From contig NZ_NIZW01000020.1 in assembly GCF_002727185.1 (NCBI RefSeq), forward strand, positions 1-64,000: a DNA stretch of 64,000 nucleotides, written 5' to 3'. The notes under the pieces were generated by a model. It was not told the DNA's origin, made no database searches, and saw nothing but the letters and a program-made list of their open reading frames with translations. Shown in pieces: positions 1 to 64,000 of the stretch (positions are counted from its first letter, which is position 1; every line of letters starts with the position of its first letter). The stretch is from Rhodopirellula bahusiensis. Lineage in GTDB: Bacteria > Planctomycetota > Planctomycetia > Pirellulales > Pirellulaceae. A program made the position numbers and the translations under genes.

Positions 1-92
1 CGCACGGACGAAAGCACGAGCTTGGCGGGAGGACTTCAACACACGCCGCCCGCACAGTTCGCTTGGCTACCTGACCCCAACGGAGTTCGCGC

Positions 93-145
93 TTCGCAGT
101 GCTGCTTCCGTTCGGCCTACGGCCTCACTCCAGCAGCACTGCGAA
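93..145. repeat. 14-bp perfect inverted repeat with 25-nt loop
   Basis: The arm TTCGCAGTGCTGCT at 93-106 is exactly reverse-complementary to 132-145. The 25-nt loop holds a second small self-complementary motif (GGCC TAC GGCC, 114-124). There is no downstream T-run, so a simple intrinsic terminator is unlikely. It could be an intergenic repeat element, or the end of a transcript entering from the left. Confidence 0.6.
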
Positions 146-231
146 TCACCGATCCCAATTCCCCAACCCAATCTTTCATAACGCCTGGTACAGAAAATGG
201 GGGCATCCCAGCACGACTTAGCTCAACACAC

Positions 232-270
232 AAAAAAACGGCCCGCATTCGAATTGAATGCGAGCCGTTT
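232..270 (-). terminator. Intrinsic terminator of the YTV-repeat gene
   Basis: ACGGC-C-CGCATTC pairs with GAATGCG-A-GCCGT around a GAATT loop, with a single C/A mismatch. The A-tract at 232-238 reads as a T-run on the minus strand. It lies just under 60 bp past the stop of the minus-strand gene. Confidence 0.8.
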
Positions 271-327
271 GTGAATTCAGAATCCACCGGATGATGAATC
301 ACCATCCAGTGAACAATGGACTAGCGA

Positions 328-2706
328 TCACTGACCGCAATTCGTGCAACCAGCACCGGTTTGCATGACAGGAGCTGCAGGAGCAGCTTGCATGACAGGT
401 GCAGCTTCGTAGCTAACAGGAGCAGCCGAACCGCAAGACGAGCAACCAGCACCGGTTGCAACGCCAGCAGCTGACGAACCGTAAGCAGCCGAAGCACCGT
501 AGACAGGAACCTGAACGGTGGTTGGAACTTGCTTGCAGACCTGAACTTGAACGGCCTTCATTGTTTGCACAGGAACGCAAACGCTGTAGGTTTCTGGCAC
601 TTCTTCAGTGACAGTGTCATAGACAGTCACGTTGTAAGTACGAGTACGAGTTTCAGGAGTGTTCACGGTGTAAGCAACTTCGCGGGTGCGTTGTTGCGTT
701 TCCATGCGGGTCTTGTTGACCGTACGAGTACGTTCTTCGGTCGTCATGGTCGTTTGAGGAACCATGCGAGTGCGAGTTTCCATGCGACTCTTGGTCACAG
801 GAATCGAACGAGTACGAGTTTCCAAACGAGTTTTCGTCACTGGAATCGACTTGGTGCGAGTTTCAGTGCGATAGTTCGTCACGGTGTAGTCACGAGTACG
901 CTCTTCTTGACGGCACTTTTGAACAGTGATCGTGCGAGTGCGTTCTTCGGTCGACATCGTGGTGAATGGAACCGTACGAGTACGGGTTTCAGTACGACAC
1001 TTGGTGACAGGAACCGTACGAGTACGAGTTTCGGTCTTCATCGTCGTCACAGGAATTTCGCGGGTGCGAGTTTCCAAGCGAGTCTTTTGAACAGGCACTT
1101 CGCGAGTTTTCGTTTCGGTGCGGTACTTGGTGACGGTGTAGTCACGAGTACGTTGTTCTTGACGGCACTTTTGAACCTGAACGGTACGAGTACGCGTTTC
1201 GGTTTGGTACTTGGTCACGTTGACCATACGCTCACGAGTTTCGGTACGGCACTTGGTAACAGGAACCGAACGAGTTTGCGTTTGCGTGGTGTACGAAGTC
1301 GTCGTGTAGGTGTAAGGAACCTGTTGCGACTGACGTTGGTACGAGGTGGTTGGAACTTGTTCCGTCACCAAGTTAGGAACGTAAACCTGACGATACGAAA
1401 CAGTTTGTCCGCATGCCGATCCAGCCGCAGCAGCACCGCCACCGACAACTCCACCGCATCCGCCGCCACAAGCCGACGAACCACAGCTGCTGGTGCAAGC
1501 TGAGCAAGAGCCGCAGCTGCTTGCACATCCGCCACCACAAGCCGACGAACCACAACCTGAACCAGCTGCGTAAACGCCTGCGCCGCTACCGTAGGAAGCT
1601 GCACCGCCGGAAACGACGGCTTGGCACTGGTAGCTGCCCATGTCTTTCGTGACGGTACGCATGGTGGTCACTGGGACGCACTTGGTAACGGTACGGAAAG
1701 CAGTCTTGGTTTCTTGAACAGGAACGCGAACGGTGTAGGTTTGTTCGACGTTTTCTGTGTAAGGAACGTTGACCGTGTAGCTTTGAGCAACTTGCTCAGT
1801 CACAGGAACGCTGACCGTGTAAGGCTGCTCAACGGTTTCGGTGTAAGGAACGTTGACCGTGTAGGTCTGCGTTTTGGTTTCGGTGTAAGGAACTTGAACC
1901 GAGTAAGTTTGAGTCAAAGTTTCGGTGTAAGGAACGCAAACTTGGTAAGTCTGAGTTTGCGTGCTCGTGACAGGAACTTGGACCGTGTAGCTTTGCTCGA
2001 CGTCCTCGGTGTAAGGAACCGACACTTGGTAGGTTTCTTCGCGAGTTTGCTGAACAGGAACTTGAACCGTGTAGGTTTGCTCTTGTTGCTCAGTGTAAGG
2101 AACGTTGACGGTGTAGGTTTGCGTCTTGGTCTCTGTGTAAGGGACCTGAACCGTGTAGCTTTGCTCAAGCTGCTCGGTGTATGGAACGCAAACTTGGTAC
2201 GACTGTTCCACGTTTTCAGTGTAAGGAACCGACACTTGGTAGGACTGTTCGACTTCTGTCGTGACAGGAACCTGAACCGAGTAGGTTTCTTCTTCGGTGT
2301 ATGGAACTGCGACTTGAACGTCGTAGGTTTCCGTACGTGTTTGAGTTTGCGGCACGTTGACCGTGTACTCTTGTTCGCGGCTTTCAACGCGAGCAACTTG
2401 CTTGGTCACGCTACGCATGCGAGTTTGCGTTTGGCGTTGGTAAGTGGTGGTGGGCACCATTTGAGTCTCAGTGACGTACTGAGAACGCATTACCGTTTGC
2501 GTTTGATAGGAAACGGTTGGGCCACATGCACCCCCATAACTAGCGCCGGCAACGCCGCCGCCCATGACTGTGGCACCACCACCATCGGAGACACATCCGT
2601 CGCCGCTAGCGCATCCACCACAATCTCCGCATCCTGCGTAGACATTGACAGCGAACAACATCGCCGCTGTCAGTCCAAGAAACATCCGTAATACGTTCGA
2701 TCTCAT
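328..2706 (-). CDS. Secreted YTV-repeat, cysteine-rich structural protein
   Basis: A 792-residue exported protein, probably a cell-wall or surface structural component. The first ~24 residues form a signal peptide (MRSNVLRM then a hydrophobic stretch to VYA). A Cys/Gly cluster follows, then about sixteen 14-residue repeats of the type YTVxVPYTExxEQS (residues ~113-338). Next come a Cys/Ser/Gly linker, about thirteen 14-residue repeats of the type TETRTRTVPVTKCR (~484-672), and a tail with CSSC and CTNC. The YTV repeat family is known from planctomycetes and is associated with their walls. I chose the start at 2706 because GGAGG lies 7 nt upstream, the signal peptide begins there, and a good promoter overlaps the longer reading frame. 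The first array is acidic and the second strongly basic. No enzymatic motif is visible. Confidence 0.88.
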   Translation of the reverse strand: MRSNVLRMFLGLTAAMLFAVNVYAGCGDCGGCASGDGCVSDGGGATVMGGGVAGASYGGACGPTVSYQTQTVMRSQYVTETQMVPTTTYQRQTQTRMRSVTKQVARVESREQEYTVNVPQTQTRTETYDVQVAVPYTEEETYSVQVPVTTEVEQSYQVSVPYTENVEQSYQVCVPYTEQLEQSYTVQVPYTETKTQTYTVNVPYTEQQEQTYTVQVPVQQTREETYQVSVPYTEDVEQSYTVQVPVTSTQTQTYQVCVPYTETLTQTYSVQVPYTETKTQTYTVNVPYTETVEQPYTVSVPVTEQVAQSYTVNVPYTENVEQTYTVRVPVQETKTAFRTVTKCVPVTTMRTVTKDMGSYQCQAVVSGGAASYGSGAGVYAAGSGCGSSACGGGCASSCGSCSACTSSCGSSACGGGCGGVVGGGAAAAGSACGQTVSYRQVYVPNLVTEQVPTTSYQRQSQQVPYTYTTTSYTTQTQTRSVPVTKCRTETRERMVNVTKYQTETRTRTVQVQKCRQEQRTRDYTVTKYRTETKTREVPVQKTRLETRTREIPVTTMKTETRTRTVPVTKCRTETRTRTVPFTTMSTEERTRTITVQKCRQEERTRDYTVTNYRTETRTKSIPVTKTRLETRTRSIPVTKSRMETRTRMVPQTTMTTEERTRTVNKTRMETQQRTREVAYTVNTPETRTRTYNVTVYDTVTEEVPETYSVCVPVQTMKAVQVQVCKQVPTTVQVPVYGASAAYGSSAAGVATGAGCSSCGSAAPVSYEAAPVMQAAPAAPVMQTGAGCTNCGQ
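690..1255 (-). repeat. Basic 42-bp coding repeat array
   Basis: Roughly thirteen degenerate 42-bp units encode 14-residue repeats such as TETRTRTVPVTKCR and LETRTREIPVTTMK. Most units carry a net positive charge. The limits are approximate. Confidence 0.75.
1690..2370 (-). repeat. Acidic 42-bp coding repeat array
   Basis: About sixteen degenerate 42-bp units encode 14-residue repeats such as YTVNVPYTENVEQT and YQVCVPYTEQLEQS. They are mostly neutral to acidic with alternating hydrophobic residues, as in beta-strands. The limits are approximate. Confidence 0.75.
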
Positions 2707-3205
2707 CAAAAAACCTCCAAAACGCTCACAGCCAGTGAGGCAACAGAAGAAACACGGGTAAGCTTTAACGGCTGCGTACTCTGGGCGGACAACGCCCGTT
2801 CCCCAAAATGTAGGTACCAGGTAAGCAGTGTCAACAATGAGGCGAATCAATCAGCCCGATAAAGCTTAGTTTTTGTTCAGTCGTCCCAGGAAACCTATTC
2901 TCCCGGGATCGATGCAGTGAGAGTAAGCGTGAAACTGACATCAAACGCGCACCTCATCACGAAATTTCATAAAACTCTTTTGCAGCCGCCCGTTTTGGCT
3001 AAACATCGCTCAGACGCGAACAATTCGCATTCGCCCAAGACGATTGATTAGTGCGTAGAATGTCTGCGGGAAATGAATCCCACAGGAATTCTGCAAAAAT
3101 TTCCGGGATGTGGTTCCCAAACCGGGCGTGAAAGACGACGTTAAGGAAACACTGTTTGCACGTCCCGGCAAATGGTCAAGATTGAAACGGGGGGAGGTAA
3201 GATCC
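2707..3205. other. Intergenic region between divergent genes
   Basis: About 500 bp separate the YTV gene (minus) from the PAS-GAF-receiver gene (plus). It contains the minus-strand promoter listed separately and a weak plus-strand -10 candidate TAGAAT at 3056-3061. No gene or RNA is supported. Confidence 0.55.
2807..2834 (-). promoter_or_regulatory. Sigma-70-like promoter of the YTV-repeat gene
   Basis: On the minus strand TTGACA (2829-2834) is followed after 16 nt by TACATT (2807-2812). This predicts a transcript start near 2800 and a leader of about 95 nt before the GGAGG-ATG at 2706. The -35 box is a perfect consensus. Confidence 0.55.
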
Positions 3206-5050
3206 ATGCCAAAGATCATCTGTGTCGGCGCCCCAGATTCGCCTCCGGATCGATCCTCACTGCCAGACGCTCTGCTACAAGGCGATGGCTCGGCTGAGGG
3301 AACAAAATCACCCGACATTGATTGGGTGTTCTGCGAGTCCATTGTGGACGCATTTCCTCTGCTTGAAGAGGAAGACGTGGCCGGCGTCTGGATGAGCCGC
3401 AGCAGCCTCCCGCAGACATCTGAAATTCGTGGGATGATGCAAAGCGGACTGATGCTCCGCGATATGCCTGAAGGTGTCGCGTTGCTTGACGCGGATCTTC
3501 GCGTGATTTGGGCGAACCATCGCTTGCTTCAGTGGGCGGGACGTCCGGCTGGTACACCGCTGGGCATGACGTTCTACGAATTGCTGCACAATCCCGAGAT
3601 CATGGGGCCGGATTTCTGTCCGTTCCACACCGCTCTGGCAACCGGGGACGAAAGCAGCTCCACGCTACACAGCATGGACAACCAATATTTTCAGGTTCAT
3701 GCCGCACCAGTCCGATCGGCCGAATCGCCGCGAAACCTGATCGTTACCATCGGTGAGATCACCGACGAGATCCTTCAACAGCAGAAGTTGGCGGCAATCC
3801 ACCAAGCCGGTCGCGAATTGGCCGATTTGCGTCCCAACGAGATCTTCATGATGGAGGTCGATGACCGAATCGATCTTCTGAAGGACAACATTCAGCACTA
3901 CCTGAGTGACTTACTAAATTTCGAAGTCATCGAAATTCGAGTGCTCGAACAAACCACCGGCGACCTGATCCCGCTGCTCAGCGTTGGCATCGACGAAGAA
4001 GCCTCTGACCGCCGACTTTCCGCACATCCCCGTGAGAACGGCATCACCGGGTACGTTGCCGCAAGTGGCGTCAGCTACGTTTGTCATGATGTACAGAACG
4101 ACCCTCTGTTCATTCCCGGCGTTGCAGACGCCCGTAGCTCGCTAACGGTTCCGCTGGTCCTTCATGATCAGGTGCTCGGGACGATCAACGTCGAAAGCCC
4201 CGACGTCGCAGCGTTCAGCGACAGTGATCTGCAATTCTTGGAGATCTTCGCTCGCGACATTGCCTTTGCTCTGAACACGCTGGAACTACTCGTCGCACAA
4301 AAAGCGAACACCGCTCAGCAAAGCTGTGACGCGATTCACAGTGCCGTCGCTCTGCCCGTCGATGCGATTCTCAACGACGCCGTGCACGTGATGGAAGGCT
4401 ACATCGGGCACAGCCCCGAGGTGATGGATCGCCTTCGCCGGATCCTGCAAAACTCTCGCGACATCAAACGGACGATCCAGCAAATCGGCCAAAAGATGAC
4501 TCCTTTGGAGGCCGTGCCGGCGGATGAGAAAATGGATCAAAACGCGATTCTCCGCGCCCGACGCATCTTGGTCGTCGACGATGACGAACAAGTTCGCGAA
4601 GACGCCCACCAGCTGCTCGAGAAATACGGCTGCGTCGTTGAGACCGCTCACGAAGGCGACGAAGCGGTTTTGATGGTCCGCCGAAGTGCGGGTGCCGACA
4701 GCTACGACGCGATCATTAGCGACATCAAGCTGCCCGATTACAGCGGGTACCAATTGATGTTGCGTCTCGAAAAAGTCATGACGCACGTGCCGATGATTTT
4801 GATGACGGGATTCGGATACGACCCAGGTCACTCGATCGTGAAAGCCAAGCAAAATGGCCTGCATCCAAAAGCGGTGCTCTTCAAACCATTCCGCTTGGAC
4901 CAACTGATCGATGTTCTGAAAACGGTGATCGAGGCGAACCCCAACGTGCAAAATCCTCCGGACGCATCGTCGGATGACAATCCTCCCAGCGACGAGGATC
5001 CCGATGCTGCACGGACCGCATCCGGCGGCACGAAGAACTCCATTTGCTGA
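3206..5050 (+). CDS. PAS-GAF-receiver signalling protein
   Basis: A 614-residue soluble signal-transduction protein. After an N-terminal part that resembles a degenerate receiver, residues ~85-195 look like a PAS domain. Residues ~225-360 look like a GAF domain, ending in FARDIAFALNTLELL. Residues ~375-435 form a helical stretch like a worn histidine-kinase dimerisation domain. Residues ~455-580 are a clear receiver: acidic pocket VDDDE, phospho-acceptor D506 in ISDIKLPDYSG, switch region LMTGFG and conserved lysine in LFKPF. No ATP-binding kinase domain is present. The start was chosen for the GGGGGGAGG site 8 nt upstream of ATG. No kinase is adjacent. The last 30 residues are acidic and low-complexity. 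The partner and output are unknown. Confidence 0.85.
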   Translation: MPKIICVGAPDSPPDRSSLPDALLQGDGSAEGTKSPDIDWVFCESIVDAFPLLEEEDVAGVWMSRSSLPQTSEIRGMMQSGLMLRDMPEGVALLDADLRVIWANHRLLQWAGRPAGTPLGMTFYELLHNPEIMGPDFCPFHTALATGDESSSTLHSMDNQYFQVHAAPVRSAESPRNLIVTIGEITDEILQQQKLAAIHQAGRELADLRPNEIFMMEVDDRIDLLKDNIQHYLSDLLNFEVIEIRVLEQTTGDLIPLLSVGIDEEASDRRLSAHPRENGITGYVAASGVSYVCHDVQNDPLFIPGVADARSSLTVPLVLHDQVLGTINVESPDVAAFSDSDLQFLEIFARDIAFALNTLELLVAQKANTAQQSCDAIHSAVALPVDAILNDAVHVMEGYIGHSPEVMDRLRRILQNSRDIKRTIQQIGQKMTPLEAVPADEKMDQNAILRARRILVVDDDEQVREDAHQLLEKYGCVVETAHEGDEAVLMVRRSAGADSYDAIISDIKLPDYSGYQLMLRLEKVMTHVPMILMTGFGYDPGHSIVKAKQNGLHPKAVLFKPFRLDQLIDVLKTVIEANPNVQNPPDASSDDNPPSDEDPDAARTASGGTKNSIC

Positions 5051-5122
5051 GTTCGGTTGAGATCCCTGGTTGGTAACAATCACGGATCAGGATTGAGCGT
5101 GAACGCCCAGTCAATGAACATC

Positions 5123-5165
5123 AAAAAACGAACGGCTTGGTGAATTCACCAAGCCGTTCGTCGTT
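5123..5165. terminator. Perfect 32-bp palindromic terminator between convergent genes
   Basis: Positions 5129-5160 form a perfect palindrome (CGAACGGCTTGGTGAA and its complement). An A-tract (5123-5128) gives a strong T-run on the minus strand, while the plus-strand side has only a short GTTT. It probably stops both genes, most strongly the sulfite reductase gene. Confidence 0.85.
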
Positions 5166-5217
5166 TGAAACAGTTCCTCGAGCGAGCAGTCTTTCGCAAA
5201 GTCTGCCCGATACCGGA

Positions 5218-6999
5218 TCAGGCTGGAAGTGGAGCAGCTTCGGCCAACTCAGCCAATTTTTCTGCTCCAACTCGATCGCAGAACGTTCCCAGCGATTCGC
5301 CTTCTTCGCGATTGGCTTTGAACGCGGCAAAGATGCCGGTCAACTCGGCGGTGACGTCCGAGTCAGGCACCTGATCCTTGTAGATGTACGCCAATCGGTT
5401 GCCCAACCATCCGCCACCCGCGAACAGCGTGTACTTTCCGACGGCGCGTCCGACCAAGGCCAGGTCAGCGTTGTAGGGACGAGCACATCCGTTGGGGCAA
5501 CCGGTCATCCGGATCGTGAAGCGTTCGTTGCTAAGCCCCAACTTGGCCAAAGGCTCTTCAATCGAATCGATGATGCTCGGTAACCGTCGCTCTGATTCGG
5601 TGATGGCCAAACCGCAAGTCGGCAGTGCGACGCAGGCAATCGACCAGCGACGAACCGTGCTGGTTTCTTCCGTGGTGCGAAGACCGTGTGACTTCAGGAT
5701 CTCGATCAGCTCTTCTTTTTCGGAAGGATCGATGTCGCAGAAGATCATGCTTTGGTGGCTGGTCAAACGAATTTCGCGATTGAATCGAGCACAAACCGCT
5801 CGAATCGCTGCTTTCACTTGCGTGTCTTCGTTGTCATACAAACGACCGTTTTCGATGTTCAGGCCATAGGACAATTTGCCATCGCCCTGTTCCTGCCACC
5901 CCATGTGGTCGTCGAACTCATACACATCTTCTTCGGTGCAATCCGCGAGTGGACCGCCGAACACCTTTTCGACTTCCGCGCGGAATTTCTCGACACCCCA
6001 ATCCGCAATCAAGTACTTCAAACGAGCGACCTTTCGATCGCTGCGGTTGCCGTTGTCACGCTGGACGATGATGACCGCCTTGGCCACTTCAATCGCTTGC
6101 TCTGGAGTCACAAATGCCATGCGTTTGGCGAGTGCTGGGAAAGTCTTCTTGGCACTTGGTGTACGTCCCATGCCGCCGCCGACGGAGACGTTGTACCCCG
6201 TGATTTCGCCATCACGAACCACGGCCAAGAACCCAAGGTCTTGCGTGTAGATGTCGATGCAGTTGTCTTCCGGCAGGGCGATGCCGATCTTGAACTTCCG
6301 TGGCAGATAAGTCGGACCGTACAACGGCTCGTCGATGACAGGAGCGCTGGACGCATCGGGTTCACCACCACCGGCCAAGGTCTTCTCGCCGGTTTCGGGG
6401 TCCGTCAGCCATAGCTCGTGATAGGCCGGCGTTTGCGGCGCGAGAGCTTCGGTCAAATCGTCCGTGAACACGTTGAGCTGGTCATGGATTCCGCCGACCC
6501 GTTTCGCGGGGCAGCACATGATGTTTCGGTTCACATCGCCGCAAGCTGCCAGCGTGGAGAGCTCCACTTCGTTGATGCGGCGGATCGTCTCACGCAGATC
6601 GCCTTTCAAAATCCCGTGCAGTTGCAGCGTTTGGCGCGTGGTGATCTTCAGCGTGGAATCACCCAGTTCGTCACACATATCCAGGTGAGCGACCAATTGA
6701 TCGGAGCTCAAACGCCCACCGGGGATCCGGCAACGGATCATCATCGAGTAAGCTTTGCCACCGCCGGCTTTTTTCAGCTCGGCTCGCTTGTCTCGGTCGT
6801 CCTGTTGATACGTGCCGTGGAATTTCAACAGTTGGATGTTGGAATTGTCAAAGTGATCCACCGGATCGGCCAGCTCGGAATCGATCGAGCCCTTCAGGAA
6901 ACGACTTTCTTGCTTGATCTTTTCGACCGGGCTGAGCTTGATAGGCTTCGCAGGCGCGGGGGTCGGTGCGGCATTCGTTTCGGAAGTGTCGGTAGACAT
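5218..6999 (-). CDS. sir: Ferredoxin-type sulfite reductase (siroheme, 4Fe-4S)
   Basis: A 593-residue single-chain assimilatory sulfite reductase, expected to reduce sulfite to sulfide with electrons from ferredoxin in the cytoplasm. It has the two-fold repeat of the nitrite/sulfite reductase family. The C-terminal half contains ACVALPTCGLAITESERR and TGCPNGCARPY, giving cluster/siroheme ligands C456, C462, C501 and C505. The N-terminal half contains KITTRQTLQLHG, a family landmark, and GGGMGRTPS. The first ~20 residues are a Pro/Ala-rich extension. The ATG at 6999 is preferred over upstream frame because the family begins shortly after it. Assignment to sulfite rather than nitrite reductase follows the overall sequence resemblance and is less certain. 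The gene diverges from folD. Confidence 0.88.
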   Translation of the reverse strand: MSTDTSETNAAPTPAPAKPIKLSPVEKIKQESRFLKGSIDSELADPVDHFDNSNIQLLKFHGTYQQDDRDKRAELKKAGGGKAYSMMIRCRIPGGRLSSDQLVAHLDMCDELGDSTLKITTRQTLQLHGILKGDLRETIRRINEVELSTLAACGDVNRNIMCCPAKRVGGIHDQLNVFTDDLTEALAPQTPAYHELWLTDPETGEKTLAGGGEPDASSAPVIDEPLYGPTYLPRKFKIGIALPEDNCIDIYTQDLGFLAVVRDGEITGYNVSVGGGMGRTPSAKKTFPALAKRMAFVTPEQAIEVAKAVIIVQRDNGNRSDRKVARLKYLIADWGVEKFRAEVEKVFGGPLADCTEEDVYEFDDHMGWQEQGDGKLSYGLNIENGRLYDNEDTQVKAAIRAVCARFNREIRLTSHQSMIFCDIDPSEKEELIEILKSHGLRTTEETSTVRRWSIACVALPTCGLAITESERRLPSIIDSIEEPLAKLGLSNERFTIRMTGCPNGCARPYNADLALVGRAVGKYTLFAGGGWLGNRLAYIYKDQVPDSDVTAELTGIFAAFKANREEGESLGTFCDRVGAEKLAELAEAAPLPA

Positions 7000-7129
7000 C
7001 GAGTCAAAAATCCTGTGTGATTTGCGTCGGCCAGAAGACCGAAGGTTCGTACCCGGGTCTTTATACCGACAATTCCAATTTTTCACCACGTCGACCTCTC
7101 GTCGACTTACGCCAATTCAAGGCTCGGGG

Positions 7130-8032
7130 ATGCCCGCAACGCGACTGGACGGCAAGAAAATTGCCGCGGAAATTCGCAGCGAAGTCGCTGCTGACGTCGA
7201 AACGTTTGTTTCAGGCGGGAATCCACCACCCCAATTGGCCGCCGTCTTGGTTGGCGAAGATCCCGCCAGCCAGGTGTACGTACGAAACAAAGAGCGAGCC
7301 TGTGCGAAGGCGGGCATCGCCAGTCGTCTGGACCGAATGCCCGCGTCGACCACCCAAGCAGAATTGCTGGCCAAAGTGGCTGAATTGAACGCTGATCCTG
7401 CCGTCAGCGGCATTTTGGTTCAATTGCCTTTGCCATCCAAAGCCAACGGCGGCACGGGAATCGATGAGCGAGCCGTGTTGGACGCGATCGATCCAATCAA
7501 GGATGTCGACGCGTTTTCACCCGTCAACGTCGGATTGCTCATGCAAGGCCGGCCGCGATTTCTTCCCTGCACCCCGCACGGAATTGTCCAATTGCTGCAT
7601 CGCACTGGAATTGAAACCAACGGGAAACACGTCGTCGTGGTTGGCCGCAGCGACATCGTCGGAAAACCGATGGCAATGATGCTGGCTCAAAAAGACAGCA
7701 CCTGTGGCCCCGCTGTCGCCAATGCGACGGTGACCATCGCACACAGCCGCACCAAAAACCTGACCGAGACCTGTCGCCAAGCGGACATTTTGATCGCGGC
7801 GGTGGGACGCCCGGAGATGATCACCGCGGAAATGATTCAGCCCGGTGCCGTCGTCATCGATGTCGGGATCAACCGCGTCGATGACAAACTGGTTGGCGAC
7901 GTCGCATTCGCGGAAGCGGAAGCCGTCGCTTCGGCAATCACGCCGGTTCCCGGTGGAGTCGGACCGCTGACAATCGCGATGTTGCTGCACAACACTTTGA
8001 TGGCCGCGAAAATGCAGGCTGGGAAAGAGTAG
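7130..8032 (+). CDS. folD: Bifunctional methylene-THF dehydrogenase / methenyl-THF cyclohydrolase
   Basis: A 300-residue cytoplasmic FolD that interconverts 5,10-methylene-, methenyl- and 10-formyl-tetrahydrofolate, supplying one-carbon units. Catalytic residues line up with the E. coli enzyme: Y50 and K54 in YVRNKERA, Q98 in GILVQLPLP, and D121 in DPIKDVD. The NADP-binding part has GRSDIVGKPMAMML and the C-terminus has TPVPGGVGPLT. The length matches the family. The start at 7130 gives the family N-terminus; the open frame extends upstream into the divergent spacer and overlaps sir, which argues against a longer protein. It is convergent with the gene that starts near 9.7 kb. Confidence 0.96.
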   Translation: MPATRLDGKKIAAEIRSEVAADVETFVSGGNPPPQLAAVLVGEDPASQVYVRNKERACAKAGIASRLDRMPASTTQAELLAKVAELNADPAVSGILVQLPLPSKANGGTGIDERAVLDAIDPIKDVDAFSPVNVGLLMQGRPRFLPCTPHGIVQLLHRTGIETNGKHVVVVGRSDIVGKPMAMMLAQKDSTCGPAVANATVTIAHSRTKNLTETCRQADILIAAVGRPEMITAEMIQPGAVVIDVGINRVDDKLVGDVAFAEAEAVASAITPVPGGVGPLTIAMLLHNTLMAAKMQAGKE

Positions 8033-8110
8033 CGAACCGGGATGGGCGAGGTGGACAGCGTTTTGTGTCCATCGTGCTTTGGCTCGCAGAACCAAGGCAC
8101 CGGTTCGCCC
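8033..8110. other. Multi-hairpin structured intergenic element
   Basis: CGAACCGG (8033-8040) pairs with CCGGTTCG (8100-8107). Enclosed are two hairpins: TGGACA/TGTCCA (8052-8057, 8066-8071) and GTGCTTTGG/CCAAGGCAC (8074-8082, 8092-8100). The outer stem and the second hairpin compete for one base. An alternative pairing GGGCGA/TCGCCC (8044-8049, 8105-8110) also exists. It may be the folD 3' end, a small RNA or a dispersed intergenic repeat. Confidence 0.4.
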
Positions 8111-8115
8111 GAAGG

Positions 8116-8166
8116 AAAACCTAGCTCGCAGTGGACTCGGTGGGGGACCACCGAGCTACAGGTTTT
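8116..8166. terminator. Strong hairpin between convergent genes
   Basis: AAAACCTAGCTCG (8116-8128) pairs with CGAGCT-AC-AGGTTTT (8152-8166), with a 2-nt bulge. A competing inner stem CTCGGTGG/CCACCGAG (8136-8143, 8148-8155) has a 4-nt loop. It lies between folD and the minus-strand gene ending at 8187. It is a plausible bidirectional terminator, although the T-run is inside the stem. Confidence 0.5.
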
Positions 8167-8186
8167 CAGTCAGCACGTTCGGCTGA

Positions 8187-9725
8187 CTAGCGAGTGGAGG
8201 TGAGCGACTCGCCGGGTGTGACGATCGACTCGTGAAACATCTGCAGCTCTTTCTCGAGTTGCTGATTGCTTCGATAAAGCTTCACCAAACGCTGGCGAGT
8301 CTCTTTCAATTCGCTGGCCAAACGTTCGTTGTACACTTCCAATGATTTGCGTTCGACTTCGGTCTGCTCGAAGTCCTGCTCCAACATCAGCTTCTCACCT
8401 TGACCTGCCGCGGTCATTTTCACGGTCGCATCAATCGCCCGCTGAAGCACTTCGTTCTCGTAGGTCAATTCCTGAGTCCGTGTGCTCAGTTCCGCCAAAC
8501 GCAAACGAATGCGTCGCAGGACAAACCGATAATCGTTGAGTGGTCGAATGTAATAGGTGTCGATCAGGCGAGCGACGTCCAAGTCGATCAACTCATCAGC
8601 AGCTTCTTCTTGAACGATCAACAAATCATCTTTGGCGAATTTGACTTTGCCGGAATCACCGTGCTGCAAACGGCTGTCCACCGCTCGCCCGCTGCCATCG
8701 AAGAACCCTCCGTCGAGAGCACCGCGTTGGTCGGGACTGTCGACGGTGATTTCATGATTCTTCGTGAATTCAATTTTGACCCACTTGCTCAGTGGCTCGT
8801 CATCCGGAAGCGAACGTGTTCCATCGCGTAGGTACTCCGCTCGCGACTGGGCCGAGATCGGGTTACTCAGCAAACGGTTGACCAGCTCGTCATCGATCCG
8901 GCCGAACACATTGTTGTCGTCTTCCACGCTTCCTTCGGCAATGAATGGCTCGTGCCCATCCAGCGGCAGCAATTCATAAACCGACCAACTGACCGCTTGG
9001 CGACTCTCGATCGCCTGGCGTTGCTGCGGCAACAAAGGAGCCGTTGGCTGCACAGTCACTTGAGTCGGTGAGGTCGCGGTCACGCGATATTCGCCGAGAT
9101 AGAAGATCGGGACAGGAACTTCCAAGTTGGGCTGCGGCCCTTCGGCGAAACCGTAAACGACGAGGCCTTCTGGAATCAGCGGCAGGGGTGCCGCTTCGGC
9201 TGCCGCGTCATCTGCTGGTTCCGGAGGCAACCCATCGACGGGGACTTCTGGTTGGGGGTTCGTTAGGACGATTTGGCCAATGTTGTCAAAATTCGCGTTC
9301 GTGAGACGCAGTCCACGCCAGCGTCGACCGGCTTCGGTCCCCAATTTGGCCAACTTCTGGGCCATTGGCAGGACGCCTTCACCGGACAAAGGGTCGTTTG
9401 GATCGCCATAACGCAGTTCCAGCTGCTCGGCTTCCACCAACGCGAGCCTGGCTTCCAAATCCTCTTTGACCTTGTGCCATTCGGAGCGACTTTTTAGGGC
9501 TCCAGCAACGGGAAACACGAAAATCACGGCCAAAATCGTCGTGATGACGACCGGAGTGATCTGATACCACCGCCAGTGAGGTGCCGCTTTCCAAACCAAA
9601 ATGGCCTGGGCGATCACGACGACAATCAGAACGAGAAGAAGTACGTACTGCATCAGAGAGATAGATAGAGAAGCGGCAGAACTACCAAAGATGGATCCTT
9701 GACCGGCTAGCTTAATCCAGTCCAC
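8187..9725 (-). CDS. Membrane-anchored coiled-coil protein of unknown function
   Basis: I do not recognise a family. The 512-residue protein has two N-terminal membrane segments (residues ~25-45 and ~56-76, for example YVLLLVLIVVVIAQAILVW). The central domain, ~100-370, contains a Pro/Ala-rich acidic stretch. The C-terminal part (~390-505) is predicted coiled coil, rich in Glu, Leu, Arg and Gln (ELSTRTQELTYENEVLQRAI). The start is uncertain: GTG at 9725 has no clear ribosome-binding site, and an ATG at 9653 just before the first membrane segment would give a 488-residue protein that still begins with the helix. It ends convergent to folD with hairpins in between. A structural role at the membrane is only a guess. 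Confidence 0.75.
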   Translation of the reverse strand: MDWIKLAGQGSIFGSSAASLSISLMQYVLLLVLIVVVIAQAILVWKAAPHWRWYQITPVVITTILAVIFVFPVAGALKSRSEWHKVKEDLEARLALVEAEQLELRYGDPNDPLSGEGVLPMAQKLAKLGTEAGRRWRGLRLTNANFDNIGQIVLTNPQPEVPVDGLPPEPADDAAAEAAPLPLIPEGLVVYGFAEGPQPNLEVPVPIFYLGEYRVTATSPTQVTVQPTAPLLPQQRQAIESRQAVSWSVYELLPLDGHEPFIAEGSVEDDNNVFGRIDDELVNRLLSNPISAQSRAEYLRDGTRSLPDDEPLSKWVKIEFTKNHEITVDSPDQRGALDGGFFDGSGRAVDSRLQHGDSGKVKFAKDDLLIVQEEAADELIDLDVARLIDTYYIRPLNDYRFVLRRIRLRLAELSTRTQELTYENEVLQRAIDATVKMTAAGQGEKLMLEQDFEQTEVERKSLEVYNERLASELKETRQRLVKLYRSNQQLEKELQMFHESIVTPGESLTSTR

Positions 9726-9974
9726 CGCCGGCTTGGAGAATTTTCATCAAGTTTTCCGTTCCGGTCGTCCACAACGATCCCTGGGACCGGCCGATCGGCA
9801 CAACCGGAACATCCCTCACGACGGGGCGCCGATTGAGCCGGTTCGAGCGGTTTGCACCGACTTGCCGGTCAAGCCGGTCGCCCAGATCGTCCGAAATGAT
9901 CCTGTGAACACGTCAGGACCGATCTAGAGACGTGTACCGAACATCCAGGTCTTCGAAGGCGATCGAACGTGACC

Positions 9975-12722
9975 ATGCGAAAAACACTGTCCATTTGGCT
10001 ACTAACCGGAACCGTGCTGTTGCCAGCCGCGATGGGGTGCAACCGCACGCACTATCGCAAACAGGCCGACAATGAAGCCTACGCGTTGATGGACGAGAAA
10101 GCCTCGCACGTATCACGCCCGGTCAACGCGCCGTTGCGGATCGAGCTGGACCGTCGCAGTCGAATGTTCAACCCATTCGACCTCGACTTCCAACCAATGC
10201 CGTTGGATGACCCAGCCTCGAATCGATACATGCAGTGTGTCGATGGCCGCCGTGGCTACCCAATGTGGGAAGCCAATGGACTGACCAACGCTGCCGAAAG
10301 CCCGGATTGGTGGCAGTTCTTGCCGCTCAATGATGACGGCATCCTCGAACTCAACTCAGAGAACGCCGTCAAAATTGCGTTGCTGCATTCCCCCGACTAC
10401 CAGCGACAAATGGAACAGTTGTACCTGTCCGCGTTGGATGTCTCGAGCCAACGGTTCCAGTTCGACACCCAATACTTCGCCGGTGCCGGAGCTTCGTTCA
10501 GCCAGAGCGATCAACGCTTCGGAGCCACTCGCGATTCTGACTCGGTCACCAGTGTTGGCGGCGACGTCGCGCTGAGCCGTCAATTCGCGACCGGAGCCAA
10601 CTTGCTGGTCAACTTTGCCAATGAAGTTGTCTGGAACCTGAACGGTCCCGACACGCGAACGACTTCCACTGTGCTCGACTTCACGTTGTTGCAACCGTTG
10701 CTGCGAGGTGCCGGTCGCGATCGCATCATGGAATTGCTGACGCTATCCGAGCGTCGACTGCTCGCCAACGTTCGCAACTTTGAACGATTCCGTCGAGGTT
10801 TCTACTTGGACATCGTCACCGGCCGAAACAACGACAGCAGTGTCAGTCGTTCCGGCGGCACGTTCTCGGCCAACACCGGTGCCTTCACCGGGTTCGACTC
10901 TGGGTTCGCCAACCTTGGTGGTGGCGGAGGGACCGGCGTTCCTCAAGCTGGCGGCTTCATCGGTTTGCTCCAGGACCAACTGCAAATCCGCAACTTGGAG
11001 GAGAACATCGCTCGACTGGGCGAGAACCTGGTCATTCTCGACAACACATTGATTGAATTGTTGACCACCATTCCCGATGACCCCGAAGCCATCATTCGTC
11101 AGCGTCTGCAAATTGCACAAGCGAGATCGGCATTGCTTAGCTCGCAGAGCTCGTTGGTCTCGCGCCGCGTTGGCTATCAAAACTCCGTCGACTCGTTCCT
11201 TCGTGACCTTGGGTTGCCACCATACATCTGCGTCGAGATCAACGACCCGATGTTGGAACGTTTCGAACTGATTGACCGCACGCTCCGAAATCGCCGCGAA
11301 GAATTGATCGAAGTGCGATTGGCCGTCGGTGAAATCAACATTGGACTGCTGGAATCAAGCGAGAGCTCACTGAACCCAGAAACGGGGCTCCCGGAATCCA
11401 AACTCACTTGGGACGACAACACGATTCAATTGATCGAACAACTCCGATCCTCCGTCGAACCGCTGTCCAAGTTCACGGAAGACTTGATCAGCGAAGACTT
11501 GCCTCGCGTCGAGGCCGACCTTCAGAAGTTGTCCGAGCTGATTCCGGAACGCAAAAACCAAACCGATTCTTTGCTGCAACTGTACCGCGAAGAACAAGCG
11601 ACCGTGTGTTCGCTGTTGGGCATCGAAACAGTTGACGAATCCATCTTCGACTTGGACCCGGTGCTCGAACTTGGCGAAGAACTCGATTCGCAGTTCTCCG
11701 AAATCGCGAGTCGACTCGACGCTTACAAAGTCGCTGTCAAGCAACTCAACGATCGGATCGATGTCTTCTTGGAAACCGGTCCGCAATCCGAAAACCGAGT
11801 CGAAATTGCTGCCCAGGTTCGCGGCGAAGTGATTCTGGCCAGCCAAGACTTGTTGGCAAACTTGGGTGAAGACGTCCTAGCGTTGCAACTGATTCAAGCA
11901 CGTGCCCGTGTGGAATCACTGTTGTTGCCCGAAGTGGAAATCAACCCAGCCGAAGCACTGCAAATCGCTCGTGTGAACCGCCGTGACTGGGCCAACGCCC
12001 GAGCCGCGTTGGTGGACACCTATCGTCGGATCGAGTTCTTCGCCGACGACTTGGAAAGCGATTTGGACTTGGTCGTTTCGGGTGGGGTCAGCCGTGCTGC
12101 GGTGACGGATCTTCCCAACAACGACAACACCAGTCTTCGGATTGGACTTCGCTGGGACGCCCCGATCACTCGCCTGCAGGAACGCAACACCTACCGTCAA
12201 GCGTTGATCGAATACGAACAAGCCAAGCGGTCGTACTACAACTTCGAAGACAGCGTGTGGCAGGGCCTTCGCTCAAGCATTCGCCAGCTCCAAGCCAACC
12301 GGATTAACTTCGAACTGGGACGCCAATCAGTTCGCATCGCAGCAAACCAATTGGAACTCAACGAAGACATCCGGTCGTTCCGAGACGCTCGCGGATTGAA
12401 CAGCGGACCGACCGCGGCTCGCGATACGATCTCGGCACTGGGTGACTTGCTGGACTCGCAGAACTCGCTGCTGAACATCTTTGTGAACTTCGAAGTTGTT
12501 CGTCGCAGTCTCGATTTGGACCTCGGAACGATGGAGCTGACACCCGACGGACTCTGGATTGATCCAGGTCCCATCCAGCCGGAATACCTACTCGGATTGG
12601 TTGGAACATCCGAAGGCGGCTTGATCGATTGCGGTGTCACAACGTCCAACGCTCTGTGCCCGACGCCTGACTGTGGCATGCCACTGAAGGAACAACCCAA
12701 AGCACCGATCTTTGGCTTCTAA
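9975..12722 (+). CDS. Extra-long TolC-family outer-membrane efflux lipoprotein
   Basis: A 915-residue exported protein. The N-terminus is a lipoprotein signal with lipobox PAAMGC. The two TolC-type repeats are visible: the first from about residue 120 (NAVKIALLHSPDYQRQM), with strand segments and the family phrase LLQPLLRGAGRDR, and the second from about residue 655 (NPAEALQIARVNRRDWANAR) with LRIGLRWDAPITRLQERN. TolC proteins are usually near 450-500 residues. Here ~250-300 extra residues of Glu/Leu-rich helix (~390-640) separate the repeats, and a Gly-rich loop lies near 300-320. No inner-membrane pump or adaptor is adjacent. GTG two codons upstream is an alternative start. The likely role is export across the outer envelope; the substrate is unknown. 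Confidence 0.82.
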   Translation: MRKTLSIWLLTGTVLLPAAMGCNRTHYRKQADNEAYALMDEKASHVSRPVNAPLRIELDRRSRMFNPFDLDFQPMPLDDPASNRYMQCVDGRRGYPMWEANGLTNAAESPDWWQFLPLNDDGILELNSENAVKIALLHSPDYQRQMEQLYLSALDVSSQRFQFDTQYFAGAGASFSQSDQRFGATRDSDSVTSVGGDVALSRQFATGANLLVNFANEVVWNLNGPDTRTTSTVLDFTLLQPLLRGAGRDRIMELLTLSERRLLANVRNFERFRRGFYLDIVTGRNNDSSVSRSGGTFSANTGAFTGFDSGFANLGGGGGTGVPQAGGFIGLLQDQLQIRNLEENIARLGENLVILDNTLIELLTTIPDDPEAIIRQRLQIAQARSALLSSQSSLVSRRVGYQNSVDSFLRDLGLPPYICVEINDPMLERFELIDRTLRNRREELIEVRLAVGEINIGLLESSESSLNPETGLPESKLTWDDNTIQLIEQLRSSVEPLSKFTEDLISEDLPRVEADLQKLSELIPERKNQTDSLLQLYREEQATVCSLLGIETVDESIFDLDPVLELGEELDSQFSEIASRLDAYKVAVKQLNDRIDVFLETGPQSENRVEIAAQVRGEVILASQDLLANLGEDVLALQLIQARARVESLLLPEVEINPAEALQIARVNRRDWANARAALVDTYRRIEFFADDLESDLDLVVSGGVSRAAVTDLPNNDNTSLRIGLRWDAPITRLQERNTYRQALIEYEQAKRSYYNFEDSVWQGLRSSIRQLQANRINFELGRQSVRIAANQLELNEDIRSFRDARGLNSGPTAARDTISALGDLLDSQNSLLNIFVNFEVVRRSLDLDLGTMELTPDGLWIDPGPIQPEYLLGLVGTSEGGLIDCGVTTSNALCPTPDCGMPLKEQPKAPIFGF

Positions 12723-12752
12723 CCAAAGATCGGAGAGGCGTCTTGATCCAAC

Positions 12753-12772
12753 GAGCTGATCTGGATCAGCTC
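12753..12772. terminator. Hairpin between convergent genes
   Basis: GAGCTGATC-TG-GATCAGCTC forms a 9-bp perfect inverted repeat that touches the stop codon of the minus-strand gene. There is no T-run on either side, so terminator function is doubtful. Confidence 0.3.
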
Positions 12773-13943
12773 ATTTGGCTTCGTCGCCATAAAGCTTGGG
12801 ATAATCCTCAGCGACTTGGCGACGCAGCTCAGGACGAGCCTTCAAAGCCGAGTTGACTTTGCGAACCATCTTGGGATTGTCCATTCCGCCCAACACGTGG
12901 TCGGTCGGCATGATTTCGCTGTCCCAACCGGCCAGCTCTGACGGAAGCACGTTGTCTCGGTACAGAGCGCCGGTGGTGAATGGAGTTGGGACAAACGATC
13001 CCACAACGCTCATGTCCAAGTCTGCGTTGATCTGGTCTTCCATTCCGAGTGCCCACAAGCAAGCGTTCGCGAAACAGCGACGAGTGTCTTCGTCGAGCAA
13101 GTCCTCCGATGCTCCGTACGAGAAGTAAGCAACTCGTGCGTCCTTCTTGTCACCCGAGGGTGCAACGTAGTGATCGCGGGTCCAACCAGCAGACACTTTC
13201 GGTTTGTCAGTGTTGACGTCGTCGCTTGGTTCAAATGTGTTAAGCACCTGGACCTCCACCAACGGCGTGGCTCCGGTCGGCGGTTGTGACTTGTACGCTC
13301 CGCTGTAGCCGTGCATTGATCCAACGCCGGTCATGATCGGATGATCGGTTGCGGATTCCACCGCCTTGATCCGGCTGCTCGAACTGTGGTTGCCACCGTA
13401 ATGACTTTGCCCACGTTTCGCGTGCCATGTGTTGCCAAAGACCTGTTCGCCCAAACCGCCAAGGTAGTCGTCACCTTCATAATTGAAGTTCAGTTTCGCC
13501 CACTTTCCCTTTTGGCCGTTGAAACAGTGAGTCGACGTCCGAGCGCCGACAACCGGACCACCTCGTTCGAAGTAGTCCACCAACAAGTCGACTTGTTCGT
13601 CGGGCAGTCGCATGAAACGGGTGAAGAAGAACAGCAGGTCTGCATCCTTCAAAGCTTCCATGCCCGGCACGGGTGAGTCGCCGGCTTTGATCTCGCCGTC
13701 CTCGTTGATCCCGAACAAAACCGTGCAGCGGAAACCGTGATGCTTCGCCAGAATTTTCGCGAGCGCCGGGCAAGCCTGCTCCGATCGGTACTCGTGATCG
13801 TTCGCAACAAACACGATGTGTTTGCCTTTACCGATGCCTTCGCCACCCTCGTAAACCAACGGAGCACTGTCGGGCTCAGCGGCAAAAGCGGCAAGTGGAA
13901 ACGCGACAGCAGAAAGTAAAACCAGTGAGAGCCAAGTCTTCAT
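12771..13943 (-). CDS. Secreted ThuA-like domain protein
   Basis: A 390-residue protein with a clear signal peptide (MKTWLSLVLLSAVAFPLAAFAA). The rest matches the ThuA-like fold, a class I glutamine-amidotransferase-like Rossmann fold. Visible marks are HIVFVANDHEYRSEQACPALAKIL, the strand-turn DADLLFFFTRFMRLPDEQVD, and GGPVVGARTSTHCF followed by an aromatic region with repeated His and Gly. Such proteins are abundant in planctomycetes, often near sulfatases and Gfo/Idh oxidoreductases, and are thought to act in sugar metabolism, but the reaction is unproven. The C-terminal ~60 residues (METDHVLGG region) lie beyond the fold. It diverges from the sulfatase at 14417. Confidence 0.82.
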   Translation of the reverse strand: MKTWLSLVLLSAVAFPLAAFAAEPDSAPLVYEGGEGIGKGKHIVFVANDHEYRSEQACPALAKILAKHHGFRCTVLFGINEDGEIKAGDSPVPGMEALKDADLLFFFTRFMRLPDEQVDLLVDYFERGGPVVGARTSTHCFNGQKGKWAKLNFNYEGDDYLGGLGEQVFGNTWHAKRGQSHYGGNHSSSSRIKAVESATDHPIMTGVGSMHGYSGAYKSQPPTGATPLVEVQVLNTFEPSDDVNTDKPKVSAGWTRDHYVAPSGDKKDARVAYFSYGASEDLLDEDTRRCFANACLWALGMEDQINADLDMSVVGSFVPTPFTTGALYRDNVLPSELAGWDSEIMPTDHVLGGMDNPKMVRKVNSALKARPELRRQVAEDYPKLYGDEAK

Positions 13944-14416
13944 AGATCAACGGGGATATCGAGGTGGGATGGATGGGAGGTCGATTCGCGAACGCTACCG
14001 ATCAAACAAAAAAGATGACCGGCGATCTTGATGCATCGCGAGTGCTACTGAATTTAGTCCATCTTCATCCCGATCGCGTGACGATCCACGCCGCTTTCCA
14101 CAAAACAAGCCAACATCAATTCCTTTGCCGCATTTCCATAGGTTTGTGTCGCACGAGCAATTCACGTGAATCGCCAATCGCATGGTCCACCCAATCGTTT
14201 TAATGAACGGACGCGAACCCTCGACGAGCCATCTGAAAGCGTTCCTGAATCGGCTCTCCGCCTCATCACTTCTATAGACCGATCCACTCACGATTCGTAC
14301 CAAATCAAGCTTTGATGACGCCTCAACGGTCAATCGACTAGTGCCTGCAGTTGGGGACGCGAGTACAATGTTGCGTCTGATCCCCACCTCCATCCCTCAC
14401 CCAACCGAACTGCACC
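13944..14416. other. Intergenic region of the ThuA / sulfatase divergent pair
   Basis: No gene is seen in these 473 bp. It holds a perfect 12-bp palindrome ATTCACGTGAAT at 14160-14171, a possible operator, and a TACAAT hexamer about 50 bp before the sulfatase start with no good -35 box. tRNA-like or riboswitch-like structure was looked for and not found. Confidence 0.5.
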
Positions 14417-16006
14417 ATGCCGTCGAATCTCACGAAGGCCAGTTGGCTTTCCCGCGGTCTTTCACCGCGTTTTTTGTTCCCACTCGTCCTTGTTCTCGCT
14501 TGCATCGCAGCCCCGATTTCGGTGGCGTCAGCGGCTGATACCGAGCGTCCCAATGTGGTGATCGTGATGGCCGATGACCTCGGCTACGGCGACATCGGTT
14601 GCTACGGAGCCAAGGGACTCAAAACGCCAAACATCGATCGCATGGCTTCCGAAGGCTGCCGCTTCACCAGCGGTTATTGCTCGGCGTCGACTTGCACGCC
14701 AACCCGTTACTCGTTCCTCACCGGTTCCTACGCGTTTCGTTTTCCCGGAACCGGAATCGCGCCACCGAACAGCCCCGCGTTGATTCCCGCTGGAACCACG
14801 ACAACGGCCAGCCTGCTTCAAGAGGCTGGCTACAAGACCGCGGTCATCGGCAAGTGGCACCTGGGCTTGGGTGAAAAAAACGAAGGCCCGGACTGGAACG
14901 GCGATCTGAAACCAGGTCCTTTGGAAATCGGTTTTGATCACTGCATCCTGCTGCCAACCACGAACGACCGCGTGCCGCAGGTTTACGTCAACAATCACAA
15001 TGTCGAAAACTTGGATCCCGCGGACCCACTGTGGGTCGGCAACAAGAAGCCGTCAAAAGATCACCCGACCGGGATCACCCATCGCGACACATTGAAGATG
15101 GATTGGACGCACGGTCACAACTCCACAATCCACAACGGCATCAGCCGCATCGGGTTCTACACGGGAGGCCACGCCGCCCGGTTCCGCGATGAAGATTTAT
15201 CGGACCGCTGGGTCGCAGAATCCAAACGCTGGATCACTGAGAACAAAGACGAACCGTTCTTCCTCTTCTTCGCATCGCACGACTTGCACGTTCCTCGTGT
15301 GGTTCATGAACGTTTCCAAGGCAGCACCGCACTCGGGCCTCGCGGCGACGCCATCGCGGAACTGGATTGGTGCGTTGGCGAACTGATGAAATCGCTCGAG
15401 GAAAACGGACTGACAGAAAAAACCATGCTCGTCTTCTGCAGTGACAACGGTCCGGTCTTGGATGATGGCTACGCGGACGACGCCAATGAGAAACTTGGCA
15501 ACCATGATCCCAACGGGCCTTATCAAGGCGGCAAGTACACGGTTTACGAAGGCGGAACGCGAACGCCATTCATCACCCGGATGCCCGGCACGATTCCTGT
15601 TGGTGTCAACGACGAAATGGTTTGCACGATCGACTTCGCCGCCAGCCTCGCCGCCATGGTCGGGACAGAACTTCCAAATGACGCTTGCCTGGATAGCCAC
15701 AACATGCTCGGAGTGCTGATGAACCAATCCGGTGCAACCGGCCGTGAACACCTGGTTCAACAAGACAACGGAAAGCTCGGCAACTACGGCTATCGCGTTG
15801 GCGATTGGAAACTTGTCCGGCATGACCACAAGAAGTCGTACAACTTCGATCTGTCGATGACACGAAAAGAGGTCCCACAATTCGAGCTTTACAACCTTGA
15901 CTCAGATCCGGCCGAACAGAATGATTTGAGTCAGAGCGAACCCGAACGAGCGAAGCAAATGCAACAGGAACTTCAAAAGCTCCTCGATGCCGGCCGCAGT
16001 CGCTAA
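14417..16006 (+). CDS. Secreted arylsulfatase-type sulfatase
   Basis: A 529-residue exported sulfatase expected to hydrolyse sulfate esters, in this group probably of sulfated algal polysaccharides. A signal peptide ends near ASAA (residue 40). Metal ligands are in MADDLGYGD (D53, D54). The formylglycine motif is C93-T-P-T-R97, the Cys-type sulfatase signature. Further active-site marks are GKWHLG, the ASHDLHVPR region and CSDNGP with D and N ligands. The length is normal for the alkaline-phosphatase superfamily sulfatases. The substrate cannot be read from the sequence. No formylglycine-generating enzyme gene is adjacent. A strong terminator follows. Confidence 0.93.
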   Translation: MPSNLTKASWLSRGLSPRFLFPLVLVLACIAAPISVASAADTERPNVVIVMADDLGYGDIGCYGAKGLKTPNIDRMASEGCRFTSGYCSASTCTPTRYSFLTGSYAFRFPGTGIAPPNSPALIPAGTTTTASLLQEAGYKTAVIGKWHLGLGEKNEGPDWNGDLKPGPLEIGFDHCILLPTTNDRVPQVYVNNHNVENLDPADPLWVGNKKPSKDHPTGITHRDTLKMDWTHGHNSTIHNGISRIGFYTGGHAARFRDEDLSDRWVAESKRWITENKDEPFFLFFASHDLHVPRVVHERFQGSTALGPRGDAIAELDWCVGELMKSLEENGLTEKTMLVFCSDNGPVLDDGYADDANEKLGNHDPNGPYQGGKYTVYEGGTRTPFITRMPGTIPVGVNDEMVCTIDFAASLAAMVGTELPNDACLDSHNMLGVLMNQSGATGREHLVQQDNGKLGNYGYRVGDWKLVRHDHKKSYNFDLSMTRKEVPQFELYNLDSDPAEQNDLSQSEPERAKQMQQELQKLLDAGRSR

Positions 16007-16044
16007 GCCAGAGCCGCCGACGAAGGCCGCATTGTCCGAAATTG

Positions 16045-16086
16045 AAAAAGCCGCTCACTGGAATCATCCGGTGAGCGGTTTTTTTT
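16045..16086 (+). terminator. Intrinsic terminator after the sulfatase gene
   Basis: CCGCTCACTGG (16051-16061) pairs with CCGGTGAGCGG (16068-16078) with one G-U wobble and loop AATCAT, followed by eight Ts. An A-tract on the left (16045-16049) could serve the convergent epimerase gene on the other strand. Confidence 0.82.
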
Positions 16087-16114
16087 GTGAATCAAATTCA
16101 ATCGCGTTTGCAAA

Positions 16115-17170
16115 TCATGCGGTCGCGAGCTTGGACTCTTCGCTCGCAATCATCTGACGCAAGATCTCGTCCAGCGAAACGCGAATGTCCCAGTCCGGGT
16201 AGTCGCGTCGCAATTTGCTCAGGTCGCTGATGTAGCAAATGTGATCGCCTTTGCGATTGTCATCGCCCAACGTCCACTTCACTTTGTGGCCTGAGATGTC
16301 TTCGATCTTTTGAATGCATTCCAAAACGCTGGCCGCGTTGTCGCGTCCGCCACCAATGTTGTAAACCTCGCCCGGACGCGGGTTCTTTGAGAATGCTTCG
16401 AATGCTTTGACCACGTCGCTGCATTCGATTTGGTCGCGAACTTGTTTGCCTTTATAGCCAAAGATCGTGTAGGGCTTGCCCGTCACCGCGACGTGAACGA
16501 GGTAACTCAAAAAGCCGTGCAGCTCGACCCCACTGTGGCTGGCCCCTGTCAAACATCCGCCACGAAAGATGCCCGTTTTCAGACCGAAGTACTTGCCGTA
16601 CTCTTGCGCCAAAACATCTGCCGCGGTCTTCGACGCACCGAACAGCGAGTGCATGGTTTGGTCGATGCGGCACGATTCACTGATGCCGTCGTAGTCTTCT
16701 TCGCGAGCGTATTCCCAGCGAGTTTCCAACTCGTCGAGAGGCAGTTCGTTGGGTGCATCGCCGTACACTTTGTTCGTGCTCATGTGGCAGAACACGGCTT
16801 CGGGTGCATGCTGGCGAGTTCCTTCCAGCAGGTTCAACGTGCCGTTGGCGTTGACTTCGAAATCCAGAAACGGAATCGCCGCTGCTTTGTCATGCGAAGG
16901 TTGGGCCGCACAATGAACCACCAAATCCGGTGGTTCGTTTTTGAACAGGTCCAACACGCCGTCGCGATCACGAATGTCGAGTGAAACGGTTCGGAAGTTC
17001 GATGTTTCCTCTTCCAGTCGTGACTGGTTCCACTTGGTGCTGCCATCCGGGCCGAAGAAGGTGGCTCGCATGTCGTTGTCGATGCCGATGACTTCGTCAC
17101 CCAGGGCGTCCCAATGCCGCACCGCGGCCGAGCCGATTAGCCCACTGGAACCTGTCACAATCACACGCAT
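16115..17170 (-). CDS. NAD-dependent nucleotide-sugar epimerase, CDP-paratose 2-epimerase-like
   Basis: A 351-residue cytoplasmic short-chain dehydrogenase/reductase of the extended type. The NAD-binding motif is GSSGLIG (residues 7-13). STNKVYG (131-137) and FRGGCLTG, GKQVRDQIE and YNIGGG resemble CDP-paratose/tyvelose 2-epimerase homologues. Lysine K181 of the YxxxK pair is present, but the tyrosine position is Phe177 (F-G-A-S-K). The reaction is therefore uncertain; the enzyme may use another acid/base or a different chemistry. A possible minus-strand -10 TACAAT lies at 17221-17226, about 50 bp upstream of the start. Likely role: surface polysaccharide sugar synthesis. Confidence 0.85.
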   Translation of the reverse strand: MRVIVTGSSGLIGSAAVRHWDALGDEVIGIDNDMRATFFGPDGSTKWNQSRLEEETSNFRTVSLDIRDRDGVLDLFKNEPPDLVVHCAAQPSHDKAAAIPFLDFEVNANGTLNLLEGTRQHAPEAVFCHMSTNKVYGDAPNELPLDELETRWEYAREEDYDGISESCRIDQTMHSLFGASKTAADVLAQEYGKYFGLKTGIFRGGCLTGASHSGVELHGFLSYLVHVAVTGKPYTIFGYKGKQVRDQIECSDVVKAFEAFSKNPRPGEVYNIGGGRDNAASVLECIQKIEDISGHKVKWTLGDDNRKGDHICYISDLSKLRRDYPDWDIRVSLDEILRQMIASEESKLATA

Positions 17171-17343
17171 AGCACGTCAAACCTACCTAAAAACCAACAT
17201 CAAAAGAAAACGGCCGTCCGATTGTAATTCGCAATCGAAACACCAAAACCGCCGCGAATTTTTTTCACTAAAACGACATCGGGAGGAGGATTTCCGCCCC
17301 GGTGAGAGATCCAAACGCGTCGATCGAGCTTCATTCCAACGAA

Positions 17344-17613
17344 TCAGGCAGCCTGTTTCATGGCCGTCGGTGCAGCCGTCGGAGCGTTCGGGCGGATCAT
17401 CCGAGTCATCTCCAGAATCTCCTCGATCGCCAGGGCTTGCTCGGCGGCGGTTTGAGTCAAATCTAGAAACAGCACGCGTTTCCCACGGATTTCGCACCAA
17501 GTGCTGCCAGCCCCCTCCAATGGTTCACCTCGGATTTGAAACCCGTTCTGGCGAGCGATGCGGGTCATCCGTTTCAGGCGATCCAGCACGTTTTCTTCGT
17601 CAAACCGATTCAT
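17344..17613 (-). CDS. Small conserved-looking protein of unknown function
   Basis: An 89-residue soluble protein that I cannot assign to a family. It starts MNRFDEENVLDRLKRMTRIA and contains a compact core with WCEIRGKRVLFLDLTQTAAE, then a helical segment and a Pro/Ala tail. The amphipathic pattern and codon use look like real coding sequence. The open frame extends 41 residues upstream, but that part is low quality and would run into the divergent promoter region, so the internal ATG at 17613 is preferred. It diverges from the histidine kinase gene and precedes the epimerase gene on the same strand, with a 173-bp gap. Confidence 0.65.
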   Translation of the reverse strand: MNRFDEENVLDRLKRMTRIARQNGFQIRGEPLEGAGSTWCEIRGKRVLFLDLTQTAAEQALAIEEILEMTRMIRPNAPTAAPTAMKQAA

Positions 17614-17799
17614 TTCGAAGCCTTTGCACTCGCTGGAGACGGGCTTTTCGCCTGCGTGATTCAGGGCGAACAAGTCACCGGGGCAAACGAGCCGTGGAGG
17701 GTAAGGTTTGCGGGCCGGATAGCAGGGATTTATCAACCGTGTGGGTTGTTCCGATAGATCAAACAGCCACTCCCTTCCTGCTTGGATTCCAATTCAGCT

Positions 17800-18606
17800 A
17801 TGTCGCAACAAGCTTCCACCGCCGCTTCGACTCACAACGCTCCTGAATCGCAAGCCAACGAGCTGACGGTGCTTCGGGAGCAAGTCAAACGGTTGCAAGG
17901 GATGGCGACACTCGGCGAACTGACCGGCACCGCGACGCACGAATTCAACAACGTGCTGATGACGGTCATCAACTACGCCAAGCTGGGACTTCGCAACGAA
18001 GACAAAGCCAGCCGCGACAAAGCACTGACGAAGATTTTGGAAGCGTCCGAGCGAGCCGCACAAATCACCAACACGATTCTGGCCCAAGCTCGCAATCGCA
18101 GCGACACGATGGGACCAGTTGATCTGAGCGGCCTGGTTCGCGAAACTTTGGTTCTGATGCAACGCGAAATGCAGAAGTACCGAATCAGCATCGAAACTGA
18201 CTTGGCTGAAACGTCAACGGTTCACGCCAGCGGCAATCAAATCCAACGCTTGCTGCTCAACCTGCTGACCAATTCGCGACAAGCGATCGGGGAATGTGGC
18301 ACGTTGTGGATTCGAGTCGCAACGTGCGAAACCGGAACCGACGGACCGGGCTACGTTGAACTGACCGTTCGCGATTCAGGCAAAGGCATCCCGGAAGACG
18401 TCTTGCCAAAGATCTTCGATCCGTACTTCTCCACCAAAGCCGGTCCCGACGAAACCGGCAAGGGCGGCACCGGATTGGGTTTGGCGGCCTGCAAAGACAT
18501 CATCGACGAACACAAAGGACGAGTGCGAGTCGAAAGCTCGGTCGGTCGTGGCACCGCGTTCATCATCCGCTTGCCAATCAGCGCGTCCCAACGAGCCGCC
18601 GCATAA
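17800..18606 (+). CDS. Soluble sensor histidine kinase, NtrB-like catalytic core
   Basis: A 268-residue kinase without membrane segments or a recognisable sensor domain. A short helical lead is followed by the dimerisation helix with phospho-acceptor H47 in GTATHEFNNVLM. The ATP-binding domain has an N box (LLLNLLTNSRQAI), G1 (VRDSGKGIP), an F box (IFDPYFSTK) and G2 (KGGTGLGLAACKDII). All catalytic motifs are intact. The ATG at 17800 is chosen; a TTG six codons upstream is possible. No response regulator is adjacent; the nearest receiver protein is 13 kb away. The stimulus is unknown and may arrive through a separate protein. Confidence 0.92.
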   Translation: MSQQASTAASTHNAPESQANELTVLREQVKRLQGMATLGELTGTATHEFNNVLMTVINYAKLGLRNEDKASRDKALTKILEASERAAQITNTILAQARNRSDTMGPVDLSGLVRETLVLMQREMQKYRISIETDLAETSTVHASGNQIQRLLLNLLTNSRQAIGECGTLWIRVATCETGTDGPGYVELTVRDSGKGIPEDVLPKIFDPYFSTKAGPDETGKGGTGLGLAACKDIIDEHKGRVRVESSVGRGTAFIIRLPISASQRAAA

Positions 18607-18650
18607 ATCGCGTGGGCCCGCCATGGCATTTGGCGGCAGCGCGGATCGCA

Positions 18651-18670
18651 TACAATGACGCGTTGTCATT
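18651..18670 (+). promoter_or_regulatory. Possible -10 box overlapping an inverted repeat
   Basis: TACAAT at 18651-18656 overlaps AATGAC-GCGTT-GTCATT (18654-18670), 6-bp arms. It lies 28 bp before the PhyH start. The -35 region is poor (TTTGGC at 16 nt), so this is only a candidate promoter with an operator-like repeat. Confidence 0.28.
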
Positions 18671-18697
18671 CGTTCCCGCGAACCTGCCCCTGCGAAA

Positions 18698-19579
18698 ATG
18701 CCCGGTCCACTCAACGAAGCTCAGATTGCCGACTACGACAGCCAAGGTTTCTTGGTGTCTGCCTCGTTGTTCGATGCCGATGAGATCGAACTGCTACGCC
18801 GCTCGGCCAAAGAAGACAAACGCTTGGATGACCACGCCTTTGGTCGCGACGACGGCGAAGGCGGCACGGTTCGGTTGTCGGTTTGGAATCATCCCGGCGA
18901 TGGCATCTACGGAGCGTTCGCACGCTGCGACCGGTTGGTCCAAAGGGCCGAGCAACTGCTGCGTGACGAACCGTATCATTACCACTCCAAGATGATCATG
19001 AAGGACGCCCGAGTCGGTGGGGCGTGGGCGTGGCATCAAGACTACGGCTACTGGTACGGCAACGGTGTTCTAACGCCGAACTTGGTCAGTTGCTTCATTG
19101 CCGTCGATCCCGCGACGCGAGAAAACGGATGCCTGCAAGTCATTCGTGGTTCCCATGCCTGCGGACGCGTTCACCATCAACTGACCGGCCAACAAGCCGG
19201 TGCGGATCCGGAACGTGTGGCTGAAATCTTGAAACGGTTTGAGCTGGTGCATGTTGAAATGAGCCCGGGCGACGTGCTCTTTTTCCATTCCAATCTGTTG
19301 CATCGCAGCGATCAAAATCACAGCGACAACCCGCGCTGGTCCATGATCTGTTGCTTCAACGCCAAGTCCAACGATCCTTACAAGGATTCACATCACCCTC
19401 GCTACACACCATTGGATCGATTGCCGGACTCCGCCGTGCGTCAAATTGGCGAGCAAAGATTCGAAGACACGGACTCCCGCCAAAACGACTCGCAAAGTCA
19501 GTCCATGGCGTGGCTGGACCCCAATCGAGATGCCAGCGCGACCTCACTGAAGGCTCAATCAAAGGACGCGGAGAATTGA
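18698..19579 (+). CDS. Phytanoyl-CoA dioxygenase (PhyH) family protein
   Basis: A 293-residue Fe(II)/2-oxoglutarate-dependent oxygenase. The metal triad is visible: H113-x-D115 in WAWHQDYGYWY and H202 in NLLHRSDQN; R213 in NPRWSM should bind 2-oxoglutarate. GSHACGRVHH lies between, as is usual. The family hydroxylates small molecules or lipids; the substrate cannot be inferred. The C-terminal 50 residues are hydrophilic and variable. The next gene starts 44 bp downstream on the same strand, suggesting one transcript. A partner oxidoreductase hints at a two-step oxidation of one compound. Confidence 0.9.
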   Translation: MPGPLNEAQIADYDSQGFLVSASLFDADEIELLRRSAKEDKRLDDHAFGRDDGEGGTVRLSVWNHPGDGIYGAFARCDRLVQRAEQLLRDEPYHYHSKMIMKDARVGGAWAWHQDYGYWYGNGVLTPNLVSCFIAVDPATRENGCLQVIRGSHACGRVHHQLTGQQAGADPERVAEILKRFELVHVEMSPGDVLFFHSNLLHRSDQNHSDNPRWSMICCFNAKSNDPYKDSHHPRYTPLDRLPDSAVRQIGEQRFEDTDSRQNDSQSQSMAWLDPNRDASATSLKAQSKDAEN

Positions 19580-19623
19580 CTCCGCGTGAAAACGACTCGG
19601 TCGACTTGGGTATCGATCCCGTC

Positions 19624-20679
19624 ATGCCGAAAAATCGCGAGGTGCCCATTGGATGCATCGGCGCCGGGTTCATCATGGATGATTGCCAGTTGGTGGCGTA
19701 CGGAGCCGCGGGCTTTTATCCCGCGGCAATCGCTTCCCGGCGAAGAGAACAAGCCGCCTCGGTGGCAGAGCGGCATGGAATCAGCAAGGTCTTTGACAAT
19801 CCAAACGAACTGCTGGCCGACAGTTCGCTTGAAGTCATCGACATCGCGGTCCCACCGGACGTTCAACTCGGCATCATTCGGGAAGCGGTTCGGCACCCGC
19901 ACATCCGTGGCATCTTGGTTCAAAAACCCATCGCGGGTTGCTTTGCCGAGGCCAAGCAAATTGTTGATCTCTGCCGCGACGCTGGCATCACGCTTTGTGT
20001 CAACCAAAACATGCGTTACGACCAGTCGGTTCGGGCATGCAAGACGCTGCTGGATCAAGGCCACCTCGGCGAGCCTGTGTTAGCGACCATTGACATGCGA
20101 GCGATCCCGCACTGGATGCCTTGGCAACAACGGCAGGGGTGGATGACCTGCCGGATCATGTCGATCCACCACTTGGATGCAATGCGGTACTGGTTCGGTG
20201 ATCCTGTTCGTGTCTTCGCCAGCTTCCGGACCGACCCGCGAACGACGTTCTCGCACGTGGACGGCATCGGGCTGTACATCCTGGAATACGCCAACGGTTT
20301 GCGTTGTCAAATTTGCGATGACGTGTGGGCAGGACCGGCTCGCGAAGGCGCGGCCGAAGACTTGGGGATCACTTGGCGAGTCGAGGGCACCAAGGGGATG
20401 GCTCGCGGAACCATCGGTTGGCCCAAGTACCCTCTTCGCTGCCCCAGCACGATCGATTGGACCACGACCGACATCGGCCGATGGGAACAACCACGATGGG
20501 ACCAAGTCTGGTTCCCCGACGCGTTCGCCGGACCGATGGCAGAACTGCTGGTCGCGTTGGAAACCGGCGTCGAACCTAACCTGAGCGGTCGAGACAACCT
20601 GCGTACGATGGCCCTGATCGACGCATGCTACGAATCAGCAAACACCCACCGTGCGATCGAGATCCCAACACCTTCGTAG
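19624..20679 (+). CDS. Gfo/Idh/MocA family oxidoreductase
   Basis: A 351-residue NAD(P)-dependent oxidoreductase. The N-terminal Rossmann fold shows IGCIGAGFIM and VIDIAVPPDVQ. The family EKP motif appears as VQKPIAG, with Gln in place of Glu, and the MRYD stretch follows. The C-terminal half is the usual alpha/beta dimerisation domain (HHLDAMRYWFG, with His and Asp candidates for catalysis). Substrates in the family are sugars, inositols and related polyols. The start at 19624 gives the family N-terminus; a TTG at 19576 overlapping the preceding stop codon is possible and would add 16 residues. It is likely co-transcribed with the PhyH gene. Confidence 0.88.
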   Translation: MPKNREVPIGCIGAGFIMDDCQLVAYGAAGFYPAAIASRRREQAASVAERHGISKVFDNPNELLADSSLEVIDIAVPPDVQLGIIREAVRHPHIRGILVQKPIAGCFAEAKQIVDLCRDAGITLCVNQNMRYDQSVRACKTLLDQGHLGEPVLATIDMRAIPHWMPWQQRQGWMTCRIMSIHHLDAMRYWFGDPVRVFASFRTDPRTTFSHVDGIGLYILEYANGLRCQICDDVWAGPAREGAAEDLGITWRVEGTKGMARGTIGWPKYPLRCPSTIDWTTTDIGRWEQPRWDQVWFPDAFAGPMAELLVALETGVEPNLSGRDNLRTMALIDACYESANTHRAIEIPTPS

Positions 20680-20680
20680 A

Positions 20681-20709
20681 ATCCGTTCCGTCCGGTTCGC
20701 CAAACGGAT
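20681..20709. terminator. Weak hairpin between convergent genes
   Basis: ATCCGTT (20681-20687) pairs with AACGGAT (20703-20709) in the 67-bp gap between the oxidoreductase gene and the giant minus-strand gene. There is no T-run, so function is uncertain. Confidence 0.25.
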
Positions 20710-20746
20710 CAATTATCCAAGCGTCATGCGGTTGCTCTCACCGTCA

Positions 20747-23700
20747 TCAGTCTGCGACTGCGGATCGCTCCATCAAATTCGCGGGAACTTCCTTGGGCCA
20801 ATCTCCCGTCAGCTTCATGTCGCGGATGCGAACGTCTCGTTTGACCTCCCTCAGCAAACCGGGACGGGGTGGATCAGCGACTGGCAGACTGATCAATGGA
20901 GTGTCGTTCAACTCCACTCGCACGGTGTCACCATTACGCGTCAACTTCACCGTGTTCCACGCTTGATCATTGGGCACGTTTTCTGGTGCAACCGGATCGG
21001 CTGGTGGATCCAGTTTGTCCACCGCAATGAATTCGGTTGATGCCAAATCATTGGTGATGCGGATCCAGTTTGGCAGGGTGCCCTCTTTGGTGAACTTCAA
21101 CGCCATACGACCGACGGTCGGTTGTACTTCGGTATCATCCCACTCCCACCAAAAGGAATACTCCATCGACTCACCATCTAGCAATGGACGCAGATATGCG
21201 ATGTGGCTCGACGGATCGTATACATTGTCCGCTTTTGCCGACATGTATTTCAATTCGTCATCCTTCACCGACCACTTGCCTTGGTCTTTTTCACTCGCAA
21301 CCTTGCGGGCCTCCTCAATCTTCTCGGCGTCTTGATCCTCCCCGATGGGCAACAAAGGATCTGGCAAACCACGTCCGAAGGTCAGGATACCCCAGCCTCT
21401 CATGGTTGGATCAACTGGATTGATCTGATCTGGAATCACAGGGTTCCCCGTCAAGCGAATGTTGCTGAACTTGATCGTTCGACTCATCTCTTGCGTGAAC
21501 GACAACCATGGGTAGGACTGCGTTTTCAAATCGTTGACATAGGGTTCGTCATTGCACAGTCCGATGACTTCGTTTTCTGTGACGTTCAACTCCTCTTCGT
21601 TCACCTTTCCATTTTCAATGGACGGTACGGACACCTTCACGGTGCTGCCCGCCATGGCGGTGATGCGAGCTTTCTTCTCCCATCCGTCAGGTTGGTACAG
21701 CACGCCACCGTAAGCGATGTTGCTTGCCCCCGGATTGCCATCCCAGATGTCGGCTGAAAAACCAAACTCGCCTGAAACGGGAAAACGAAGCATCAGAAGC
21801 GATTGATTATCACCACTCGTAGCACTGACCCAGCCTTCGTCATCCATCGCAAAGAGTGGATACAAGGTTTCCGTGTCAGGAGTCGCCCGTGCCGGCAACC
21901 TGACTGGAACAAAATGCGCCAACGGCGAACCCTCCGTCGCACCGGCTGCCCGCCCCACTCCGGCAAACGCCATGGTTCTTCCCAAAGCAGACGTCACAGT
22001 GTTTCGCTGACTTCGAGTTGCATACGGCAAAAGCTTTGCGAGCAATGGCTTTGTCTGGTCGTCCACCACTCCGGCATCAATGCAACGAGCGATCAAATAG
22101 GTTGCCAACATTGGATACTCGAGCGTTGTATCTTGCTTGGTAGGCTTGTTGGCGATCAAGTCAGCTTTGATGGCATCCAACGTTTTGAGAAGCGAATCAG
22201 ACTTTGGGTTGCCTCCGTTCTTCAACTGACCGGCCAAGCGGACCAATGCCGCGGCAATATCGGCGTCATCGCCTGCTCGCTCGCTTCGTCCGATCAATGC
22301 CTCGGCAACGTCGGCTGACTTGTTTGTCTTGGCTGCCAGATCGGCGAGCATTAGAAGAGTATCGACCGTGGGAATTTGGGAAGTCGAAGTGGCCAGTGAC
22401 TTGAAGTCTTCTAAACGCGGAGTTTGCCGACGAACGGATTCCGGCGGTGTGTCATACCGAATGAACCCGGTCCAATGCATGATCGGGCTGTCGGCGTCGT
22501 CTCCCATTGCAATCTGCATGAGCAGGTCAAATTGCGTCGACTCAGGCAACTCGTTGATTGCAGCCGCCAGCTTGGCCGGTGTCATCGAATCGCGATTCGA
22601 ATCATTAGCCAGTTTCATTGCGATTAACTTGCGGATGAAGCCCGGGGTTTGCTCCACCATCTCGTCATCAATCAATTCACCCAGCAACCGCTCCAGTTCA
22701 TTCTGGATATATTCATCGCGGCGGTCGCCGTCATAGTTCGCGTAGCGTGCTTCACGGGTCACGATCTCAGCCTCGAGCACGTTTTGAAAATGTTCGAGGT
22801 CGCTACTCTTCGCGGCACTCTTCAACATCAAACGGCGAAGCTTGCTGGCGATACTTCGATGGCGATTCGAGGTGTAGCTATCGGAGTCAATCAAGCCAGC
22901 GGTGCGTTGCAGCAACTCACCCGCACGCTCCGCAACCTGAGCCGCACTCGCTAGATCGCTCGGGTCTTGCAGCAGTGGCCAAATGCATCCGAGAACAAGA
23001 TTGATGGTTTCGCTTTTTCGATAGGACTCTTGTTGCATCTGGGATGTGATCGAGTTCAGCGTCGAGGCGGATGACGTGATTTCGCTGACCTCAGGCAAGA
23101 CCGAATCCAGCGATTCAGCGAACAAGTCCAGAGCCGACACGAGCTTCTCCTCGTCCTGGGACGCCAATGCAAAATCAACCAATAGACTCGCACTCGTCGC
23201 CTTATCAGTTGATTTCACGATCCGCTCTTGCAGTAGCTCATCCAGCTGCGCCGAACGATCACACCGTACCGCTGTGATCATTAGCGACTTCGCAGCCGAT
23301 TCCTTTCCGGAGTCGTCGGCCAACTCACCTCGGTCATATCCGGTGGTTGACACGATCTCCGTCGCATAAGGGAACACCGTTGCCGGGCGTTCCGGCGGCA
23401 GCACAATTGCCCGCAACGCCTCGAAAATCAAAGGGATCGATGTCGCTGGGTCGCTCTTCGGCTGGCCGTCGTCCCCGGACACCACATCGCTGGACACCGT
23501 AGCGTCGGAAGGAACGCCGTCAGTCTCCGAATCATTCGTGTTTGAGTCCTCAGGTTCTGGATCGCGTTTGCCTAGTTTTTCTCCAATCGCATCCGAGTAA
23601 AGATCGATGATTTCGTTGACTTGCCGAGTGAGCTCTCCCATCCCGCCATCATCGCGATTGCGAACATTCGTACTCTGCCGACTGATCGTGAACGCATCGC

Positions 23701-26700
23701 CCGTCGTCCCCATCTGCCGCAGCGGAGGACCGTTGCCAAGCGCCAACGTCAGAGCACGCGTGGAGATTTCGATGTCACCATCCATCGCTGCGGTTCGTGC
23801 AATCCCCAATGCGGTCTCGCACTTATCTTTTGAAAGCGGTGCGCCCGGCTCGATGTCATCCTCAATCCGGTCCAGATAAATCGCGAATGATTGCGAATGA
23901 TCGCCGGTCAATTTTGAAAGTGCCAACTCGAGCCGAGGATCCCCGGTCGTTCGGGCGACGCTGGTCATATAGTCAATCAAGTTCTTGCCGACTTCGGTGT
24001 CCGCGTCCGGATCGGATTCGAAAACCGATTTAACAACCGGATACAGATCCAACAATGGTTTGTACTTGTCGGCGGAAGGAGCACCCGCCGCTGCGGTCAC
24101 TTCCTCGACGGGCGGAAGGGCCTCGAACAAGCGAGCCGCAGTGGGTTCAATATTCTCCGACTTGGTATGCGCGGCAATCAAAAGTTCCGTCGCGGGCAAT
24201 GACCAATCTTCGGTGTGCTCAGATGAGAGATCGCCGATCACGGACGCCAGTTCATCGACGGCGTCCTGCCCTTCCTCGATCGCAAGCGAGGAACGAATTG
24301 CCATCGTCAGCCCTGGTTCGACATCGCCTGCCAACAGCATCTCAACGGGCAAGTCCATTAGATCGACGCTGATTGCCCGCTTCTTGGAGTCTTTTGACTC
24401 AGCGAGTTCTTCAGTGAGCCACTGAATGTATTGCGTGGATGCTTTGGGCGTCACAGCTTCGGCTGCTGCCTCGGCTGCTTTGACGAAGGACTCACTCGTT
24501 GTCCCGGATCCATAGCGTTTGGCTCGTTCGAATCGGCCTGGATCCGAAAGGGCACGGCGATAGATCACAATCGCGTCAATCGGGCACCCCATGCTAACCA
24601 ACTTGTCAGCGATTGATTTGTACTGCCGCAAATCTTGATAGTCCCCGTAGCCGGGGTTGTATTGATTTTGCTCGGAATTATCGATCGAAGCGTAGCCCTC
24701 AAGCGCGAACTGACGAGCCAATCCGCTTTGACCATTGGCCGCGTAAACGTCGAGCAACCGAGCAGAAACTGAGAACTGGAAATCGTTCGGTGTAATGTTG
24801 CTATCATCGCTGGCGTATTCGTACATCTCGACCAACATCGCGGGTCGATCGGGAATGCCACCAATTTCTTCGACCACTTGACCCGCCTGCCATACCAAGC
24901 CACCGCTAATCGTTCGAGCCCCGGGTTCTTCGCCCTCTTCGCTTTTGGGGATCGCACTCCGAAGTCTTTCAGCTGCTTTGTCTTTTTGCTCCGACTTTTT
25001 CAAGTCCATCAGGGCGAGCAAGAACTCAGCGGTCGGTTTCGAGCTTTCATTCTTTTTGGCTTTCTCTGCCGCCTCGCCAAACTTTTTGGCAACCGCCTCG
25101 TCTGTAGTGACCAAGCCAACAACATCTTCCAACGGACCAATTGCTGTTCCGCCACTTGAACGGCTGCGAACCTGCCAAAGTGTTGACGTCGGCGAAAACG
25201 CATCATCACTGCAAATCGCCTCCACCACGGTCTCTTGAATCCCCGGGATATTCTTTCGTTCGGAATCGGGTACGTTGCGAAGAATGGAATAGAAGTTTTG
25301 GCGACCATACGGACTCTTCAGTGCATGACCAATGAACTTGCGTTTTGCCTCACTGAAATCTTGTCGATCGCCCATCGACACAAATTCCCCCAATCGATAG
25401 GAGGACAAGGCGGCAGGGTCAAACTCCAACAACCTTTCGAACATCGCGTCTTCGCATTTGGCCGCTTGCACAGCTCGACGCATTTCGTAGTAGGTGTTGT
25501 TCATCAAGCTGGGATCTTTCTCGAAAGCGTCCAAATACATCTCGGCCGCTTCTTTGTGCTTCTTGCTCTTGGCCAAGGCGGCCGCCCGGGAGAGCAACTG
25601 CCTCGCATCAACGGGACGGTCGGTGGGGGCATCTTCCCAAAGAGCTGCTGCGTCGTCGGAACGACCGGCTGCCGTGTAGAGTTCGGCCAACTCGGATCGA
25701 ACACGCATCGAGGAGGGCGATGTCTTCAGCCGCCGCTCGGCTCGTTCGATCAACGGTTCCATCCGTCCTGCTGATGTCAATATTTCGACGGCTTGTCGGC
25801 GATAGTAATCTTGATTGCTTTGGTTTTGGCGTCGTCCGCTGCCCAGCTTCCTCAGCAACGCGTAGGCGACTTCGGCAGCCGATTCCTTGTCATCGCTGGC
25901 CATGAACGATCTCGCGATCTGCAACTCGACACTGTCATCACGACTCTTGCCGCCTCGCATGCGACGCAGAACAGCGGCGGCCTTGTCATTCATTCCCAAG
26001 CGACGCAGTTGGTCCACCAACGCCAGTTGCGTATTCGTGTCCATCCGCATTCCGAACAATCGCTGCGCAGCCTGCTTCGCGCGATCGATGTCACCAAGTT
26101 CAGCGGCCAAGTTCATTGCCGCCATCTCTTTGCGAACCAACATGCGACTGTCCAGCGGATCGAAAGAATCCAACGCCTCCAGTGCAACGCGGGGTTGATT
26201 CAACTCGCTGGCCAACCGAGCTCTCTCGATCTGCAAATCGACGTCATCGGGATACTCTTCGCAAAGCTCGATCAATTCACGATAGCAGTCCTCAGGACGG
26301 CCATCCCACCAATGAGCAAATGCGGCCAGCACACCACGCGACTTCAATTCGTAAATTGGAGCGTCCGGGAGAGGCTTCTGAAGATGCTCAATCATTTCCA
26401 ACGGCACCCGCAACGATTGAGTACGGGTGTTCGTGTTTTTCGACGAATCCTCCGGCACCAAGCTCGACAACTCAGACACGATGGACTGGTCGATCAGGGA
26501 CGTGGACAACGGAGCCTTGATCTGGATTGACCGGTAACTTCCCGATGGTGATTGATAGTAAGTTCGCAGCATGCCTTCAGAGAGCGGACTTTTGCGACTG
26601 CGGGAAAGAACGTCTCGACCGATGTTGGCCGCTAAGACGGCGTCGAGCAACTCAAGCCGGTGTTTATCAACAAACGCTTTGCTCCGCTTGGATGACCGTG

Positions 26701-29700
26701 TCATACCACCGAGCGAACCATTGATGGACCGGCTTGGTTGCGTGGCCTTGCCACCGGTTTCATTTCGGATTGCAGGAATCAGGCGGCTTACCAACTCGCT
26801 GGCACGATCCTCTGATCCCATCCGCAGATGGAACATAAGAGTGGACAAAAGCTCGTCGTACGATGCGTCTTCATCAGGATCAGGAATCGCAAACTCGGCT
26901 GCTCGTTCTGGAAGTCCGGCACGCTTGAATTCGTTGATCAAGATACTCCGCAGCATCAACTGGCTTGACGTCGTTTGCAAAGACGTTGTTTGCGGCTTGC
27001 CTTTATTCTTGTTAAACAGGTCGACCAAAATCTCTAAACGTTCTGTCGAAAGGGGTTCAGGCTGATCCTCTTTTTCACCATCTTCTTCAGGCTCTTTGGT
27101 TTCGTCCTCATCCGGAACCGCGATGCGAGACGCCAACAGCGACAGGATGGCTGTCTGGCCATATTCAGGATCAAGCTCAGCCAATCGCCAGCTCAGCATC
27201 TCCTGCCGCCGTTTCGCTTCGGCGGCCTCCGCATCGTCTTCGTTGGTGTTGGTATTCGTCGCCAACACCGACTGGAACGATTGCAATGAGGTGTACTCCC
27301 AAAGCACCATCGCATCGTCGACCTCTTCGATTTCGGCAATGCTGAACTGCTCTTTCATCATCTCCTCGATCTTGGATTCAGCTTCTCCTGCCGGAGCCTC
27401 CTTGGCTTCACGCACCATCAACAGGGAAGCCGCCAAGATGCGAGCATGCCCAAAGACGTTGGGTTGAACTAGATTCAGGGAAGTCGCACCACTGCTGTAT
27501 CCAAACAAATCATTCCCATATCGGCCAATCCGATAGTTGCGAGCCATCGTGTAGCTGCTTTGCCCCCAATACCTCGGATTGGTTAAGTAATCCGCCGGGT
27601 AATTGGTGTTGCGTGAACTGGCCTTGACCGTCTTCTGAGTTAGCGGCTTCGCGTCCATCGGCAAATCCATCGCGCGGATCTGCTCGCACAGTCGGCCCGC
27701 TTCTTCATAGCGTTCTTTCTGGTCGTCACCGCTATCGTCATAAAGCAACAGCTGGGCCAGCTCGAGCTTCACGTCCCACAAGCCTGGGTCACGATCGAGT
27801 GCTTCGCGACAAATCGCGATTGCCGCCTTGGTGTCTCCACGCATCGCAGCGGATCGGATCATCGAACCCAAGCGAACCGGGTCGGATACCAAAGAGATTC
27901 GTTCGCCGAGTGCTGTCGCGACATCGATCATGCCCGCGTCGAGTTTTAGTTGCACCAGCTTGAAACGATTCTCGGGCGTATCAGCAAGCGAGACGATTCG
28001 CTCTTGATACTCGGCCGCCGTTGTCACCTCGTCAGCCAAATCACTCAGATTGACCATCGTTTCGAGCAATGCAACGTCGCGAGGTTGTTGAGCAATCAAT
28101 TGGTCAATCGCTTGCCGAGCGGCCCCATAATCTTCAATCGCTTCGTAAGCGGCGGACGTCAAAAGCAAAGTGCCTCGAGTATCACCGTCTTCACGGCCGA
28201 GTGATTCGATTCTTGAAATCAACTCTTCAACATCACCTTGGCGATCGTACAGAGGCGCCAACTGCTTGATCAGACTGATCCGGTCATCGGTTTGAGACTC
28301 GTACTGGATCGCTTGCCAGTAAAGTTCGATCGCTTCGTCGGTGCGATAACGCTCAGCCAATTCCGACGCCATCATCCTTCGTGGCCCGTTGTCACGCGGA
28401 GCCACGTTCATTGCCCGGCGAAGCGCCGTGAAGGCTTCATCATCACGGTTGGCACTGAGTGCGGTCCGTGCGTAAAACAGATAGGACTCAGGGCTGGCTG
28501 GGTTGGCATCAATCAACGATTCGCATGTCGCAAGCGCTTCATCGATTTGCCCAAGACGAGTCTGCAGCCCCGCGACACGCTGCAAATAGTTGGTGCGAAA
28601 TCTGGTATCGAATTCGGATAGTTTCTCAAACAATGTCACCGCGTCAGACAGACGAGATTGTCGCTCGGCAATGTCAGCGGCAACCACCAACACGTCCACG
28701 TTCTCGGGCTCTAGATCCTGAGCCTCCCGAATCGCCTCCGCCGCATCGGTCAATTGTCCAGCCGCTTGATGCATCAGGGCCAGTTGTCGCAATCGATCGA
28801 CCGTAGGTGGTTGGGTCTCCAGCGTCGCGATCTGATCGCCCAGCGTTCCGGCCTGACGATACGTTTCGATCTGGTCTTTCAAGACCTGTTCTTGTTCGTC
28901 CGGAGTTTCCGCGATTTCGCGGGCCACCTCCAAACGGGTGAACGCTTCTTCATGCTGCTTCGCGTCTCGGAGTGCTTTTGCAAAACGCAGTTCCTGTGCG
29001 AACGTCAAATCCATTTCTGCCGCATCCCGCCAGGCCGCGAGGGCTCGTTCTCCCAGTTCAAATGTGTTGAACACTTCCGCCAAGCGAACCAGCGAATCGC
29101 GATTCCGGCGATCTCCGGAGGCGATCGATTCCCATGTCTTGATCGCTTCTTCTTTGCGATCGAGCTTGTGCAGGTATTCACCCAAGTACTCGCGATATTG
29201 CGGAGACTCAGGATCAACCTCGATAGCCTGCTCATACAAATTGATCGCGTCTTCTTCTCGATCGATGCCTCGAAATCGGTCGGCAATCTGTGAAAGCGTG
29301 ACTGCATCGTCGCTTCGGGCATCAGCCAATTGCTGCCAAACACCGGCCGCGGCATCGCGACGCGCCTGCAATTCCATTTTCTGGTCTTCTAGCAACAATT
29401 GTCCCCAACGCAGCAGATAGTCAGGGTTTTCGGGGTCGTTCTTTGCCAAAGCCTCATACTGTGCGGCCGCCGATTGATTGTCCCCCAACGCAACCAACAC
29501 GTCGATCAATGCCAATCGCACGTCGGCGTCACCTGGTGCTTTCGTGGTCGCGTCCAGGAGTGTTTTCTTAGCTTCGTCGAGGCGTCCGGCAGAAACCAGA
29601 ATGCGTCCCAATCGAGTCTGCAACGCCAAGTTGTCAGCGGAATCGGCCAACTGTTTTTGGTAGTAGTTTGCCAATGCGTCGTAATCGCCAGATTTGAGAA

Positions 29701-30541
29701 AGCCATCTTCGATCCGATTGCGAACGTCCGTGTGAAGCCAACTACCTGGTCGCAGGCGGGCAAGAATTTTCTCCAGATCTTTTGTCGCTTCTTCCGGTTC
29801 GCCCAACCGCCGTCGCAGTTCGGCGGTTTCCACTGCAAACGCAATCTTGTCGTCTTCATCGCGGCTGTTCTTCGACAGTGCTACAAAGCGAGCGAGTGCT
29901 TCTTCGAGATTCCCTTCTTCGGCGAGTGCTCGAGCAATTTGGCCCCCGACGCGGGCATCCCGCGGGAACATTGCTTCGAGTTGTTTCCAAACTGCGAATG
30001 CTTTTTCGTTTTGTCCTGCACGCCCATAGATCCGACCTAACTCAGTGAAAATCGGCACCGCCTCATTGCGTGCGGGACCGCGGTCGATTGCGCGTTGAAT
30101 TGCCTCGGCCGCCCGTTCGTTTTCGCCAACCGCGAGCAAAGATTTACCGAGATAGAAACTGCAGGCCGCTTCGTCGGGCAAACGTTCTTCTGCCTTCGAG
30201 AATGCTTCCACGGCGAGCGCTGACTTACCGCGTTGAGCTTGGATCAGCCCTAAGACCATCGCCTTTTCACCGGCTGACGGCGCATCATCATCGACGTCCA
30301 ACGATTCGATCAGCTGATCAAGCGAACCGTTTTGAACGTGATACCCATAGACTCGATCCAGGGCGGTACCAGGACGAGGCCGACGTAGTAAGACTTGAAA
30401 GAACCGGTCCGCAGTCACGCGTTCTCTATCGGTCTCACCGACCTCTTGAGCAGAGGATGGCAAACACAGTAATCCGCCTCCAAGTAAGAAGACTAACAGA
30501 GGACCAAAGCAGAAGATCCGAACTGAACGGCAGTGAATCAC
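20747..30541 (-). CDS. Giant secreted TPR protein with DUF1583-like C-terminus
   Basis: About 3,264 residues. The signal peptide is VIHCRSVRIFCFGPLLVFLLGG and onward to SSAQ. Residues ~70-960 are stacked tetratricopeptide-type helical repeats (for example AAEAIQRAIDRGPARNEAV). Further helical repeats occur near ~1400-1700, with long Ser/Glu-rich connecting regions. The last ~380 residues resemble the planctomycete DUF1583 family, with two beta-sandwich-like segments (FGFSADIWDG and AWNTVKLTRNGDTVRVELND) akin to laminin-G/glucanase-like folds. The chosen start is GTG at 30541, where the signal peptide begins after GAGG; an upstream GTG at 30634 adds 31 poorly conserved-looking residues. It diverges from the Bat-like operon with a shared 168-bp spacer. 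Likely a scaffold in the periplasm or at the surface; function unknown. Confidence 0.88.
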   Translation of the reverse strand: MIHCRSVRIFCFGPLLVFLLGGGLLCLPSSAQEVGETDRERVTADRFFQVLLRRPRPGTALDRVYGYHVQNGSLDQLIESLDVDDDAPSAGEKAMVLGLIQAQRGKSALAVEAFSKAEERLPDEAACSFYLGKSLLAVGENERAAEAIQRAIDRGPARNEAVPIFTELGRIYGRAGQNEKAFAVWKQLEAMFPRDARVGGQIARALAEEGNLEEALARFVALSKNSRDEDDKIAFAVETAELRRRLGEPEEATKDLEKILARLRPGSWLHTDVRNRIEDGFLKSGDYDALANYYQKQLADSADNLALQTRLGRILVSAGRLDEAKKTLLDATTKAPGDADVRLALIDVLVALGDNQSAAAQYEALAKNDPENPDYLLRWGQLLLEDQKMELQARRDAAAGVWQQLADARSDDAVTLSQIADRFRGIDREEDAINLYEQAIEVDPESPQYREYLGEYLHKLDRKEEAIKTWESIASGDRRNRDSLVRLAEVFNTFELGERALAAWRDAAEMDLTFAQELRFAKALRDAKQHEEAFTRLEVAREIAETPDEQEQVLKDQIETYRQAGTLGDQIATLETQPPTVDRLRQLALMHQAAGQLTDAAEAIREAQDLEPENVDVLVVAADIAERQSRLSDAVTLFEKLSEFDTRFRTNYLQRVAGLQTRLGQIDEALATCESLIDANPASPESYLFYARTALSANRDDEAFTALRRAMNVAPRDNGPRRMMASELAERYRTDEAIELYWQAIQYESQTDDRISLIKQLAPLYDRQGDVEELISRIESLGREDGDTRGTLLLTSAAYEAIEDYGAARQAIDQLIAQQPRDVALLETMVNLSDLADEVTTAAEYQERIVSLADTPENRFKLVQLKLDAGMIDVATALGERISLVSDPVRLGSMIRSAAMRGDTKAAIAICREALDRDPGLWDVKLELAQLLLYDDSGDDQKERYEEAGRLCEQIRAMDLPMDAKPLTQKTVKASSRNTNYPADYLTNPRYWGQSSYTMARNYRIGRYGNDLFGYSSGATSLNLVQPNVFGHARILAASLLMVREAKEAPAGEAESKIEEMMKEQFSIAEIEEVDDAMVLWEYTSLQSFQSVLATNTNTNEDDAEAAEAKRRQEMLSWRLAELDPEYGQTAILSLLASRIAVPDEDETKEPEEDGEKEDQPEPLSTERLEILVDLFNKNKGKPQTTSLQTTSSQLMLRSILINEFKRAGLPERAAEFAIPDPDEDASYDELLSTLMFHLRMGSEDRASELVSRLIPAIRNETGGKATQPSRSINGSLGGMTRSSKRSKAFVDKHRLELLDAVLAANIGRDVLSRSRKSPLSEGMLRTYYQSPSGSYRSIQIKAPLSTSLIDQSIVSELSSLVPEDSSKNTNTRTQSLRVPLEMIEHLQKPLPDAPIYELKSRGVLAAFAHWWDGRPEDCYRELIELCEEYPDDVDLQIERARLASELNQPRVALEALDSFDPLDSRMLVRKEMAAMNLAAELGDIDRAKQAAQRLFGMRMDTNTQLALVDQLRRLGMNDKAAAVLRRMRGGKSRDDSVELQIARSFMASDDKESAAEVAYALLRKLGSGRRQNQSNQDYYRRQAVEILTSAGRMEPLIERAERRLKTSPSSMRVRSELAELYTAAGRSDDAAALWEDAPTDRPVDARQLLSRAAALAKSKKHKEAAEMYLDAFEKDPSLMNNTYYEMRRAVQAAKCEDAMFERLLEFDPAALSSYRLGEFVSMGDRQDFSEAKRKFIGHALKSPYGRQNFYSILRNVPDSERKNIPGIQETVVEAICSDDAFSPTSTLWQVRSRSSGGTAIGPLEDVVGLVTTDEAVAKKFGEAAEKAKKNESSKPTAEFLLALMDLKKSEQKDKAAERLRSAIPKSEEGEEPGARTISGGLVWQAGQVVEEIGGIPDRPAMLVEMYEYASDDSNITPNDFQFSVSARLLDVYAANGQSGLARQFALEGYASIDNSEQNQYNPGYGDYQDLRQYKSIADKLVSMGCPIDAIVIYRRALSDPGRFERAKRYGSGTTSESFVKAAEAAAEAVTPKASTQYIQWLTEELAESKDSKKRAISVDLMDLPVEMLLAGDVEPGLTMAIRSSLAIEEGQDAVDELASVIGDLSSEHTEDWSLPATELLIAAHTKSENIEPTAARLFEALPPVEEVTAAAGAPSADKYKPLLDLYPVVKSVFESDPDADTEVGKNLIDYMTSVARTTGDPRLELALSKLTGDHSQSFAIYLDRIEDDIEPGAPLSKDKCETALGIARTAAMDGDIEISTRALTLALGNGPPLRQMGTTGDAFTISRQSTNVRNRDDGGMGELTRQVNEIIDLYSDAIGEKLGKRDPEPEDSNTNDSETDGVPSDATVSSDVVSGDDGQPKSDPATSIPLIFEALRAIVLPPERPATVFPYATEIVSTTGYDRGELADDSGKESAAKSLMITAVRCDRSAQLDELLQERIVKSTDKATSASLLVDFALASQDEEKLVSALDLFAESLDSVLPEVSEITSSASTLNSITSQMQQESYRKSETINLVLGCIWPLLQDPSDLASAAQVAERAGELLQRTAGLIDSDSYTSNRHRSIASKLRRLMLKSAAKSSDLEHFQNVLEAEIVTREARYANYDGDRRDEYIQNELERLLGELIDDEMVEQTPGFIRKLIAMKLANDSNRDSMTPAKLAAAINELPESTQFDLLMQIAMGDDADSPIMHWTGFIRYDTPPESVRRQTPRLEDFKSLATSTSQIPTVDTLLMLADLAAKTNKSADVAEALIGRSERAGDDADIAAALVRLAGQLKNGGNPKSDSLLKTLDAIKADLIANKPTKQDTTLEYPMLATYLIARCIDAGVVDDQTKPLLAKLLPYATRSQRNTVTSALGRTMAFAGVGRAAGATEGSPLAHFVPVRLPARATPDTETLYPLFAMDDEGWVSATSGDNQSLLMLRFPVSGEFGFSADIWDGNPGASNIAYGGVLYQPDGWEKKARITAMAGSTVKVSVPSIENGKVNEEELNVTENEVIGLCNDEPYVNDLKTQSYPWLSFTQEMSRTIKFSNIRLTGNPVIPDQINPVDPTMRGWGILTFGRGLPDPLLPIGEDQDAEKIEEARKVASEKDQGKWSVKDDELKYMSAKADNVYDPSSHIAYLRPLLDGESMEYSFWWEWDDTEVQPTVGRMALKFTKEGTLPNWIRITNDLASTEFIAVDKLDPPADPVAPENVPNDQAWNTVKLTRNGDTVRVELNDTPLISLPVADPPRPGLLREVKRDVRIRDMKLTGDWPKEVPANLMERSAVAD

Positions 30542-30709
30542 GGCAACCTCGACGTCAAAGCGGAAGTCGAACCAAGCAAGCAGAAGAATCCTCACTGTAG
30601 AGATCGGCGCCGCGCGATGCAATTCTCGACACACCCCACCTCACATTTTCTGGTATTCTGCTTCAGACCTTCCAAACGATTGCTGCGATGGCGAACCTTT
30701 AGGAACAAC

Positions 30710-31723
30710 ATGAGTGAATCGATTGACAACGAGTTGCGTGACCGGCTCGAACAATTCCGTGGGGATTTTGGCAGACTTCGGGAAGAAGTCTCCAAACGCA
30801 TCGTCGGTCAACAACCAATTGTTGACGGGGTACTGACATCTTTGATCGCCGGTGGCCATGTGTTGCTGGAAGGCGTGCCTGGCCTAGGAAAAACACTCTT
30901 GGTTCGAACGTTGTCGGACGTCTTGGATGCATCCTTTGGTCGCATTCAGTTCACTCCCGACCTGATGCCGGCGGACTTGATCGGCACCAACATTTTGGTT
31001 GAAACCCAAAATGGGCACAAAGAATTTCAATTCCAACGTGGCCCGGTATTTGCCAATGTGGTTCTGGCCGATGAAATCAACCGTGCAACGCCAAAGACAC
31101 AATCCGCATTGCTAGAAGCAATGCAGGAACACAGTGTCACGGTCGCGGGAACTTCACATCAACTTGACGGGCTATTCTTTGTGTTGGCCACGCAAAACCC
31201 GCTGGAAATGGAGGGAACCTATCCACTTCCCGAAGCCCAACTGGACCGTTTCCTAATGAAATTGGTCGTTCCGTTTCCGACGACTGACGAAATGGAAACG
31301 ATCATGGATCGCACCACGGCAGGAGAGATTTCGCCGCCCGAAAAAATCATGGCATCCGATCGGGTGATCGAGCTACGCCGCCTTTCGCGGCAAATTCCGA
31401 TTGCCGATGAGGTTCGGCGGTATGCGATTTTGATGATCATGGGAACTCACCCATCCCACGAAGCGGCGACACCAATGGTGCGTAAGTTTGTCCGTTACGG
31501 CAGCAGCCCACGGGGAGCACAAGCACTGATTTTGTGTGCGAAAATCCGAGCCGTCTTGGACGGTCGCTTTCATGTGGCCAAAGAAGACATTCGCGAAATG
31601 GCCCATGCAACGCTCCGGCACCGGGTCATGCTGAATTTTGAGGGCCAAGCCGACGGAATCACCATCGACGCAATCGTCGACGACCTCATCGCAAACGTAC
31701 ACAGCGAAGCGGCTGTGGCATGA
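30710..31723 (+). CDS. MoxR-family AAA ATPase
   Basis: A 337-residue cytoplasmic AAA+ ATPase of the MoxR group, thought to act as a chaperone for assembly of protein complexes together with VWA proteins. Walker A is GVPGLGKT (55-62) and Walker B is VVLADEIN (117-124), followed by RATPKTQSALLEAMQE and the sensor region ATQNPLEMEGTYPLPEAQLDRF split around the arginine finger. The start has AGGA 6 nt upstream. It overlaps the DUF58 gene by 4 bp (ATGA), so translation is probably coupled. It is the first gene of a five-gene set. Confidence 0.95.
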   Translation: MSESIDNELRDRLEQFRGDFGRLREEVSKRIVGQQPIVDGVLTSLIAGGHVLLEGVPGLGKTLLVRTLSDVLDASFGRIQFTPDLMPADLIGTNILVETQNGHKEFQFQRGPVFANVVLADEINRATPKTQSALLEAMQEHSVTVAGTSHQLDGLFFVLATQNPLEMEGTYPLPEAQLDRFLMKLVVPFPTTDEMETIMDRTTAGEISPPEKIMASDRVIELRRLSRQIPIADEVRRYAILMIMGTHPSHEAATPMVRKFVRYGSSPRGAQALILCAKIRAVLDGRFHVAKEDIREMAHATLRHRVMLNFEGQADGITIDAIVDDLIANVHSEAAVA

Positions 31724-32622
31724 CAGTCTTTGACTCGGATTTCCTGAAGCGATTGGAATACCTTTCGCTACTATCGAAGCGGATGTTCAAGGGCCAACTA
31801 TTGGCCCAGCGACGAACGATGCAAACCGGCGGCGGAATCGAATTCGCTGACCACCGCGAATACATCAGCGGAGATGACCTTCGTTACTTGGATTGGAACG
31901 TTTATGCGCGGCATGGTGATTTGCTGCTAAAACGATTTCAGGAAGAGGAAGATCTTCACGTCTATATGCTGTTGGACACGTCTGCCAGCATGAATGTTGC
32001 TGGTTCAGATAGTGGCCATGGGGATGCAACCGGAACGAAATTCTTGCTGGCCCAGCAGATCGTGGCGGCGTTGTCCTACATCGCCCTGGCAGATCTCGAT
32101 CGTGTTTCGATCTTGGCCTATGACGATCGAGTGCGGGCGACGATGCCACTGATCCGAGGCAAAAACCAAGTCCTCAGTTTGCTGCGGTTTCTTGAGCAAC
32201 TTGAGTGCGGCGGCGAGCGTACGGACCTGCAATCGGTTGTTGGTGATTTTGTGGACCGAGCACCACGAACAGGATTGGCAATCGTTGTCAGCGATCTGTA
32301 TGACCAAAAGGGTTTTCGCGACGGCATCGACCGACTCCGTTACGCCCGCTTTGAACCGCACGTGATTCAGATCCACACGCCCAGTGAAGCGTCACCGAGT
32401 TTTCTGGGGGACATGGAATTGGTGGACTGCGAGAGCGGTTTGCAAAAGAAGGTGACCGTAACCGAACGCAAACTACGTCAATACAAGAAGCTTTTCCAGG
32501 CTTTCTTGGACGATGTCGAGACCTATTGCCGCAACCATGGACTGAGCCACACGCGAGCAACGACGGAGGTTCCCTTCGACGCTGTATTGCTTCGTATGAT
32601 GCGTACTGCGGCGGTGGGATAA
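31720..32622 (+). CDS. DUF58 / VWA-like protein
   Basis: A 300-residue protein of the DUF58 family, the usual partner of MoxR. The family core GDDLRYLDWNVYARHGDLLLKRF (split here: residues 51-73) is followed by a von Willebrand A fold with metal site D86-T-S88-A-S90 in LLDTSASMN. No membrane segment is predicted, so it is likely cytoplasmic or membrane-associated. It overlaps MoxR by 4 bp and is 3 bp ahead of the next gene. The expected role is to dock on the ATPase; the cargo is unknown. Confidence 0.93.
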   Translation: MTVFDSDFLKRLEYLSLLSKRMFKGQLLAQRRTMQTGGGIEFADHREYISGDDLRYLDWNVYARHGDLLLKRFQEEEDLHVYMLLDTSASMNVAGSDSGHGDATGTKFLLAQQIVAALSYIALADLDRVSILAYDDRVRATMPLIRGKNQVLSLLRFLEQLECGGERTDLQSVVGDFVDRAPRTGLAIVVSDLYDQKGFRDGIDRLRYARFEPHVIQIHTPSEASPSFLGDMELVDCESGLQKKVTVTERKLRQYKKLFQAFLDDVETYCRNHGLSHTRATTEVPFDAVLLRMMRTAAVG

Positions 32623-32625
32623 CAC

Positions 32626-34548
32626 ATGTCGCTGGCGTCTCCCGAACGACTGATGTGGCTTTGGATCGCAGTTCCGATCATCGTTCTGTACATCCTGAAA
32701 ACGCGTTTGCGACGCCAGCCCGTCGCAACGCTCCTGTTTTGGGATCAGATCTTCGAAGAAAAACGCCAACGATCCCTGTGGCAAAACCTTCGACGTTGGC
32801 TGTCACTTCTTCTGCAGCTTATTTTCGTCTCGCTCCTAGCATTCGCTCTGGCGGATCCACTTTGGCGGTGGCAAGCGGACTCAGGACAAGAAGTGATTTT
32901 GGTCGTGGACAACTCGGCCAGCATGCAAGCTGTCGAACCCGAAACAAGACAAACAAGATTGCAGCTAGCTGTTGACCGTGCCGCTTCACTCGCTCGTGGT
33001 CTTCGCCAGGGGGACCAAATGGCGTTGGTCACCGCCGGCACCACGGTCCGTGTCGTGGTCGGCATGTCGGACTTCGCGCCGGCGATTGAGGAAGCCATTC
33101 ATTCGATCCAACCAACCGATGGACCGACGCAAATCAAAGATGCTATCGAAGCGGCCAGACGATTGGCAGACGAAGAAGAACGGCGTCGCATCGTCGTCAT
33201 CACCGACACGACACTCGACGAACAATACGACATCGAATCAGCCGAAGAACTTTCATGGGAGTCCGTCGGCACCTCTCAAACCAACTTGGCAATCACCACG
33301 TTCCAAGTTCGACGTTCGAGCGTTGATCCGATCGGTTATGCATTGCTGGTCGAAGTCCGCAACTTTTCCGACGAACCATCCAGCACACGGCTAAAGCTCA
33401 CGCTTGGCGAAGACCTAGTGGACGTTGTCCCGATCAAGCTGGAAGCCGATGGCGTCTGGCAAACAACGATCGAAGGAACGTCTCGCGAAGGCGGGGTCCT
33501 GACCGCGTCACTGGATGCGACCGATGGGCTTTCCGTTGACAACACGGCCCGAGCAGTTGTTCCGGCCCGCCCCTTCGTTCCAGTGACTTTGGTAACCGGA
33601 CCAGATGACCAGTCGTTTTATCTTCGCACCGTTTTGGAATCGATTCCGTTGATCAAGTTGACGGTGGTCAACGACACTGAGCAAACCGCGGAGAATGGTT
33701 TGACCATCTACAGCGGAACGGTTCCCACCGAACTTCCTCCCGGCCCCGCTCTGTTCATCGCTCGCGATGACGGCCCACCAGGAACCTGGAAACTCGGCAG
33801 CGAAATCGACACACCCATCGTGGCAAAACAGAACAAAGAATCACCTCTTTTGCGACACGTTCAATTGCAAAACGTGATGCTCGCCGGTGGCCGTGATATC
33901 GAAGTCGATGAATCATTGGGAGAAGCGAACACGTTGTTTGAAACAGCCGACACTTCGCGGGTGTTGGTTTCCGTCGAACGCGAGGCCGGCCGGATTCTGA
34001 TTTTGTCCGCAGACCTGGACGACAGCGATCTTCCGCTTCGGATCGCCTTTCCCGTCATGATGACCAACGCCATGAATTGGTTCTTTCGGCAAACGGGTGA
34101 CATGAACCCAGCTTTGAACACAGGATTGGCGACGACCGTGCCATGGGATTTCGATGCTGCTTCAGCCGTGTTGATGTCGCCAGATGGAAACGTCCGAAAC
34201 ATTTCGGTTGCACGTGATCGCGCCGCCATCAGCCCGATCGGAAAAGCCGGTGTTTACGGACTGTTTTCGCCTGAGTCGTTGCCCAAACTCGACTTGGCAT
34301 CGCAGCCCGAACAACTGCCGATCAAGACTCCCGAAGAATGGAAGTTGGCGGAGGAAGTCCCGGGCGAGTTGCTGGCGGTCAACCTGTGCAGCGCCGATGA
34401 AAGTGACCTGCGAGTTGCCAAGCAACCAAACGAAACAACCAGTTTGGTCTCCCGCGGCGGAGCTCCCGCGTGGTTCTATTTGGTCATGCTGGCGATTGCA
34501 TTGGTGATCGGTGAGTGGGCATTGTTCCACCGAAGGGTGGTGGCATGA
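32626..34548 (+). CDS. BatA-like membrane protein with VWA domain
   Basis: A 640-residue membrane protein. It begins with a BatA-type N-terminus: helix ~10-26 (MWLWIAVPIIVLYILK) and a second helix ~58-76 (WLSLLLQLIFVSLLAFALA). A VWA domain with metal motif D95-N-S97-A-S99 follows. The middle is a beta-rich extracytoplasmic region, and the end is a membrane helix near 615-635 (FYLVMLAIALVIGEWALF). The stop overlaps the start of the next gene (ATGA), so expression is likely coupled. In Bat operons such proteins form envelope complexes with MoxR and DUF58 partners. Confidence 0.9.
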   Translation: MSLASPERLMWLWIAVPIIVLYILKTRLRRQPVATLLFWDQIFEEKRQRSLWQNLRRWLSLLLQLIFVSLLAFALADPLWRWQADSGQEVILVVDNSASMQAVEPETRQTRLQLAVDRAASLARGLRQGDQMALVTAGTTVRVVVGMSDFAPAIEEAIHSIQPTDGPTQIKDAIEAARRLADEEERRRIVVITDTTLDEQYDIESAEELSWESVGTSQTNLAITTFQVRRSSVDPIGYALLVEVRNFSDEPSSTRLKLTLGEDLVDVVPIKLEADGVWQTTIEGTSREGGVLTASLDATDGLSVDNTARAVVPARPFVPVTLVTGPDDQSFYLRTVLESIPLIKLTVVNDTEQTAENGLTIYSGTVPTELPPGPALFIARDDGPPGTWKLGSEIDTPIVAKQNKESPLLRHVQLQNVMLAGGRDIEVDESLGEANTLFETADTSRVLVSVEREAGRILILSADLDDSDLPLRIAFPVMMTNAMNWFFRQTGDMNPALNTGLATTVPWDFDAASAVLMSPDGNVRNISVARDRAAISPIGKAGVYGLFSPESLPKLDLASQPEQLPIKTPEEWKLAEEVPGELLAVNLCSADESDLRVAKQPNETTSLVSRGGAPAWFYLVMLAIALVIGEWALFHRRVVA

Positions 34549-37214
34549 TGTTGCAATGGACCCAACTTCAATGGGCTTGGCTCTGGATCCCGGCAATCTT
34601 GTGGCTGGTGGTATTCCACCTTCGAACGCTGAGCGACTTTCCACCTCGTCAACGATTTGTATCGTTGTTGATTCGAGGCATCGTGCTAACGCTGCTCATC
34701 ATGGCGATTTGTGGACCGGTGATGCTGCGTTCGACCTCGCAAAAAATGATTGTGTTCGCAATCGACCAAAGCGAGAGCATCGACGAGGCCGCTCGCGAAA
34801 CAGCTGACGAATATTTGAAACAGGCAATCGAGCAGGCCGAAAAAGACAACGCGGAGGTTCGCTTCCTGCCGTTCGACAGCACTCCACGGCAACTGCAATC
34901 CAACTGGGCAGACCAGGAAAAGTCTCTCGCGGACACCAACAACGAACCAACATCAGCTGATGTTGCAGAAGAAGAAACGGAGGACGTTTCGGCCGATTCA
35001 ATTGCCCCCGGGGAAGACGAGGTTCCGGCGTCAGTCCCATCACCGTCGGAGGTGGATGGCGAGGAAGCGAAACGAATGGGCACGGACTTAGCCGCCGCCA
35101 TTCAAACCGCGGTGGCTTCGATTCCTCCATCCCGCGTGCCACGAATCGTATTGATGAGCGATGGCAACCCGACGAATGGCGATGGGATCGCCGCCGCGAC
35201 GGACGCTGGTGTTCCCGTGTGGACGGTGCCGCTTCCGACACGAAGCGAACCTGAAGTGCAGATGGCTGCCGTGGAAGCTCCCACTCAAGTGCGTCAGGGC
35301 GAACCCTTCTTCGTCGAAGTTGTTATTAGCAGCAATCGTGACACCGAAGGCCATGTCGATCTGTATCGCGGTGACATTCAAATTGGCGACGTCGAAGCAC
35401 CGCCGGTGAAGATCAAAAAGGGTGAAAACCGCTTTCGTTTTCAGCAAACGTTGTTGGGTCAACGACAAGAAACCTTCGCCGCGCGATTGCGAGACTGCGA
35501 CGACACGTTGTTGGACAACAACGAAGCCGAGGCGATCGTGTACGCCAGCGGCAAACCTCGCGTGTTGCTGATCGACAGCGACCCCGACGAAACGGACTCT
35601 CTGCGTTGGGCACTGGATGAACAATCCATCGATGTTGACGTTCGTCCCCCGGAAGGCATCCCCAGCGATTTGTCCGAAATGCAGGGCTATGAATGCTTGA
35701 TCCTTTCCAACGTGCCGGCGACGTCGATGACGATGCGGCAGATGGATCTGATCGGGATCTATGTCCAGGACTTGGGTGGCGGGCTGATCATGCTCGGTGG
35801 GGACCAAGCCTTTGGTCTGGGCGGTTACTACCGAACTCAGATTGAGGAAATCTTGCCCGTCCGCAGCAACTTCGAAAAGGAACGCGAAAAGCCGTCGTTG
35901 GCGATGATGCTGGTGATCGACAAGAGCGGTTCGATGGGCGGTCAAAAAATCGAACTTGCCAAGGACGCCGCCCAAGCCGCCGTCGAACTGCTTGGTCCCA
36001 AAGACGCCATCGGAGTGATCGCTTTCGATGGAGACTCGTACACCGTGTCCGAGCTTCGTCCAACGTCCGATCGCGGTGCCATCTCGGATGCCATTTCGAC
36101 GATCGAGGCATCCGGTGGCACAAACATGTACCCCGCAATGGCCGACGCTTACGAAGCGTTGATTGGTGCCACAGCCAAACTGAAGCATGTGGTCCTGATG
36201 ACCGATGGAGTCTCGTCACCGGGCGACTTCCAAGGTGTTGCCGGCGACATGTCCGCGTCGCGAATCACACTCTCGACCGTTGCTCTCGGGCAGGGCTCGA
36301 GCGAAGACCTGCTTGAAGAGCTCGCTCAGATTGGCGGAGGTCGCTACTACTTCTGCGACGATCCTCAATCGGTTCCTCAAGTCTTTGCGAAGGAAACCGT
36401 CGAAGCCAGCAAATCCGCGATCAACGAACTGCCGTTTGTCCCACAATTGGTACGTCCCACATCGGTGCTCGATGGGATCGAATTGGATCTGTCGCCACTG
36501 TTGCTCGGCTACGTTGTGACGCGTCCGAAACCTACTGCGGAGTTCATCTTGGCCAGCGAGTCGGGTGACCCGCTGCTTGTATGGTGGCGATATGGTTTGG
36601 GTATGTCGGTCGCTTTCACCAGCGACGCGAAAAATCGATGGGCGGGCGAATGGATGACCTGGCCAGACTTTGGAACCTTTTGGGCCCAAATCATTCGGCA
36701 TGCGATGCGCAAAGACGACAATCGAGGCGTGTTTGTGGAAGTCGAACGAGACGGCAATCGGACTCGCGTGGTGATGGACGCGGTCGATGACAACGGACGA
36801 TTCATCGACGAGGCCGAAACTCGATTGACGGTGATCGATCCACGATTGAAAAACGAAAAGATCGTCATGCGACAAACCGCGCCGGGTCGCTATGAGGCCT
36901 CAGTAGAAACGCTTCGTCGCGGGGCGTACCACTTTGACATCGCCACCAACCGGATGGATGGGACCAGCCAACGAAGCTCTCGAGGAATCGCCGTTGGTTA
37001 CCCCGACGAGTTGCGTTTGCTGCCACGCGGCGACGACTTGCTTCGTCAAATCGCTTCGGTAAGCGGTGGACGCTATGACGCCCCGGCAACTTCCATCACG
37101 GAAGATGACGACCGCACAGCACGTGACCCGGTCCCGATCTGGCCATGGCTACTGATGGCTGGCTTGGTCTTATTCATCGCGGATGTAGCGTTTCGACGGG
37201 TCGAAATGCTTTGA
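34545..37214 (+). CDS. Membrane protein with two VWA domains and an amidotransferase-like domain
   Basis: An 889-residue protein. Two N-terminal membrane helices (~10-26 and ~41-60) lead to a first VWA with D74-Q-S76-E-S78, interrupted by an acidic Pro/Ser/Glu insert (~115-180). Then comes a beta-sandwich segment, a Rossmann-like amidotransferase-type domain (~340-440, GKPRVLLIDSDPDETD and GGGLIMLGGDQAFGLGGY), and a second VWA with D459-K-S461-G-S463. A final helix lies near residue 870 (PWLLMAGLVLFIADVAF). The start at 34545 overlaps the previous stop; a second ATG follows directly. The domain order matches other large planctomycete and proteobacterial members of Bat-type clusters. The enzymatic status of the amidotransferase-like domain is doubtful. 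Confidence 0.9.
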   Translation: MMLQWTQLQWAWLWIPAILWLVVFHLRTLSDFPPRQRFVSLLIRGIVLTLLIMAICGPVMLRSTSQKMIVFAIDQSESIDEAARETADEYLKQAIEQAEKDNAEVRFLPFDSTPRQLQSNWADQEKSLADTNNEPTSADVAEEETEDVSADSIAPGEDEVPASVPSPSEVDGEEAKRMGTDLAAAIQTAVASIPPSRVPRIVLMSDGNPTNGDGIAAATDAGVPVWTVPLPTRSEPEVQMAAVEAPTQVRQGEPFFVEVVISSNRDTEGHVDLYRGDIQIGDVEAPPVKIKKGENRFRFQQTLLGQRQETFAARLRDCDDTLLDNNEAEAIVYASGKPRVLLIDSDPDETDSLRWALDEQSIDVDVRPPEGIPSDLSEMQGYECLILSNVPATSMTMRQMDLIGIYVQDLGGGLIMLGGDQAFGLGGYYRTQIEEILPVRSNFEKEREKPSLAMMLVIDKSGSMGGQKIELAKDAAQAAVELLGPKDAIGVIAFDGDSYTVSELRPTSDRGAISDAISTIEASGGTNMYPAMADAYEALIGATAKLKHVVLMTDGVSSPGDFQGVAGDMSASRITLSTVALGQGSSEDLLEELAQIGGGRYYFCDDPQSVPQVFAKETVEASKSAINELPFVPQLVRPTSVLDGIELDLSPLLLGYVVTRPKPTAEFILASESGDPLLVWWRYGLGMSVAFTSDAKNRWAGEWMTWPDFGTFWAQIIRHAMRKDDNRGVFVEVERDGNRTRVVMDAVDDNGRFIDEAETRLTVIDPRLKNEKIVMRQTAPGRYEASVETLRRGAYHFDIATNRMDGTSQRSSRGIAVGYPDELRLLPRGDDLLRQIASVSGGRYDAPATSITEDDDRTARDPVPIWPWLLMAGLVLFIADVAFRRVEML

Positions 37215-37426
37215 ACGCGGCTTGAAAGCAATCCCGTCTCCAAAATCACCAGTCGGGATCCACCCAGATTTTCTTATGATTGATACTGCTTTCTATCTTG
37301 GTGGCTGGCATCCCCACCCTCTAGACTGGTCAATAGCGACGGGCGAGCGGAATGACTGCCGATGGCATCGATCTGCTTCGCCCCGAGTGATTCCACTTTC
37401 AGCCGCTCCTGCTAGTGAGACCAACG

Positions 37427-38920
37427 ATGCTGCACGAAATTCTTCGACCCGTTCAACGACGTCTGTGGCTTGCTTCGATGATCCGCGGCGTCTCCACCGG
37501 TCTGTTGATCGGAGCGATTCTTGCACTCTGGGTCGCAATCGCTCGCACCGCATTCTTCCCCAGCATGCACTGGGCATGGCCACTATCGATCGTTGTTGCC
37601 GGCGGCGTGGTTGGGTGGGTGATCGGAATGCTGGGACGGTTCAATGAACAATCAGCGGCAAGGCTAATCGACGAGCACTACGGACTGAAGGATCGTTCGA
37701 TCACTTCACTGCAGTTCGACCGCGAACGGAATCTTCATTCGGATCCCGTGCGAGAGTTGCAATTGGCCGAGGCGGACCAACAACTGCATCGAGTCAATCC
37801 AGTCGAGTGCGTCCCAATCACCGCACCGCGACACGCACGATGGATCGCAGGCTTGGTGATCGCAACGACGTTGTTGTTGATCATCGGCAATCGCAATGTT
37901 CCCACTTTGGAAGCCAAACCAATCTTGCCATTGGCTCAGCAGCAATCCTTCGACCTTCGCGAAACGATGCTCGAGGATTTGGAAGAGATGGCGGAGGAAC
38001 AAGAGGATCCTGAACTCGAAGCTCTCATCGAAGAACTCAGTGAGAAACTGGATGAGATGGAATCCGATGCTTTGGATGAAGCGGACTTGCTAGCGACACT
38101 TTCCGAAATGGAGCAATCGCTGGCAGAAGCCCGCGAGTCGCTGAAACTGGAAATGACTGACACGATGTTGAAGGCGCTCGCCGCGGCCATGAAACCATCG
38201 GACGCGATGAACCAAGCCGCCAAGGCACTTGAAGCCGAACAATACGACGAAGCAAGCGAACAGCTTGAAGCGGTGGATCCATCTCAAATGGGCGACAAGC
38301 AACGCCGCGCCGTCGCAGACAACCTGAAAAAGATGTTGTCAAAACTCAAACCCGCACAGCAGGGACAACTTAGCAATTCAATTAGCGAGTTGGCCGAGGG
38401 CTTGGACTCAAAAAACATGAGTCAATGTAAGAAGTGCCTTTCGAAACTGGCGTCGGAATGCAAACAGCAAGGACAACGCAAGAAGATTGGCAACTGCATG
38501 TCGTGTCAACTCAACCGACTCTCGCAGTGCAAAAGCGAGTGCCGCGGTCAGTGCCAATCCGACAGCGTCGCAAAGTCCGACTCGCCGAGCCAAAAGGCGG
38601 GCCGAGGTGCCAGTGGGCAACCTTTGGGCGATCAAGCCACCAAAATTGACAGCGTTCGAAACGAGGAAATGCTAACCGGCCAACAGTCTGAAGGCCCTAG
38701 CGAAACGGAGATCCTGCAAGCTCCCGAGGGCGAACAAAACGCCGTCCGCCAATATCAGGCCAAGTACAACAAGTTCAAACGAGAAGCCGAGGCGGTTCTG
38801 AACTCTGAACCGCTTCCGATGGGCCACAGAGAGACCGTCCGCAAGTACTTTGAAGCGATTCGCCCAAACAACGAAACCGAAGCGGAGATGGCCATGGAAG
38901 CATCTGCAACGGACGAGTGA
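37427..38920 (+). CDS. Membrane protein with acidic coiled coil and CxxC-rich insert
   Basis: A 497-residue protein that I cannot name. Three membrane helices lie at ~20-40, ~50-69 and ~138-154. A long, very acidic coiled coil follows (~175-290; LEEMAEEQEDPELEALIEEL is typical). A cysteine-rich segment near 334-374 shows CKKC, CMSC and CKSECRGQC, suggestive of metal binding or disulfides. The C-terminus is charged. It lies 212 bp after the double-VWA gene, so it may be transcribed with the Bat-like operon or from its own promoter. A GTG four codons upstream (37415) is an alternative start. Confidence 0.8.
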   Translation: MLHEILRPVQRRLWLASMIRGVSTGLLIGAILALWVAIARTAFFPSMHWAWPLSIVVAGGVVGWVIGMLGRFNEQSAARLIDEHYGLKDRSITSLQFDRERNLHSDPVRELQLAEADQQLHRVNPVECVPITAPRHARWIAGLVIATTLLLIIGNRNVPTLEAKPILPLAQQQSFDLRETMLEDLEEMAEEQEDPELEALIEELSEKLDEMESDALDEADLLATLSEMEQSLAEARESLKLEMTDTMLKALAAAMKPSDAMNQAAKALEAEQYDEASEQLEAVDPSQMGDKQRRAVADNLKKMLSKLKPAQQGQLSNSISELAEGLDSKNMSQCKKCLSKLASECKQQGQRKKIGNCMSCQLNRLSQCKSECRGQCQSDSVAKSDSPSQKAGRGASGQPLGDQATKIDSVRNEEMLTGQQSEGPSETEILQAPEGEQNAVRQYQAKYNKFKREAEAVLNSEPLPMGHRETVRKYFEAIRPNNETEAEMAMEASATDE

Positions 38921-38982
38921 ATCCACTCCACCGCCCCTGAGGCAGGTCAGTAGCCGAAACTCACAACAAGACGGAACTCAGA

Positions 38983-40494
38983 TCAATCGGATTTCGCGAG
39001 ACCGTCTGTTGGGAGGATCCAGAGCCAACGCTGCAGGTAAGCTTCCGCCTGCATTGGCCCGTACTCCGCGTCTTCATCGATGAATTCTTGTTCGGTGGGA
39101 GGCTCAACAGGAGTCGCCGCTGTTGCAGAGTCGGGCTCAAATCCCCAGAGCGCCAATTCCTTCTGATCGACCTTCAGCCCAAATGGGCGATCTCCCATGG
39201 GTGCGAGGTTTCCTATTTTGAAATCGCCGCTCTCGTCGCGATCATTCAGCAGGCTTGGGGCAGCGTCGTGGATCTCTTGGATGGTGCTCGGCCAACGCCC
39301 TTCTCGCTGCTGAAACAATCGAGCCAAGATGGCTGTTTTGGCCAAACGCACATGCATGGCGGATCGGACAAAGGCTTGATTCATCGAAACCAAACTCGGC
39401 ATTGTCATCTCGGTGACTTGAGTGTCCAGTTTCCGCAACCAATTCCTAGATTGAAAAGAAGCCTGCACCGAAGTTTCCAGACTCTCGATCTCCTTGAAAA
39501 AGGTGGTCAGATCATCGGTGGGAACAAGCTCCAACCGGTCGTACATGGCCAGCGTCTCCAAGGCGTCGATGGAGTGCCCGCCCGGCAATTGGTACGCAAC
39601 GGCTTCTTCCCCCAGTTCCTCTAAAAACTCCGTGTCCTCAAACAATGGTAGCGCCCAAGCTCGTTCGCCTATCAAGAATCGTCTGTAGCGAGGTTCAATC
39701 TCTTCAAGCCCTTCGAGTTGCTCCAAGACAGCTCGCCACTGCTCACCGTCAAAGCAATCGATTTGCAGCGAGGTTTTGATGGCATTCAGGGCAACATCGA
39801 GCATTGCCACACTGACCAGTTGTGAAACTGCAATTGGCTCCTCCTCTGACCCCCGTGAGCTTCCGATTAGGGCCAACACACACTGTCCTGCGTGGTCGAA
39901 GTCATCGCGGCGAAGCGCGTCTTCAAACTCCAGTTTCAATAGCCGAACGATGTGTCTTTCCTGGCCCATTCCCGGAAAAAACGCATCCGACTCAATGGAC
40001 GTCCAGATACCACGACTCCCCACCGCGACCAAATGAATGCGATCAAGAACACGCTTCCATTCTGTCAAGTAGGTTCGGACAGCGTCATCATACGGATAGT
40101 CCTGCCCATACACGTAACTTGGAACGTCCTCACCCACGTTGATCCCGATCACGGGAATATTCCGAGATGACTCCTGGAACGCGTCCGATTCGATCTCATC
40201 GAGGATGCGTTCCCATTCCCGGCTACGTGATGAATCAATCCGTTCCATGCGGTACTCCAGCAACGACTCCGCATCAATTGGCAAACCGCTGGCAAGCAAA
40301 TCATTCTTACGATCGGCCAGTTCCTGAGCCGCCGCGTTCTGGCGTGCGAACCACCAAGCCAGCACCAAAAAAATCAGTGATAGCGGCAGGACGAGAAAGA
40401 AGAACACCGCCAAGTTTCGCGGGGTCAACAATCGCGCGAGCAAACTCGCCGACAGCTTCGAATCATCTGATGAAGTCATTCTGGCATGGATCAT
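38983..40494 (-). CDS. Single-pass membrane protein of unknown function, third gene of the NamZ operon
   Basis: A 503-residue protein without a recognised family. One membrane helix lies at ~29-50 (NLAVFFFLVLPLSLIFLVLA). The remaining ~450 residues are mostly helical, acidic and presumably outside the cytoplasm. A short motif near the C-terminus (REGRWPSTIQEI, then GFEPD) resembles the tail of secreted planctomycete proteins. Its start lies 11 bp after the stop of the muramidase gene, so it is probably co-transcribed with the symporter and muramidase genes. An internal ATG at 40479 is an alternative start. A role in sugar capture or muropeptide handling is inference from position only. Confidence 0.8.
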   Translation of the reverse strand: MIHARMTSSDDSKLSASLLARLLTPRNLAVFFFLVLPLSLIFLVLAWWFARQNAAAQELADRKNDLLASGLPIDAESLLEYRMERIDSSRSREWERILDEIESDAFQESSRNIPVIGINVGEDVPSYVYGQDYPYDDAVRTYLTEWKRVLDRIHLVAVGSRGIWTSIESDAFFPGMGQERHIVRLLKLEFEDALRRDDFDHAGQCVLALIGSSRGSEEEPIAVSQLVSVAMLDVALNAIKTSLQIDCFDGEQWRAVLEQLEGLEEIEPRYRRFLIGERAWALPLFEDTEFLEELGEEAVAYQLPGGHSIDALETLAMYDRLELVPTDDLTTFFKEIESLETSVQASFQSRNWLRKLDTQVTEMTMPSLVSMNQAFVRSAMHVRLAKTAILARLFQQREGRWPSTIQEIHDAAPSLLNDRDESGDFKIGNLAPMGDRPFGLKVDQKELALWGFEPDSATAATPVEPPTEQEFIDEDAEYGPMQAEAYLQRWLWILPTDGLAKSD

Positions 40495-40505
40495 TTCAGA
40501 GGAAA

Positions 40506-41756
40506 TCAGCGGTACATCAGGTACTTCGCTCGGCGAGCTTGAAACTCTTCCAACTCTTCTTCGTAGGCCGCCTGCAACTGCTCCACCGAGTGACCGCCAA
40601 GGATTCCCTCCGCTGTTTTCTGGCTGACCAACAAACGGTTCAGTGACTTCGTATTCCAGTCGTCGGGGGCAAGTGTCCTCAACGTCACGGCAATGGTTAG
40701 CGCCGTTCGCAATGGATCAAACTCAGCCCGCTGAGTCAGGACCACGTTCACCCCGCCACACTTTTCATTGGCAAATTTGCTGGCGTCCGGCGTGAACTCA
40801 ATTGGAACGAATCTCACCCCGCTCAATCCCTGGGCGTTCAGTTCACGAGCCAATTCCAACGCGTCGATCCAGGGAGCACCGAAGTGTTCGAAAGGTGTGT
40901 CCGTGCCACGGCCCACGGACAAGTTGGTCGTCTCCCACAGCCCGATCGCCGGATACAGATAGGCCGCGTTGAGGCTTCGCATGTTGGGTGACGGATTGAT
41001 CCACATCCGTCCGGTTTGATCAAACCCGGGGCGTCCTGCCCAACCCTCCATCGGAATGACTTGCAGATCCAGATCGAGTTCCCATTCCGCTTGGAACATT
41101 TTGGCCAGCTCACCAATCGTCATTCCGTGCCGGACGGGAATGCGATGGTAAGCGATGAACGATTCGCTGCCCGCATCGGTGACTGGACCTTGCACCTCCG
41201 TCCCGTTGATCGGATTGGGCCGATCCAAAACAACAAACCGAACATCATTTTCGGCCGCCGCCTTCATCGCGCCACCCATCGTCGAGATGTAGGTGTAGAA
41301 GCGAACGCCAATGTCCTGAATATCAAAGACCAGCGTGTCGATGCCTTCCAGCATCTCCGCCGTCGGAACACGAGTCTTGCCGTACAGACTGTGGACCTTC
41401 AATCCGGTCAACGAGTCCTGTTGGTCGTCGATATTTGCTTGATCCAACTGACCCACAAATCCATGTTCCGGACTGAACAAAGCGACCAAGTCCACGTCCG
41501 TTGAATCGTGCAGCAACTGAACCGTCGAGGCTCCGGTCAGATTCGTTCCCGTGTGGTTCGTGATCAGCCCCACCTTCTGTCCAGCAAGGCTCGAAAAATC
41601 ATCTCGTTGCAACACATCGATTCCGGCCAGAACTTGCGCGGTCGCGACATTGGGTTGGAAGGCGGAAAGCGTGATCGCAAGCAGACAAATTGCGACGAAT
41701 AGAGAGGGCATGATTGGTTTAAAAGAAGACATGAGTGGTTGGTGTTTCAGAGTCAT
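40506..41756 (-). CDS. namZ: Exo-beta-N-acetylmuramidase, NamZ / DUF1343 family
   Basis: A 416-residue exported glycosidase of the DUF1343 group, to which the exo-muramidase NamZ (glycoside hydrolase family 171) belongs. The known enzyme removes MurNAc from the non-reducing end of peptidoglycan glycans. Family marks are LFSPEHGFVG, VFDIQDIGVRFYTYIS, DRPNPINGTEVQGP and the downstream SPNMRSLNAAYLYPAIG. A signal peptide occupies the first ~40 residues (PSLFVAICLLAITLSAF to ATAQ). Starts at 41756, 41732 and 41711 are all possible; the first leaves 17 bp to the symporter stop. The neighbours (symporter, MurQ, sugar kinase) support MurNAc as the product. Confidence 0.88.
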   Translation of the reverse strand: MTLKHQPLMSSFKPIMPSLFVAICLLAITLSAFQPNVATAQVLAGIDVLQRDDFSSLAGQKVGLITNHTGTNLTGASTVQLLHDSTDVDLVALFSPEHGFVGQLDQANIDDQQDSLTGLKVHSLYGKTRVPTAEMLEGIDTLVFDIQDIGVRFYTYISTMGGAMKAAAENDVRFVVLDRPNPINGTEVQGPVTDAGSESFIAYHRIPVRHGMTIGELAKMFQAEWELDLDLQVIPMEGWAGRPGFDQTGRMWINPSPNMRSLNAAYLYPAIGLWETTNLSVGRGTDTPFEHFGAPWIDALELARELNAQGLSGVRFVPIEFTPDASKFANEKCGGVNVVLTQRAEFDPLRTALTIAVTLRTLAPDDWNTKSLNRLLVSQKTAEGILGGHSVEQLQAAYEEELEEFQARRAKYLMYR

Positions 41757-41773
41757 TCGTCGAGGAAGGGATA

Positions 41774-43297
41774 TCAGTTGTTCGCTCGTTGCCCAGCCGA
41801 GACCAAGCGACTAGCGAGGTAGCCTGCCGTGAAGGTGGTGACCGAGCCGATGATCGCCAACCATGGCCAAGCGACAGACGTTCCAAACTTGATCGCCGTG
41901 AGCACAATCATGCCCGAGACCATTCCAATCAGTGCACCACGTTGGTGAGCGGAATTGGTCAGAATCCCAAGCAGGAAAACGCCCAGTAAAATCCCGGCCG
42001 TGAAGCCGGCGATAGCGAGTGCATCGCTGATGACACTGCTGGAAAGATAGCTCGCACCGATCCCAATCGCGATCTGGATCAAACCAAAGGCGATGGTCAG
42101 CTTGCGACTGACACCGAGCAGGTTGCCAGACGTTTCGTTGTCGGAACGCTTCTCTTCAGCTTCCTTGTCAGCCGATCCGTTGCGGCGAGCGAGCAGCCAA
42201 GGTTGGTAGAAATCCGAGACGGCTGCCGAAGCGGATGAATTCAACGAGCTGGACAACGTCGACATAGCGGCTGCGAACACGGCTGCCAGCGTGAGGCCGA
42301 CCAAACCAACCGGCAGGTAGTCGACAATGAATGCCGCGAAAACTTCGTCATTGTGTTCAAACGCTCGCGGATGGATTTGCGAATAGAAACATGCCAACGC
42401 AACACCCAGCAACAGGAACAATGCGAACTGGATCAAGACCACCACGCCGCTGGCAACCACAGCTCGCTGCGCATCCACTGTGCTGCGTGCGGCCAAGTAA
42501 CGTTGGACAATCATTTGATCGGTCCCGTGAGTTCCCAGCGTCAACACCGCCCCGCCGATGACTCCCGACCAGAATGTGAAAGGCTCCGTCAGCACACTGA
42601 ATGTCTCGGTTGATCGAACGCGAAAATCAAAGACATGGAAACGCCCGGTCTCCTGACCAAATTCGACCAGTTGCTGCCAATCATTCGGGAAGTAGTTGAC
42701 CAGGATCTGCAACGACAGCACCCCGCCGACCATGTAAACGACCAACTGAATGCAGTCGCTCCAGATCACGGCTTTGATCCCGCCAAAGAACGTGTAGATG
42801 ATCGTGAAGACACCCAGGATCACGATGCAGCTAACCAGGTCAACGCTGAGGACCTTTTCCAACGCGATGCCAGCCAAGAACAGACGCAACCCATCGCCCA
42901 AGTTTCGAGTGACCAAGAACAGCAACGATGCGAAACGCTTGCTGGCACCACCAAATCGCGTGTTCAGAATCTCATAGGCCGAAAAGATTTCGCCGCGGCG
43001 AAACAGAGGCACCAACACCACCGCGACGATCAAACGGCCGATGACCAGCCCCATTCCCAATTGCAAAAAACGCATGTCGCCATCGACCGCGAATGCAATT
43101 CCAGGCACGCTCAAGAATGTCGCGGTGCTGGTTTCTGTCGCGACGATCGATCCCAGGATCGACCACCACGGCATGTCACGCCCCCCCAACAAGTAGCCCG
43201 CCAAATCCTTTTGGTCTCGGCCAACCCAGAGACCAAAGGCAACCATCGCAAGCATGTAGATGACCAGGACGGCGAGGTCAAAGGAGCTGATAGCCAA
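41774..43297 (-). CDS. Sodium:solute symporter (SSS family), candidate MurNAc transporter
   Basis: A 507-residue integral membrane protein with about 13 hydrophobic helices. Family marks include GGRDMPWWSILGSIVATETSTATFL (residues ~38-62), FGGIKAVIWSDCIQ and TLSSSLNSSASAAVSD, where the sodium-site serines and threonines of this fold lie. Members import sugars, amino acids or vitamins with sodium. The operon with a muramidase and the divergent murQ-kinase pair suggest MurNAc or GlcNAc as cargo, replacing the phosphotransferase permease used in enteric bacteria. That substrate assignment is inference. It is the first gene of a three-gene transcript. Confidence 0.9.
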   Translation of the reverse strand: MAISSFDLAVLVIYMLAMVAFGLWVGRDQKDLAGYLLGGRDMPWWSILGSIVATETSTATFLSVPGIAFAVDGDMRFLQLGMGLVIGRLIVAVVLVPLFRRGEIFSAYEILNTRFGGASKRFASLLFLVTRNLGDGLRLFLAGIALEKVLSVDLVSCIVILGVFTIIYTFFGGIKAVIWSDCIQLVVYMVGGVLSLQILVNYFPNDWQQLVEFGQETGRFHVFDFRVRSTETFSVLTEPFTFWSGVIGGAVLTLGTHGTDQMIVQRYLAARSTVDAQRAVVASGVVVLIQFALFLLLGVALACFYSQIHPRAFEHNDEVFAAFIVDYLPVGLVGLTLAAVFAAAMSTLSSSLNSSASAAVSDFYQPWLLARRNGSADKEAEEKRSDNETSGNLLGVSRKLTIAFGLIQIAIGIGASYLSSSVISDALAIAGFTAGILLGVFLLGILTNSAHQRGALIGMVSGMIVLTAIKFGTSVAWPWLAIIGSVTTFTAGYLASRLVSAGQRANN

Positions 43298-43373
43298 GTG
43301 TCGAATCTCGTTTGCTGAAGTCCATCGGTCAAAGTGAATCCGCCCCGCCTCACCCGTGCGGCTACCTTACTGT

Positions 43374-43409
43374 ATTTTGTTGTGACGAGGTATTTCGTTG
43401 TAACAAGGT
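43374..43409. promoter_or_regulatory. 18-bp tandem repeat, candidate operator of the MurNAc locus
   Basis: ATTTTGTTGTGACGAGGT (43374-43391) is followed directly by ATTTCGTTGTAACAAGGT (43392-43409), 15 of 18 positions identical. Each unit carries a TTGTnACnA core; in the second, TTGTAACAA is a perfect 9-bp palindrome. It lies in the spacer between the divergent symporter and murQ genes. Function as a regulator site is inferred. Confidence 0.45.
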
Positions 43410-43449
43410 TTGTTGCGGTCAGGGAAACACTCATGCGAAACCATTCACC

Positions 43450-44358
43450 ATGCTGAACCAGTTGAATCAATTGACCACGGAAGCCAGCAACCCGGCCTCT
43501 GCCCAGATCGATTCCTTGTCCGCGTTGCAGATCGTTCAGCTCATCAATTCACAAGATGCCTTGGTCGCGGAGGCAGTGAACACGCAAGCCCAGCAGATCG
43601 CGGAGGCGGTGGATGCGATCGCGGACAAATTCCGATCCAACGGGAGATTGATTTATCTGGGTGCCGGCACGTCCGGTCGCTTGGGAGTGCTCGACGCCAG
43701 TGAGTGCCCACCGACGTTTCGAACCCCACCCGAAATGGTCGTCGGTGTGATCGCGGGAGGCCCCGAGGCTCTGACCCGTGCGATCGAAGGGGCCGAAGAC
43801 CATCCGGAATATGCCGAGCGTGATTTATCGAACATCAAGCTGTCCGAAAACGACGTGTTGGTGGGGATCGCCACCAGCGGACGCACGCCCTACGTCATCG
43901 GCGGTTTGAAATACGCCCGGTCCGTTGGCGCTGTCACGGTGGGGCTGAGTTGCAATCCGAACTGCCAATTGCGACCGCTTTCCCAGATCATGATCGCACC
44001 GGTTGTCGGTCCGGAAGTGGTCAGCGGTTCAACTCGATTGAAAGCGGGCACAGCGACCAAGATGGTGCTGAACATGCTGACGACCGGTGCCATGATTCGG
44101 ATCGGCAAGACGTTCGGCAATCGCATGGTCGACGTCCGTGCCACCAACGAAAAACTGGTTGCCAGGTCGCGGCAGATGTTGTCTGAGATCGTTGGGATTT
44201 CAGCGGATCAAGCCGAACAATTGCTGCAACAATGCGACGGCGAAGTGAAGACCGCAATCGTCGTTCACATGAAAGAGGTTTCGCCGCAGACCGCACGTCA
44301 ATTGTTGATCGACGTCGACGGACACCTCAGTCGCTTGCTCGCGTCACCATCCAAATGA
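43450..44358 (+). CDS. murQ: N-acetylmuramic acid 6-phosphate etherase
   Basis: A 302-residue cytoplasmic SIS-domain lyase that cleaves the lactyl ether of MurNAc-6-phosphate, giving GlcNAc-6-phosphate and D-lactate. It is closely similar to the E. coli protein: GAGTSGRLGVLDASECPPTF (residues 71-90, E85) and AIEGAEDHPE (E113/E116) contain the catalytic glutamates. ATSGRTPYVIGGL, SCNPNC, GSTRLKAGTATKMVLNML and FGNRMVDVRATNEKL are also intact. The start at 43450 fits the family length; the longer open frame would run through the tandem-repeat region. It overlaps the kinase gene by 4 bp (ATGA). Confidence 0.97.
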   Translation: MLNQLNQLTTEASNPASAQIDSLSALQIVQLINSQDALVAEAVNTQAQQIAEAVDAIADKFRSNGRLIYLGAGTSGRLGVLDASECPPTFRTPPEMVVGVIAGGPEALTRAIEGAEDHPEYAERDLSNIKLSENDVLVGIATSGRTPYVIGGLKYARSVGAVTVGLSCNPNCQLRPLSQIMIAPVVGPEVVSGSTRLKAGTATKMVLNMLTTGAMIRIGKTFGNRMVDVRATNEKLVARSRQMLSEIVGISADQAEQLLQQCDGEVKTAIVVHMKEVSPQTARQLLIDVDGHLSRLLASPSK

Positions 44359-45320
44359 ATGCGTCAGACGGACTGATTTTGGGAATCGACGGGGGCGGCA
44401 CCAAGACCGTCGCTTGGTTGGCGAGATGCAACTTCACCGCCAAAAGCGATCTCTCAAACACGATGAAAATCATCGGTCGAGGACGTTCGGGATCGTCCAA
44501 TGTTCGCGGCGTTGGCTTCGAGACGGCGTTGGATCATTTGAATCAGGCGGTCGAGCGAGCCTTCACAGATGCGGAGCTTTCCCAAGTCACCGTCGAGAGT
44601 GCTTGCTTGGCACTCGCGGGTGCCGGTCGAGATGTTGAACAACAACGCATCCGGTCTTGGGCCGACCAATGTCAACTGACCAGCAAATTAACGGTCATCG
44701 ATGATGCATTGCCAGTGCTATATGCCGCCTCGTCAGACGGGATCGGAATCGCACTGATCGCGGGCACCGGTTCGCTGGCACTGGGTCAGAATGCAAATGG
44801 TGACAGGTCGCGATGCGGCGGCTGGGGAAGCCTGCTTGGCGATGAGGGCAGTGGCTACCAAATTTCACTCGCGGCATTGCGTGCAGTTGTTCGCGCCGAC
44901 GATGGACGCGGACCAAGCACACAACTGCACGAACGCTTGCTGGACCATCTTGGAATCACATCGGCCAGTGAATTGATTCCGATCCTTCATGCAGACCCCA
45001 ACAACCGAATCATGATCGCCTCGCTCGCGCCACTCGTCTTTGATGTAGCTGGTTCCGGCGATCGGGTTGCGATGCAGATCATTGATCAGGCATCCACAGA
45101 TTTAGCTGAGATGGTGCACACACTGGTCGATCGGCTCGGCATGACCACTCGACCATGCTCGTTAGCAGGCACCGGCAGCGTGCTGATTCATCAACCAGCA
45201 TTCACGCAAAGCGTCTGTGACAAGCTGGCCGAATCAGGAATCAAAACGACATACCATGCAATACCGGAGTCAGTCGCCGGCACGCTGGTGATCGCTGCGG
45301 GTTTGAATCGGGCTTACTGA
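44355..45320 (+). CDS. BadF/BadG/BcrA/BcrD-type amino-sugar kinase, MurK-like
   Basis: A 321-residue ASKHA-fold kinase. The phosphate-1 loop is ILGIDGGGTKTV (residues 8-19), LALAGAGRDVE and LIAGTGSLALG follow, and the adenosine region GGWGSLLGDEGSGYQI is well kept. The family holds N-acetylglucosamine kinases and MurK, which phosphorylates MurNAc and GlcNAc. Overlap with murQ makes MurNAc 6-phosphorylation the natural role: it would supply the MurQ substrate after uptake of free sugar. Specificity for MurNAc over GlcNAc cannot be read from sequence. Confidence 0.88.
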   Translation: MNASDGLILGIDGGGTKTVAWLARCNFTAKSDLSNTMKIIGRGRSGSSNVRGVGFETALDHLNQAVERAFTDAELSQVTVESACLALAGAGRDVEQQRIRSWADQCQLTSKLTVIDDALPVLYAASSDGIGIALIAGTGSLALGQNANGDRSRCGGWGSLLGDEGSGYQISLAALRAVVRADDGRGPSTQLHERLLDHLGITSASELIPILHADPNNRIMIASLAPLVFDVAGSGDRVAMQIIDQASTDLAEMVHTLVDRLGMTTRPCSLAGTGSVLIHQPAFTQSVCDKLAESGIKTTYHAIPESVAGTLVIAAGLNRAY

Positions 45321-45335
45321 AACAGCGAGCCCGAT
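45307..45335. terminator. Hairpin at the end of the sugar-kinase gene
   Basis: ATCGGGCT (45307-45314) pairs with AGCCCGAT (45328-45335) around a 13-nt loop that includes the stop codon. The gap to the convergent gene is only 18 bp. There is no T-run. Confidence 0.3.
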
Positions 45336-45338
45336 CGA

Positions 45339-46049
45339 TCACCAGGCACCGCATTCGGGCTCGTGTTCGTCTTCAACGCCCAAGCGGGTTTTGAATTGCT
45401 GGAACTTGTCGTACAAGCGTTCGCTGCTGCTGTGCACGTGTTCGGCTTCGGTGACAAACTTGATCGAGTCGTCTGGGTAGACATCGGAATTGATCAGCGT
45501 TTGACGGAATCCATCCAGTGGTGTTCCGTAGGCAATCAACAGCTTGTGTTCATCCAGCTGGACTTCCTGTTGCTTGGCCGTGTTGATGATTGCGATTCCG
45601 GTGCAACCGTCGTTTAGCAACACGTCTTCGAATTCCATCAAGATGCTTTTCAGCACCGGCACGTCGATGTGTTCCCGGTACAGATCTTCGTGTTGCGAAG
45701 AACTGTGATGGCTGGTTTCCAAGACGACATCGACAACACTGCCCAGTTGATCGATCAGATCCAAGAACACATCCATCAAAATGGGTTTGGATGCGGCGGC
45801 CATGATCACCGGGGTGGTAGACCCATTGGATTCGTCGACGTATTTGTCGTATCGGAATCCCTGACGTGGCGAAATCTGCACGTCGTAGGATGGTCGGATG
45901 GCGTCAGTCAATTCAAACATGCCATAGGTTTTGATCCCCATGTGAACCTGCAACTCTTCGTCGGAAAGACGCTCGAAGCTGCCAGGTGCGGATGTTGGAA
46001 TCGCGTCGTCCTGTGCCGTTGGACGAAGGATGCGTTTGAGAAAGCCCAT
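45339..46049 (-). CDS. Cytoplasmic protein of unknown function
   Basis: A 236-residue soluble protein that I do not recognise. It is acidic, with a mixed alpha/beta pattern, and contains HHSSSQHEDLYREHIDVP and ECGAW at the very end. No signal peptide, membrane helix or known catalytic motif is visible. The ATG at 46049 is preferred; the open frame continues 48 residues upstream, but that part contains no sensible fold and crosses the promoter area. It is convergent with the sugar kinase and diverges from the transglutaminase-like gene. Composition and codon use are typical of the window, so the gene is likely real. Confidence 0.72.
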   Translation of the reverse strand: MGFLKRILRPTAQDDAIPTSAPGSFERLSDEELQVHMGIKTYGMFELTDAIRPSYDVQISPRQGFRYDKYVDESNGSTTPVIMAAASKPILMDVFLDLIDQLGSVVDVVLETSHHSSSQHEDLYREHIDVPVLKSILMEFEDVLLNDGCTGIAIINTAKQQEVQLDEHKLLIAYGTPLDGFRQTLINSDVYPDDSIKFVTEAEHVHSSSERLYDKFQQFKTRLGVEDEHEPECGAW

Positions 46050-46413
46050 TTGATTGGTAATTTTCGACGCGTTTGTGATGTCGACACCAGGGTGGAAAAG
46101 ATTGCCTGAGCCGGTCCACCGCTGCGACTGGTGAACACACAAAGCTAGGTCACGCCTCGAACAAGAGCCCACAACACATCCAGAACCGCTCAAAACTCAC
46201 CGAATGCCTATTGTGCCGGCCCCCCAAGCGTTTCCACCGCTAGGACCGTCACAACCGTTCCGCTCAAGGTGCTGCCAAATGGCCAACAGGTGAACAGAAC
46301 CCACCGAAAGCGGTTGACACAAAAGCCAGGGAGTCGACATTGGTAGGTCAGCGGTATTCAGACGCCGTCAATCTCAAACACGCTTCTTTGAAAACGCTTT
46401 CAGGCGGCTGGTC
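46050..46413. other. Intergenic region of a divergent pair
   Basis: No gene is supported in this 364-bp stretch. A perfect TTGACA at 46314-46319 faces the plus-strand gene, but only poor -10 candidates follow at the right distance (46337-46343), so it is a weak promoter call. Confidence 0.45.
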
Positions 46414-48426
46414 ATGATGGATCGAACAGCATTCCGGCGGGCCTTGTCCCGTCTCCGAATCTCTCGCGCAGGTCGTTCATCATTTTTTCACGATGAATTT
46501 GACTCAGAAGGAACTCCCGTGGTGGAACCTCGACGTCGAGAATCGCTGAAGACTTCGCTGATCACACTGTGTGTGGCAGTGACCTTGGCCCCATTGGGAT
46601 GCGACGTGCCGGATCGGTACGACATCGAGACGTTCGAGAAACCGGCACCGTGGCACCCCGAGGCATCGTCTTCGTTTGCTTCTCAAGCCAGCAATACGGC
46701 GCGACCGAGTTCAGCCGCCGATGCGATGCGTCAATCCGGAATGCCGGAGATTCTCTCACCGGGTCAGTCGCCATCCGACACGATGGAAACGATCTCCGGA
46801 AAACCTGCGTCTCGGCCCTCCGAAGGTGCGATCAAAAACCAGCTCGCCGACGAATGGGAGACCTGGCAAGTTCACAGCCTCCGATCAACGATTCTCGGCG
46901 GCATTCATGCCAAGTCCACTCGCACCGTCGACAACCAGATCAAGGTCGAATTGGAAGAACAAGGCTTGACCTATCGAGGCATGTTGCAGATCCTCGAATC
47001 TAATCAGCAGACGTTTTGGCACGATGCCAATGGCGATCTCAAAAAAGTGGACTGCACGTTTCGACGCGGGCCGATCGAATCGCACCGAACCATCGAAATC
47101 ACACCGAACGAAGTGCAGTTCGTCGATGATCGACTGGTCAAGACTCAGAAGAAGACGTTGCGGATCAACTCGCCATTGGGCGGACCATTGCACGTTTACC
47201 AAACACTGCGCCGAAAGCCGCTGAAAGAAGGCGAGACTCGTGAAGCCAGAGTCTTGCTTCCCATCTTGGGTGAAGTCGCAACGCTTCGTCTTCAACACAA
47301 CTCACTCGCATCACCCTCGGTGTTGACTCCGGCTGGCTTCCAAGAGGTCGTGTTGCAGGAAGCGTCGTGCTTGTTGTCGCTCGACCCCAAACGTCAACGA
47401 GAAAGCGTTTATTGGTTTGACGATCAAGGTCAGGTCCAGCTCTACCACGTCTCCAACGAGCAGCGATTTTCGTACGGTTGCAAAGAGTCGCAATACAAGT
47501 TGCTGGGACAAGAATTCCTGAGCCAGGACTATCCGATCTCTCTTCAAGTCCAGGGCAAACCACTGGAGACTGAATCCAGTCTGCTGGCGGGTGATCTCAG
47601 ACAGGTCGGCTACAAAATCATGTGGGCCAAACCGCCCGCACCCGAGTCAGTTCCCGCGGGCGATGAAGAAGCGACTGAACCAAAATCGGAAACGCCACCT
47701 GAGGAAGAAGACAAGCAGATTGCATTGGCACCGCGACAGTATCTCCAACGCGGCGGCGACGGTGTCGAACAGAAATTGATCGTTTCGCGTGTCCCGGTTC
47801 CCAAATCAAAGCTTCGCGACCGCTTTGACCAATTCGACGGTGACAGCACGCCGGCGGATTTGGCGGCGACTTCCTTGTTGGACTATCGGTCCGCCACTGT
47901 GCGTCGCATCGCCAAGGCGACCGCCAACAGCCCCGACTTCACCACGGCTGAACGAGCGATGGAAATGAACCGCACGGTTCACTCTCTGTTATCGTTCGAA
48001 CCGCTCTCGCAAGGCATGCGATCGGCCAGCCAGATCGCTGACTCTTCGACCGCGGACAGCACCGAGCAGTCGATTTTGTTGATGGCTCTATTGCGATCCG
48101 CGGGCATCCCAGCTCGGATGGTGATGGGTATTCGTCATCAAACGGCCGACCACATCTCACCGACGCAAGACTTGGCATTGCCGTTCCAAACTCGTGCCCG
48201 TTTGCCTGATGGCAACCGCTTTGTCTATCACGCTTGGGTGGTGGCCAAAGTCGACGATCAATGGATTTCGTTGGACCCTGTCGTGGGCTCCGAAACCAAA
48301 CCGGATTGTTTGGCGATTGAATCCACGGACATGAAGGACATCGAGCCCATCGAGTTGGTCGAGGACTTCATCGACAAACTTTCGCGAATGCAGATCAGCA
48401 TTTACGCCGTCATTCGCGGTGCTTGA
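46414..48426 (+). CDS. Transglutaminase-fold lipoprotein with Ser at the nucleophile position
   Basis: A 670-residue envelope protein. The N-terminus has a hydrophobic stretch ending in lipobox LAPLGC, preceded by an unusually long ~45-residue polar lead; a later start is possible. The middle region (~130-440) is beta-rich with an acidic Pro/Glu linker near 415-435. The C-terminal ~180 residues match the transglutaminase-like fold, with LLMALLRSAGIPARMVMGI, then H606 in FVYHAWV and D621 in SLDPVVG. Where the family has G-x-C-x-E, this protein has A-D-S549-T-E, so the usual catalytic cysteine is serine (codon AGC at 48058-48060). It may be a non-catalytic binding domain. A strong terminator follows. 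Confidence 0.85.
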   Translation: MMDRTAFRRALSRLRISRAGRSSFFHDEFDSEGTPVVEPRRRESLKTSLITLCVAVTLAPLGCDVPDRYDIETFEKPAPWHPEASSSFASQASNTARPSSAADAMRQSGMPEILSPGQSPSDTMETISGKPASRPSEGAIKNQLADEWETWQVHSLRSTILGGIHAKSTRTVDNQIKVELEEQGLTYRGMLQILESNQQTFWHDANGDLKKVDCTFRRGPIESHRTIEITPNEVQFVDDRLVKTQKKTLRINSPLGGPLHVYQTLRRKPLKEGETREARVLLPILGEVATLRLQHNSLASPSVLTPAGFQEVVLQEASCLLSLDPKRQRESVYWFDDQGQVQLYHVSNEQRFSYGCKESQYKLLGQEFLSQDYPISLQVQGKPLETESSLLAGDLRQVGYKIMWAKPPAPESVPAGDEEATEPKSETPPEEEDKQIALAPRQYLQRGGDGVEQKLIVSRVPVPKSKLRDRFDQFDGDSTPADLAATSLLDYRSATVRRIAKATANSPDFTTAERAMEMNRTVHSLLSFEPLSQGMRSASQIADSSTADSTEQSILLMALLRSAGIPARMVMGIRHQTADHISPTQDLALPFQTRARLPDGNRFVYHAWVVAKVDDQWISLDPVVGSETKPDCLAIESTDMKDIEPIELVEDFIDKLSRMQISIYAVIRGA

Positions 48427-48445
48427 TCAAACCATGTGGGCGCAT

Positions 48446-48488
48446 AAAAAAACGCCCCGGAGAAGGTTACCCTTCGCCGAGGCGTTTT
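48446..48488. terminator. Bidirectional terminator between convergent genes
   Basis: AACGCCCCGGAGAAGG pairs with CCTTCGCCGAGGCGTT around TTAC, with two mismatches in 16 bp. An A-tract (48446-48452) and a T-run (48485-48488) flank it, so it can act in both directions. Confidence 0.78.
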
Positions 48489-48542
48489 GAGGTCACGTCT
48501 GTTTGACGCAGTGGTCTACTTTCATCAAGTGAACAAGTTCAC

Positions 48543-49442
48543 TCAGCGAACGTAGCTGGCACTGGCCTGAATGACGCGACGATTACGGGAAATGCTTGCA
48601 CTTGGATCTACGATCGGTGCTGGTGGCATTGGAGCTGCTTGAGGAGCAGCAACAGGTGCGGCAGTAGGAGCAGCGTAGGTCGATCCACATCCGCATCCGG
48701 TGTCACAAGGAGCTGCGTCGCAGCCCATGTCACAGCAGCTGCTCTTCTTGCAACCGAGGTTACCGAAGAGTTTCTTCAGCAAGCCACCTTTGCCGACGCT
48801 GCAGCAACCGCTATCGCAGCAGGTAGGTTCGCAAGAAGCGACTTCGCAACCGCAAGCTGGTTCGCATGCTGAACCGCAAGGCGATCCACAGCCGCAATCA
48901 GCAACTTCGCAACCACAAGCTGGCTCGCAAGCGATTTCGCAAGGAGCTTCGCAGCAGCTGTTGCAGCCTTTGCCGCCGAACAACTTGCTCAGCAAGCCGC
49001 CTTTGCCAATGCTGCATCCGCTGTCGCAGCACGAAGGTTCGCAAGAAGCGATTTCGCAACCACAAGCTGGTTCGCAAGCGGTTTCGCATGCAGGTGCACA
49101 GCCACAATCAGCGATTTCGCAACCGCAAGTTGGTTCTGCACAGCTGTTGCAGCCGCCCAACAAGCCACCCTTCAGCAAGCCACAACCGGAGTCGCAACCG
49201 CCACAAGGGGCTTCGCAACCACAATCGGGTTCGCAAGCAGGAGCACATCCGCAGTCGCTGTCGCAACCACCGCAAGGTGCTTCCAAGCCACAAGTGGGCT
49301 CGCAAACAGGAGCTTCGCAGCAAGCTGTTGAGCTGCCGCAGCCTTTCATGCCGAGCATGCGATCAAGCAAGTCAAAGCCGAAGCCTTGCGTACAGACCGA
49401 ACTCGCCACGACCATCGTCAATGTTAAAATTGTCCGCTTCAT
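48543..49442 (-). CDS. Secreted cysteine-rich repeat protein
   Basis: A 299-residue exported protein with about 55 cysteines, roughly 18 percent. A signal peptide (MKRTILTLTMVVASSVCTQG) is followed by FDLLDRMLGMKGCG and many short units such as CEPACGCE, CGGCDSGCG, CEPTCCDSGC and the recurring KGGLLKKLFG. The C-terminal ~50 residues are Ala/Pro-rich and cysteine-free. The pattern suggests a disulfide-linked wall or surface protein rather than an enzyme; metal binding is an alternative. GAGGGAGA lies upstream of the ATG at 49442. It ends at a strong terminator, consistent with high expression. Confidence 0.82.
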   Translation of the reverse strand: MKRTILTLTMVVASSVCTQGFGFDLLDRMLGMKGCGSSTACCEAPVCEPTCGLEAPCGGCDSDCGCAPACEPDCGCEAPCGGCDSGCGLLKGGLLGGCNSCAEPTCGCEIADCGCAPACETACEPACGCEIASCEPSCCDSGCSIGKGGLLSKLFGGKGCNSCCEAPCEIACEPACGCEVADCGCGSPCGSACEPACGCEVASCEPTCCDSGCCSVGKGGLLKKLFGNLGCKKSSCCDMGCDAAPCDTGCGCGSTYAAPTAAPVAAPQAAPMPPAPIVDPSASISRNRRVIQASASYVR

Positions 49443-50062
49443 CGGAGATTATTCTCCCTCTCGAGATTGTTGCGGGAAGTTGTCGGCAGTGATCCATCAC
49501 TTGCGATTTTGCAACCTCACCGTTGAATCGGTGCCCTTGGGGACACGGTCGTCGGACGAAGTCGCCGACGATCAAGTCCCGAGGTGAAGACTTCAGAACA
49601 CAAACCGAACCAGGTGCGAGCACCCAGCCCGCTGACTTCGTTCAGTTCTGAAATCCATTTCGATTCGTGCCAGAATGCCTGGCGACGGTGTTGTCAAACC
49701 TGTCGTTCAGTGGAGAAACATCTGCCAGATACAGACATCCGCTGTCTGCACCTCTGGGTCACCCGAGTCGCCTGAGTTGTGTTCGAGCCAGCCACGCCGG
49801 GAGCGTCACAGGCCCGACTCATGCGGTCGGACAACAAACGTATCGGCGACACCTGGGGTTCAATGCAGTGGTTTGGGTGTTTTTCGGCAGCTTGTTAACG
49901 TTTGCGGCTTACGGAATTTCAGCCCGGTTATTCGGCGGGTGCGGGTCGTCCCGAACAATCCTCTGGTACGATGCATGCAATCGATCCAGACTGACAAAAA
50001 CCCCCTCTGACGACCAGAAAACAAGCTCAATCCGAGCGTTTTTCCGTGTGGAACCGCCAGCC
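49443..50062. other. Intergenic region of a divergent pair
   Basis: About 620 bp with open frames on both strands that lack ribosome-binding sites and family-like content. The minus-strand frame complementary to the cysteine-rich gene is a composition artefact. A TACGAT hexamer about 95 bp before the cupin gene is the only promoter hint. No RNA gene is seen. Confidence 0.5.
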
Positions 50063-50485
50063 ATGAAACCCGGCCCAGAACTCGGTACATCGAGGAATCC
50101 AGCGACGCCCCCGCCAGCGACTCAGCCTGAGATCGTGGATTTGACTCTGGTCGAACCAGTCGAATGCCCCTGCGGGTGGGCTCGGCGAGCCTTTGCGGCT
50201 TCACCCGATTTCCCCGGCACGCTTCACCTGACGCAAATCAGCCTCGATGCCAAGTCGCATTACCACCGCGATCACACTGAGATTTATGTGATTTTGAAGT
50301 GCGACGAGGATGCGGCCATCGAACTCGACGGCCAACTCCACCCGGTTCGACCTTTGATGTCCATTCTGATTCCGCCCGGAGTCAAACATCGAGCAATCGG
50401 GAAGATGGAAGTTCTGATCGTTTGCACACCAGAATTCGACGCCGCGGACGAACACTTCGGCGATCCCGATGCTGACAGGCCCTGA
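50063..50485 (+). CDS. Small cupin-domain protein
   Basis: A 140-residue single-domain cupin. The first metal-binding motif is H66-Y-H68-(x4)-E73 in SHYHRDHTEIYVIL, and the second part has IPPGVKHRAIG with H109. About 25 Pro-rich residues precede the fold. Cupins of this size include isomerases, dioxygenases and sugar-binding proteins, and the sequence does not decide among them. The ATG at 50063 is preferred because the upstream open frame is not protein-like. There is no clear operon partner. Confidence 0.82.
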   Translation: MKPGPELGTSRNPATPPPATQPEIVDLTLVEPVECPCGWARRAFAASPDFPGTLHLTQISLDAKSHYHRDHTEIYVILKCDEDAAIELDGQLHPVRPLMSILIPPGVKHRAIGKMEVLIVCTPEFDAADEHFGDPDADRP

Positions 50486-50718
50486 AACGCGACTGTCCCG
50501 TGCATCCGCGACGCAAATTCGGGGGTCTTTGCCGTTGATAGGCCTTTCAAACGCGGAGAAATGTCCGACTTGCCAGCTTTTACTCTTTTGAGCATTCGAG
50601 GGGATTGCACGCGACGGGTGCCGGCACGCTAAAATCATTTCAACTAGTACGATTCGAATTATCCTGTCGTACCGCTGCTACCCCACCCCATCCCTGCCCT
50701 GCCCCACCGGAATCCTTG

Positions 50719-53034
50719 ATGTTCGCGACGTTGCGCCGCTCAGTCACTTCGCCACACTCCCTAAGGACCTCACAACAACAGGATCGCACGCCCCGCGCCG
50801 TCGCTTTGTTGCTGTGTTTGATGGGTTGCATGGGCGTGACCCTCGGATCCAACACCGCCCACGCCCAAGAAAGCGGCAAAACAGCGGATTGGACTTACTG
50901 GCGAGGTCCCAACTTCAACGGGACCGCCGACGCTGAAAACCTGGTTGAAGACTGGGATTCCGAAGGCGGCGAAGGAAGCAACCTGCTGTGGAAACGCGAC
51001 GACATCGGTACTCGCAGCACACCAGTCGCGATGAATGGTCGGCTGTACACGATGATGCGTTCCAATCCAGGAACGGACACCGAAGGCGAGAAAGTCGTTT
51101 GCTTGGACGCTGAAACGGGCGAAACCCTCTGGGAAAACGCCTTCAACGTCTGGATGTCCGATGTTCCCGACACACGAGTTGGCTGGAGCAGCGTTGTCGC
51201 GGATCCAGAAACTGGGAACGTCTATGCCCTGGGCGTTTGCGACTTGTTTCTCTGCATCAATGGCGAAACAGGCCAAACCGTCTGGAGCAAACCACTTCAC
51301 GAACAATTTGGAATGCTGTCGACCTACGGTGGTCGTACGAACTTCCCCGTGATTCACGAAGACCTCGTGATCATCAGCGGCATCATCATCAACTGGGGCG
51401 AAGCAGCCAAACCCAACCACCGCCTCATCGCGATGGACAAACTGACCGGAGAAGTCATCTGGTTCAGCGGCACCAAGGATTTGCCCAATGACACGACTTA
51501 TTCCGCTCCCACGCTGACCACGATCGAAGGCCAACGGCAATTGATTCTGGGTACGGGCGATGGAGCGGTCTGGGGCATCCAACCTCGAACTGGCAAACCG
51601 CTCTGGCACCACGATCTTTCCCGTCGCGGAATGTTTGCCACACCTCTGGTGGACGGCAATCGGGTCTACGCCAGCCACAGCGAAGAGAACATGTCCGGCA
51701 GTTCGATGGGCGCGGTCGCCTCCGTCGAAGTTGGCGGAACTGGCGAAGAAACTTACGGCAAAGAAGTATGGAAGCTCGAAGGTTTGGTCGTCGGCCGCAG
51801 CGCTCCTGTTGTCGTGGACAATCGTCTGTACGTGGTCGATGACCGCTGCAAACTTTGGATCATCGACACCGAAACCGGCGACTTGATTGCTGAACGAATC
51901 GCGATCGGTGACCGCAAACAATGGCCATCACTTTTGGTCGCGGATGACAAGCTTTATGTCCTGACCGAAAACGGTCGCTGGGCGATCCTTGAAATGACCG
52001 ACGACGGCGTCGAGTTTCTTAACAAGGGTCGAATCCGCAACGAAGCATTCCATTCCTCGCCCATCCTGGCCAATGGCAACCTGTATTTCCAAGGTGCGTC
52101 AGCTCTGTACTGCGTCGGTTCACCCGAATCGAAGCAGAAACCACTGGTTTTGGCGGAGCAATTGCTCGGTGAAACGGACATCGAAGAAAACCCTGAGCCC
52201 GCTCAATTGCTGATCACCCCTGCAGAAGGACTGCTGCATCCGGGTCAAACGATGGAGTTGTCGATTCGATTGTTCAATCGTCTCGGACAACGTCTGGCTG
52301 ACCCAGCCAGCTCGGACGTCACGTTCAGCGTCGAAGGTCCGGGCTCCGTCGAAGGCAACGTCTTCACCGCCAATTCCGACGTCGCTCACACAGCGGCAAC
52401 CATCATCGCAAAAGTTGGAAGCGTTTCCGGCAGCACTCGAGTTCGCATCGTCCCCGAACTGCCTTGGGCATTCAACTTCGATGAATTGAACGATCCACCT
52501 CTTTCGTGGGTTGGTGCTCGCTATCGCCATGTCATCCGTCCGGTCGATGGCTCGCCCGCTCTGGTCAAGATCAGCACGATCCCCAAGGGAGCACGCAGCC
52601 GTGCTTGGATGGGATCCAGCGAACTGAAGAACTACACCATCGCCGCCGACGTTCGCGGCAGTCGTGCCAACGATCAACTCCCTGACATTGGTTTGACCGC
52701 GCACGGTTATGTCTTGGATCTGATGGGCAACAGCCAACAGCTGCAAATCCGATCCTGGTCACCGCAATTGCGAATGGCCCAGACCGTTGATTTTCCTTGG
52801 AAAGAAGACCAGTGGTACCGGATGAAATTCCGAGCCCAAATCGAAGGCAGTGGCGACGACGCGATTGCCGTGCTGAAAGGCAAAGTTTGGCCCCGCGGTG
52901 AAGACGAGCCGGCTGACTGGACCGTGACCGCGGAAGACAAAATCCCTGTTTTGTCAGCCAGCCCCGGTTTGTATGGCAATGCGAAGGTCGCGGAACTTTA
53001 CATCGACAACTTGGAAGTCACCCCCAACGAGTGA
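50719..53034 (+). CDS. Secreted PQQ-type beta-propeller protein with a lectin-like C-terminal domain
   Basis: A 771-residue exported protein. A signal peptide (~28-50, VALLLCLMGCMGVTLG to AHAQ) is followed by DWTYWRGPNFNGTA, the usual start of planctomycete propellers of this type. Blades repeat the pattern of VVCLDAETGETLWE and LIAMDKLTGEVIWF. After a short Ig-like segment (~500-575), the last ~190 residues form a beta-sandwich resembling concanavalin/LamG folds (AWMGSSELKNYTIAADVRG, ELYIDNLEV). No PQQ-dehydrogenase catalytic residues are evident, so binding or scaffolding is more likely than redox chemistry. A second propeller gene follows 143 bp downstream. Confidence 0.87.
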   Translation: MFATLRRSVTSPHSLRTSQQQDRTPRAVALLLCLMGCMGVTLGSNTAHAQESGKTADWTYWRGPNFNGTADAENLVEDWDSEGGEGSNLLWKRDDIGTRSTPVAMNGRLYTMMRSNPGTDTEGEKVVCLDAETGETLWENAFNVWMSDVPDTRVGWSSVVADPETGNVYALGVCDLFLCINGETGQTVWSKPLHEQFGMLSTYGGRTNFPVIHEDLVIISGIIINWGEAAKPNHRLIAMDKLTGEVIWFSGTKDLPNDTTYSAPTLTTIEGQRQLILGTGDGAVWGIQPRTGKPLWHHDLSRRGMFATPLVDGNRVYASHSEENMSGSSMGAVASVEVGGTGEETYGKEVWKLEGLVVGRSAPVVVDNRLYVVDDRCKLWIIDTETGDLIAERIAIGDRKQWPSLLVADDKLYVLTENGRWAILEMTDDGVEFLNKGRIRNEAFHSSPILANGNLYFQGASALYCVGSPESKQKPLVLAEQLLGETDIEENPEPAQLLITPAEGLLHPGQTMELSIRLFNRLGQRLADPASSDVTFSVEGPGSVEGNVFTANSDVAHTAATIIAKVGSVSGSTRVRIVPELPWAFNFDELNDPPLSWVGARYRHVIRPVDGSPALVKISTIPKGARSRAWMGSSELKNYTIAADVRGSRANDQLPDIGLTAHGYVLDLMGNSQQLQIRSWSPQLRMAQTVDFPWKEDQWYRMKFRAQIEGSGDDAIAVLKGKVWPRGEDEPADWTVTAEDKIPVLSASPGLYGNAKVAELYIDNLEVTPNE

Positions 53035-53177
53035 TCGAATCGGCGCGGCCGGTTCGCCCGTCACGTCCATCGTCACTGACCTATTGAACTCCCTCCCAAC
53101 CAGCAGCGAGATCGCGAACCTCCAACTTTCGCGATCCGCTTCCAACACCCAACGATCCCTCCCTCCAAAAAACAATC

Positions 53178-55256
53178 ATGGCTCGCTCTGAATTTTCTGC
53201 TTGGTGCTTGATGCTTGGCTCAGCGATACTGGGCACACTGACAACGGTTCTTTTGAGCGGTTGCCAGCCACCTGTCCCGTTGAGCACGGCCACGCTGGTC
53301 GCAGCGGCCGCGAATGAAACGGTTGTCGCCGACGTTGACACATCGAAGTCGGATTCCGGTTCGCCTGCCGACGTGAACGAATTCATGGCTCCTGCCAAAG
53401 TCATGGAGTCCGGTGAAGATTGGCCACAGTGGGGCGGCACCCGCGTTCGCAACAACGTTCCCAACGCGAAGAACTTGCCTGAAAGCTGGAACATCGGCAA
53501 ATTCGATCGTCGTTCGGGCGAATGGGACGGATCCAAAGCCGAAAACGTTCGTTGGTTCTCCAGCCTCGGCAGCCAAACCTACGGCAACCCAGTCGTCGCT
53601 GACGGCCAAGTCTACGTTGGCACCAACAACGGCAACGGCTACCTAAAACGCTACCCCAGCAACGTCGACCTCGGATGCTTGCTCGCATTCGACCAAGAAG
53701 ACGGAAGCTTCCTTTGGCAACACAGCAGCGAAAAACTGATCACAGGTCGAGTCCACGACTGGCCTTTGCAGGGCATTTGTTGTGCACCGTTGGTTGAAGG
53801 CGAACGACTTTGGTTCGTTACCAGTCGCGGCGAGGTCCGTTGCTTGGACACCCAAGGATTCCATGACGGCGAAGACGACGGAGCAGTCCAAAACGAAGTT
53901 GCTCGAGTGGGCGATTTGATGAACAGCGGCGAAGGCAGCGACTACGAAGATTCGCTCACTTCACTGAACCAAGGTGAATTGACCGAAGCTTTGACGCAGG
54001 TTCTGACAGACGCTGGAAGCGATCCTGAAAGCGACATCGAGATCAAAACACTCGCCGAAAACAAATCATGGACCGCCAAAGGCAAGTTTGGTGGCGTCGA
54101 GCGTTCGCTGGCGATCAAACAACTCGGACCTCGCATCTCGATCTTCAAGACGTTGTCAGTGGACGACAAACAAGACGCCGATGTGATCTGGGTCTTCAAC
54201 ATGATGGATGAACTCGGGGTCAGCCAACACAACATGTGCTCCTGCAGCGTCACCAGCTATGGCGACTTGCTGTTCGTCAACACCAGCAACGGCCTCGACG
54301 AATCGCACATCAACTTGCCCGCTCCGGAAGCCCCCAGCTTCATTTGCATGAACAAGAACACCGGTGAAGTTCTGTGGACCGACCAGTCCCCCGGCGCCAA
54401 CATCCTTCACGGTCAGTGGTCGTCGCCTTCAATCGAAGTCCTCGGTGGCGTTCCACAAGTTCTGTTCTGTGGCGGCGACGGATGGTTGTACAGCTTCAAA
54501 GCTGATGGCGGAAAAGATGGTGCTGGCGAATTGCTTTGGAAGTTTGACTGCAATCCGAAGGAATCAAAATGGATCCTGGGCGGCGAAGGGACTCGCAATA
54601 ACCTGATCGCGACCCCGGTCGCCTACGACGGCTGGGTTTACATCGCCGTCGGGCAAGACCCTGAACACGGCGAAGGCGAAGGTCACCTATGGTGCATCGA
54701 CCCAACCAAGCGCGGCGATGTCTCGCCTCAATTGGCGGTGAAGATGGAAGGCGACAGCCGCGAACCGATTGATCACAAACGCATTCAAGCGGTTGAAGCC
54801 GAAAAGGGAGAGACCGCAGTCGACAACCCAAATTCTGCCGTCATTTGGCACTACTCGCTGGCTGACCAAAACGAAGACGGGGAAATCGACTTCGAAGAAG
54901 AAATGCACCGCAGTTGTGGAACGGTCGCGATCAAGGACGACGTCCTCTACATCGCAGACTTCTCTGGGTTGGTCCACTGCTTGGACGCCAAGGGGAACGA
55001 CGACGGAACTCCCATCGTGCACTTCACCTACGACATGTTTGCCCAAAGCTGGGGCAGCCCGTTGATCGCTGATGACAAGGTTTACATCGGTGACGAAGAC
55101 GGAGACGTTTGCGTCTTCGAATTCGGTGCTGAGAACAACGAACCAATCGAAGAGATCAACATGGGAACCAGCGTCTACAGCACAGCCGTCGCAGCGGATG
55201 AAACAATCTTCATCAGCACAAAGGACAAACTATTCGCGATTGGCAAACCTCGCTGA
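53178..55256 (+). CDS. PQQ-type beta-propeller lipoprotein with an EF-hand loop
   Basis: A 692-residue lipoprotein (signal ending LLSGC, Cys29) built on the same propeller theme: DWPQWGGTRVRNNVP at the start, then blades such as FICMNKNTGEVLWTD and VHCLDAKGNDDG. An acidic insert of ~90 residues (~225-320) interrupts an early blade. A canonical EF-hand calcium loop, D563-QNEDGEIDFE-E574, sits in a later blade. It lies in the same direction as the preceding propeller gene and may be part of one unit. The outer or inner membrane face outside the cytoplasm is the expected location; the ligand is unknown. Confidence 0.87.
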   Translation: MARSEFSAWCLMLGSAILGTLTTVLLSGCQPPVPLSTATLVAAAANETVVADVDTSKSDSGSPADVNEFMAPAKVMESGEDWPQWGGTRVRNNVPNAKNLPESWNIGKFDRRSGEWDGSKAENVRWFSSLGSQTYGNPVVADGQVYVGTNNGNGYLKRYPSNVDLGCLLAFDQEDGSFLWQHSSEKLITGRVHDWPLQGICCAPLVEGERLWFVTSRGEVRCLDTQGFHDGEDDGAVQNEVARVGDLMNSGEGSDYEDSLTSLNQGELTEALTQVLTDAGSDPESDIEIKTLAENKSWTAKGKFGGVERSLAIKQLGPRISIFKTLSVDDKQDADVIWVFNMMDELGVSQHNMCSCSVTSYGDLLFVNTSNGLDESHINLPAPEAPSFICMNKNTGEVLWTDQSPGANILHGQWSSPSIEVLGGVPQVLFCGGDGWLYSFKADGGKDGAGELLWKFDCNPKESKWILGGEGTRNNLIATPVAYDGWVYIAVGQDPEHGEGEGHLWCIDPTKRGDVSPQLAVKMEGDSREPIDHKRIQAVEAEKGETAVDNPNSAVIWHYSLADQNEDGEIDFEEEMHRSCGTVAIKDDVLYIADFSGLVHCLDAKGNDDGTPIVHFTYDMFAQSWGSPLIADDKVYIGDEDGDVCVFEFGAENNEPIEEINMGTSVYSTAVAADETIFISTKDKLFAIGKPR

Positions 55257-55371
55257 GTGACTTCAGCGTCCGAGACCTTCACCTGGCGTTGCCACGACGA
55301 ACCGTGAGCGACGCGTTGATTTTTCAACACGGTGTTGGAACAGCCGAAAACGATTGATCAGATCAACGATT

Positions 55372-55401
55372 CGCCACCGAGTTCAAACTGGACCGGTGGC
55401 G
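55372..55401. repeat. 8-bp perfect inverted repeat
   Basis: CGCCACCG at 55372-55379 and CGGTGGCG at 55394-55401 could form a stable hairpin about 115 bp past the propeller stop codon. It may be a weak terminator. Confidence 0.35.
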
Positions 55402-55460
55402 ATACTCGTTTTGACGCGAGTTGATTCGGCTAAGAACTTGCCTCGGAACCGGACGCGAAA

Positions 55461-55682
55461 CTACGCGTCTTGATCGAGGTTCTGCTCTTCGGAATCACGG
55501 CGTTTGGGTGTTGGACGATCCACCACATGCTCTTCACGGCGTCGCGAAGTTTGTGGGTCTTCGTTCTCGCTACGCTGCGAGACTGGTGAGACCCGATAGG
55601 TCAAACCGTGAAGCGTGTGGACGTACGGCATCGAAATGGGAGCGAACATGGGTGTCGTCTCGTTCAAAAGGTCGGTGGACAC
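55461..55682 (-). CDS. Possible small hydrophilic protein
   Basis: A 73-residue candidate starting with GTG, or a 62-residue one starting at the ATG at 55649 (MFAPISMPYVHTLHG). The C-terminal half is highly charged (RREEHVVDRPTPKRRDSEEQ). The codon choice resembles the neighbouring genes, but there is no recognisable family and no strong ribosome-binding site. It could be a chance open frame. Confidence 0.38.
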   Translation of the reverse strand: MSTDLLNETTPMFAPISMPYVHTLHGLTYRVSPVSQRSENEDPQTSRRREEHVVDRPTPKRRDSEEQNLDQDA

Positions 55683-55888
55683 GAAAGCCTAGCTCTCTAA
55701 CCCTTCCTTTCGACGTTCCCATCACGTCGTGATTTGGCAAAAGCGACATTTCGTCACAAGCCAAGGTCCGCTTGGTCCGATTATGCAGGCTCCGGAGCAC
55801 GCAACGCGACCCAGAGCAACACAAAACACGACCAAAGCGAATCTCGACGACCTTAAAAAAGATTCAAGCTTCGCCTAGGTCAACCAAC

Positions 55889-56752
55889 CTACAGTTGAAG
55901 CCCGTCCAGCAGATCAGCGGCGGCTTCGCTTTTGTTCAGAACGTAATAATGGATCCCGGGGACACCATTGTTCACCAGATCAATTGTTTGCTGGCGAGCG
56001 TGCTCGACGCCAACGCGGAATTGATGCTGAGTGTCTTCCGATTCCGACATCGCCGATTCCAGTGATTGTGGAATCGCTGCCTTGCACATCGAAGCGATTC
56101 GTTTCGCCTGCTTGAAATTGGTGACCGGCAGAATGCCCGGAACGATCGGTACTTCAATTCCGACCTTTTGGCAGGCGTCCCGGAACCGATAGAAATCGTC
56201 GTTGTCGTAGAACAACTGCGTGATGACGATGTCGGCGCCCGCGTCGACCTTCCGTTTCAAATTGGTCAGATCGGTCTCAAAGTCCACCGCCTCCTGGTGC
56301 GTTTCGGGATATCCAGCGACCGCGATCCCCAGATCGCTGAATCGACCTCGAATCAATTCCACCAATTCATTCGCGTATTTCAGACCACCGTCCGTCACCT
56401 CAAACTGCGTTGTGCCTTTGGGTGGATCTCCACGCAACGCAACGATGTAATCGACTCCGGTCTGGCCGGCCTCGGTGAGGTAACCCTCCAGTTCTTCTAC
56501 CGTCGAACCAACGCATGTCAGGTGTGATGCAACGGGCAACTTTGTGATTTGCTTGACCTTTTGCAGGACTTCCAGCGTCGTCCCGCGGCTCGAACCACCT
56601 GCGCCATAAGTGCATGTGAAGTACTTCGGGCTGAACTGCATCAACCGCTCGACGTTTTTGCAAAGCAGATCCACACCCTCGGAGGTCTTGGGCGGGAAAA
56701 GCTCAAACGAAATCGCACAATCGGTGGACTGATAGACAGAAGCCAGAGTCAT
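55889..56752 (-). CDS. metF: 5,10-methylenetetrahydrofolate reductase
   Basis: A 287-residue cytoplasmic flavoprotein that reduces 5,10-methylene-THF to 5-methyl-THF for methionine synthesis. It is a TIM barrel with the usual marks: SFELFPPKTSEG with the catalytic glutamate (E17), CTYGAGGSSRGTT, SHLTCVG, VALRGDPP with the FAD-contacting Asp, GYPETHQEA, GADIVITQLFYDNDDF and VPGILPV. The length is normal. The ATG at 56752 is chosen over a GTG four codons upstream. It stands alone here; folD, the preceding step of the same pathway, lies 48 kb away. No SAM riboswitch was recognised upstream. Confidence 0.96.
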   Translation of the reverse strand: MTLASVYQSTDCAISFELFPPKTSEGVDLLCKNVERLMQFSPKYFTCTYGAGGSSRGTTLEVLQKVKQITKLPVASHLTCVGSTVEELEGYLTEAGQTGVDYIVALRGDPPKGTTQFEVTDGGLKYANELVELIRGRFSDLGIAVAGYPETHQEAVDFETDLTNLKRKVDAGADIVITQLFYDNDDFYRFRDACQKVGIEVPIVPGILPVTNFKQAKRIASMCKAAIPQSLESAMSESEDTQHQFRVGVEHARQQTIDLVNNGVPGIHYYVLNKSEAAADLLDGLQL

Positions 56753-57071
56753 CGAACAAATCACAAAAGAAGAAAAAGCCGCGAGACCGCATCAATTGCA
56801 GAATCGCTCGAAACACTGCGAGAGATTGGTCGGCCAAAGACACTCGGCCCGCCAACGTCCAATCGCACAGGAACCGCGACAGTATAAACACCGGCCCGTT
56901 CTACGGAACCGAGAGTCCTGTCAGGAACGAACCGAAGCGGGCGAACTTTACCGTTTTTTCTTCACGTTTCCCTATCAAACGCCACTGACAGGCTCGAACG
57001 ATCAATCAACTAACTCCACACGACCAGGATCCATTCGGCTTGAATCACGATCACTGCGTCAACGAGATGAC
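56753..57071. other. Upstream region of metF
   Basis: This 319-bp gap between metF and a second PhyH gene (both minus strand) holds the promoter candidate listed separately. No riboswitch-like architecture, small gene or clear terminator for the PhyH gene was found. Confidence 0.5.
56881..56908 (-). promoter_or_regulatory. Candidate metF promoter
   Basis: On the minus strand TATACT (complement of 56881-56886) is preceded after 16 nt by TTCCGT (complement of 56903-56908). The -10 is good, the -35 weak. The leader would be about 120 nt. Confidence 0.33.
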
Positions 57072-57929
57072 TCAAGAAACAAACGATTCAGGGCGTTGAG
57101 CTCCCGGCCACTTGTCCGCCGCGGCGGTGCCCGAAACGATCACTCCCTTCTTTTCCCAACCCAGATACGCGGTCACGTCCGCTGGACAATATCGAAGCGT
57201 CAGACCGCAACGTCTGCGATCACTCTGGTTGGACGCCGATCCGTGAACCAACAGGTCACTGTGAATCGACACCTGGCCAGCATGGACAGGCGTTAAGCGG
57301 TGCGCCCCATACTTCTCCGGTTCACTGACGACTTGGTCCAGGACGTTGCCTGAATCGGAATCGGTCATGTCAAAGTCAATCAGCCCATGTTCGTGAGAAC
57401 CGGTGAAGACTTCCATTCCACCGTTGTCCAAATCGGCGTCGTCGATCGCCAACCAAACGGTCACCGCTTTTGTTGGAGTCAGCGGCCAATAGCTGGCGTC
57501 CTGATGCCAATCGACACGCTTGCCGTCCCCGGGCATTTTGCAGAAGAAATGAGATCCCCAACCGATCACGTTTTCACCCAACAAGTCTGAAACGTAGCTG
57601 ACCAATTTTGGGTGCTGTAACAAATCCCAAACGCGTGCGTGTTTCAAGTGAGCGCTGCTGATCGAGTAGCTGTCTTTTCCCGCCGCCATCGTCTCTGCCA
57701 GCAACGCATCAAAGTACTCACGCAGAGAAGCGGACTCGTTTGCATCGAGGACATCGAGCGGCCCGAGGTACCCATCTCGGTTCCAAGCCTCGATTTGATC
57801 GGGGCTCAGCAACTGAGGCGACGTGTTTTCAGTGGGAAAAAAACGGATATCACGTTGAACCGTTTCGATCGACTCACGATCGGGGATGATCGCGAATTGA
57901 GAGTCGGAGGAGGAGCCGTTGTCGTTCAT
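57072..57929 (-). CDS. Phytanoyl-CoA dioxygenase (PhyH) family protein
   Basis: A 285-residue Fe(II)/2-oxoglutarate oxygenase, distinct from the one near 19 kb. The metal triad is H142-x-D144 in DWHQDASYWPL and H229 in SDLLVHGSASNQS, with R238-R240 as candidate 2-oxoglutarate ligands. EVFTGSHEHG lies between. The closest resemblance is to the ectoine-hydroxylase/PhyH group; the substrate is not readable. It diverges from the HAMP-like/Tad-type cluster with a 272-bp spacer in which no promoter stands out. Confidence 0.9.
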   Translation of the reverse strand: MNDNGSSSDSQFAIIPDRESIETVQRDIRFFPTENTSPQLLSPDQIEAWNRDGYLGPLDVLDANESASLREYFDALLAETMAAGKDSYSISSAHLKHARVWDLLQHPKLVSYVSDLLGENVIGWGSHFFCKMPGDGKRVDWHQDASYWPLTPTKAVTVWLAIDDADLDNGGMEVFTGSHEHGLIDFDMTDSDSGNVLDQVVSEPEKYGAHRLTPVHAGQVSIHSDLLVHGSASNQSDRRRCGLTLRYCPADVTAYLGWEKKGVIVSGTAAADKWPGAQRPESFVS

Positions 57930-58201
57930 GGGAATTGGACTCGGTGAAGGTGCGTGGGGATTTGTTCATTGTCAGCCAGTCCCTCTCCCGATTCAACCCA
58001 ACCAGCTTGCCGGGGCGCGCCCTCACGATCGTTACAACCGGCTTTGTCCATCGACTTTCTCGTTTGCTCGGATGCCACCCGTCAGGTTGGCGTCGCCAGT
58101 CGAACCATGCGAACTAGGGTTGGATGCAACCGTTGCCATCATGGCGGTTGCGACAACTCTTTCCCTCTGTCAGCACCCAAAACGTTCAAACGGTTTGCAT
58201 C

Positions 58202-58693
58202 ATGTCCATCGCAGCCAGCACACAACCATCACGGAAGGACCGATCCACGACGGTCGTTGACCGCACAGTTCAGTACGGCGTCGTTCGAAAGATTGCCTTC
58301 CACTGGATCGTCTTGTTTGTGTGCAACTCCATCGCATTGCTGCTTTGGCTGCGACTCTTCGAGCAACCCGACCTGAGCTGGCAACAATCACTCGAAGACT
58401 GCGTTCGACGTTTCCTACCGTTCTTCTTGATCTCGCTCGCACTGATTCCAGCATTCGTTCTGGACACGCTGAAGCTAACCAATCGATTCGCCGGCCCAAT
58501 CATGCGATTGCGAACGGAGATCCTCAACGCCGCCGAAGGCCGACCGGTCACTCCCCTGAAATTCCGCACCAATGACTTTTGGAAAGACGTCGCCGACTCG
58601 TTCAACAGCATGGCTCAACGAACCGGTTTGCTGACAGACTCCGAAGCGGACGCCGCCGGCAGCGAAAACAGCTCATCCACCACCAACGCCTGA
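58202..58693 (+). CDS. Two-helix membrane protein with a HAMP-like segment
   Basis: A 163-residue membrane protein. Two helices (~38-60, AFHWIVLFVCNSIALLLWL, and ~80-98, FLPFFLISLALIPAFVLDTL) are followed by a segment like a HAMP linker (RFAGPIMRLRTEILNAAEGR, then FWKDVADSFNSMAQR). No kinase or methyl-accepting domain follows, so it would be a signalling connector without an output domain. The ATG at 58202 is preferred over an upstream in-frame ATG because the family-like part begins here. It is 10 bp ahead of the TadE-like gene, so they probably share a transcript. Confidence 0.78.
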   Translation: MSIAASTQPSRKDRSTTVVDRTVQYGVVRKIAFHWIVLFVCNSIALLLWLRLFEQPDLSWQQSLEDCVRRFLPFFLISLALIPAFVLDTLKLTNRFAGPIMRLRTEILNAAEGRPVTPLKFRTNDFWKDVADSFNSMAQRTGLLTDSEADAAGSENSSSTTNA

Positions 58694-58703
58694 TTTCAAA
58701 CCG

Positions 58704-59141
58704 ATGCCTTTACCCAACTCCAAACGAGGGAACGAACATGTTCCCATTCGACGCCCAAGCCGTCGTCGCTCCGGTGTGGCTACGGTTGAATTTGCCGTTT
58801 GCTTGCCAGTCTTGATCCTGCTGGTCTTTGGTTCCATCGAAGCATCCAGCATGATCTTCTTAAAACAGTCACTCAACGTGGCAGCATATGAATCCACACG
58901 CGAAGCGATTCGTGATGGACGAAGCAATGCTGATGCCGCGGCACGAGCTCGATCGATCCTCGATTCTCGCGGCATCGTCGGCTACCGAATCACGTACCCC
59001 AATGGCGAATCACTGGACGCCGATCGCGCTGCTGAGGTCATGACATCGGTGACCGCTTCGAGTGCGAGAAACAGTCCTCTGTTGGGTCGATTCCTCACCG
59101 ACCGTCAGCTCACCGTCAACACGGTGATGCTGAAACAGTGA
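58704..59141 (+). CDS. TadE-like pseudopilin
   Basis: A 145-residue protein of the TadE type. A basic lead RRPSRRRSG is followed by VATVEFAVCLPVLILLVFGS, where cleavage after Gly would leave Glu at position 5 as in type IV pilins. The rest is a small mixed domain outside the membrane. TadE proteins are minor pseudopilins of tight-adherence systems, but no secretion ATPase or TadB/C is adjacent. It belongs to a cluster of four genes on the plus strand. Confidence 0.85.
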   Translation: MPLPNSKRGNEHVPIRRPSRRRSGVATVEFAVCLPVLILLVFGSIEASSMIFLKQSLNVAAYESTREAIRDGRSNADAAARARSILDSRGIVGYRITYPNGESLDADRAAEVMTSVTASSARNSPLLGRFLTDRQLTVNTVMLKQ

Positions 59142-59218
59142 GATCGTCTGCCGCCTTTTGAACTTCCGCCGCACGCCTGACTCGCCCCACTTTCAACCGA
59201 CTCGTCCGGAACTGCATC

Positions 59219-60310
59219 ATGCTTCCCGCCTCCACTTCCAAGTCGACGCTGTCCAGTCAACTTCGCGATCGTTGCGTCGCCGTCGATCTCCGTCAAGCTC
59301 GACGTGCACCGCAACGTCACGGGGCGATGCTGGTGCTCATCGCGATCATGATGTTCTTGTTCCTGATCGTCGTCGCATTCTCGATCGATATCGCTCAGAT
59401 GCACTTGTCGCGAACCGAACTGCGATCCTCGACCGATGCGGCAGCCAATGCGGCCGCAACGACTTTGGCCGACACACTGGATCGCAACGAAGCCGTTCGA
59501 CGTGGCCAACAAATCGCTCAAGCCAATTTGGTCAACGGACAACCTCTTCTGCTGGCTGATCGCGACTTTCAGTTTGGGCGATCCGAACGTCAAGCCGATG
59601 GCAAGTACGCGTTCACCTCCGGGCAAGCCCCATTCAACGGCGTCCGAGTCAACGGTCAACGCACCACTGGATCTTTGTCTGGGCCAGTCCCATTGTTCTT
59701 CGGAAACATCACAGGAACATCGATCTTCGAACCCGAAGCATTCGCTACGGCAACCTATGTCGAACGAGACATCACGCTGGTGGTTGACCGCAGCGGCTCG
59801 ATGAGCGGCAGTCGTTTCAATGATTTGCGAGGCGCCATTCAGATCTTCACCGACTTGCTCGCGACCACACCGGTGGATGAACAAATCGGGCTGGCGTCGT
59901 ACAACGACCGTGCCAGCGAAGACGTACAGCTGACCGAAAACTTCGCCGAGATCACAAACGCGATGGACGGCCTGCGAACCGGCGGCTTCACCAGTATTTC
60001 CCGTGGCATGCAAGCTGGCCAAGCGATTGCACTGCGTGGTCGACCACCCGAATTTGTCGAACGCACGATGATTGTGATGACCGATGGCCGACACAATCGT
60101 GGCATTGAACCACGAGTCGTTGCCACTGATCTCGCAGCGGACGGCGTCACGATTCACACCATCACCTTTGGTGCCGGAGCCGACTTTGGCCGGATGCAAG
60201 ATGTGGCACGAATTGGCGGCGGACGTCACTTCCACGCCACCAATGGCGATCAACTACGAGAGATCTACCGAGAGATTGCCCTGACACTCGGAACGGTTCT
60301 GACGGAATAG
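59219..60310 (+). CDS. TadG-like membrane protein with VWA domain
   Basis: A 363-residue protein. After QRHG comes a helix (MLVLIAIMMFLFLIVVAFSI), then the extended-helix Ser/Thr/Ala-rich segment typical of TadG (RTELRSSTDAAANAAATTLA). The C-terminal VWA domain carries D-R-S-G-S in LVVDRSGSMSGSRF, together with GGFTSISRGMQAG and MTDGRHNRG. It would face the outside of the cytoplasmic membrane. The gene lies between two TadE-like genes, with gaps of 77 and 50 bp. The Tad export machinery is not in the window. Confidence 0.87.
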   Translation: MLPASTSKSTLSSQLRDRCVAVDLRQARRAPQRHGAMLVLIAIMMFLFLIVVAFSIDIAQMHLSRTELRSSTDAAANAAATTLADTLDRNEAVRRGQQIAQANLVNGQPLLLADRDFQFGRSERQADGKYAFTSGQAPFNGVRVNGQRTTGSLSGPVPLFFGNITGTSIFEPEAFATATYVERDITLVVDRSGSMSGSRFNDLRGAIQIFTDLLATTPVDEQIGLASYNDRASEDVQLTENFAEITNAMDGLRTGGFTSISRGMQAGQAIALRGRPPEFVERTMIVMTDGRHNRGIEPRVVATDLAADGVTIHTITFGAGADFGRMQDVARIGGGRHFHATNGDQLREIYREIALTLGTVLTE

Positions 60311-60360
60311 AACCGCTGACCTCCCGAACTCCCAAACCACTTCCTTGCCGACGAATACCC

Positions 60361-60783
60361 ATGCAATCGCCAACACGTTCTCACCATCGCCTCTCCAAAC
60401 CGAATTCTCGGCAAGGTGCAGTTGCGGTCGAATTCGCCATCGTCGTCCCGTTGCTGTTCCTGTTCTTCTTCGCAGGTTTTGAATTCATGCGAGTGGCGAT
60501 GGTTCGCCACACCGTCGACAACGCTGTCTACGAAGGCGCCCGCGTCGGGATCATTCCCGGTGGAACCAACGCCGAAATCCGAGCCGAAGCGACACGCATC
60601 CTTGGCACCATCGGAATCGATGAATTCACGCTCGATGTCGAACCAGCGAACATCACCGATGCAACGGAAGACATTACCGTTCGCGTGACTGTGCCGTTGG
60701 ATCGCAACACCTACGTCCCCGCCCAATACTTCTTGGGTGAGGAGATGCAACGAGAATTGACGATGCGTCGCGAAGGCCGTTAG
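60361..60783 (+). CDS. TadE-like pseudopilin
   Basis: A 140-residue second TadE-type protein. SRQG is followed by AVAVEFAIVVPLLFLFFFAG, again with Glu at position 5 after the predicted cleavage. The remainder has short beta strands (EDITVRVTVPLD). It ends 1 bp before the stop of the convergent sulfatase gene. With the preceding genes it forms a compact TadE-TadG-TadE set, perhaps a small surface or pilus-like assembly that uses an export system encoded elsewhere. Confidence 0.86.
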   Translation: MQSPTRSHHRLSKPNSRQGAVAVEFAIVVPLLFLFFFAGFEFMRVAMVRHTVDNAVYEGARVGIIPGGTNAEIRAEATRILGTIGIDEFTLDVEPANITDATEDITVRVTVPLDRNTYVPAQYFLGEEMQRELTMRREGR

Positions 60784-60784
60784 T

Positions 60785-62314
60785 TCACTTTCCCAACCGA
60801 GTCTTCAAGAACGATTGATACTCCGGTCGCTCACGCCACTCGTCCAGAAACACTTCGTAACGCGAATCGTCGGCCCAAAACTTCGGTTCAGCGTGGTCTG
60901 GATTCACGCTGCCTTCGGGATAATCCAATCCCGACACGCTGTCATCGACGGAGTCATTCCATTCGGCCAACCACTCGCTCAAACGCGTTGCAATTTCCGG
61001 GTAGTCTCCGGTCACGTCTTTGCTTTCGCTGACATCTTCGTCCAGTTGATACAACTGTTCGCTCGTCACCGATTTCCCCTTCTGCTTTCGCGTTTCGCGA
61101 ATCAACTTCCACCGGTTGTCGACCACCGCCGAATTGCCGCGAAAACGAAACCCGATCGGTTTTTCGCGAAGCGACACCACAGCCTCACCCACGCCTTGAA
61201 TCAGAGGCAGCAAGCTGATTCCGTCGACCGGCTTGATTAGAGAGTCATCCGGCAAGTCCAGCAAATCCACCAGCGTCGGCGCGATGTCAGTCGCACAAGC
61301 TGGAACCCGACTGATGCGACCCGCCTGAATCTGATCGGGCCAGTGCAACACACAAGGCACGCGCAGCCCACCCTCGTAAAGCTGCGACTTGTGTCCTCGC
61401 AACGGAGCCGTCGTCGATGGTTCGATGCCTGACAAACCACCATTGTCACTGCAGAACCAGATCAGCGTGTTGTCCAGCACTCGCAATCGCTCCAACCCTG
61501 CTCTCAGAGTTCCCAGACTTCGATCCATGGCCACCAATTCGCCATAGTGATTGCGGGATTCGTCATCCATTCCATCGACGATCTTCTGCAACTTTGCCTT
61601 TTCATCCGCGTCCCCGCCCGCGTCGACCAACGCCTGCATGTCGTCATCAGATGCCACAAACGGACTGTGCGGGGTGCCATACCAAACCACCGCGAAGAAC
61701 GGTTGTTGAGACCGTGCCGATCGTGACGCGAAATCCAACGCTTCTTCCACGATCACTTCGGACGAGTCGCCTTCGAAGGCTTCAAACTTTCCACGCCGAC
61801 TCATCAACGGATCACGATCAAAGAAATTGGTGACCGACAACCAAACATCGAACCCAAACCGCCCGGGATGGAATCGATCCTCGCCCAAAACCGGAACTCC
61901 CGGACCGCGAAGGCCGTTGAGATGCCACTTGCCAAAATGCCCGGTGACATAGCCCGCCTTCCGAATCGCAGTCGCGATTGATCGCTCTTGATGTCGCAAA
62001 GCATGACCATGCGAAGGCACGCCGGTTCGCTCGGGTGACCGCCCCGTCAACACACTCGCTCGTGTCGGCGAACAAACTGCTGAGGCCGCATAAAACCGAT
62101 CCAGACGCAATCCACCGGATGCCAATCGATCGAGCTCAGGCGTCTTCAGCAACGGATGTTCAAAGTACCCCGTCTGCGCGTATCCCAGATCATCCGCCAT
62201 CACCAGGATAACATTGGGACGCTTGGCCTCATCGCCAAAAACAACTGGGCTCGTCCCCATGACGCAAACCAGAGTCACGACGCCACACAACCATTCACTC
62301 GACCTCAATGCCAT
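60785..62314 (-). CDS. Secreted sulfatase
   Basis: A 509-residue formylglycine sulfatase. A signal peptide (WLCGVVTLVCVMGTSPVVFG) precedes RPNVILVMADDLGYAQTGY with the metal aspartates. The formylglycine motif is C81-S-P-T-R in AVCSPTRASVLTG. Further marks are FGKWHLNG, WYGTPHSPF and CSDNGG. The ATG at 62314 is chosen over a GTG eight codons upstream. It resembles the polysaccharide-type sulfatases numerous in marine planctomycetes; the substrate is unknown. A maturase gene is not visible. The upstream neighbour on the same strand is a secreted hydrolase 133 bp away. Confidence 0.92.
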   Translation of the reverse strand: MALRSSEWLCGVVTLVCVMGTSPVVFGDEAKRPNVILVMADDLGYAQTGYFEHPLLKTPELDRLASGGLRLDRFYAASAVCSPTRASVLTGRSPERTGVPSHGHALRHQERSIATAIRKAGYVTGHFGKWHLNGLRGPGVPVLGEDRFHPGRFGFDVWLSVTNFFDRDPLMSRRGKFEAFEGDSSEVIVEEALDFASRSARSQQPFFAVVWYGTPHSPFVASDDDMQALVDAGGDADEKAKLQKIVDGMDDESRNHYGELVAMDRSLGTLRAGLERLRVLDNTLIWFCSDNGGLSGIEPSTTAPLRGHKSQLYEGGLRVPCVLHWPDQIQAGRISRVPACATDIAPTLVDLLDLPDDSLIKPVDGISLLPLIQGVGEAVVSLREKPIGFRFRGNSAVVDNRWKLIRETRKQKGKSVTSEQLYQLDEDVSESKDVTGDYPEIATRLSEWLAEWNDSVDDSVSGLDYPEGSVNPDHAEPKFWADDSRYEVFLDEWRERPEYQSFLKTRLGK

Positions 62315-62447
62315 GCTCGAATCCCCGAATGAGTCCACAGCGTCCGCCTTCGATGCCGATCCACCGCGGAACCGTCATCCGATTTCGCCGACGCAGACAG
62401 CGAAAACAGTTGCCCATCATAGGCTCTCACTCACCAGTTTTCTTGGT

Positions 62448-63347
62448 TCAACCAGGTCGATGAGCGTTCAAAAACTCGATCGCTCGCTGCAGGGAATCTC
62501 CTGAGAAGAATTGCTTGCCGCCGTGGCCTGCACCCTCGTGCTGGATCAATTCCACGTCCAGACCAAGTGGCTCGTACAATTCAACCATCCGTTCGCTTTG
62601 ATCCAACAGAACCGTCTTGTCCGCTGTTCCGTGAAAGATCAATAGCGGCGGGTCATCGGAAGACACATAGGCTGCCGGGCTGGCCAATCGTTCCATGGAT
62701 TCTGGAACCTTCCCGTCTTTGCCGCCCAGCAACGCGTAGCTGCCGGACTGATCCGTGTACGCTCGCTCGGGTTGAGTCTTCCCTCGCAAGACGAAATCGG
62801 ATGGGCCGTAGTAGTCGATCACGGCCTGCACACGAGAAGATTGATCAAGGTTGCCACCGATCTCGCTTTCCAATTCAGCAATGTCGCCTGACGTTCCTAA
62901 CAACAGAGCTAGGTGACCTCCAGCGGAGCTGCCCGCCACCGCGATCCAGTCCGCGTTGTAGCCATACCGTTCCGCATTGGCTCGCAACCAACGAATCGCC
63001 GCTTTGCAATCGTGAACCTGAGCCGGGAAGATTGCCTCTTTTGAGAAGCGGTAACTCAGACTGGCCAGTGCATATCCTTTTTCAGTCACTTCCATCAGCT
63101 TCGGGTTCCGCCGCGATCCATTTCGCCATCCACCGCCATGAATCCACACCACAAGAGGCGGAGGCTGTGACATGGCCGGAACAAACAAGTCCAACTGAAT
63201 CTGGCGATCTTCCTCGCCTTCGATCTCCGCAAAAACCAGGTCGCGATGCGCCACCACCGAATTCGCTTCCTCGGCATAGCCGGTCTTCTGCGCCATCAAC
63301 AAACACGTGACAATGAGCAACCATGGACGGTGAATGCTTCTCATCAT
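62448..63347 (-). CDS. Secreted alpha/beta hydrolase, esterase/lipase-like
   Basis: A 299-residue exported hydrolase of the hormone-sensitive-lipase-like group. A signal peptide ([18 protein letters not shown]) is followed by [10 protein letters not shown] (oxyanion hole), nucleophile S141 in [13 protein letters not shown], Asp in [10 protein letters not shown] and His in [10 protein letters not shown], so the triad is complete. The start at 63347 (MMRSIHRPW) gives a proper signal peptide; the longer frame adds 73 residues of poor quality. Placement next to a sulfatase suggests removal of acyl groups from a sulfated polysaccharide, an inference. Confidence 0.88.
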
Positions 63348-63510
63348 TGTGTTCCCGGTTGATGATGGTGGCCCAAGGCCATGCGTCGGCACAGCTGGAC
63401 GACTCATCATAGCCGCTTTGCGAGCTCCACTGGTGCCGCGACGCCAACTCATCGCGACACTCTTTGACATCCCGCCTGACACTAATCCTTTTAAACCAAC
63501 AGGTCCTTCG

Positions 63511-64000
63511 TTGAACGACACCAGACATGAACCATGGCTGATCCGCAGTGACCTGAATTTCCTCAATCACGGCTCCTTTGGAGCGACACCGCGTTGCGTG
63601 ATCGAAGACCAACGGCATTGGCAGACTCTCTTAGAAGAGGATCCCATCGAGTTCCTGGCACCGGAACGGTCACTGCTACCCAAATTAAATTTCGTTCGTC
63701 AAACCGTTGCCGATGAGATCCATGCGTCACCTCCAGACATCGCGTTTGTTCGCAATGCCACCGAAGGAGTCAACGCCGTCGTGCGTTCGTGGCCACTGCA
63801 ACCGGGCGACGAAATCTTGGTGACCAACCACGGTTACAACGCCTGCATCAACGCAGTCGCGCAAGCCGCTGATGCAGCGGGTGCGTCGGTGGTCACCGCA
63901 ACGATTCCGTTCCCCATTCGCGATCCCGATGAAGTGGTGCAGGCGATCGAGCAGAGCATCACGCCCAAGACCAAGTGGATGCTGATCGACCATGTGACCA
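63511..64000 (+). CDS. Class V aminotransferase, isopenicillin-N-epimerase-like (cut by window edge)
   Basis: The first ~163 residues of a PLP-dependent enzyme, running off the right edge. It contains [31 protein letters not shown] and [18 protein letters not shown], all typical of the isopenicillin-N-epimerase/cysteine-desulfurase-like group. The PLP-binding lysine would lie beyond the window. The start is uncertain: TTG at 63511 is placed just before the family N-terminus with AGGT upstream; GTG further upstream is also in frame. It is divergent from the hydrolase gene. The cytoplasmic reaction may be a racemisation or desulfuration and cannot be decided here. Confidence 0.82.

Follow-up and report, generated by a model that had tools for sequence, protein, structure and literature searches.

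How two long repeat arrays of opposite charge, encoded by a single gene, are arranged with respect to each other in the finished protein is the question raised by a locus of Rhodopirellula bahusiensis (assembly GCF_002727185.1, contig NZ_NIZW01000020.1). The gene lies in the window, by which is meant the whole stretch of 64,000 nucleotides analysed here (positions 1 to 64,000 of the contig), and its product is a YTV protein of 792 residues whose parts are set out in Table 1. The YTV family itself is already known; what is new is the relation of the two arrays to each other as mirror-matched arms. The protein is quite probably a secreted wall strut, the arms of which pair as one giant antiparallel beta-hairpin with the cysteine-rich centre as its turn.

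Table 1. Parts of the YTV gene and of its product, in positions of the window
Feature	Position (nt)	Strand	Residues	Remarks
CDS of YTV protein	328..2706, stop included	-	792 aa	ATG at 2706; Pfam YTV PF07639
Probable Sec signal peptide	2635..2706	-	1-24	By eye; cleavage ...NVYA|GC
Cys/Gly-rich head	2509..2634	-	25-66	5 Cys
N arm	1639..2508	-	67-356 (290 aa)	No Gly; also strand E41-331 (mature numbering) of a low-confidence model
Acidic YTV array	1699..2328	-	127-336	Fifteen 14-mers, net -21; sequence and Pfam
Turn (Cys/Gly/Ala-rich linker)	1393..1638	-	357-438	11 Cys
C arm	511..1392	-	439-732 (294 aa)	No Gly; also strand E422-712 (mature numbering) of a low-confidence model
Basic array	691..1278	-	477-672	Fourteen 14-mers, net +26; sequence
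Cys-containing tail	331..510	-	733-792	4 Cys

The preliminary description of this DNA had distinguished an acidic to neutral N-terminal array from a strongly basic C-terminal one, had assigned both the same 14-residue period and had placed cysteine-rich linkers between and around them, and on each of these points the computed figures agree with it. The N array consists of consecutive 14-mers in a single phase, with unit charges from -4 to +1 (mean -1.4) and a composition (K3 R2 D2 E24) that gives a pI of 4.05, and the C array runs from 0 to +3 per unit (mean +1.86), with K13 R35 D2 E20 and a pI of 11.14. When the 29 unit charges were dealt at random, 1 deal in 100000 matched the difference between the arrays, a count that is no true probability because the units are related copies. 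The "basic" C array retains 20 Glu, on average over one in each unit. Both arrays are the inner portions of longer arms, glycine is absent from all 584 arm residues, and the N and C halves of the protein open with alike ...VSY...VPTT(T/S)YQRQ... segments. Three of the 29 cysteines lie in the N arm and six in the C arm; the others belong to the head, turn and tail.

Against the Pfam YTV model the whole protein scores 120.9 bits (E 2.2e-35, 8 stretches; cut-off 21 bits) and the N arm alone 154.9 bits (E 5e-46, 8 stretches), while the C arm alone reaches 14.3 bits (E 0.044), below the cut-off and best at its outer end; the places listed in the gene all fall at nt 1705-2325. In the 16-residue paralogue on contig C2 of the same genome, YTV places are found on either side of the turn. 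The window protein resembles the family in the match of its N arm, its richness in cysteine, its tandem repeats and its probable signal peptide. It differs from the Pfam description, a repeat stretch of 43 positions, in being bipartite and built of 14- rather than 16-residue units, in a C arm that stays under the cut-off, and in arms that are opposite in charge and mirror-matched. An NCBIfam search with the protein returned nothing up to E = 1. Matches to PF07639 occurred in all 198 genomes sampled from the class and in none of 14 control genomes, and the R. bahusiensis genome has 25 listed matches on six contigs.

In the passages of the literature consulted, mostly outside subscription papers, YTV proteins are listed as major components of the Gemmata wall after boiling in 10% SDS (PMC5287468), are also reported for walls prepared from Rhodopirellula baltica and from Gemmataceae, and are stated to be restricted to Planctomycetales (both PMC8567305); the essential set of P. 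limnophila includes a YTV protein, for which rigidity based on cysteine has been suggested (PMC10632474). They are named there as major planctomycete wall proteins, yet these same passages do not describe their structure, and neither a hairpin nor mirror-matched arms is mentioned in them for the family. By analogy with these proteins the 792-residue protein would be expected in the wall.

Two sets of proteins underlie the comparisons. The first comprises 118 proteins, of which 48 without a VWVP-type landmark stood outside one count and 56 outside the segmentation into arms. For the second, turn regions were hand-picked among the matches listed, from 100 genomes of the order, several of which had already supplied other genes to the first set; eight of the 100 loci lacked a suitable ORF and 22 of the remaining 92 ORFs lacked the turn landmarks, leaving 70, from which one incomplete protein and one containing an X were dropped. 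Of the resulting 68, 23 with mixed units entered the test of unit order; L190, mixed in both arms (189/105), stood outside it because its C arm offered too few spacings, and an X is present in L275.

The opposition of charge is not random within the lineage of the window protein, and it is far from general in the family. All 27 orthologues and paralogues that were aligned have an N array of net negative and a C array of net positive charge, and a negative N half with a positive C half was found in 33 of the 42 14-residue proteins retrieved with the 792-residue protein. Proteins sampled through Pfam gave this arrangement in none of five further proteins of 14-residue lag and in 4 of 65 16-residue proteins; of the latter 65, 55 are basic in both halves and 53 have a C half that is more basic than the N half. 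Opposite halves being frequent in one group and rare in the other, an array-wide opposition of sign is a trait of the 14-residue lineage. Such a limitation would have weakened the electrostatic idea, but a finer match appeared at the level of positions, and this local complementarity is broader than the lineage.

The structural reading begins with an AlphaFold2 model of the mature 792-residue protein (27 sequences), in which confidence is very low (pLDDT 45.8, pTM 0.20) and two main strands, each 291 residues long, flank a cysteine-rich centre. A drawing of this kind predicts arms of equal length. Arm length was measured in 35 of the 43 first-set proteins of 14-residue lag, namely those with the landmark V[WY]VPN (several of them near-identical, such as L050/L051 and L048/L049), and in 33 of these 35 14-mer proteins with VYVPN or VWVPN the C arm is about 5 residues longer than the N arm (difference within 8 of -5). 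The arms of this family range from 122 to 318 residues, and the slope over the 33 conforming proteins is 1.001. The two exceptions to the automatic rule, L109 and L075, are suspected to be wrongly segmented; in L075 the C arm is split into two runs that together span 226 residues, and its N run is 226. Measured between alignment anchors, the difference in length between the N and C arrays is 13 or 14 residues in every one of the 27 proteins, over N/C lengths from 110/97 to 236/222.

Length matching extends to change in length. Among 17 disjoint pairs of nearest relatives, eight show a clear difference in N-arm length, and in all eight both arms shift together, with N/C changes of -29/-28, -14/-14, -14/-14, -27/-24, -28/-31, -28/-29, -70/-70 and -113/-111; the single disagreeing pair among the 17 includes L075. 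In the second set the correlation of arm lengths is 0.848, with 51 of 68 proteins departing from the median difference by no more than 16 residues; the other 17, all outside the family of the 792-residue protein, lie further off. In L153, a protein of the first set, the arms are clearly unequal (C 253 against N 184 residues).

It is conceivable that the protein is a largely disordered, low-complexity polyampholyte and that its equal arms are a relic of an ancestral duplication. The low pLDDT of the full-length model and the similar opening segments of the two halves both fit such an origin, which nevertheless appears very improbable: the arms co-vary in length in every one of the clearly differing disjoint pairs, the arrays are now strongly unlike in sequence and charge, the arms are free of Gly throughout, and a model of the hairpin tip, discussed below, has a pLDDT of 89. 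Equal lengths could also arise if the arms did not pair at all and each spanned the same gap, for instance the thickness of the wall, with N arms lying on N arms and C arms on C arms. Little credence can be given to this second alternative, which accounts for arm length and predicts neither that 14- and 16-residue units follow each other in mirrored order nor that charges anticorrelate in a fixed register, both of which are described next.

Paired antiparallel arms should agree outward from the turn, position by position, and the repeat motifs do so. Across 23 family proteins the C motif (E.R.R) is more distant from the turn than the N motif (Y.V.V), by 3 residues in 194 of 210 cases and by 2 in 13 more, all of them in L029; all other offsets between -4 and 10 together account for six. 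Irregularities are mirrored as well: a slipped unit of 12 residues occurs in both arms of L027 (N 187-199, C 190-202), L012 (N 145-157, C 148-160) and L037 (N 117-129, C 120-132), and in L065 and L070 motifs are skipped at matching distances in the N and C arms.

A wider test is offered by proteins in which units of 14 and of 16 residues occur together. In nine such proteins of the first set the order of units, read outward, is largely alike in both arms, with N positions 5 larger, and 91 of 101 unit positions coincide (start positions counted; single shuffle values 0.0001 to 0.21). Agreement is complete over the common range in L114, L116, L146, L153 and L157, and register is lost after 6 units in L117 and after 10 in L122. 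The offset was picked on these nine proteins and then kept fixed for the second set, where the order was compared without a filter on arm length. There, the 23 proteins have 169 coinciding positions out of 183, as against a mean of 95.1 (sd 7.6) and a maximum of 118 in 2000 shuffles of the N order, and 105 when the N arm is read in the direction of the C arm. The coinciding fraction is 0.93 with a protein's own C arm and 0.38 with that of another protein. The proteins being related, the sample was also restricted by identity, both mutually and to the first nine: below 80% identity, 18 proteins give 137 of 147 (shuffled 75.4 +/- 7.2, highest 104 of 1000); below 70%, six proteins give 44 of 50 (shuffled 24.4, sd 4.1, highest 37 of 1000; same direction 27); and below 65%, the three that remain give 24 of 28 (shuffled 12.1, sd 3.0, highest 21; same direction 18).

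Charge obeys the same register. For 21 representatives of the 33 family members (L109 and L075, with their suspect segmentation, being left out), the net charges of opposed 14-residue N and C units are correlated with r = -0.815 at offset 5, a value taken from the AlphaFold2 drawing. Shifting the opposed units by one to five units reduces this to between -0.28 and +0.12, and none of 2000 shuffles within proteins (sd 0.06) is as strong. All 33 members together give r = -0.797, and the middle units of 20 proteins give -0.586, as against -0.17 to +0.33 at other shifts. Toward the outer arm ends of the 792-residue protein the signs flip, with N +3 opposite C -2. In a scan of 121 offsets that makes no use of the model, anticorrelation peaks at 4-7 in all 21 members of the 14-mer family; in other YTV proteins the best offset is 2-9 in 37 of 51 and outside 2-9 in 14, these 51 second-set proteins having been pre-filtered for an arm difference no more than 20 from the usual, a filter that favours the hairpin. 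Median correlations are -0.77 and -0.56 for a protein's own arms and -0.15 and 0.00 for the C arms of other proteins. Parallel arms were considered and rejected: controls read in the same direction behave much as shuffled ones for order (105 against 95; 27 against 24) and give charge correlations near zero (medians 0.09 and -0.13).

The residues brought opposite each other at this register suggest how it might be held, although the pair counts follow the phase of the repeats and serve as illustrations, not as independent tests. At offset 5 Tyr stands opposite Lys 6.5 times and opposite Arg 4.3 times as often as composition would lead one to expect, with 4.9 and 3.4 times in the reverse direction, and charged pairs are like in 10 cases and opposite in 97. 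On the diagonal at offset 7 the counts are 12 like to 257 opposite, at offset 4 they are 33 to 213 and at offset 9 48 to 192; offset 3 hardly favours opposite charges (109 to 131), and offsets 0, -3 and 11 favour like ones. Cross-strand disulfides inside the hairpin were tried as a further means of attachment and rejected, the coincidence of Cys with Cys in the second set being 0.0007 at offset 5 against up to 0.0199 at offset 1. From the sequences it seems unlikely that arm cysteines face each other, a point of little weight since the coincidence is set by repeat phase.

A more confident picture was obtained from the 16-residue paralogue on contig C2, the hairpin tip of which AlphaFold2 models from 62 sequences (of 73 references) with a mean pLDDT of 89.3 and a pTM of 0.32 as two 91-residue strands and a small four-strand cap, the turn of this paralogue differing from that of the 792-residue protein. 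In both models the strands are continuous, and the arms of the 792-residue protein, looked at for the turns of a beta-solenoid, are without Gly. The predictions list strands and not strand partners; pairing of the strand ends, if assumed, gives offset 5 in both models, as in the charge scan. The arrays are drawn as paired strands rather than as parts of one continuous domain without contacts, in agreement with the contact between arrays that the preliminary description had envisaged. A beta ribbon is thus the physical form that the models suggest for the arms.

Whether the two arms of a pair belong to the same molecule is a separate question. With the register unchanged, the N arm of one molecule could lie antiparallel against the C arm of a second molecule, to form symmetric dimers or a chain; the tests of length, order and charge covariation would come out identical, and such an arrangement would lead straight to a lattice and is the nearest to the wording of the preliminary description. 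Strand swapping of this sort would, however, require the turns of two molecules to be exactly aligned, and both the confidently modelled cap and the spacing of the turn landmarks, fixed at 53-54 residues in the 70 second-set proteins that have both (partly by selection, as the proteins were fetched through similarity to such turns), favour a closed hairpin of one chain. Exchange between molecules is accordingly regarded as unlikely, and we infer pairing within one chain. The earlier idea of complementary packing is supported in that the arrays appear to pair, as judged by their lengths, unit order, charge register and AlphaFold2 models, and is altered in that the packing is most simply placed within a single chain and not primarily between molecules.

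The computations show that the arms match in length, that their units are mirrored in order, that their charges are complementary in one register and that cysteines lie at the ends; the assembly of a single-chain hairpin may be pictured as follows. After removal of the signal peptide, the acidic N arm of 290 residues would pair antiparallel with the basic C arm of 294, a residue at distance d before the turn coming to lie opposite the residue at about d+5 after it. Cross-strand pairs of Tyr with Arg or Lys, together with diagonal pairs of Glu with Arg or Lys, would hold the register. Head and tail would then meet at one end and the turn would form the other, producing a rod with cysteine clusters at both ends that could be linked to other rods through disulfides. 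A fully extended strand measures about 0.33 nm per residue, which would make the hairpin of the 792-residue protein about 96 nm long.

The distribution of cysteine bears on the last step. Over 21 proteins there are 9.8 Cys per 100 residues in the head (signal peptide included), 1.2 in the N arm, 17.8 in the turn, 2.9 in the C arm and 13.7 in the tail. Cysteine is far denser at the ends of the hairpin than in the arms. The disulfide locking and wall lattice of the preliminary description stay hypothetical, and a net of rods joined by disulfides would fit this anatomy. In one study, the two top-scoring YTV wall proteins of Tuwongella immobilis were obtained solely in the SDS-soluble fraction (PMC8567305), which disfavours a net that resists SDS.

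Searches with the tip model returned short pieces of beta ribbon. By Foldseek and VIA-align no chain among 983 aligned reached Z >= 5, which is no proof of a new fold; the best VIA-align match has Z 4.2 over 63 residues, and TM-scores of at most 0.17 with sequence identities of at most 16% were found among the 50 matches listed. A search for solved relatives by sequence gave one chance match (E 0.52). Among the top-ranked structures are hairpin stems of solved pore complexes and of a phage tail complex, which are likewise long two-stranded antiparallel ribbons; the aligned parts are short, and a simple shape is shared with no kinship claimed. The G5-E repeats of SasG and Aap form surface rods of single-layer beta sheet and are alike in outline, a long thin beta rod made from tandem repeats with no globular core. 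Unlike their string of small domains, the 792-residue protein is predicted to have two continuous strands, and no G5 domain is found among its Pfam matches up to E = 1.

There is a real chance that the fold represents a new class. For the wider proposal, that the YTV proteins of the wall form a new class of structure, single giant hairpins whose arms reach several hundred residues and which are held in register and joined at their cysteine-rich ends into the planctomycete wall, the balance tips slightly in favour. Part of that proposal is the way in which register would be kept, through charge matched position by position, complementarity of Tyr and Arg, and compensating gains and losses of repeats in both arms. 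If the hairpin is right, it would supply a concrete and testable unit from which a largely proteinaceous bacterial wall could be built, a case in which two distant parts of one protein evolve in step with each other, one repeat at a time, and a natural code by which very long beta strands are paired and on which designed protein rods might be modelled.

Whether the two arrays share an ancestor was also approached by direct alignment, and this route was abandoned. In the 792-residue protein the N array scores 252 against the C array and 256 against the reversed C array, so that pairwise similarity is uninformative on their descent; none of 300 column-permuted controls matched the unpermuted score.

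The Pfam YTV model (PF07639) misses half of the window's YTV protein, whose basic C arm (511-1392) scored 14.3 bits in a profile search, below the curated cut-off of 21 bits. For the paralogue with 16-residue units on contig C2 of the same genome, matches to this model flank the turn on both sides.

The turn region itself, as found in the YTV protein L107 and in a second set of YTV proteins, is conserved: among 247 genomes from the order, 166 contain a match to it at E 1e-10. In the 70 members of the second set in which both landmarks could be located, the GHW-type and VWVP-type sequences lie 53-54 residues apart, a spacing that is partly a product of selection, as these proteins were fetched by similarity to such turns.

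In both arms of L065, a relative, YTV-type and RTR-type units alternate with a period of 28 residues, mirrored about the turn, with the consequence that unlike units are opposed and the charge of most units is close to zero. Many YTV proteins, among them L114, L192, L155, L157 and L268, mix 14- and 16-residue units in an irregular order, and this order reads like a barcode common to both arms. In L038, on a metagenome-derived contig, the repeats are spread over two overlapping ORFs; the YTV frame appears to be broken there, which may reflect sequencing error or decay.

Other genes in the window include a transglutaminase-like protein that may be a cross-linking enzyme.

Other genes in the window
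Feature	Position	Strand	Pfam
PAS-GAF-response-regulator protein, gene oriented divergently to that of the YTV protein	3110-5050	+	PAS, GAF, response regulator
917-aa ORF	9969-12722	+	no matches at 1e-3
3295-aa ORF, many TPR repeats	20747-30634	-	DUF1583_N/DUF1581 close to C-terminus
Transglutaminase-like protein	46414-48426	+	PF01841
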